The notes under the pieces: model-generated
What the model was told of the DNA's origin: nothing
What the model saw: only the letters and a program-made list of their open reading frames with translations
The model's database searches: none
Shown: in pieces, positions 1-28,883 of the stretch
Layout: every line of letters starts with the position of its first letter
Position numbering within the stretch: the stretch's first letter is position 1
Assembly: GCA_016839865.1 (NCBI GenBank)
Contig: JAEOTN010000224.1
Span: forward strand, 1-28,883
DNA length: 28,883 nt
Source: Promethearchaeota archaeon
GTDB lineage: Archaea; Asgardarchaeota; Lokiarchaeia; Sigynarchaeales; MK-D1
Direction of reading: 5' to 3'
Position numbers and translations under genes: made by a program

Positions 1-2
1 AT

Positions 3-647
3 AATATTAATAATGAACAAGGAAAATTCGTTAGCATCAAGGTTATCGATATGGGGCAAGGTATAAAACCTGATGATATTCATAAAATCTTCAATCCTTA
101 TTACACAACAAAAATTGGTTCTCATGGTCTTGGTTTGGCAATTTGTAATACAATAATTCATAATCACAGAGGAGAAATAACGGTAGATTCTATACCCGAA
201 AAAGAAACTGTGTTTAAAATTACAATTCCTGCTTATTTTGAGACGGATGAAAAGATAAAAAAAGAAAATGCTGATGTACTAGTTCTTGAAGAAGACGTAA
301 ATATTATTCACGCTTTGAAGAAAAATCTGCAAAAAATTGGATATTCTATGGATTTCGCATCTACATGTCATGAAGTGAAAAGACTATTTGAAGAATCTGC
401 TCAAAACAATACACCATATAAAATCATCATTCTCGATTCTTCTATACCTGAAGATGGATTTCTCTGCCATACTACTCAGATTTTCAAGAAAATTTGCAAA
501 GAAGTGAAGATTATCATATCTTCTGATGTTGCACTAGATCCTATAAACAAAAATTATGAAGAACATGGATTTGATGCATTTTTACCCAAACCCTATCAAA
601 TCAAGGATATTCGAAATTTGTTTGATTCATTAGTCGTAGTTATGTGA
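3..647 (+). CDS. Hybrid sensor histidine kinase, C-terminal part (ATPase end plus receiver), 5'-truncated by window
   Basis: The reading frame is open to the left edge, so this is the end of a longer gene; the first ATG at 51 lies inside the kinase ATP-binding domain and is not the true start. From the edge one reads the G1 box (DMGQG), the F box (IFNPYYTTK) and the G2 box (GSHGLGLA) of a HATPase_c domain, then a receiver domain of about 120 residues. The receiver has acidic residues at its beginning (LEED), a phospho-acceptor Asp in IILDSS, a Ser in IISSD and the conserved Lys in LPKPY. The protein would autophosphorylate on an upstream His, which is not visible, and pass phosphate to its own or another receiver. 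Hybrid kinases ending in a receiver are common in archaea that use two-component signalling. No output domain follows, and the signal sensed cannot be read from this fragment. A T-tract follows the stop. Confidence 0.88.
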   Translation, partial: NINNEQGKFVSIKVIDMGQGIKPDDIHKIFNPYYTTKIGSHGLGLAICNTIIHNHRGEITVDSIPEKETVFKITIPAYFETDEKIKKENADVLVLEEDVNIIHALKKNLQKIGYSMDFASTCHEVKRLFEESAQNNTPYKIIILDSSIPEDGFLCHTTQIFKKICKEVKIIISSDVALDPINKNYEEHGFDAFLPKPYQIKDIRNLFDSLVVVM

Positions 648-660
648 AATTTTTTTAGGT
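648..660 (+). terminator. T-tract terminator after the histidine kinase
   Basis: A run of seven T (650-656) starts three bases after the TGA stop at 645-647, with no strong hairpin in front. This fits the U-tract termination typical of archaea. It separates the kinase gene from the next gene, which starts 75 nt downstream. Confidence 0.4.
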
Positions 661-722
661 TTAGCTATTAAAGTTAAAAGTAAAACGAATTATTTTCTTT
701 AAGGGCTACAGTCTGATTACTT

Positions 723-1493
723 ATGGTTTCGAAAAACAATAATGAACGATTTTCTCGTGTTAGATATTTCAGTAGAAAGAAATATCTAACCGATTATAAA
801 GAATACGATTCAAAATTGAAAGCACGGGCAGTCGTGCTTTATTTCAAAGCCAAACATGCTGGAATTATTCCAATTCGAGCTCGTGTAATCGATAGAGGAA
901 ATTTTTGTCAAGTCTATTTTGATGAAAACACCTATAACCAGATGAAACAAGGGATTGTAAAATTACCAGATTTTTCAGATGTGCCCCAAGCTGTCATACG
1001 TAAAGTCCAATCCAGTCAGAAAATTGATTCGAAATCAAAATCAGGACATGACATTCGAGAAATCAAATCGAATTATATGTATGGACGAAAAGAAAAATAT
1101 CAAGTTGTTAAACTAGAAAAAGAGAAACCCAAGCACGAATTGTTGAGAGATACACGTAGAAAACAGAAATTGAGTTCAAAAGATACACTCGAAGATAGTT
1201 TAAGATTCATGTTATTGATTGAAATTTTACATAACATGTATTTGATCCCCGATGATATTTACGATTTGAAGTATTGGGCTAATAAGGACGCGTTTGATGC
1301 GGTATATGCACTTTGGGAACAAGAGAAAGATTTGAATGATAGTTTAGACATCATTCATGATACTTTCATGGATTCTTGCCCAAAATGTGGTAGTGAGATG
1401 AATGAAAATTTCATTGTGCTGGGTGGACAGGGCAGATTGGCAGTTTACCAGTGTGTTTTATGTAAGTTTTATTTACCACGCACAGTTGAGTAA
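723..1493 (+). CDS. Hypothetical protein with C-terminal zinc ribbon
   Basis: A 256-residue protein that I do not recognise as a named family. The N-terminal ~90 residues are basic and could form a small alpha/beta domain (segments ARAVVLYFKAKHAG and IPIRARVIDRG). The middle (about 95-150) is lysine/serine-rich and probably disordered, followed by a helical part (about 155-215). The C-terminus carries a treble-clef or zinc-ribbon signature, CPKCG then QCVLCKFY, about 20 residues apart, which would bind one zinc. Basic character plus a zinc ribbon suggests nucleic-acid or protein binding, but that is inference. It starts at ATG 723 without a clear SD and is followed by a 578-nt non-coding stretch, so it is probably transcribed alone. 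Confidence 0.75.
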   Translation: MVSKNNNERFSRVRYFSRKKYLTDYKEYDSKLKARAVVLYFKAKHAGIIPIRARVIDRGNFCQVYFDENTYNQMKQGIVKLPDFSDVPQAVIRKVQSSQKIDSKSKSGHDIREIKSNYMYGRKEKYQVVKLEKEKPKHELLRDTRRKQKLSSKDTLEDSLRFMLLIEILHNMYLIPDDIYDLKYWANKDAFDAVYALWEQEKDLNDSLDIIHDTFMDSCPKCGSEMNENFIVLGGQGRLAVYQCVLCKFYLPRTVE

Positions 1494-2071
1494 AATCGAG
1501 TATTTAGTAATACTTATGATGTGAATCCCACAGCTAATTTTCGAATTATTTACACGTTATTAGATAAGATCCAGATAAAAAAATTAACAACACAGCGATA
1601 ATAACGCTTTTTTAAGCCGAGATAAACTCTTTATCACTAAAGAAAAATGCAAATATTGCTAATATTGCATGATTAACATTGACATCGTAGATTCAATTGA
1701 TAGATGGATATGACTGAGTATTTGTGAGATCGGATTAAATCGGTTAATGTCGGCTATATATTCGTGGAAATGTTTATATTTTCATTCCGTAACTACATAT
1801 CACTGAGATCGTACTAAGGTTGAGAAAAAGGATTCTCAGAAGGGCAGAATCTCTGAAAGAACACCTACTATCCACCTCTATAATGCGGATCTCCATTTGA
1901 ATCTCCTGCCATATCCAACTACACAAGTGAATTCGTATCTTCACCGTCGATATCAACGTGATTCAGATCCTCTTAATAAAATTGCTCTCTATAGTTAAAG
2001 AGTTATTTTGTCGCAACACTCTAATAGAAAATGATTAATGTCGGAATACATAAGAATAGGTGTAAAATTAA
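1494..2071. other. Long intergenic region / probable 5' leader of the RNR gene
   Basis: No convincing protein gene lies here; the 60-codon minus-strand frame at 1774-1956 has no SD and an unprotein-like composition. A TATA-like stretch (CTATATATT) lies at 1754-1762. If it is used for the plus strand, transcription would begin near 1785 and leave a leader of about 290 nt before the RNR start. In that leader CTGAGATC (1803-1810) can pair with GATTCTCAG (1831-1839, one bulged T), while GATTCT (1831-1836) can instead pair with AGAATC (1846-1851); the two hairpins exclude each other. The 10-mer TTAATGTCGG occurs at 1744-1753 and again at 2035-2044. I recognise no known riboswitch, tRNA or C/D-box RNA. 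Confidence 0.4.
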
Positions 2072-4468
2072 TTGATCAATGACCAAAATGATGAGATTTT
2101 CATGGAAGAATTCGAATTGGATTCTATTTTACCAAAATATATCATAAACTCACAAGCAGAAAAAGAACCATTTGATTTAGATCGAATTCGAAAGAGTCTG
2201 ATTATTGATGTAGGCTTAGATGATGAGATTTCTTCCGAAATAATAGAAGCTGTTGTTCGTAAAATCGTTGGTTTACTTAGTTTACAATACAAATCGATTT
2301 CTACCTATGCAGTAAAGGATTTCATTTGTGAAGAATTCTCATCCCGAGGAATGGATAAGTATCGGGACATATATGTGAGAATTGAGAAGAAAAAACGGAC
2401 AAAATTCGTCTTATCAGATCAATTTATTGATCAATATAGAGGTACTCAACCTGAATGGGGACCCTTAGGGTATATCACATACAAACGCACCTATGCACGG
2501 CCAATTGAGGGAGAAAATCGAACAGAAGAGTTTTTCGAAACCATTCGTCGTGTAGTTGAGGGTTGCTTTTCACTTCAAAAAGAACATTGCATTAAGCTAA
2601 GTCTTCCTTGGGATGAAGAAAAAGCACGAAAGTCTGCAGAAATTATGTATGTAAAGATGTGGAACTTTAAATTCAGCGCACCAGGACGTGGTTTGTGGGT
2701 AATGGGAACACCCTTTATTGACAAACATGGTTCAATGGCTCTAAATAATTGTGGGTTTTGTTCCACTGAAGATATTGACATAAAGGGTCCTATGGCATTC
2801 CAATGGTGTATGGATGCACTCATGCTTGGTGTGGGAGTGGGATTTGATACCAAAGGAGCAGGAAAAGTTACCCTCAAACAACCGGAAGAATCGAAAAGTG
2901 TTTATGTGATTCCAGACTCTCGAGAAGGTTGGGTAAAAGCGCTAGGAAAAGTATTAGATGGCTTATTCTTAGGAAATGCAATCCCTGAGTTTGATTATTC
3001 TCAAATACGCCCAGCAGGAGCTCCTATCAAAGGATTTGGAGGAGTAGCTTCTGGTCCTGGACCTCTAAAAGAGATGTTAGAAGACATTGAAAAAATGCTC
3101 CTGGAGAAAGTAGGAAATTCTCTTACATCTACAGATATTGTGGATATTTTCAATTTAATCGGTAAATGTGTGGTTGCAGGAAATGTACGAAGATCCGCTG
3201 AAATAGCTCTTGGAAATATGGAAGATGATGATTTCATTAATATGAAACAAGATATGGAATTGCTTAAACACCATAGATGGGCTAGTAATAACTCAGTCAT
3301 TGCTCATGTAGGGATGAAATATGACTCCATAGTAGAAGGAATTGCCACTAATGGAGAACCTGGTGTGTTATGGCTTGATAACGCCCAAAACTACTCAAGA
3401 ATCAATGGAGAACCAGATTATATAGACAAAAAAGCAAAAGGTGTGAATCCATGCGGAGAACAAACCTTGGAAAGCTTCGAGCTATGCTGTTTGGTAGAAA
3501 CTTTCCCTTCACGACATGAAACCTATGAAGAATATCAAGATACGCTTAAATACGCCTATCTGTATGCAAAATCAGTAACTTTGGAAAATACACATTGGGC
3601 ATTCACCAATGCTGTAATGGGTAAAAACAGACGAATTGGTACATCCCAAAGCGGTATTATTGATGCTTTTGTAAGGCATGGTAGGAAAAACATGTTAGAT
3701 TGGTGCGAAAAGGGTTATAATTATATACGCGAATTGGACGAAAAATACTCAGACTGGTTGTGCATTCCGAAATCCATAAAAATCACTTCTGTAAAACCAA
3801 GTGGGACTGTTAGTTTACTTCCCGGAGTATCCCCTGGAATCCATTATCCACATTCAAAATATTACATTCGGCGCATGCGGATTTCCACAAATCATGAAGA
3901 TCTAATCCCGGTATTAGAGGAAGCAGGCTACCACATCGAACCAGATGTTTATTCAAGAAATACAGTAGTGGTTGAGTTCCCCATTAAGGAAAAGTTTTTT
4001 GAAAGATCTAAGAACGATGTATCAATGTGGGAACAATTTGAGAATGCTGCAGCCTATCAACGATATTGGAGTGATAATCAAGTTTCGGTGACTGTAACCT
4101 TCAAGAAAGAAGAAGTAAAAGACATTAAATACGCTTTAGAATGCTACGAATCCAAGCTAAAAAGTGTGTCCATGTTACCAATTATGGATCATGGTTATGA
4201 ACAAGCACCTTACGAAGAAATCACAAAAGAACGCTTTGAACAAATGATTACTGGAATAACTCCCTTAAACTTGAAGAACATCACGACTCAAGCAATCGGA
4301 GAGGAGGGTTGTACAACAGATGCTTGTGAAATTAAAAAAGAGATTTCCCAAATAAAGGAAGCAATAAAGAACGGTAATGGTAATGGTATAATTTCACTTG
4401 AGAAAGATGAACGATTCGCTGATTTTTGTTTAGATCTTGATTCCAAAGAGGTAAAAAAAGAAAAATAA
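2072..4468 (+). CDS. nrdJ: Adenosylcobalamin-dependent (class II, RTPR-type) ribonucleoside-triphosphate reductase with N-terminal ATP-cone
   Basis: Reduces ribonucleotides to deoxyribonucleotides using a thiyl radical made by homolysis of coenzyme B12, so DNA precursors can be made without oxygen. Residues about 15-105 look like an ATP-cone, the dATP/ATP activity switch. The barrel follows, with RTYARPI, RGLWVMGT and NNCGFC (C227). Next come NPCGE (N459, C461 thiyl, E463) and C472, eleven residues after C461, which with C227 would form the redox pair; then SVKPSGT and SPGIHYPHS. The tail has C747-x4-C752, the shuttle spacing of the monomeric Lactobacillus RTPR, rather than a CxxC tail. That enzyme has no classical ATP-cone, so this combination is notable. 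The protein is 798 aa with a ~46-residue extension after the last Cys. Start TTG 2072 is favoured by AGGTG at 2058-2062; ATG 2102 is the alternative. Its stop is 8 nt from a convergent gene's stop. Confidence 0.95.
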   Translation: MINDQNDEIFMEEFELDSILPKYIINSQAEKEPFDLDRIRKSLIIDVGLDDEISSEIIEAVVRKIVGLLSLQYKSISTYAVKDFICEEFSSRGMDKYRDIYVRIEKKKRTKFVLSDQFIDQYRGTQPEWGPLGYITYKRTYARPIEGENRTEEFFETIRRVVEGCFSLQKEHCIKLSLPWDEEKARKSAEIMYVKMWNFKFSAPGRGLWVMGTPFIDKHGSMALNNCGFCSTEDIDIKGPMAFQWCMDALMLGVGVGFDTKGAGKVTLKQPEESKSVYVIPDSREGWVKALGKVLDGLFLGNAIPEFDYSQIRPAGAPIKGFGGVASGPGPLKEMLEDIEKMLLEKVGNSLTSTDIVDIFNLIGKCVVAGNVRRSAEIALGNMEDDDFINMKQDMELLKHHRWASNNSVIAHVGMKYDSIVEGIATNGEPGVLWLDNAQNYSRINGEPDYIDKKAKGVNPCGEQTLESFELCCLVETFPSRHETYEEYQDTLKYAYLYAKSVTLENTHWAFTNAVMGKNRRIGTSQSGIIDAFVRHGRKNMLDWCEKGYNYIRELDEKYSDWLCIPKSIKITSVKPSGTVSLLPGVSPGIHYPHSKYYIRRMRISTNHEDLIPVLEEAGYHIEPDVYSRNTVVVEFPIKEKFFERSKNDVSMWEQFENAAAYQRYWSDNQVSVTVTFKKEEVKDIKYALECYESKLKSVSMLPIMDHGYEQAPYEEITKERFEQMITGITPLNLKNITTQAIGEEGCTTDACEIKKEISQIKEAIKNGNGNGIISLEKDERFADFCLDLDSKEVKKEK

Positions 4469-4476
4469 GACAAAAA

Positions 4477-4902
4477 TTAACCTAATGGTTTAATATATTT
4501 CTCTTTTATTTCTGGCAATTTGTACGCTATATCCTCAATCGTTTTCTTCCCCGCTAAGACTTGATCCAAACGAGCGATTAACTCCTTTGGGAAAATTTCA
4601 ACTGATATCATATTAGTTCTATATTTCTGTACTTCGTCAGATAGGCAATACTCACAATCTGAGCGTTTTTTATCAATTTCATTCAATACCAATTCTTCAA
4701 AACTGGTGATCAAGCCATTATATACCTGAATTTCAAAACTTTCTATGGGATTAACTACTTCTTCTTCTAATCGAATAAATCGGTTTTCAATCTCTTTAAT
4801 TTGCCGTCTTTTTTTTGTCTCAAGTATGCTAAGTCGCTTTTGCGACTCTTCTCGCATCTTTTCGATTTCCTGTATTTTTTTTCTCACACTATCATAGTCC
4901 AT
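4477..4902 (-). CDS. Hypothetical coiled-coil protein
   Basis: A 141-residue protein, highly charged and with no recognised family. Residues about 1-60 form a clear heptad-like coiled coil (KKIQEIEKMREESQKRL and onward, rich in K/E/R/I/L); the rest is predicted helical with a Cys pair (CEYC, near residue 84). A prefoldin-like or cytoskeletal/adaptor protein is possible but unsupported. On the minus strand the start is preceded by GGAG about 10 nt before ATG (read at 4909-4917), a good SD. It ends tail to tail with the RNR gene and is divergent from the small helical protein at 5056, so the 153-nt gap probably holds two promoters. Confidence 0.7.
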   Translation of the reverse strand: MDYDSVRKKIQEIEKMREESQKRLSILETKKRRQIKEIENRFIRLEEEVVNPIESFEIQVYNGLITSFEELVLNEIDKKRSDCEYCLSDEVQKYRTNMISVEIFPKELIARLDQVLAGKKTIEDIAYKLPEIKEKYIKPLG

Positions 4903-5020
4903 ATTACGATATCTCCAAGTTTGACTACCTAATTAATAAAAAGCGAAAAGCAATTTGATCTCTGGTACTATGGAGATATTATCACTGGGTTAGATTACCT
5001 TGAAAAATATGAAACGCGTA

Positions 5021-5029
5021 CTTTTATTA
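5021..5029 (+). promoter_or_regulatory. TATA-like box for the 5056 gene / larA pair
   Basis: CTTTTATTA lies 27-35 nt before ATG 5056. With archaeal spacing the transcript would begin at or just before the start codon. No SD precedes that ATG, so a leaderless mRNA is the simplest reading. Confidence 0.35.
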
Positions 5030-5055
5030 CAGAAAATATGTCATCATAACTATAT

Positions 5056-5520
5056 ATGGGAAAACAACCAGATCCAAGCGAGAAAACGATTGATCAACTT
5101 GATGATCTGAATTTTCAAGTTCTTGATTTATTTGATCACATTGAAGAAAAAGACGCAGAAAAATTCGAAGAGAGATATTGTTGGAATGTTGGAGAGTATA
5201 GTAAATTACTCAGACAATTATTGGATATTTACCATGACGATTTAAGAACTAAAGAAGAAAAAACACAAATGAAACCGTATTTATTATATTATCGCGAACT
5301 CCAACAATACCTTGTTTATTTTGTACGATTTCCATCTGCGATGTATCAGAAAAATCACCCGTATCTGAAAGAACTACGAGAACTCATAGAAAAAAAGGGA
5401 TACATGCTTAAAGCAAAATATAAAGAGAAAGCTATTCAGGAAAGCATGCTTTTTGAAACAGACTTTCGTGAAAAACTAGAAAAAACATTAAGTAGGAGAA
5501 GATTGGGAGATGGAAGTTGA
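5056..5520 (+). CDS. Hypothetical small helical protein upstream of LarA
   Basis: A 154-residue, soluble, charged and apparently all-helical protein without cysteine-ligand clusters or membrane segments. I do not recognise it. Its gene overlaps the start of the racemase gene by 11 nt (stop 5518-5520, next ATG 5510), so the two are almost certainly co-transcribed and translationally coupled. It does not resemble LarB, LarC or LarE, the nickel-pincer cofactor makers, so it is not a disguised maturation factor as far as I can see. It might be a binding partner or regulator of the racemase. Confidence 0.7.
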   Translation: MGKQPDPSEKTIDQLDDLNFQVLDLFDHIEEKDAEKFEERYCWNVGEYSKLLRQLLDIYHDDLRTKEEKTQMKPYLLYYRELQQYLVYFVRFPSAMYQKNHPYLKELRELIEKKGYMLKAKYKEKAIQESMLFETDFREKLEKTLSRRRLGDGS

Positions 5521-6805
5521 TTTTTTATATGGTAGTTCGGGATTGAAAATTACACTACCAAAGGCTCTTCATACAACGGTGCTCAAAGCTCGTGAAATTC
5601 CAGGATTAGATGATCCGGTTCAAGAAATATATAACAAATTAGAGCGTCCAATGAGTTCTCAACCACTTAAGCAACTATTAGCAAAACAAATGAAAAAGAA
5701 AGAGGGAGACATCATTATTTTGGTTGATGACCATACACGCCCCATCTCAAGTAAATATTTTCTTGATGCATTGTCAAAGGTATTTCACTCGTTAAATATT
5801 GAAGATGATCGAGTCAAAATTTTAGTTTCTACGGGGTTGCATCGAAAATCTACTCATCAAGAATTGATACGGATGCTTGGTGAGGAACATATTAATAGAT
5901 TTGACATTATTTTTCATGACGCCAACAATGAAGCAGAACTAGAGCATGTTGGAGATACACCATCTGGAAATGAAGTTTACCTGAATACACACTATGTACA
6001 AGCAGCTTTTCGTATTGCTACAGGATATGTCGAACCTCATTTTTTTTCGGGGTACAGTGGAGGACGCAAAGCTATAGTCCCAGGTATAGCTGGAAAGAAT
6101 ACAATATTGTATAATCACTCAGCTGGGAACATACACTCAGAATATGCCCGATTTGGAGTGCTAGAGAACAATCTGTTGCATGAAGACATGCTGGAAGCAA
6201 CAAGGTTGATGAAACCAGAATTTTGTATTAATGCAATTATAAATCGAAATCACAACATTACTCATATTGCAGCAGGAAACATTTTCGCGGTTTTTAATCA
6301 TTTAGTCCAAATCCAAAATCAGGAATGTTTCAGAGACATCCCCCATGAATATGATATCGTAATCTGTGGTAATGGAGGATTCCCATTAGATTTAAACCTT
6401 TACCAAGCCGTAAAAAGTATGGTTATAGGAGAAATGGGCTGTAAGAAGGATGGGATTATTATCTCGGTTAATGAATGTAGAGATGGTGTAGGTCAAGAGT
6501 CATTTAAGGAACTAATTAATAGCGGTGATCTACCACGTGTGATTTATGATAAAGCTCTTAATGGAGAAATTACTGTTCCTGACATTTGGGAGATTCAAGT
6601 TATGGCACGTGTATTAATGCATCATTCTGTGTATGTAATTTCTTCCATGGAAGAAGCAGATCTTGGTAATACAGGTCTAAAATATGCTTCGAGTATACAA
6701 GAAGCGATTAACTATGGAATAGATGAATTAGGATTTAAAAAAGAAGAAGTTAAAATATTAATACTACCAGATGGTCCACTTGTTTTGCCCAAATTAACTC
6801 AATAA
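5510..6805 (+). CDS. larA: LarA-family nickel-pincer nucleotide racemase/epimerase
   Basis: LarA enzymes racemize or epimerize alpha-hydroxyacids by hydride transfer through a nickel pincer nucleotide tethered to a lysine. At 431 aa this has the normal family length. Key positions of the Lactobacillus plantarum enzyme are present at nearly constant offset: DHTR (D74, R77), H111 in GLHRK, H177 in VEPHF, the cofactor-linking K187 in SGGRK, nickel-ligand H203 in YNHS, and Q299/K302 in QAVK. The 16-residue K-to-H spacing is exactly that of LarA. It should therefore be an active, cofactor-loaded enzyme, but the substrate is not certain: the family includes malate, hydroxyglutarate, sugar-acid and other racemases. 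LarB/C/E are not in the window and must be encoded elsewhere. Its start overlaps the preceding gene; its stop lies 2 nt from the stop of the convergent membrane-protein gene. Confidence 0.9.
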   Translation: MEVDFLYGSSGLKITLPKALHTTVLKAREIPGLDDPVQEIYNKLERPMSSQPLKQLLAKQMKKKEGDIIILVDDHTRPISSKYFLDALSKVFHSLNIEDDRVKILVSTGLHRKSTHQELIRMLGEEHINRFDIIFHDANNEAELEHVGDTPSGNEVYLNTHYVQAAFRIATGYVEPHFFSGYSGGRKAIVPGIAGKNTILYNHSAGNIHSEYARFGVLENNLLHEDMLEATRLMKPEFCINAIINRNHNITHIAAGNIFAVFNHLVQIQNQECFRDIPHEYDIVICGNGGFPLDLNLYQAVKSMVIGEMGCKKDGIIISVNECRDGVGQESFKELINSGDLPRVIYDKALNGEITVPDIWEIQVMARVLMHHSVYVISSMEEADLGNTGLKYASSIQEAINYGIDELGFKKEEVKILILPDGPLVLPKLTQ

Positions 6806-6807
6806 TA

Positions 6808-8625
6808 TTATTTCTTATTCTTCTTGTTCTTTCGTTTTTTTACATTCTTTTTTCGTTTTTTAGCTTCGGCTTTATCTTGAATTCGCTTAATATATCTTAA
6901 GTCTCCTTGCCTCTCTGGTTCAGTTGTCTTCTTCTTATAACTAGAATCTAAGGCCGTTAAGAATGATTTACGCTCTTCTACATCAGAACTTACTCCTTTT
7001 GAGATTCCAAGTTCTTTTTTCTCCTCATCAGTAAGAGTCTCTGTCAATCTATCAGCCATAAACTGTTTTACTCTTTCTTCTGCTTCTGATTTTTTGTCAT
7101 AGGAATCATGAATAGAGATAAATTCTATGAATTTACGAGCACCTTTTGTAACAACCTGCAATTCCATATATTGTGAATCAAGATCGCGTTGAATAATATT
7201 CCGGACAGTGGTTTTTGAGGCACCTGTTAAATTTATTAGTTGATTATCTACATCTGTTAATGGAAATGGTTCTCCTCTACGAACGAATTCTCTTTTCAAG
7301 AATTCGTAAATGATCTCACGTTTCTCATCATCACTATCTATCACACCTTTGTGAGATCGAAGGAACATAGATGTAGCTTGAGGTCGTATATAATAAATCA
7401 ATAATGTTATCCCTAGGAATAGAATAATTAAAGCTGGGATAAGGAGATGGTCCATATTTATTAGATCTGAAAAATTTCCAACAGTTTGGTTTGGTATATT
7501 TGCAAATATGGGAATACGGGAAGCAGTCTGAGCGGTAACGGTTCCAAGAAAAACCATAATAAGTGAATCTTTGTTAAAAAAGAGAAGATTACCACTAACT
7601 TGTTTACTTAATACTCTAATTCCACGGAATAGAAAAACCATTGAAATAAAGAACTCGAGATAGAAGAAAATTGAAGTTCCACCAGTTCCTCCTCCCATAG
7701 AACCCATGGCTAGTTGAGTATTTGAATGAAGGATTAAATAAAGGGAGATTTGGTAGATTAAATACAAAAACATAAAAAAAACGATTAGAGAATACGCAAA
7801 ATTGTCAAAGGTTCCCATTCGTCTATTCTCTAAACGTAGTCGAGTCATTATAAGCTCAATCGCAAATAAAACAAATATAATGATTAAAGATACGTATAGA
7901 AAAGGCATAATAACTGTCATTTCGGTTCCATACATCAAGATTGCAGATGCTGGGTCTCCGCTAAAATAGGGGTGGTTCATCACAATAATGTCTAAAGTAA
8001 ACCAAACAAGCCCATAACGATATGACCAAACACCTATAGTGAGTACTATCAAAATTAAAAAGGGAATTATCGAAATGAAGATATTTACTAAAGGAGAATA
8101 CCTTTGTAGGGTTCTTGCTTCCATCTTACTAGCAAATTTTCTACTAGTATCATAAACTCGAACCCCCTGAATTATTAACCATATCATTGCAAGGATAAGT
8201 AGAGCAGGTAGCATATTCCATCCGGAAGCTATCAGATATCTCCATAAAAAGAAACTTCCATAAAGTAATCCAAAAAATAATGGAATCTGTTTAAGAACGT
8301 AATATGTACCAAAGAAAAATTGTTTGATTTTAGTATTTAAAAACAATATTGATAACATAAAGAATGTAAATACTAAAGATACAGATAGTGCATAAGGATT
8401 ATAGATAGTGAGGATTCTAAACACAAAATTATCCCAATTTGAAATTAAAATAAATGAGTAGATAAGAAAGATAATTATGAGAAATACGAATTTTTTCCCC
8501 CAGAAGATTCGGGTAGTTTTTTTTTGATGTTCCGATTTTCCGGTTAGAACCAATTTAACTCGTTCAAAAAAGGAATGTTGATGTTTTCTTAAGGATGATT
8601 TTGATGTCGTTTTTTTCGCAGTCAT
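6808..8625 (-). CDS. Polytopic membrane protein with cytoplasmic winged-helix-like tail
   Basis: A 605-residue protein of unknown family. After a short basic N-terminus, residues about 45-430 contain roughly ten hydrophobic segments, including a Gly-rich loop (MGSMGGGTGG) between two of them. Residues about 435-525 form a soluble module: EIIYEFLKREFVRRGEPFPLT, then LTGASKTTVRNIIQRDL and two strands. This resembles a winged-helix/HTH fold with the recognition helix around SKTTVRNI. The last ~80 residues are very lysine-rich. The design suggests a membrane-tethered transcription regulator or an integral protein whose tail contacts nucleic acid or ribosomes; this is inference. The gene stands alone between terminators: two T-tracts upstream end the opine dehydrogenase operon, and LarA converges downstream. 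Confidence 0.75.
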   Translation of the reverse strand: MTAKKTTSKSSLRKHQHSFFERVKLVLTGKSEHQKKTTRIFWGKKFVFLIIIFLIYSFILISNWDNFVFRILTIYNPYALSVSLVFTFFMLSILFLNTKIKQFFFGTYYVLKQIPLFFGLLYGSFFLWRYLIASGWNMLPALLILAMIWLIIQGVRVYDTSRKFASKMEARTLQRYSPLVNIFISIIPFLILIVLTIGVWSYRYGLVWFTLDIIVMNHPYFSGDPASAILMYGTEMTVIMPFLYVSLIIIFVLFAIELIMTRLRLENRRMGTFDNFAYSLIVFFMFLYLIYQISLYLILHSNTQLAMGSMGGGTGGTSIFFYLEFFISMVFLFRGIRVLSKQVSGNLLFFNKDSLIMVFLGTVTAQTASRIPIFANIPNQTVGNFSDLINMDHLLIPALIILFLGITLLIYYIRPQATSMFLRSHKGVIDSDDEKREIIYEFLKREFVRRGEPFPLTDVDNQLINLTGASKTTVRNIIQRDLDSQYMELQVVTKGARKFIEFISIHDSYDKKSEAEERVKQFMADRLTETLTDEEKKELGISKGVSSDVEERKSFLTALDSSYKKKTTEPERQGDLRYIKRIQDKAEAKKRKKNVKKRKNKKNKK

Positions 8626-8678
8626 ATGAATAATCTCGATTTAGAGGGTTCTTAGGTTCTATAACGAGTTTCTACCAT

Positions 8679-8703
8679 AAAAAAATATGTTTCTGCAAAA
8701 AAA
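8679..8703 (-). terminator. Double T-tract terminator after the opine dehydrogenase
   Basis: On the minus strand two runs of seven T (A-runs at 8697-8703 and 8679-8685) follow the TAA stop at 8722-8724 within about 45 nt. Repeated short U-tracts without a strong stem are the usual archaeal termination signal. They sit between the dehydrogenase stop and the start of the membrane-protein gene at 8625. Confidence 0.5.
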
Positions 8704-8721
8704 GTATGAAATAATAGATAT

Positions 8722-9873
8722 TTATGTGGATTTTTGAGTCTCAATATTCAAATGTTCGTCGTCTGAGAGTATTTCTTCAGCTTTACTTTGTAATTCTGCT
8801 GAAATTTCGGGAACCGTAAGGACGCTCAATGGTAAGTCAATATTTTCAATAGATCTACCTTTTTCTCGAAAATCTGTATCCAATATCACGTTTGCTAAAT
8901 CGATTAGGGAGTCAATAACAGGAGTTGGAACTCCAATGTGTTTACCTAAAGAAGAAAGTGGAACTAATCCTGTAGGCACATCCTCCCAAAGATATCTAAC
9001 ATTCATCGTTTTCGGAGCAGTTATATTTCTGTAACTACGAATTCGCTGGAAAGTTTGATAATAATTAGGTTCTCTTACTCGATACACAGTGTCAGCCCAT
9101 TTCATGAAAGTTATAGGTTTCATCCCTAGCTTCTCCATAATTGCACACCGTTCTTTATCAGCATGTTCAACAATCTTAACTACTTCTTTAGACATCCCTT
9201 CTGAGTAAAAGAAAAGATCTTCTTTGCGTGAAATTGTTCCCGTGTTCATAAGTAAACCCGCAGGATGAAGCATAGCACCAATGTTATTCAAGCTTGTAAT
9301 TTTGATATCATCTACATCTTCTAAACGCGGAAAAAGTTTGAAGATAGTAGTCGTCACACGCTCGTTGAATTTCTCGGGGTAAAAACAGTACTGCACTTGG
9401 GTTTTGATATCAATGATATCCACTCCATTATCACCAAGTAATCTACTTGTGAAAGGTAATGTTTGAGTTTCACCAACATACACACGGAGATCAGGTCGTA
9501 ATTTCTGAAGAGTTGTATATACTTCAATTGCACCCCACGTTCTCCCTGGAGTAAGTAATATAATTTGACTATTTTGTAAAAACGGTGCAATTTTTCGGGT
9601 GATATCTCCATGAACATTTGCAGGAACTACATAAATGATCACTCCTACGTCTTCCTCTAAAAGCTGTGAATATTCTGGAGTGACTAAATCAATATCAAAA
9701 ATTCCTTTAAGTTTTCCTTGAGATTGCAGCTGTTTTGTGAAATATAAATTCTTAACTTTATCAAAAGTTCGGAAATGGAGGTTAATTGTAAATCCCCGGT
9801 GTTTTAGATAGGCTGCTGTAGCTCTTCCACCATTTCCAGCACCTATAATCGCGATCTTATTGTAATCAATCAT
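8722..9873 (-). CDS. NAD(P)-dependent octopine/nopaline-type (opine) dehydrogenase
   Basis: Family members join an amino acid's amine to an alpha-keto acid by reductive N-alkylation, or run the reverse oxidation. The order is classical: Rossmann domain with GAGNGG (residues 11-16), then an all-helical domain with NNIGAMLHPAG. There H203 is the family's catalytic base candidate, paired with an aspartate in the helices that follow (EHADKER). Further matches are YSEGMS and EDVPTGLVPLSSLG, followed by GVPTPVIDSLI. At 383 aa the length is normal for the family. The ATG overlaps the TGA of the upstream mutase-like gene (ATGA, 9870-9873), so the two are translationally coupled and probably act in one pathway. 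Which amine and keto acid it uses cannot be read from the sequence; a non-opine 2-hydroxyacid or metallophore-type role is possible. Confidence 0.9.
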   Translation of the reverse strand: MIDYNKIAIIGAGNGGRATAAYLKHRGFTINLHFRTFDKVKNLYFTKQLQSQGKLKGIFDIDLVTPEYSQLLEEDVGVIIYVVPANVHGDITRKIAPFLQNSQIILLTPGRTWGAIEVYTTLQKLRPDLRVYVGETQTLPFTSRLLGDNGVDIIDIKTQVQYCFYPEKFNERVTTTIFKLFPRLEDVDDIKITSLNNIGAMLHPAGLLMNTGTISRKEDLFFYSEGMSKEVVKIVEHADKERCAIMEKLGMKPITFMKWADTVYRVREPNYYQTFQRIRSYRNITAPKTMNVRYLWEDVPTGLVPLSSLGKHIGVPTPVIDSLIDLANVILDTDFREKGRSIENIDLPLSVLTVPEISAELQSKAEEILSDDEHLNIETQKST

Positions 9874-11570
9874 TTAATGACACCTCGGTTTTTTATAGTT
9901 TTTTCTTGTGATGTTTCATGAATTATGTTTAAACTTTCAATTCTTTGTTGTTCATTGATTTCGTATCCGTTGGAATCAATCACAACACACTTTCCGTCAA
10001 TGATTTCTGTGAATATTACTCCTTTTGCTCCAATAAATCCTTTTAGCTGAGGAGCATCGAACAACCCAACTTTAACGGCTTCACTCAGACATTCTGGAGA
10101 TAAATAGGGATTTTTATATCCCATACTATGACCAAGTTGCTCGAATGATGTGATAATCACTTGAGCTTGATCTAACAAGTCATTCTTTCTTTCTTGTATG
10201 ACTTGGTCGAGTTGATAATTAGGTATATTGTTCACTCCGTCTTGAATGATCTTATTAACCATTTTACAACTCTCAATTACATCATCTGGTTTTGCCGCAT
10301 GGCTAGCTTCCGAATAGGATACTACATGAACTATATCAGGTTGGATAGATAATTGTAACATAGTTGATGCTGCAAGTTGTCCTTTTGCTTGAGTTTGATC
10401 ACATGACAGATAAGCTAGACCTGTGCGGGTTTCTTTGTAGACTTTGAACCCTACATCTATTAACGGATTAACAACGTCGACCATAGCGAGAACTCTAGCA
10501 AGATCCATATTGAATGTATTTCCAGCAGGTGTGTTGAACATCATTTGTTCAATGTATTTACTTACACCAAGGTCTTTTGCGATGCGAGCTACAATATAAG
10601 CATCAGCTACCACCATAGCATCTGATGCTTGACGTAATCCCCACTGATGAGGATCATTACATTCTACTGGAATGTTATTACATGCATGCCATCGGATTGC
10701 ATCGAAATGTTCTTGAATCGCGTCTTTAATAGGCAGAGGACCTCTACCATCAAGTTGGGAATACCAGAAAATTGGTATTGCAGCCCATGCGTTATTGATT
10801 GTTGAATGGAAAAGTTCAGCATTTTTAACTAAATCTTGAGTACCTGAATAGATCCGCAACAATGGAGAATTCCCAGTGCGACTACTACTATATAATTGTT
10901 CTAAATGAGATCTACGACGAATTGGTACTCCACCAGATCCTTTTGGTTTGTTCTTAATTATTTCGGGATGATGGAACCACTCTTGTGCAGCTTGATCTGG
11001 TGCAATTGAAATGATATCCAAGACTTTTGACACTGCAATTTCCCGAATACCCTTATAAGTTGCTTCCAATGTAGGCAATCCAAAATGTGCTCGAATAACT
11101 GGATAGGGTTTTTTTAATTGAATTCTTGATACTAAATCTATTGGGTAGACAATTTTGCCATCAGAGATACTATTCACTTGGAAAATTGAATAAAACTCAT
11201 CTAACGGTTCTCCTCCAGTAAAAATCTTCTTGAAGAATTTCAATTTTTTAGCAAGTTTTGCTAATTCCGGAAGACAACCAAGATAGTATTGTCTATCCGA
11301 CAGTTTTTTGATTTTTACTTGCTGAATAAACTGCTTGATAAGAGAATATCCCACTTTAGGGGTTAATCGATACGATAATGCAATGATTTGAGCAGAAGAA
11401 TTTTGTACTTTTGTGATAAGGTCAGGAATCGGGACAGCAGCACCTATAAACTCAGTTTGATATCCATATTGTTGGGCGATTCTAAGAAATTTTGTTAAAC
11501 CCGCCACATGGATGCAGTCTCCTAAGCAAGCTCCTGCAATAGAGTTTTTACTAAGATTTTCTTTACTCAT
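9870..11570 (-). CDS. Cobalamin-binding mutase-like protein (B12 domain fused to glutamate-mutase-like TIM barrel)
   Basis: A 566-residue protein with an N-terminal B12-binding Rossmann-like domain (about 1-125) and a TIM-barrel domain (about 150-480). The B12 part begins GDCIHVAG (D18, H21, G24), then IGAAVP, the Ser of LSYRLTP (S66) and GGEPL, matching the order of the GlmS-type domain of glutamate mutase. The barrel has RAHFGLP, GGVPIRRRS, INNAWAAIP, DGRGPLP, PVECNDPHQW and MFNTPAG. These resemble the GlmE (MutE) barrel, with arginines that could bind substrate carboxylates. In glutamate mutase the two parts are separate proteins; here they are fused, B12 domain first. A carbon-skeleton or amino-group rearrangement is inferred; the substrate is unknown. 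The start ATG 11570 has an excellent SD (AGGAGG). The gene overlaps the opine dehydrogenase by 4 nt. Confidence 0.8.
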   Translation of the reverse strand: MSKENLSKNSIAGACLGDCIHVAGLTKFLRIAQQYGYQTEFIGAAVPIPDLITKVQNSSAQIIALSYRLTPKVGYSLIKQFIQQVKIKKLSDRQYYLGCLPELAKLAKKLKFFKKIFTGGEPLDEFYSIFQVNSISDGKIVYPIDLVSRIQLKKPYPVIRAHFGLPTLEATYKGIREIAVSKVLDIISIAPDQAAQEWFHHPEIIKNKPKGSGGVPIRRRSHLEQLYSSSRTGNSPLLRIYSGTQDLVKNAELFHSTINNAWAAIPIFWYSQLDGRGPLPIKDAIQEHFDAIRWHACNNIPVECNDPHQWGLRQASDAMVVADAYIVARIAKDLGVSKYIEQMMFNTPAGNTFNMDLARVLAMVDVVNPLIDVGFKVYKETRTGLAYLSCDQTQAKGQLAASTMLQLSIQPDIVHVVSYSEASHAAKPDDVIESCKMVNKIIQDGVNNIPNYQLDQVIQERKNDLLDQAQVIITSFEQLGHSMGYKNPYLSPECLSEAVKVGLFDAPQLKGFIGAKGVIFTEIIDGKCVVIDSNGYEINEQQRIESLNIIHETSQEKTIKNRGVIK

Positions 11571-11650
11571 ACGGTGCGTCCTCCTATATAATTAACATGA
11601 ATGATAAAAACATGGTTCTTAAATTCGTAAATTTAACTTTTTTTATATTT

Positions 11651-11680
11651 AAGACATGTCTTGGTTTATTATTAAACCAA
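11651..11680. promoter_or_regulatory. Two adjoining palindromes, candidate operator
   Basis: AAGACATGTCTT (11651-11662) is a perfect 12-bp palindrome. It runs directly into a perfect 8-bp inverted repeat TTGGTTTA...TAAACCAA with a 4-nt spacer (11661-11680). Both lie 80-110 nt before the mutase start and downstream of the minus-strand TATA-like box. They could be binding sites for dimeric regulators, or an mRNA hairpin in the leader. Confidence 0.5.
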
Positions 11681-11734
11681 TTATTAGTCCATAATTGTTT
11701 TTTTGTTTGTTTCTCAAAATGGGTAATGAACCTC

Positions 11735-11745
11735 GCATATATAAG
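11735..11745 (-). promoter_or_regulatory. TATA-like box for the mutase-opine dehydrogenase operon
   Basis: Read on the minus strand this is CTTATATATGC. With archaeal spacing the start of transcription would fall near 11710, giving a leader of about 140 nt that contains both palindromes and the SD. Confidence 0.35.
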
Positions 11746-11764
11746 TTTTTGTGGAAATCATGAT

Positions 11765-11786
11765 CCTTTAAATACCCTTTAAATAC
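11765..11786. repeat. Tandem 11-bp repeat with TATA-like core
   Basis: CCTTTAAATAC occurs twice head to tail with no gap. Each copy contains TTTAAATA, which could serve as a TATA element on either strand. It lies about 200 nt upstream of the mutase start, beyond the other TATA-like box. Confidence 0.5.
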
Positions 11787-11844
11787 GGTTTTTGTTCAAA
11801 TAAACGTCTAATTTTATAATATATCTACATATTAACATAAAATA

Positions 11845-11863
11845 TTTAGGTTTTCGACCTAAA
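11845..11863 (-). terminator. Hairpin downstream of the TPR-gene operon
   Basis: TTTAGGT and ACCTAAA form a perfect 7-bp stem with a 5-nt loop, about 85 nt past the TPR-protein stop on the minus strand and followed in that direction by a T-rich stretch. It is probably a terminator for the CooC operon; a regulatory palindrome of the next operon is the alternative. Confidence 0.35.
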
Positions 11864-11946
11864 GGGAGTTAATTCTAGAAGATAATGGGAATACTTGACC
11901 TAGAGATACGATTTTATTACTTTGGTTTCTCGGAAATGGAAGAAAA

Positions 11947-12717
11947 TTAAGTTGTGTTAATATCTTCAGATTTATGGGCATTTTCTGATGAGAGTTTTTG
12001 ATTTTCATCAATAAATTTTGCCACTTCGTCATATCCATCTTGAAAACCTATGGTTTTAAATAGAGTTTGAGCTTTTCGAAAATATTTTCGGCTTTCTACT
12101 TCATTCTTATGCACGCCAAACAGAAACCTACCATACGAAAAATAGACTTGCGCTTTTAAATCCTTTCTTTTATCCCTTTTAGCTAGTTTTACCATAGATC
12201 GAAGATTCTTTCCTATTTTTTTTAAATTACCTTTTCTTACATAAATTGAATGCAGTGCAAGATACAGGTCAAGTAAATCTTCTTGATTATAGTTTTTTTC
12301 TGATCCAATTTGAAGGGCTTGATTTGCATAATTTTCCGCTTTATTTATGTTTCCGAGGTGATTACCATGAATTTTTGCTAGTTCTGCGAGGATTAATGAT
12401 TTTATTTCCTTTTGTTTGATATTTTGGGGAGATTTCCGATTGGATATAAGTGCATTTTCAAACACCAAGATTGCATCCTTTGGTTTGTTTAATTCTAATA
12501 GGGATGCCCCAATTTGAGCTTGAATTTGTTGAAGGTACTCATAAATATATGGTATTTTCTTGAGACGCATCTGTTCACCTTCACTAATCGCTTTTTTAAA
12601 GTGGGCTTCTGCCTTTCTACCAAATGATAATGTTTTCTTTGGTGTTTTAGACCCCATAGTTTTTTTTAGAAAAGATACTCCTTGTTCAATTGAACGCGTG
12701 TATTTTTTTTCACTCAT
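11947..12717 (-). CDS. TPR-repeat protein
   Basis: A 256-residue all-helical protein. Residues about 50-235 contain four to six degenerate TPR-like helix pairs, for example GASLLELNKPKDAILVFENAL, AKIHGNHLGNINKAENYANQAL and SYGRFLFGVHKNEVESRKYF. TPR solenoids bind peptides and assemble complexes. The N-terminus is basic and the last ~20 residues look disordered. It is the last gene of a four-gene minus-strand operon, starting five bases after the stop of the preceding winged-helix-like gene. The spacing suggests co-regulation with the CooC ATPase, but no specific partner can be named. Confidence 0.8.
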   Translation of the reverse strand: MSEKKYTRSIEQGVSFLKKTMGSKTPKKTLSFGRKAEAHFKKAISEGEQMRLKKIPYIYEYLQQIQAQIGASLLELNKPKDAILVFENALISNRKSPQNIKQKEIKSLILAELAKIHGNHLGNINKAENYANQALQIGSEKNYNQEDLLDLYLALHSIYVRKGNLKKIGKNLRSMVKLAKRDKRKDLKAQVYFSYGRFLFGVHKNEVESRKYFRKAQTLFKTIGFQDGYDEVAKFIDENQKLSSENAHKSEDINTT

Positions 12718-12722
12718 GAAAA

Positions 12723-13028
12723 TCAGTGTATTACTTTTTTCGTTTTGGCTTCTTTCTTTTTAGAAGCCTTATAATTAGAAACCGTGAGTTTGTATTTTGG
12801 AATATTAGTGCTTAATCTCTCAAGCTTTTGTTTTTTAGCAAAGCGACTAAGGGCTCTACCTATTCGATCTACTCGGAAAGTGATGCCAAAATGTGTCTTA
12901 AAAACTGTATTTATTTTGTAACTGGATAATATGAGAGTCTCCGATACTTGCTTTTCCACTAGAAAATCAACAGCCTCAATAACATACTCTCGTAGGGGTT
13001 TTTCCTTTTTTTTAAATCGGTCAAACAT
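12723..13028 (-). CDS. Small winged-helix-like DNA-binding protein
   Basis: A 101-residue basic protein. Residues about 12-80 look like a winged-helix fold: a first helix (LREYVIEAVDFLVE), a turn, a candidate recognition helix (VDRIGRALSRFAKKQKL) and a basic wing (LSTNIPKYKLTVSNYK). The last ~20 residues are lysine-rich. A transcription-factor role is inferred from fold and charge. It sits 51 nt after the CooC gene stop and five bases before the TPR gene in the same operon. A second, similar small winged-helix-like protein opens the operon, so the two could be partners or paralogues, although they are not obviously alike in sequence. Confidence 0.65.
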   Translation of the reverse strand: MFDRFKKKEKPLREYVIEAVDFLVEKQVSETLILSSYKINTVFKTHFGITFRVDRIGRALSRFAKKQKLERLSTNIPKYKLTVSNYKASKKKEAKTKKVIH

Positions 13029-13079
13029 AATGATTCAGTGGAATGGTTTTATGATGAATCATCTTGGTTAAATTTAAAC

Positions 13080-13877
13080 TTATTCGGTATTGACATAATA
13101 GGCTTTCAATCTACGATTAATATCTTTTATCTCTTGAACAGCTCGAGATTTTGTTCCCAAAGCCACATATGGAGAGCTACCAGTTTGTTCACAACGAATT
13201 ATTTCTCTATCTCGAGGGATCATGCCAATTACTTCAATATCGTGTACTTTTGCCCAGTTTTGGATTAATTCTTCGGATGTCGAATCTTCAACCATATTCC
13301 CAACCAAATAGCATTTCTTAATACCTAATTTGTTGGACAACTCTAACACTCTTTCAGTGAGATCTAAACTTTTTTGATAAGCCCCTGTCACAATCAATAA
13401 AACATCCAAGGATTTTCCTGTTCCTCTTGATAAATGCTCAATTCCAGCCTCAAAGTCAATAACTACAATCTCATCTCGGTTGAGGATAAGTTCAGATAAT
13501 ATGGATTTCACTAATACATTAGGAGCACAAAGACACCCAGAACTTGGTTGTTCCACCGTGCCTAAAACCAATAATTCTAACTGATCTGGTCCTTTAATCT
13601 TAAATCTATCAGGAATATCTGATACATGTGGATTTGCCTTATATACTGCGGTTCCTCCCCCTTCTATAGTTGTTCGCTCCATAATTAATTGAGTCATATG
13701 AGCAATAGGTGTGATAGTATCACGTAATGAAGGGTCCATACCAAGGGAATAGATTAAATTCATTGACGGATCATTGTCGATCGCAAGAACTCTGAAAGAT
13801 TTGGCCAAAAATCGTGCAAGAGTTCCAGCAATAAAAGTTTTTCCAGTTCCTCCTTTTCCTGCAATGCCAATTTTCAA
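13080..13877 (-). CDS. cooC: CooC-type MinD-family ATPase (CO dehydrogenase nickel insertion)
   Basis: CooC is a soluble dimeric ATPase that inserts nickel into the C-cluster of CO dehydrogenase. The 265-residue protein begins with the deviant Walker A of the MinD/ParA class, GKGGTGKT (7-14), then D34-N-D36 and VIDFEAG with D141. It has the CooC-defining CxC in GCLCAPN (C115, C117), matching C112/C114 of the Carboxydothermus CooC1 nickel site. Start TTG 13877 is supported by GGTGG a few bases upstream; no ATG precedes it in the nearby frame. No CODH subunit is visible, so its client, probably the CODH/acetyl-CoA synthase of a Wood-Ljungdahl pathway, lies elsewhere. It follows a small winged-helix-like gene by 36 nt and heads a run to the TPR gene. 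A maturation role for another nickel enzyme cannot be excluded. Confidence 0.88.
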   Translation of the reverse strand: MKIGIAGKGGTGKTFIAGTLARFLAKSFRVLAIDNDPSMNLIYSLGMDPSLRDTITPIAHMTQLIMERTTIEGGGTAVYKANPHVSDIPDRFKIKGPDQLELLVLGTVEQPSSGCLCAPNVLVKSILSELILNRDEIVVIDFEAGIEHLSRGTGKSLDVLLIVTGAYQKSLDLTERVLELSNKLGIKKCYLVGNMVEDSTSEELIQNWAKVHDIEVIGMIPRDREIIRCEQTGSSPYVALGTKSRAVQEIKDINRRLKAYYVNTE

Positions 13878-13913
13878 AATGTATCCACCGCTCGTGTATA
13901 AATCTTGAAAGAC

Positions 13914-14177
13914 TTAATCCTTGATATTCTTTAAATCTATTTTGTCTGGAACTTTAATTTTGTACACTTTAGGAGAGTTGCGACCCAGTAGTTCTAGATA
14001 TCCTTGGCTTTTCAGATCTTCTAATGCCCGAGAGATAAAATGGATGCGGGAGCGATCGGAGGAGGGGATGCTATTACATTTTCGAACTCTTTTAACAGTA
14101 ATATCCAATAAATTTTTCTCAATACACTTGTTTATTGCTAAAATGGTCTCTTTGAGAATTTTATTGTAATATACCAC
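13914..14177 (-). CDS. Small winged-helix-like regulator, first gene of the cooC operon
   Basis: An 87-residue basic protein with a predicted helix-turn-helix followed by a wing: helices KETILAINKCIEKNLL and RIHFISRALEDLKSQGYLELL, and strand KVYKIKVP. Start GTG 14177 has a strong SD (GAGGAGGG) about 10 nt upstream. It stops 36 nt before the cooC start, so it probably lies first in the operon and may autoregulate it. Two cysteines (CIEKN and RKCNS) could sense metal or redox state; that is speculation. Small archaeal winged-helix or DprA-like domains are alternatives. Confidence 0.65.
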   Translation of the reverse strand: MVYYNKILKETILAINKCIEKNLLDITVKRVRKCNSIPSSDRSRIHFISRALEDLKSQGYLELLGRNSPKVYKIKVPDKIDLKNIKD

Positions 14178-14304
14178 CGGTAGGATGCCCTCCTCGGTTA
14201 TAATTCTAAGAAGAATTAACTATCCGCTTCTTACTATTGGGTCTTGATCTTTAAAAGTCTTTTGAAGTATATTATATCAATTCGATATGTCGGTTGAATG
14301 CTGT

Positions 14305-15441
14305 TTAATTATCAGAGTCCTTCGATTCTTCATCATTATACTTCTTCAATGCACTCATTATGTCATCAATATTATCTTTATCTCGTTTCTGCTCTTCTGT
14401 GAATAAATCATATAAGGAGTCTTCAATTTCATCTAAGCTCTTTTTCCTTTCCTTATCCGCTTTTTTCGCTTTATCTTTCGCATCCTTTTTCTGTTTTCGT
14501 TTTAAATCTTGAAGTTTCTTTTTTGTAATTTTACTTTCTTGTATTACTTTATCATAGTGATCTTTCATGTATTTCACGCCGAAATTGATAATATCGCTGA
14601 AAGTATTCCATTTTTTCTTTTCGATCAACTTTTCCATCCAAATATAAAGTGCATAATTAATCGGAACGCTGATTACCTTATTTTCAAAACTTAATCCATC
14701 AATTTCTGTCGAATAAGCCAGCCAGTTAAAAATATTTGAGGTCAGAACATTATTATCATACGCATTAAAACCATAAGTCGAGCTTAAAGAGGATAATATC
14801 GACATATTCCCTAAACCGACAACTTTTCCTTCGAAATAATTCACTGCAACAAGAACGGGGACATTTGGACTGTCTTTTTCTTCTCCATTTTGAGTCGTAG
14901 TAAACGCATTTAAACCACTTCTCGCCAATATATGAATATCAATATTCTCATCTACACTAAGAAGTTCCTCAACTGAAAGAGTACATCCAGATGCATGAAC
15001 AAAATCTTCAACTTCACGAGTTACATAATGTTTCTCAAATCGTGTAATTAATGGGCGGTTTTGCTGACGAACATAGTTCAAACTATCAGAAAGCGTGTCT
15101 GCGTTAAATGTGAATCCAAAAGTGGAAGTTAACTCGTTTAAGTTGGTCTCATTGCCGTCATCTCCGCCATCGTCATGGATAATAAATAATCCCCCTCCCT
15201 TTGTCACAAAATCAATGATGATTTCGATTTCATGAGGTGTGAAAACTGACTCAAAAGGACTTCCAAGTACTAAAACATCATACAGTTTTAGTTTCTCAGG
15301 AGTAATTCCTGTGGTGATTTTACCGACTTTATAACTACTAGTAAATAAAAAGTGAATGAATTCAGCGTAAGCCGTGTTTTCTATTTCCAAACGATTGTTG
15401 TGAGAATAATCGAAACAGATCGATTTGAGATTTTCTGCCAT
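14305..15441 (-). CDS. GldG/IFT52-like (GIFT, GATase1-fold) domain protein
   Basis: A 378-residue soluble protein. Residues about 1-240 look like the flavodoxin/GATase1-like GIFT domain shared by the gliding protein GldG and eukaryotic IFT52. The signs are a strand followed by NTAYAEFIHFLFTS, YDVLVLGSPFESVFTPHEIEIIIDFVTKGGG with the strand LFIIHDDGGDDG, a threonine/asparagine-rich connector and VVGLGNMSILSS. A short helical segment follows (about 255-300), then a strongly charged lysine/glutamate coiled coil (about 305-378). Such domains are ligand-binding or scaffolding and usually lack the amidotransferase triad; none is obvious here. Eukaryote-like function is only a possibility, because bacteria and archaea also have this fold. 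It is divergent from the Trm11-like gene, sharing a 113-nt promoter region. Confidence 0.7.
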   Translation of the reverse strand: MAENLKSICFDYSHNNRLEIENTAYAEFIHFLFTSSYKVGKITTGITPEKLKLYDVLVLGSPFESVFTPHEIEIIIDFVTKGGGLFIIHDDGGDDGNETNLNELTSTFGFTFNADTLSDSLNYVRQQNRPLITRFEKHYVTREVEDFVHASGCTLSVEELLSVDENIDIHILARSGLNAFTTTQNGEEKDSPNVPVLVAVNYFEGKVVGLGNMSILSSLSSTYGFNAYDNNVLTSNIFNWLAYSTEIDGLSFENKVISVPINYALYIWMEKLIEKKKWNTFSDIINFGVKYMKDHYDKVIQESKITKKKLQDLKRKQKKDAKDKAKKADKERKKSLDEIEDSLYDLFTEEQKRDKDNIDDIMSALKKYNDEESKDSDN

Positions 15442-15554
15442 AAATTTTCCAATCCGTTCTGGTTTATGAATCTATAGTATAGCAAACCTAAATTTCAATG
15501 AGATATTTATGGCATACAACAACGTTGGATTACGCTAGATTGGAGTGATAAGTA

Positions 15555-16940
15555 ATGGCTAGATATATATTCATTCTGGGAAAAAACTGGAGATTATCAT
15601 TAGCAGAAATAAATAATGTTTTAGAGAGTCCTCCCTACGAAGGTCGCATAGTTGATTATTCTGCTTCCACTGCTATCGTGGAATTTGAAGAAGATATCAA
15701 GAAAGATGCAAATTTTGATCGATTAATCTATCATTTAGGAGGAACCCAAAAAATCGGGAAACTTGTGGATTTTGTGGATTTACGAACATTGCAAGGAGCT
15801 TTTCCTGAAGAAATAACGCCTGATACTACAATCCAATCTAAGCATCGAAAATATATAGGAAATCTTCTAAAAGATGCATCATATCCAATTTACGGAAAAA
15901 TTCAGTCTTTGAAATATTTCACAGCAAATTCCATCTATGGGATTTCATTTCAACACCCCTATTACAAAACACTCGTTCAGCATTTTTTACCTTATGTTAA
16001 TAAGCAATGGACAAAAATCCTGAAAGGCAAAGGTGCTAAAAACTCATTATATTACCGATATCCCGAAGATCGAATTCGAAAAGGAACTTTGAATCCTTTA
16101 TTTCCACATCATTATTGGGCATACAAACTCTTCCAAACACACCGAAAAGAAATCTTGTACGTGATGACTGAAGAAGGCATGTATATTGGATACACAATCA
16201 ATGTGACTAATGCCAACGAGATGAAGAAACTAGATGAGAACCGCCCCTACAAAGATCCAAAATCTAGTATCCCTCCAAAATTCGCGAAAATTATGATTGA
16301 ACTACTCCATTTAAATCAGCCCTATGCTAGTAACCGTATCTTGGATCCGTTTTGCGGTGCCGGTACAATCCTCATGTTTGCCCATAGCCAAGGAATTCAG
16401 ACTTTTGGCTTAGATATTGATCAAACACGAATTAAAGGAACGAAAAAAAATCTTAAGTGGCTATCAAAAATTTTGGAAAATCCACGAAAGATTAATCCAT
16501 TGAATTATAAAACGGGAGACATTGCAAAACTCGCAGAACTATTTGGGGAAAACAAAATTGATGGAATTGTTACAGAACCATTCTTGTTGCCATTCTATAG
16601 GGAATTACCTCGATATAGGGAAGTTTCATCCATTATGGAAAAAACTGTAATCCCTAGCTATGAAAAACTTTTTTCTGAGGGAAGTAAAGTGCTTAAACTA
16701 AATCATCGTATTGTTGTTACTTCCCCTGCAGTCGAAACCTTAGATGGAGGAAGATTTCGGATGGATCTATACGACATAGCTTCAAAAAATGGATTCAAAT
16801 CTGTCCCAATTTTTGGAGAAAAATTCATAGCTGAAAAATCCGACCAAGATCTACAACTGTTCGCGGATAAACACTCAATCTATGATGATAAGTCCGAAAT
16901 TATTCGAAGAGAATTTTATGTGTTTGAAAAAAGATCATAA
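15555..16940 (+). CDS. Trm11-like THUMP-containing SAM-dependent RNA methyltransferase
   Basis: Trm11/TrmG10 enzymes methylate N2 of guanosine 10 in tRNA. The 461-residue protein starts with the Trm11-type opening (YIFILGKNWRLSLAEI), followed by a region expected to hold the THUMP fold. Then comes the Rossmann methyltransferase: motif X/I LDPFCGAGT (263-271), an acidic motif II (FGLDIDQ) and motif IV at 340-343. Motif IV reads TEPF, not the usual DPPY. The replacement of D by E and the changed aromatic context suggest a variant, such as archaeal or bacterial homologues with TEPY, and the target base may differ. Start ATG 15555 has GGAG about 9 nt upstream. Role inferred: tRNA guanine methylation, target uncertain. 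Confidence 0.8.
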   Translation: MARYIFILGKNWRLSLAEINNVLESPPYEGRIVDYSASTAIVEFEEDIKKDANFDRLIYHLGGTQKIGKLVDFVDLRTLQGAFPEEITPDTTIQSKHRKYIGNLLKDASYPIYGKIQSLKYFTANSIYGISFQHPYYKTLVQHFLPYVNKQWTKILKGKGAKNSLYYRYPEDRIRKGTLNPLFPHHYWAYKLFQTHRKEILYVMTEEGMYIGYTINVTNANEMKKLDENRPYKDPKSSIPPKFAKIMIELLHLNQPYASNRILDPFCGAGTILMFAHSQGIQTFGLDIDQTRIKGTKKNLKWLSKILENPRKINPLNYKTGDIAKLAELFGENKIDGIVTEPFLLPFYRELPRYREVSSIMEKTVIPSYEKLFSEGSKVLKLNHRIVVTSPAVETLDGGRFRMDLYDIASKNGFKSVPIFGEKFIAEKSDQDLQLFADKHSIYDDKSEIIRREFYVFEKRS

Positions 16941-17026
16941 CAAATCATACTATTTTTATTATTACTTAGAGAAATGTCTAACCTTTCAAGAAAGTGATGA
17001 ATTAATTGACATTATCTTCCCAATTG

Positions 17027-17039
17027 CTTTTTATATAAT
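17027..17039 (+). promoter_or_regulatory. TATA box for the ABC exporter operon
   Basis: CTTTTTATATAAT is a strong archaeal TATA element. Transcription would begin near 17058, just past TTG 17055 and about 24 nt before ATG 17082, which favours ATG 17082 as the real start of the first exporter gene. Confidence 0.55.
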
Positions 17040-17054
17040 GGTACTTTATGTCGC

Positions 17055-19856
17055 TTGAGAAATCCGAGTTCTGTGGTATACATGAGTCAATCCATTCGGA
17101 AGCAAGGTGTGTTAGGTAAATATTTCAAAAAATACTGGTATCTCATTGCAATATCAGTGATTTTTGCTACAGCTTCTAATATATTCTCACTAAGACTACC
17201 ACAGTTTATTTCAATTTTGATTGATGACATTATCCCCACGTTAAATGGGGAGACACCTATCACATTAGATGATAATCCCTTGTGGTTCACATTCAGTGAT
17301 AATACTATGTGGGATTTCATAATCAATCTTGCTTTAATCTTCTTCATAGCGGGAATGTGTGAATTAGTTCGCATGATATTCCAGCAAAATTTACGTACAA
17401 ATATAATATTCAATATTCGGAACGACATGTTTGTTGCGTTATCACGTCAAAGTTATAGCTTCTACGATAAGAACAGAACAGGTAACTTAATGAGTAAGGC
17501 AACAAGTGACGTGAATGCTATCAAAAACTTCCTAGCGAACCAATTCCAAAATCTTATTCGAAATGTAGTTTCTCTATTCATCATTTTCTTTTATGTTTGG
17601 CAAATCCAACCTGTTATGACATTCATTTTCATAGGTTTAACCCCTCCATTATTCGTACTTATGTTCTGGTACCGTAAACGCATACGACCAGCATCTAAAG
17701 CAATGTATGAATCACGAGGTCAGTTACTCTCTACAATAGAGGAAAATATAGGTGGGGTCCGTGTTGTCAAAGCATTTGGTAGACAGAAATTGGAGAAGGG
17801 CAAGTATAATCGCGATAACGATATTTTCTTAGGTAAAAGTAGGCGTGTAATTAGTTTACAAACTATATATGGACCCCTCTCTGAATTTTTCACGATGGCG
17901 GGATCAGCGGGAATATTGTTATTGGGAGGTTGGCTAGTCACTCATGCGGATGCAGGAGCATTCACTCTTGGATCTGTCGTTGCTACATTTACCTATTTTG
18001 TTACAGTATACGAACCAATTCGTGGAATTGTGAATTTCTTTAATGAATTATCAGCTAATAGAGCAGCATTAGAACGTGTAAATGAAATCATTGAGAATCG
18101 CAATGAAATTCAGGTTCCTACAACACCAATCGATCCAAGTCGTGCGCTTGGAGATTTATATATTCGATTGTTAAAAGATGAAAAGATAATTGATAATATA
18201 GATGCTCTTATCGGAATGCCGAAACCCGAAGAAACTAGAAGAGAAAAACGTACTAAGCGATATTTAAAAAGATTTGAAGAGACAACCATCCTTCCCAAGA
18301 ATGTAAAAACTAGTGCTGTTGAAACCATATATTTCAAAGGAAATGAGCCTATCATATTCAATGGATTAAATATTATTACCCCTCTCTCACAAAAAATTTC
18401 TATTTTAACAAAACGTCCTGAATTTTTAGATGAATTGGATGAATTGAGTAAAGAGGAAGTAAAAACAAGTGAATTACGAATTGATAATCCAAACACATTT
18501 ATCGCCCGTTATTTATTCTATCTTTTGAAAAATCACGAATTGATGGAAAACATATATCGTAGATTGCGGATGGTGTATGATACCACTTTAAGCGAGCTGC
18601 GAAAGGATCCATTAGATGCTTTACTAGTTTATATCGATCATTTTGCAGAAAATGAATTTGAACAAATTCGAGTCACGGAGTTACAAAAAACAATATACTC
18701 TCCAGAACCTCAAGTTCATACCGCAATTGCAAAAAAATATGAGAAATTACTAATAAAAAAAGGAATTGTGCCAGCACCTCGAAAGGATTCAGTTGTAGGG
18801 TCAAAAGTTATCACACAGGATGCGTTATCCTTTCTCCGATTAGAAAAAGAAGTATTAAAAAGGCAATTTGAAAAAATCCATAACAAACGTTTGAAGAGAA
18901 TTACAACAGAGTCGCCTTCTGATATTCCTATACCGAAAATCATTCCAATCCAAATGAATACAAAGTTTGAGGATTTAGCATGGACACCCGTAGATCCAAG
19001 TGAATTCATTGGGCATGTTGTATTAAAAGAAGTTAATTTTTCCTACGATGAGGTAGCTGATAATCAAGATCCAAAACTCGCTCTTCGAGACATCAATCTT
19101 GATATAAAACCAGGTGAAACAGTAGCTTTTCTGGGAGCTACGGGTTCTGGGAAAACAAGTTTGATCAATCTGATACCCAGATTTTATGAGGTAACCCAGG
19201 GGAATATCTATATTGATGGAATTGATATTCGAGAATTAGATTTAAACCATTATCGTCAACAAATAGGAATTGTTGCACAAGAATCATTTCTATTCTCTCG
19301 CTCAATTAAAGACAACATCTGTTACGGAAAACCTCGAGTCCGTGAGGAAGATATGTATGCAGTTGCAAAAATTGCGAAAATTCATGAATTTGTTATGGGT
19401 CTTCCAGATAAGTATGATACAGTTGTAGGAGAACGGGGACAGACTCTAAGTGGTGGGCAGAAACAAAGGGTAGCAATTGCAAGAGCGTTACTTCAGGATC
19501 CAAAAATCCTCATCCTCGACGATAGCTTAAGTGCAGTAGATGTTGACACTGAATTCGAGATTCAAGAAGCATTGGAACACTTATTTGAAGGGAGGACAAC
19601 ATTTATTATAACACAACGACTTTCCACCGTGCGTAATTGTGACCGTATATTCATTTTGGATGATGGGAAAATCGTTGAACAAGGAACTCATGAATATCTC
19701 ATTAAATTGAATGGAATTTACACTAAAATTTACCAGACTATGTATAAACGTCATGTTCGTGAAAAGGAGATTTCAGCTATACAAGATGAGGAGCAACATG
19801 TAGAAATCCCCTATGATAAAACTAAGCCTAAAAGATCCGAGGAGGTTTCCGATTGA
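17055..19856 (+). CDS. ABC exporter subunit 1, with ~300-residue insertion between membrane and ATPase domains
   Basis: An ABC type-I exporter half-transporter (MDR-like) of 933 aa; family members are about 580-620 aa. Residues about 30-345 hold six transmembrane helices. A large insert of charged helices follows (about 357-650, nt 18123-19008). The ATPase domain then has Walker A GATGSGKT (694-701), a Q-loop in VAQES, an intact LSGGQ (798-802), and degenerate catalysis: Walker B ends D822-D823 where Glu is usual, and the H-loop has Gln854 for His. It would not hydrolyse ATP with its own Walker motifs but lends a good signature to the partner. The likelier start is ATG 17082 (residue 10), given the TATA position. 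The stop overlaps the next gene by 4 nt. Substrate unknown; drugs, lipids and peptides are typical for the class. Confidence 0.92.
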   Translation: MRNPSSVVYMSQSIRKQGVLGKYFKKYWYLIAISVIFATASNIFSLRLPQFISILIDDIIPTLNGETPITLDDNPLWFTFSDNTMWDFIINLALIFFIAGMCELVRMIFQQNLRTNIIFNIRNDMFVALSRQSYSFYDKNRTGNLMSKATSDVNAIKNFLANQFQNLIRNVVSLFIIFFYVWQIQPVMTFIFIGLTPPLFVLMFWYRKRIRPASKAMYESRGQLLSTIEENIGGVRVVKAFGRQKLEKGKYNRDNDIFLGKSRRVISLQTIYGPLSEFFTMAGSAGILLLGGWLVTHADAGAFTLGSVVATFTYFVTVYEPIRGIVNFFNELSANRAALERVNEIIENRNEIQVPTTPIDPSRALGDLYIRLLKDEKIIDNIDALIGMPKPEETRREKRTKRYLKRFEETTILPKNVKTSAVETIYFKGNEPIIFNGLNIITPLSQKISILTKRPEFLDELDELSKEEVKTSELRIDNPNTFIARYLFYLLKNHELMENIYRRLRMVYDTTLSELRKDPLDALLVYIDHFAENEFEQIRVTELQKTIYSPEPQVHTAIAKKYEKLLIKKGIVPAPRKDSVVGSKVITQDALSFLRLEKEVLKRQFEKIHNKRLKRITTESPSDIPIPKIIPIQMNTKFEDLAWTPVDPSEFIGHVVLKEVNFSYDEVADNQDPKLALRDINLDIKPGETVAFLGATGSGKTSLINLIPRFYEVTQGNIYIDGIDIRELDLNHYRQQIGIVAQESFLFSRSIKDNICYGKPRVREEDMYAVAKIAKIHEFVMGLPDKYDTVVGERGQTLSGGQKQRVAIARALLQDPKILILDDSLSAVDVDTEFEIQEALEHLFEGRTTFIITQRLSTVRNCDRIFILDDGKIVEQGTHEYLIKLNGIYTKIYQTMYKRHVREKEISAIQDEEQHVEIPYDKTKPKRSEEVSD
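18123..19008 (+). other. Insert region within ABC exporter subunit 1
   Basis: About 295 residues (357-651) between the last membrane helix region and the first strand of the ATPase domain (GHVVLKEV). The rest of the protein aligns with normal exporters on either side. The insert is polar, lysine- and glutamate-rich and mainly helical, with motifs such as FIARYLFYLLKNHELMENI, and is in frame without stops. I recognise no domain. It would sit in the cytoplasm close to the coupling helices. Confidence 0.65.
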
Positions 19857-21778
19857 GCGAAAAGAAGTCCAGAAAGACTAGAAGAGAAAGACGGATTGCA
19901 CGGCAAAAAAGGAAAAAAAACATCACGGAAGAAGAACAGAGAACATGGAAATATCGAGATATTGTGATCTTCAAACGTTTATTTGGTTATCTGTTGGGAT
20001 ACCGGAAGAAAGTATTCTTTTTATTCATTCTATCCATAATAGTGTCTTTGGGAGGGTTAGCTTTCCCCTTGATGATGTATCGGATAATAAACTCTATTCA
20101 GAGCGTCACTGACGACCCTCTTGTGAGAGCTCAAGCTTGGAAAGAAATCTTGATTGCTTCTGCAACATTGCTTGGAATCGTTTCCGTTAACGTCGTCCTC
20201 AAATGGATCTACCAAAGAAATATCGCTAATCTCAGCTTAGCTGCCATAAGTGACATTCGAACTGATCTATTCGATCATCTTCAAACTCTCTCTTTAAAAT
20301 ATTACACATCTCGACCATCTGGCAAGATTTTAAGCACATTATCTAACGATGTTGATAGAGTTAACAATTTAATTTCATCTGCAGCAATTCAAATCATTGC
20401 AGATTTACTCACAGTTGCTATTTCGATTACGCTGATGTTATTTTTCTCATGGCGTTTAACGTTCCTTATCTTAGGGTTTGTACCAATTTTGGGAATCATT
20501 TTCTATTTAATAGCTCGAAAGGCAAGAGAATACTGGAGAAGAACCCGGCAAACTATAGCAATCATTACAAGTCTACTTCAAGAAGCAATTAAGGGTAGTC
20601 GAACAATAAAAGCATTTGTTACCGAACAGCAAAATATTGAAAGTTTTGAATTGGCTACGGAAGCAGATCGTAGTGTAAATTTATCAGCTGCAAGACTACA
20701 AGCGTTCCTCGCCCCTCTAATTCAAATCATCATCGCTTTGATTATGGGAACTATTCTTATTGTGGGTTCAAGACTCGTGGATTCAGGAGATTTGACTATT
20801 GCTGAATTAGTATCTTATTTTATGCTAGTTGCGGTATTTATTGGACCTTTGGCAAATTTAATTAATTTCTATAATACAACCCAGCTAGCTATGGCTGCAG
20901 GAGAGCGAATACTAACTATTTTAGACACACAACCCCATATTACAGTTCCAGAAAATGCTACTCAAATAGATAGAATAAAAGGTAATGTTGAATTCAAGAA
21001 TTTGAACTTTCAATACGTAAAGGATGTCTCTGTCTTAAAAAATGTCAATCTAGAGGTCGCTCCAAATCAATCAATTGCATTTGTAGGATTCACAGGAGCT
21101 GGAAAAACCACTTTAATCTCATTATTGTCAAGATTTTATGATCCTTCAGAGGGATCTATCCTAATTGATGGAATTAATTTAAGAAATATTGAACCAGAAT
21201 CACTCCGAAAACAAATGGCAATCGTTCTTCAAGATACATATCTTTTCAGTGGAACGGTTATGGAAAATATCCGATATGGTAAACCTGATGCTACAGATGA
21301 AGAAATATTGGAAACTACCAAGAAACTAGGAGCCCATAAATTTATAACAAAATTGGTTGATGGTTACGAGACAGAAGTCCGAGAGAGAGGAAGTCTTTTA
21401 TCGGTAGGGCAAAGACAACTAATTTCTTTTGCACGTGCCCTAATTGCTAATCCACGGATTTTGATTTTAGATGAAGCCACCTCTAGTGTAGATCCATACA
21501 CAGAGTTACAAATTCAAGAAGCTCTACGCACTTTGCTTAAAAATCGAAATTCATTTATCATTGCTCATCGATTATCCACAGTTTTAAATGCAGATAAAAT
21601 TTATGTGCTTGAGGATGGGAAAATCATTCAAACAGGCTCTCATGAAGAATTAGTTAAGGATAAAGAGGGATTATATAATCACTTGTATGAAATGCAATTC
21701 ACTCGTCCTAGTGCAACGTTTGATGAACTCGAAAAGCATGTCTTAAAAGAGCGTAGGAAGAAATACGCAAGAACCTAA
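19853..21778 (+). CDS. ABC exporter subunit 2 (catalytic partner)
   Basis: A 641-residue ABC type-I half-exporter: a very basic N-terminal tail (about 1-30), six transmembrane helices to about residue 340, then the ATPase domain. Walker A is GFTGAGKT, the Q-loop VLQD, Walker B LDEAT with catalytic E541, and H-loop H572. The signature is LSVGQ (516-520), with Val in place of the first Gly. Together with subunit 1, this gives one normal ATP site (Walker motifs here, LSGGQ from subunit 1) and one degenerate site, as in TM287/288, LmrCD and BmrCD. Start TTG 19853 has a strong SD (GAGGAGG, 7 nt away), overlapping the preceding TGA. No insert comparable with that of subunit 1 is present. The substrate is not deducible. 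Confidence 0.93.
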   Translation: MSEKKSRKTRRERRIARQKRKKNITEEEQRTWKYRDIVIFKRLFGYLLGYRKKVFFLFILSIIVSLGGLAFPLMMYRIINSIQSVTDDPLVRAQAWKEILIASATLLGIVSVNVVLKWIYQRNIANLSLAAISDIRTDLFDHLQTLSLKYYTSRPSGKILSTLSNDVDRVNNLISSAAIQIIADLLTVAISITLMLFFSWRLTFLILGFVPILGIIFYLIARKAREYWRRTRQTIAIITSLLQEAIKGSRTIKAFVTEQQNIESFELATEADRSVNLSAARLQAFLAPLIQIIIALIMGTILIVGSRLVDSGDLTIAELVSYFMLVAVFIGPLANLINFYNTTQLAMAAGERILTILDTQPHITVPENATQIDRIKGNVEFKNLNFQYVKDVSVLKNVNLEVAPNQSIAFVGFTGAGKTTLISLLSRFYDPSEGSILIDGINLRNIEPESLRKQMAIVLQDTYLFSGTVMENIRYGKPDATDEEILETTKKLGAHKFITKLVDGYETEVRERGSLLSVGQRQLISFARALIANPRILILDEATSSVDPYTELQIQEALRTLLKNRNSFIIAHRLSTVLNADKIYVLEDGKIIQTGSHEELVKDKEGLYNHLYEMQFTRPSATFDELEKHVLKERRKKYART

Positions 21779-21948
21779 ACTTCGCTTTTCATAAAATAAA
21801 ATAACCAATAGTTATAAAAACTCAAACTCCCTTATTTTGTTGGGCAATGACAATCCATTCAAGCCTTGATTTTTATGAAAAACCTTGTAGTGTCTATAGT
21901 TTCAATTTGTCGAACTAATTTTGTCTAATAATTTAGGAGTATATTATC

Positions 21949-22218
21949 ATGTCAAACAAGAAACACAGCCACCATTCAACTAGAACGCGTGTAAAATCTG
22001 AAATACGCCAGTTAAATTTAGATAGAGTCGATCCTCGTGAGAAACGGGAAAAACCCGAGACTAATGCATTTATAGAAGCAAAAGAGTCGAAAAAGCGCGA
22101 AAAAATTGAGAGAGCGCAGCAAAAATATTCGAAGTACCATCTTGCTAACCGCAAAAAATTAAAAAGTAGATGGAAATTGGAAGAAGAATATACAGAAGAG
22201 TTTCCCGAGGAAGTTTAG
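21949..22218 (+). CDS. Small basic hypothetical protein
   Basis: An 89-residue, highly charged protein (KHSHH near the N-terminus, then alternating K/R and E) with no hydrophobic core; probably a helical or disordered RNA- or protein-binding peptide. Start ATG 21949 has AGGAG about 11 nt upstream. The 170-nt gap after the ABC genes holds its promoter region, but no clear TATA box. Its stop overlaps that of the vWA-RING gene on the other strand by a few bases. I do not recognise the family. Confidence 0.65.
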   Translation: MSNKKHSHHSTRTRVKSEIRQLNLDRVDPREKREKPETNAFIEAKESKKREKIERAQQKYSKYHLANRKKLKSRWKLEEEYTEEFPEEV

Positions 22219-23531
22219 AGATTTACACCACAATTTTTACATTTTTTTGCATAGCTATTATTTGCAGTTCCACAAATTTTGCACATTGAAAATTGACGAG
22301 TAGGTCTATTTCTTTTTTTACTTTTAGATTTCACTTCCGGTTGCGATTGCGCAGTCTGTCTTTGCGCAGATACATTTGAGGGTGGTTGTGATTGGATTTG
22401 TATTCCATTTCCATTCATTGCTGGTGATTGGAAAAAAGAAAACCCGCTAGGTCGAAGAGGAACTGCTTGCCCATTACCATTAATTGGAGTGGTGATTGAC
22501 CCTTCATCTACAACATCAATATATTCCTGTTGATATTCGTCTTGGTCTAGCACAGATTCCATATCCATTTCCATTTCTATCTCAGAATCATCTATTGTTG
22601 TTTCTTCAAACATTGAATCAATAGGTTCTTGTTCAATTGGGATGTCGTTTATTACTAAAACTGCATATTCATCCATTTTCAATAGAACTTCACACTGTGG
22701 GCAACGGAAGATATGAGGTAATCCAATATTATGCTCAAATGCATATTTTCCGACATGATATTCATGAAAATGGGAATCACAATTATAACATTTCAACACC
22801 CTTGTATATATACCGCTATCACAGAAGTCACTATTGCAGAATATACAGAGCCCAATTTCTTCATTCGGGGTAGGAGTTAACAGATCGGTGGCTAATTTTT
22901 CATAAAATTCCTTGTTATTCTCATCGATAACCAGACTTTCGGGTTGATTTAGTGCTGAGAACCGTTTACTTTTTGTTAATCCTTGAAGAATTTGTGTCAG
23001 ATGTTTACTTTCTTTAACATAGAACAATCCACCATTAGTAGTACTTGTTACTATCCGAAGTTTCACATCATCTGAATAAAATCTCTCATTTCCGACACGA
23101 ATAATATCGATATACGTGGGGAAAAAGCATACAGTATTCACTAAGTTAAACAATGCTTCCTGGTACTCTGCTGGTTTATTTGATGGTTTATCTGTAACTA
23201 CTATGACGCGAAATTCTCCAGATCTCTCCGTAGATTTTTGAGCAATCACGGATAGGCAGTAGAATAACCCGTTTTCTAAGTAATTATCTCTACTTTCCTT
23301 GTTGTTCCAGTCTTCACTAATCTGCTTCACAAGAATGTCTGTATCCTCTTCATCAGCATATTCTGGATGACCACCTTCCTTGAAATACATTAGTCCGTAT
23401 TTTGTAAGAGGATTCATTTTGGATTTTTCTTTAATAAACTGGATTACGGCTTTAGTGACATCCTTGCGTTTTACTAGGTTACCAGTAACGTCGAGGTAGA
23501 ATATAATGTGCTCATATTTGGTGGTTTGCAC
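22215..23531 (-). CDS. vWA domain protein with RING-like finger and C-terminal zinc ribbon
   Basis: A 438-residue protein with three parts. Residues about 5-200 look like a von Willebrand A domain (LDVTGN at 13-18 as the MIDAS-like strand; later VIVVTDKPS). The usual DxSxS reads DxTxN, so metal binding may be weak. Residues 229-280 carry cysteine and histidine pairs C229/C232, C248/C251, H256/H259 and C277/C280, the order and spacing of a cross-brace RING-type or TFIIH p44 (Ssl1) C-terminal finger. Residues about 290-405 are acidic and Gln/Ser/Asn-rich, probably flexible. The end is a zinc ribbon, CKICG...CKNCG. vWA followed by such a finger occurs in the TFIIH subunits p44 and p34. Whether it acts in transcription, repair or ubiquitin-like ligation is not known. 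It has no operon partner. Confidence 0.78.
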   Translation of the reverse strand: MQTTKYEHIIFYLDVTGNLVKRKDVTKAVIQFIKEKSKMNPLTKYGLMYFKEGGHPEYADEEDTDILVKQISEDWNNKESRDNYLENGLFYCLSVIAQKSTERSGEFRVIVVTDKPSNKPAEYQEALFNLVNTVCFFPTYIDIIRVGNERFYSDDVKLRIVTSTTNGGLFYVKESKHLTQILQGLTKSKRFSALNQPESLVIDENNKEFYEKLATDLLTPTPNEEIGLCIFCNSDFCDSGIYTRVLKCYNCDSHFHEYHVGKYAFEHNIGLPHIFRCPQCEVLLKMDEYAVLVINDIPIEQEPIDSMFEETTIDDSEIEMEMDMESVLDQDEYQQEYIDVVDEGSITTPINGNGQAVPLRPSGFSFFQSPAMNGNGIQIQSQPPSNVSAQRQTAQSQPEVKSKSKKRNRPTRQFSMCKICGTANNSYAKKCKNCGVNL

Positions 23532-23647
23532 TCGGTCTTCAGCTCAAAGTATCTTCTGTTTATTCAATTTTAGGAAAGGTAAAAATTGCTAAGTAGTTAT
23601 CTTATCGCAATTTTCATTGGAAAGTTTACACTTAAACCGAACGAATT

Positions 23648-23661
23648 AAAAAAAAAAAAAA
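23648..23661 (-). terminator. T14 tract after the SDR operon
   Basis: Fourteen consecutive A on the plus strand (T on the coding strand) begin directly after the TAA stop of the first short-chain dehydrogenase. It is the longest homopolymer in the window and a classical archaeal terminator, though long homopolymers are also prone to assembly or sequencing length errors. Confidence 0.6.
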
Positions 23662-24456
23662 TTAGATGAAGGCCGCACCATCACAGATTAACAATTGACC
23701 ACTAATCCAATCACTTAAGGTTGAAGAGAAGAACAAGCATAATTTCGCAACATCAATAGGTAGTCCACCTCTTCCATCTCGACTGAATGGTATAGCGCCT
23801 ATGGCAATATCTCGAATGGCTTTCGGAATTCCCATTTTTTCTCCCGGTTTCTTTACCTGGGTCATTCGGGTTTCCGTAAATCCTGGTGCAATGGCGTTCG
23901 CGCATACTCTGTTAAGAGAATACTCCTTTGCGGTTGCTTTGGTGAATGCAATTATCCCACCTTTAGCTATCGCGTAGTTTGCTTGACCTACGTTTCCTGA
24001 GACACCGGTTGTAGATGCAAAGTTCACGATTTTCTTGAACTGTCGATCTCGTTCTTGTTTCAACATATTTGGTAATACGGCTTGTGTACACAAGAATGTT
24101 CCTTTAAGGTTGATATCGATTATCAATCTTAACAATTTATCATCCATCTTGTGAATTAATGCATCTCTAGTCAATCCTGCGCAATTAATGAGGATATCAA
24201 TATCTCCATGTTGTGCAATCGTTTCGTCAACCATTTTCTGTACTTGCTCTTTATTGGTAACATCAGCAACACATGCAATAGCAGTACCAGGATGTTTTTC
24301 ATTAATACTCGCTGCAGTTTGGTTACAAACATCTGCATCAATATCATTAACAGTCACTTTTGCCCCTTCCTCGACATAAAGCTCCGCTATGGCTTTACCT
24401 ATTCCGCGTCCAGAGCCTGTAATTATAGCTACTTTTCCTTTTAACATATCTACCAT
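23662..24456 (-). CDS. Short-chain dehydrogenase/reductase (FabG-like)
   Basis: A classical SDR of 264 aa. The Rossmann motif TGSGRGIG (13-20) binds NAD(P); DVTNKEQV and NCAG follow, then the catalytic Ser in ASTTG and Y-A-I-A-K (YxxxK). The C-terminal end (WISGQLLICDGAAF) matches the family except that GG is replaced by GA. SDRs reduce ketones or oxidise alcohols, often 3-ketoacyl or sugar substrates. The start was chosen at ATG 24456 because AGGAG lies nine bases before it; TTG 24465 would sit inside that SD. The upstream partner SDR ends 12 nt before, so the pair is an operon and may form a heteromeric enzyme. Confidence 0.88.
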   Translation of the reverse strand: MVDMLKGKVAIITGSGRGIGKAIAELYVEEGAKVTVNDIDADVCNQTAASINEKHPGTAIACVADVTNKEQVQKMVDETIAQHGDIDILINCAGLTRDALIHKMDDKLLRLIIDINLKGTFLCTQAVLPNMLKQERDRQFKKIVNFASTTGVSGNVGQANYAIAKGGIIAFTKATAKEYSLNRVCANAIAPGFTETRMTQVKKPGEKMGIPKAIRDIAIGAIPFSRDGRGGLPIDVAKLCLFFSSTLSDWISGQLLICDGAAFI

Positions 24457-24468
24457 GATATTCAACTC

Positions 24469-25329
24469 CTATTGCTCTAATTTGAGCCATAATCCTCCAT
24501 CTATACTGATAGTTTGACCACTAATCGCTGCAGCATCATCTGAACTTAAGAATGTAACCAATGGAGCCACATGGTTGGGTTTAAGTTCGATATTGGACAT
24601 ATCTGAGCGAGTTACAAGGAATTTTCCTTTAACTCGATCTTTAGGACCTTGCATATTCTTCACGCTTAAAGGTCCGATTGCGACTGCATTCACATTTGCA
24701 AACCTTCCAAATTCTCGACACATAGTTTTTGTTAGTCCAACTAAGGACCCTTTGAAGGCACTATACACGGATGCAGTTTCTAAACCACTTTTTCCAACCA
24801 TACTGGTGAGAATAACTACTTTAGCAAAATTTCCTGTAGTTTTCTTTTGGGCTGAGAATTGTTCTCGAACTGCTGCAAGGAAATGGAATACAGGCGTAAT
24901 ATTCTGATCTCGTAACAAATTATAGGTTTCTTCAGAAATAGACCCAATTCTTCCCTTTTCGTAGTAGTCAAAATTCACTACTAGGGAATCAAGTTTTCCA
25001 AATTCCTCAATAATTTCTTTTACTAAACTCAAAGCAGGATTATCTGTCCATATAACATCAGTCTTGGGACCTCTTTCCGTTTCATATGTTTTCGTATCAT
25101 ATAACCGGTCTTTCATGATGTCACAGGCTTTACTTTTTACCTTAGGACTACCAATGTAATCAACACAAGCTTTTGTAATATTTTCATCTAAATCGACAAT
25201 AATCACATCTGCACCCTCATCTACAAAATTCTGAGCGATTGTGGTGGATAAACCTGGTTTGTATTCTTCTTTCTTAAACCTACCAAATCCACCAGCAATT
25301 AAAGCGACTTTTCCATCTAGTTTTCCCAT
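24469..25329 (-). CDS. Second SDR oxidoreductase with atypical nucleotide-binding loop
   Basis: A 286-residue SDR. The glycine-rich loop reads AGGFGRFKKEEYKPGLS, about eight residues longer than TGxxxGIG and closer to FabI-type loops (G-x-n-S). Residues after the VVN strand read FDYYE rather than NAG. Ser in TSM and Y-S-A-F-K (the YxxxK motif) are kept, so catalysis is possible, and SIDGG closes the fold normally. A segment (about 80-100, YDTKTYETERGPKTDVIW) is inserted relative to ordinary SDRs. It is the first gene of the two-SDR operon, preceded by a TATA-like box about 21-30 nt upstream. Paired SDRs with one atypical subunit are known, for example BbsC/BbsD in benzylsuccinate oxidation, but the substrate here is unknown. 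Confidence 0.85.
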   Translation of the reverse strand: MGKLDGKVALIAGGFGRFKKEEYKPGLSTTIAQNFVDEGADVIIVDLDENITKACVDYIGSPKVKSKACDIMKDRLYDTKTYETERGPKTDVIWTDNPALSLVKEIIEEFGKLDSLVVNFDYYEKGRIGSISEETYNLLRDQNITPVFHFLAAVREQFSAQKKTTGNFAKVVILTSMVGKSGLETASVYSAFKGSLVGLTKTMCREFGRFANVNAVAIGPLSVKNMQGPKDRVKGKFLVTRSDMSNIELKPNHVAPLVTFLSSDDAAAISGQTISIDGGLWLKLEQ

Positions 25330-25349
25330 TATCTGTCACTTACTGTTTA

Positions 25350-25359
25350 CATAAAAAAT
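25350..25359 (-). promoter_or_regulatory. TATA-like box of the SDR operon
   Basis: Read on the minus strand, ATTTTTTATG lies 21-30 nt before the ATG at 25329. With archaeal spacing the transcript would be leaderless or carry a very short leader; no SD is visible in front of that ATG. Confidence 0.4.
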
Positions 25360-25427
25360 GTTGTACTCCCTTTCGATGTATCCTAAAATAAGGTTTTTGT
25401 ACAGTTTTCAAATAACAAAGGGAAGTT

Positions 25428-25445
25428 AAAAAAAGTAGAAAAAAA
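25428..25445 (-). terminator. Paired T-tracts after the HEAT protein gene
   Basis: Two runs of seven T on the coding strand (A-runs 25439-25445 and 25428-25434) begin right after the TAA stop (25446-25448) of the HEAT-repeat gene, as in the T-tract terminator of the opine dehydrogenase operon. Confidence 0.5.
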
Positions 25446-28400
25446 TTATTTAAATTCTTCCTTGAGTTTTCCCAAAGCGGGATGGGAAGTTCGCTTGTAA
25501 AACCGATTGATTGCTTCTTTAATGATTGAACGCTGCTCCGGATAGAGGAGAAGGACGTATCGCAAAGCATTGACACAATTCAGAAAAATTGAACGATCAG
25601 TTTCTCGGACTAGTGAATAGATCATCCTTAAAATTACATTCAAATGATTTGGAAATATCTTGATTAGATTTTCTAATTTTTCGGATACAGTTCTTTTCAC
25701 AATCATATCATAATCTTTGGATAATTGCGTATACATATCAAAAATTAGATTTCGCTTTTGAACTTGCTCAGGGAATTCAAAAGCAATTTCTGAGATGATA
25801 TTCAGAGAATCAACACGAATTCGAGGATCTTTGTTTCGGGTTATGCGTATGACTAACTCAATGAAATAATAGAGTTTCTCAGTTGTATTGCGGTAAATAT
25901 CTTGATAGATTTTCATACTCTTTTTCCGTATATCAGAATCACTATCCGTAGCTAATTTCATAAGTGTAGGAAGGACATAGGTCATTTCTTTGCCAGTATA
26001 GTCTAAAGTCTTGATTTGTTCAAGGACAAGGTCCCTTGTATGAGTGTTTTTTGAATTTGCAAAGAGACGTAGATATCCTGCTGTAGTCGTCAATTTTTCT
26101 GGATAAGTATTGATAAATCTGAAGTATGCTTTAATTGCTTTACTAGAAACTTTGTAGGAAGGATCTACTGCCAATTCTTTCATTATTGACATGGGTCCTG
26201 GCATTTCTGGATATTTAAGAGCTATGTCTCGTGAAACTTTGATGAATAGAATTCGAACGGTTTCACTTTTATCCCTTGTAAATTTCTTCTGCAATATAGA
26301 ACCCTTAAGTAAATTAAACGTCATTTGGTAGGAGATTTTCGAGGTTTTCTCTGATTCTTCATTTGGTTTAATTTTTTCGAAAATAAACATCAAGGCTTTC
26401 AGACTGTTTTCACGGATTACAGGATTTGAAGAGTCCGTAAATTTCGCAATCCGTCTAATAGTTCGACTATCATTTTCCACATCAGGAATTTGAATTAAAC
26501 AATTAATCACATTCACTTTTTGGCTAACAGATTTCTTGATCTTTTTAATACATTGCATTAAAAAGTCTTTTACAATTAAGGAAGTTCCATAAGAAGTTGT
26601 GATTTGACTTAAACTATATACTACAGCTTCTTCCAATTCGTCTACTGTATCGAGGTTTTTGATAATAAAGGGAAAAACTTCCGCTTCCAACCGAGAAGGA
26701 TCTAACCACCGCACATCTTGATTGTGAAATTGTTTGAAGTAGTGTTCTGGTTTATCACAAGCAATATGGGTGAGTAGTTTCATGATGGTTGATTTATTTT
26801 CTACACCCACTGAGTTTTTTTGTTTATTGCAAAATTCATAGAATTCCAATCCCAACTCGTTGTCATTGTTGTATAAAAGTGTCAAAGTGTAATATGCTGC
26901 GATCTGCGCATTCGGCATCCCTTCATCTAAAGCAAATTTCTTTACCTCTTCAATGAATTGTGAATAATTCATTTTGATATTGTAACGACTGGGATTCAAT
27001 CTTAATTGGACGATAAGTTTCCCAAAATATGACAACACATATGATACGGCATGGTCATTGTCTCCTTGCAGAACAGAATCAAGAAATGCATAGGAGATTT
27101 CAGTTAGAGACTTCGAATATTGGCTTAAATTACATAATAACTTGGTTATTAGAGGTGAAATGTTTGGATCCTCTACGTCTGTTGATGTCAATACTTTAAA
27201 GAAGTATTGAGATAAGGATCCATCCAAAACATCCTGTGGAAGATAATGTGCATCAAGTAATTCATTCATGGAGGATAGTAGGAATATCTTATCATCGCGT
27301 TTTTCACAATTTCTCAATGTTTCCAGGTATATATTAAATGCATACACAAAATCAATTGAATTGACGATCTTTACACTATCTTTACGAGTTTCTATATCCC
27401 CATCAACTAAAAATGAAGATAGAAGATTCCGACATTGTTCGATATTAAATAATTCAGATCGAGCTTGAAAGAGAAAACGCAGTGTATTCAGCAAAATTTT
27501 ACGCAATTTCGGTTCTTTTACAATTTCAATAAAATGAGGATGGATATTTGCTAAGTAGAATTCTAAAGAAGTATGCATACCTATCACTCCCAAACTCATT
27601 ACGATGTCATCCCTTAATTCTGGGTTAAATTCAGTAAATTCTGTTGCAATACTTGGAAAAACATTTTCGATATACTCTGGATAAGAAATAACAATTTGTG
27701 CTAATCCACCAATTACTTGTTTCAAGTCTTTTTCCTTTAGACCGATAAACTCTTTATAATCTCGTAAGAACTCATCAATAAAATCATCGTTTACGGAACA
27801 TATGTAAGCCATTGCTTCAATTGCAGCACCTCTTACGGGATCTTCCCGATTATCTGCAATTTCTTTCATTTTATCATACAATGAACGGAATTTTGGCTTG
27901 AAGTCATGTATTAAATTCTTGATAATTTGCATCGCACCTTGTCGTATCTGTAGAGTTTTGCGTTCTAAAAGAGGCATAGCGATATTATATGACAACTCTG
28001 GGAACTTGTCACCAAGAGTATGCAATACACTAACTAAGACGTCTTTAGCTTTGCTTGGTAAATATCCTTCGTACAAATGATCGTAAACAACTTGAATTTT
28101 ACTTGGATCGGAACGTCCGATTTCAATTAATACCTTTTGAGTTTCTGAAATACTAACTTCCTGTTCAGTTCCAAAGGCGATTTGAATAATTGGAACTAAA
28201 TTCTCAGCTTTTGAGCGAAATCCTATGATTTTTATCGCAGGTGCAATTGCACGGATGACTTCAGGATCATGGTCTCCAGCTAATTCGTTAAAAACTGGTA
28301 GGAAAATTTCGATATCGTCCGGATACGTTTCACAAATATGCCCAACAGCCTCCAACACTAAACGACGTATTCGTGGGTTTTTATTACGTGCATATTTCAA

Positions 28401-28883
28401 AAGAACTTTGTTATCTTTATCAGCGATAGCTTGAGATATTGCCATTTCACTTACGGTTTGTCGAAGGTTTTTATTGAAGAATAATTGGTATATCAGAAAG
28501 ATCGCCATGAAGATTTTATCGATTGCTACCGCAGGTATGAAGATTCTTGCAGCGTCTGCGTTTATTGGGGGAATAGAGAAATAATCATTCTGATAGGGAA
28601 ATGCCCACGGCCATTTAGTGATGATGAAACCAAATATTTGAAAAGCTATACCTGAAAGAATATAAGCTGCAAACATCACTAAAATGGGACGATTTAATGG
28701 TTCCTTGTTCAAAAATCTGGAGAAAAATCCAACAATTGCGAAAATCATAGTAGACAGGAAGAAGATAAACAAGTCGAAGGGAACAACAATAGTAATTAAA
28801 TGCCATATTTCCTTTGCTCTTCCCCCAAATGTGTTATCTATCAGATCCCCAATTCGTAATGTTAGCAACCCAATATTACCTTC
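25446..28883 (-). CDS. Membrane-anchored HEAT-repeat protein, 5' end beyond the window
   Basis: At least 1140 residues. The frame stays open to the window edge (upstream codons read E-G-N-I-G), so the TTG at 28868 is not proven as the start. The N-terminus holds three hydrophobic segments (IWHLITIVVPFDLFIFFLS, RPILVMFAAYILSGIAFQIFG and IFIPAVAIDKIFMAIFLIY). From about residue 130 to the end it is a long alpha-solenoid of HEAT/ARM-like repeats; units such as NPRIRRLVLEAVGHICETYP, DPEVIRAIAPAIKIIGF, DPVRGAAIEAMAYIC and DPRIRVDSLNIISEIAFEFP recur about every 37-40 residues. Large HEAT solenoids resemble adaptor-type scaffolds and karyopherin-like proteins, and with a membrane anchor they could organise cargo or cytoskeleton. 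That is inference; enzymatic motifs are absent. Confidence 0.85.
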   Translation of the reverse strand, partial: EGNIGLLTLRIGDLIDNTFGGRAKEIWHLITIVVPFDLFIFFLSTMIFAIVGFFSRFLNKEPLNRPILVMFAAYILSGIAFQIFGFIITKWPWAFPYQNDYFSIPPINADAARIFIPAVAIDKIFMAIFLIYQLFFNKNLRQTVSEMAISQAIADKDNKVLLKYARNKNPRIRRLVLEAVGHICETYPDDIEIFLPVFNELAGDHDPEVIRAIAPAIKIIGFRSKAENLVPIIQIAFGTEQEVSISETQKVLIEIGRSDPSKIQVVYDHLYEGYLPSKAKDVLVSVLHTLGDKFPELSYNIAMPLLERKTLQIRQGAMQIIKNLIHDFKPKFRSLYDKMKEIADNREDPVRGAAIEAMAYICSVNDDFIDEFLRDYKEFIGLKEKDLKQVIGGLAQIVISYPEYIENVFPSIATEFTEFNPELRDDIVMSLGVIGMHTSLEFYLANIHPHFIEIVKEPKLRKILLNTLRFLFQARSELFNIEQCRNLLSSFLVDGDIETRKDSVKIVNSIDFVYAFNIYLETLRNCEKRDDKIFLLSSMNELLDAHYLPQDVLDGSLSQYFFKVLTSTDVEDPNISPLITKLLCNLSQYSKSLTEISYAFLDSVLQGDNDHAVSYVLSYFGKLIVQLRLNPSRYNIKMNYSQFIEEVKKFALDEGMPNAQIAAYYTLTLLYNNDNELGLEFYEFCNKQKNSVGVENKSTIMKLLTHIACDKPEHYFKQFHNQDVRWLDPSRLEAEVFPFIIKNLDTVDELEEAVVYSLSQITTSYGTSLIVKDFLMQCIKKIKKSVSQKVNVINCLIQIPDVENDSRTIRRIAKFTDSSNPVIRENSLKALMFIFEKIKPNEESEKTSKISYQMTFNLLKGSILQKKFTRDKSETVRILFIKVSRDIALKYPEMPGPMSIMKELAVDPSYKVSSKAIKAYFRFINTYPEKLTTTAGYLRLFANSKNTHTRDLVLEQIKTLDYTGKEMTYVLPTLMKLATDSDSDIRKKSMKIYQDIYRNTTEKLYYFIELVIRITRNKDPRIRVDSLNIISEIAFEFPEQVQKRNLIFDMYTQLSKDYDMIVKRTVSEKLENLIKIFPNHLNVILRMIYSLVRETDRSIFLNCVNALRYVLLLYPEQRSIIKEAINRFYKRTSHPALGKLKEEFK

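What the first reader, a model, noticed from the sequence alone, without database searches (positions are those of the whole stretch)
8722..11570. Operon coupling a fused B12 mutase-like enzyme to an opine dehydrogenase
Seen: a B12-binding domain fused to a glutamate-mutase-like barrel, whose TGA overlaps the ATG of a classical octopine/nopaline-type dehydrogenase. Known: glutamate mutase uses separate S and E subunits, and opine dehydrogenases condense amino acids with keto acids. Inference: a rearranged amino or keto acid is fed straight into a reductive N-alkylation, or an opine is oxidised and then rearranged. I know of no described pathway that pairs these chemistries, so this is the best candidate for a new system in the window.
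Basis: partly seen in the sequence, partly recalled or inferred. Interest (0 to 1): 0.78.

Follow-up and report, generated by a model that had tools for sequence, protein, structure and literature searches.

The report
B12 mutase and opine dehydrogenase operon
An Asgard archaeon carries a two-gene operon, shared by many anaerobic bacteria, that pairs a vitamin-B12 rearranging enzyme with an opine-making enzyme; in bacteria it is often switched by an osmotic-stress RNA sensor, so it probably makes an unknown protective solute.

Summary
Window 9870-11570 (-) encodes a B12-binding domain fused to a glutamate-mutase-E-like TIM barrel. Its TGA overlaps the ATG (ATGA) of an opine dehydrogenase at 8722-9873 (-). 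The pair is strongly conserved: 78 of 85 mutase-bearing Bacillota genomes have the dehydrogenase within 1.5 kb. The neighbourhood is already in print as an unexplained B12 family (Zhang 2009, PMC2667541), so the association is not new.

New here:
1. c-di-AMP riboswitches lead the operon in 27 of 60 Bacillota loci.
2. 127 of 128 paired dehydrogenases carry Arg111+Gly199, the pair that makes metagenomic opine dehydrogenases prefer acidic amino acids (PMC10787698).
4. A D-Ala-D-Ala-ligase-like or an Asn-synthase gene, never both, lies nearby in 33 of 160 loci.

Best explanation: an AdoCbl mutase and an NADPH opine dehydrogenase together make a rearranged, acidic-amino-acid-derived opine, in Bacillota when c-di-AMP is low; probably a compatible solute, analogous to N-epsilon-acetyl-beta-lysine. 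Substrate, order of steps and product are inferred. No riboswitch was found in the window or in 20 Asgard loci.

The parts
9870..11570 (-). AdoCbl-type mutase-like protein (MUT), 566 aa: N-terminal B12-binding domain plus glutamate-mutase-E-like TIM barrel
11181..11549 (-). B12-binding Rossmann domain (about residues 8-130), weakly similar to corrinoid proteins, GlmS and OraE
11499..11516 (-). C19-x-H21-x-x-G24: counterpart of DxHxxG; His21 (predicted cobalt ligand) and Gly24 invariant in 90 of 90 aligned sequences, Cys in place of the Asp
10023..11147 (-). TIM barrel (about residues 142-516); invariant residues include R160, H162, D192, Q196, R239, Y241, D274, R276, E303, R313, R382
9870..9873 (-). 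ATGA overlap: stop of MUT and start of ODH
8722..9873 (-). CENDH-type opine dehydrogenase (ODH), 383 aa
9541..9543 (-). Arg111 of ODH (acidic-substrate determinant; Ala111 in ArODH)
   Evidence: PMC10787698
9277..9279 (-). Gly199 of ODH (partner determinant; Asn198 in ArODH)
   Evidence: PMC10787698
9265..9267 (-). His203 of ODH, predicted catalytic His of the His-Asp dyad
8980..8982 (-). Asp298 of ODH, predicted catalytic Asp of the dyad
9769..9771 (-). Arg35 of ODH, indicator that NADPH is accepted
   Evidence: PMC10787698
11580..11585 (-). AGGAGG ribosome-binding-site-like sequence before MUT
   Evidence: read by eye

Best explanation
The operon encodes two consecutive steps of a biosynthetic pathway. 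MUT is an adenosylcobalamin-dependent carbon-skeleton mutase of the glutamate mutase superfamily with its B12 domain built in. ODH uses NADPH and a keto acid, most likely pyruvate, to N-alkylate an acidic amino acid. Together they make a rearranged opine; the simplest version is glutamate to 3-methylaspartate by MUT, then N-(1-carboxyethyl)-3-methylaspartate by ODH, but MUT may instead rearrange the opine that ODH makes. In some genomes an ATP-grasp ligase or an Asn synthase then amidates or extends a carboxylate. The product is probably a compatible solute: in Bacillota a c-di-AMP riboswitch would keep the operon off until c-di-AMP falls under osmotic stress. Shown by computation: conservation, fold, active-site signatures, riboswitch placement, partners. 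Inferred: B12 use, substrate, order of steps, product and physiological role.
For: Pairing: ODH within 250 nt in 74 of 80 GTDB loci and within 1.5 kb in 78 of 85 MUT-bearing Bacillota genomes; both gene orders, 5 order changes on the MUT tree, 93 of 128 pairs overlapping, tree distances correlated at r 0.83 against a maximum of 0.11 in 999 permutations; one 920-aa open frame holding both, L047.

Role: c-di-AMP riboswitches in 27 of 60 Bacillota loci, upstream on the operon's strand; in an unselected phylum sample 9 of the 26 riboswitches of MUT genomes lie within 1 kb upstream of ODH, 0.005 expected. Na+ and c-di-AMP riboswitches control the osmolyte mutase gene ablA (PMC9337991, passages).
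Against: No activity has been measured for MUT. Glutamate mutase's three claw arginines align to His162, Gln196 and Tyr241 and the loop with Tyr177 and Tyr181 is missing (profile alignment, 85% probability), which argues against free glutamate bound as in GlmE. c-di-AMP riboswitches also serve K+ transport and cell-wall genes. None was found in 20 Asgard loci (L217-L236), in the window or in 10 Chloroflexota loci, so the osmolyte role in the window's own lineage is carried over from bacteria. Of the 80 loci only 3 had one: L063 (Bacillota) and L029 and L048 (titled only 'bacterium'). 33 Bacillota loci of 60 had none. Most loci show neither ligase nor Asn synthase (33 of 160 do), and 4 of 20 ligase and 3 of 13 Asn-synthase genes are on the other strand. 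Kinetics of the characterised ODHs with L-Asp are modest (kcat 0.1-1.6 per s, KM 0.5-25 mM), so the true substrate is not known. Whether those six enzymes come from MUT-linked operons could not be checked.
Confidence: 0.5

Rival explanations
1. Catabolism: ODH oxidises an opine or secondary amine, and MUT rearranges the released amino acid for fermentation, as in the glutamate mutase or ornithine aminomutase pathways.
For: Many named hosts are fermentative anaerobes such as Lutispora, Alkaliphilus and Maledivibacter (names seen; their metabolism is recalled). Ornithine aminomutase is also followed by a dehydrogenase (recalled). Orr-like racemase near the pair in 7 of 160 loci, GlmL in 9 of 160.
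Against: NADPH-type Arg35 in 118 of 129 rows; c-di-AMP riboswitch control in 27 of 60 Bacillota loci; ligase and Asn synthase partners cost ATP; no amino-acid uptake or ammonia-lyase family among the 30 neighbour proteins annotated, a partial look.
Confidence: 0.13
2. Cell-envelope or peptide building block: the product is joined to a peptide by the D-Ala-D-Ala-ligase-like enzyme, under c-di-AMP control as for other wall genes.
For: D-Ala-D-Ala-ligase-like gene in 20 of 160 loci, Lgt in 8, MurNAc-amidase in 4; c-di-AMP riboswitches also regulate wall remodelling genes (PMC9337991).
Against: The order ligase-like, Orr-like, MUT, ODH occurs on one strand in five Lokiarchaeota loci (L021, L023, L037, L042, L073), and archaea lack peptidoglycan (recalled). 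The ligase scores below the curated cut-off for D-Ala-D-Ala ligase (194.5 against 243 bits, one protein tested).
Confidence: 0.15
3. Opine-type metallophore or other secreted metabolite, like staphylopine or pseudopaline.
Confidence: 0.07
4. MUT is a corrinoid methyltransferase (databases name it 'methionine synthase') and not an AdoCbl mutase.
For: Names; its B12 domain scores best against methyltransferase corrinoid proteins (7xcn, 1bmt) and an unnamed corrinoid-like protein (4jgi).
Against: The first 28 rows of the structural comparison are AdoCbl mutases and none is a methyltransferase; some homologues match MutE; GlmL beside some members and MutL fused to a paralogue.
Confidence: 0.05

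Closest known systems
Predicted novel B12-dependent family of Zhang et al. 2009 (PMC2667541, passages read)
   Same: Same neighbourhood: protein with N-terminal distant B12 domain, always adjacent to pfam02317 dehydrogenase, with D-Ala:D-Ala ligase and Asn synthase nearby; Clostridia, Lactobacillales, Chloroflexi, Thermotogae.
   Different: That paper had orthologues in 11 bacteria and, in the passages seen, no substrate clue, regulation or function. Its sequences were not compared here; identity of the families is inferred from the description.
Glutamate mutase (GlmE + GlmS), Clostridium cochlearium 1cb7
   Different: One fused chain, B12 domain first; arginine claw R66/R100/R149 replaced by H162/Q196/Y241; E171 becomes D274.
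CENDH / ArODH, Arthrobacter 1C (1bg6), and metagenomic mODHs (PMC10787698)
   Same: Same fold as 1bg6 (1.6 A over 341 residues), His-Asp dyad; Arg111+Gly199 as in the mODHs, and Arg35 as in five of the six.
   Different: ArODH has Ala111/Asn198, prefers apolar amino acids and NADH; no link to a B12 mutase in the passages seen.
AblA/AblB N-epsilon-acetyl-beta-lysine osmolyte pathway
   Same: An amino-acid mutase plus an N-modifying enzyme; ablA of Dehalobacter is under tandem Na+ and c-di-AMP riboswitches (PMC9337991, passages read).
   Different: AblA is a radical-SAM/PLP aminomutase and AblB an acetyltransferase (both recalled); homology to the present pair was not tested and is not expected.
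Ornithine 4,5-aminomutase / lysine 5,6-aminomutase
   Different: Segment with the PLP-binding lysine is an insertion absent from MUT (lysine position recalled).

Membership tests
AdoCbl carbon-skeleton mutase superfamily (glutamate mutase class) | Mutase-type TIM barrel | tested here: met
AdoCbl carbon-skeleton mutase superfamily (glutamate mutase class) | B12 domain with cobalt-ligand His in an HxxG context | tested here: met
   H21 and G24 invariant in 90 of 90
AdoCbl carbon-skeleton mutase superfamily (glutamate mutase class) | Asp of the DxHxxG motif | tested here: not met
   Cys19 at that position in at least 90% of A2
AdoCbl carbon-skeleton mutase superfamily (glutamate mutase class) | AdoCbl-dependent isomerase activity | not testable with these tools
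   needs purified protein
Glutamate mutase proper | Arginine claw R66, R100, R149 (PMC10947579) | tested here: not met
   aligned to H162, Q196, Y241, all invariant in A2; profile alignment with 19 MutE proteins, 85% probability
Glutamate mutase proper | Separate E and S subunits | tested here: not met
   one chain, B12 domain N-terminal
PLP/B12 aminomutase (OraE, KamD/E) | PLP-binding lysine in the B12 domain | tested here: not met
   the segment holding that lysine is an insertion in OraE and 5,6-LAM relative to MUT; position of the lysine recalled
Corrinoid methyltransferase / MetH | methyltransferase-type barrel | tested here: inconclusive
   mutases rank above all; a family not listed is not excluded
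CENDH-type opine dehydrogenase | PF02317 above cut-off and CENDH fold | tested here: met
CENDH-type opine dehydrogenase | Catalytic His-Asp dyad and NADH-sensor Arg | tested here: met
   H203 and R293 in 128 of 129 rows (the other a fragment), D298 in 122 of 129; roles from PMC2924402 passages, residue number of the scallop Asp recalled
Acidic-amino-acid opine dehydrogenases (mODH) | Arg111 with Gly at 198/199 | tested here: met
   127 of 129 aligned rows of 128 paired ODHs; 5 of 20 ODH sequences from genomes without a MUT match
Acidic-amino-acid opine dehydrogenases (mODH) | Activity with L-Asp or L-Glu and pyruvate | not testable with these tools
   needs assay
c-di-AMP-regulated osmolyte operon | ydaO/c-di-AMP riboswitch in the leader | tested here: inconclusive
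   met in 27 of 60 Bacillota loci; not found in the window and in 0 of 20 Asgard loci L217-L236

The most novel reading that the evidence does not exclude
A new osmolyte class, 'rearranged opines', made by a new AdoCbl mutase whose true substrate is not free glutamate but an opine or other larger acidic compound, with an opine dehydrogenase as fixed partner. It would be a first use (as far as I recall) of AdoCbl radical chemistry in osmoadaptation, shared by Asgard archaea and anaerobic bacteria and under c-di-AMP control in Bacillota.
Probability: 0.3. Interest if true: 0.87.

Novelty: new variant of a known kind. Interest (0 to 1): 0.72.

Why it matters
A B12 family flagged in 2009 with no function turns out to be common (74 of 195 Asgard, 85 of 398 Bacillota and 16 of 301 Chloroflexota genomes) and now has a testable product class, a regulator and a likely substrate type. 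If right, it adds a B12-dependent route to compatible solutes, explains what a share of the c-di-AMP riboswitches of anaerobes control (9 of 26 in the MUT genomes of one sample), and gives Asgard archaea, including cultured Prometheoarchaeum (which has the mutase), an unknown intracellular metabolite to look for.

Tried and rejected
Glutamate mutase proper: rejected on the claw residues and fused build. PLP aminomutase: rejected, lysine-bearing segment absent. Methionine synthase naming: disfavoured. Metallophore: no supporting neighbours among those annotated. Lactate/malate-type racemase LarA (5510-6805) as pathway member: among the first 80 loci found only near L001 and L002, and on the opposite strand in the window; rejected. 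Lgt and V-type ATPase subunits (8 loci each), O6-methylguanine methyltransferase (4) and SpoIIE (one locus annotated) were taken as lineage synteny without a test. B12 and Na+ riboswitches: no Rfam match at gathering threshold in 40 short loci, 9 longer Bacillota loci and 7 further sources with the window. Papers pairing opine or octopine dehydrogenase with glutamate mutase, or opine dehydrogenase with cobalamin and mutase: none; papers with opine, osmolyte and compatible solute: four, unrelated judging by the listing. The original ydaO surveys (Nelson 2013, Block 2010) are not held, so whether they already list this operon is unknown.

An error of mine: the first profile comparison with MutE (34% probability) contained one wrong-frame ORF (L249) among its 20 rows; without it (19 rows) the probability is 85% and the claw residues map to the same MUT residues.

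Limits: the 160 loci hold two genomes twice (L024/L158, L069/L167), and 6 of the 160 had no intact mutase ORF by my caller and were dropped from the adjacency count (133 of 154 within 400 nt). The 26 rows of A1 were chosen by hand from 120 listed hits; only 80 of 436 matching GTDB stretches were returned. For long flanks I fetched the 60 best Bacillota places after G005 (of 86 places in 85 genomes) and 20 Asgard ones (of 74 genomes) from lower in the list. ODH counts come from the four best candidates per genome. The riboswitch model R1 was built from Bacillota only.
Full report
WHAT IS THERE. An AGGAGG lies just upstream of the first. The second protein passes the Pfam Octopine_DH cut-off (143.6 bits against 30) and its closest solved relative is N-(1-D-carboxylethyl)-L-norvaline dehydrogenase, 1bg6 (2.8e-55). 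The first has only a sub-threshold B12-binding match, but homologues make the domain clear: 26 of 26 aligned members, the window's included, match B12-binding at E <= 0.01 and 5 of 26 match MutE. Databases call it methionine synthase or a B12-binding protein. The named close homologues are Lokiarchaeota/Promethearchaeota, so the window is probably from an Asgard archaeon.

CONSERVATION OF THE PAIR. In 80 GTDB loci (of 436 matching stretches) an ODH lies within 250 nt of MUT in 74, once on the opposite strand (L054). Two more have it at 1.5 and 4.3 kb, and four have none on contigs of 3.1-4.6 kb. By gene calling it is within 400 nt in 133 of 154 loci. In a draw of 398 genomes from the phylum of Maledivibacter (here Bacillota), 85 have MUT, 78 of these have ODH within 1.5 kb, 83 have both somewhere and 24 have ODH only. 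MUT occurs in 74 of 195 Asgard, 85 of 398 Bacillota and 16 of 301 Chloroflexota genomes at E <= 1e-60. The order is MUT-ODH in 52 and ODH-MUT in 76 of 128 pairs, same strand in 127, overlapping in 93; tree distances correlate at r 0.83 against a maximum of 0.11 in 999 permutations; the order changed 5 times on the MUT tree by parsimony. L047 (Anaerolineaceae) reads MUT and ODH as one 920-aa frame, with a Met at the old junction; an assembly error there is not excluded. A diverged paralogue is fused to MutL in L236 (1217 aa), and a similar long frame stands beside a diverged ODH in L155.

PARTNERS. Within five genes of MUT, a D-Ala-D-Ala-ligase-like ATP-grasp gene lies in 20 of 160 loci (16 on the same strand) and Asn synthase in 13 (10 on the same strand), never both. 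An Orr-like racemase is found in 7 (5 on the same strand) and GlmL, the accessory protein of methylaspartate mutase, in 9 (7 distinct genomes, all on the same strand). Five Lokiarchaeota loci (L021, L023, L037, L042, L073) show the order ligase, racemase, MUT, ODH on one strand. Most loci have none of these.

REGULATION. Rfam finds c-di-AMP (ydaO) riboswitches in 10 of 30 short Bacillota loci and 0 of the 10 Chloroflexota loci scanned. A covariance model built from those ten finds them in 27 of 60 longer Bacillota loci, in 0 of 20 Asgard loci and in 3 of the 80 first loci (L029, L048, L063); the window has none. In the loci with a match they lie upstream of the operon on its strand (for L214 the ODH position comes), sometimes ahead of the ligase gene (L063, L206, L213), and in L188 there is one before Asn synthase and one before ODH-MUT. 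As a background check, 65 of 101 Bacillota genomes hold riboswitch matches. The 20 MUT-bearing ones among the 101 hold 26 riboswitches, of which 9, in 8 genomes, are within 1 kb upstream of ODH on the same strand; chance expectation is about 0.005. The other 12 MUT-bearing genomes show no riboswitch there.

HOW IT PROBABLY WORKS. High c-di-AMP signals that the cell is not in osmotic distress and c-di-AMP riboswitches then shut genes off; tandem Na+ and c-di-AMP riboswitches control the osmolyte gene ablA in Dehalobacter (PMC9337991, passages read). By analogy the present operon makes a solute. MUT supplies or rearranges an acidic amino acid skeleton, ODH joins it to a keto acid with NADPH, and, where present, Asn synthase or the ligase masks a carboxylate. 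The order of MUT and ODH cannot be told. 3-Methylaspartate is the natural guess for the ODH substrate if MUT keeps the glutamate mutase reaction, but the altered claw weakens that. In Asgard archaea the regulatory evidence is missing, so the role there is carried over by homology.

WHAT IS KNOWN. Zhang et al. 2009 (PMC2667541, passages of section 8 read) predicted a B12-dependent family always adjacent to pfam02317 with D-Ala:D-Ala ligase and Asn synthase nearby. That description matches this system, although I did not compare sequences. A text search for at least three of four such terms found only that paper. I found no paper giving a function (listings, within an open-access library only). 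The contribution here is therefore regulation, fold, substrate-type signature, archaeal spread and a concrete hypothesis, not the discovery of the pair.

Noticed in passing
window 14305-15441 (-): Protein matching the IFT52 GIFT domain (5.8e-11), a domain named after a eukaryotic intraflagellar transport protein, in a probable Asgard archaeon.
   Followed up: no
window 5510-6805 (+): LarA-type nickel-dependent 2-hydroxyacid racemase, 398 bits against a 460 cut-off; among the first 80 loci found beside the pair only in L001 and L002.
   Followed up: partly
window 6808-8625 (-): 605-aa protein with many hydrophobic stretches (by eye) just downstream of ODH on the same strand, no confident family.
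   Followed up: no
window 2072-4468 (+): Class II (B12-dependent) ribonucleotide reductase domains, with only a short piece of the barrel matched: a second B12 enzyme in the window, possibly interrupted or divergent.
   Followed up: no
window 25446-28883 (-): Long HEAT/TOG-like repeat protein running off the window end.
   Followed up: no
window 17055-21778 (+): Two adjacent, overlapping ABC exporter genes of MsbA type.
   Followed up: no
L236:1-3651; L155:212-4560: Paralogous mutase in a frame of about 1200 aa, fused to MutL in L236; in L155 it stands directly beside a diverged opine dehydrogenase (133 bits): a possible second version of the pair.
   Followed up: partly
L039:6989-8074 (+): D-glutamate-cyclase-like gene between MUT and Asn synthase, another hint at glutamate-family chemistry.
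   Followed up: no
L193, L194, L197, L203, L204, L208, L209, L211: In eight Bacillota loci the pair sits beside V-type ATP synthase genes.
   Followed up: no
L290:6320-7423; L291:4486-5616: ODH with the Arg111+Gly199 pair in genomes where no mutase was found: possible loss or incomplete assemblies.
   Followed up: partly
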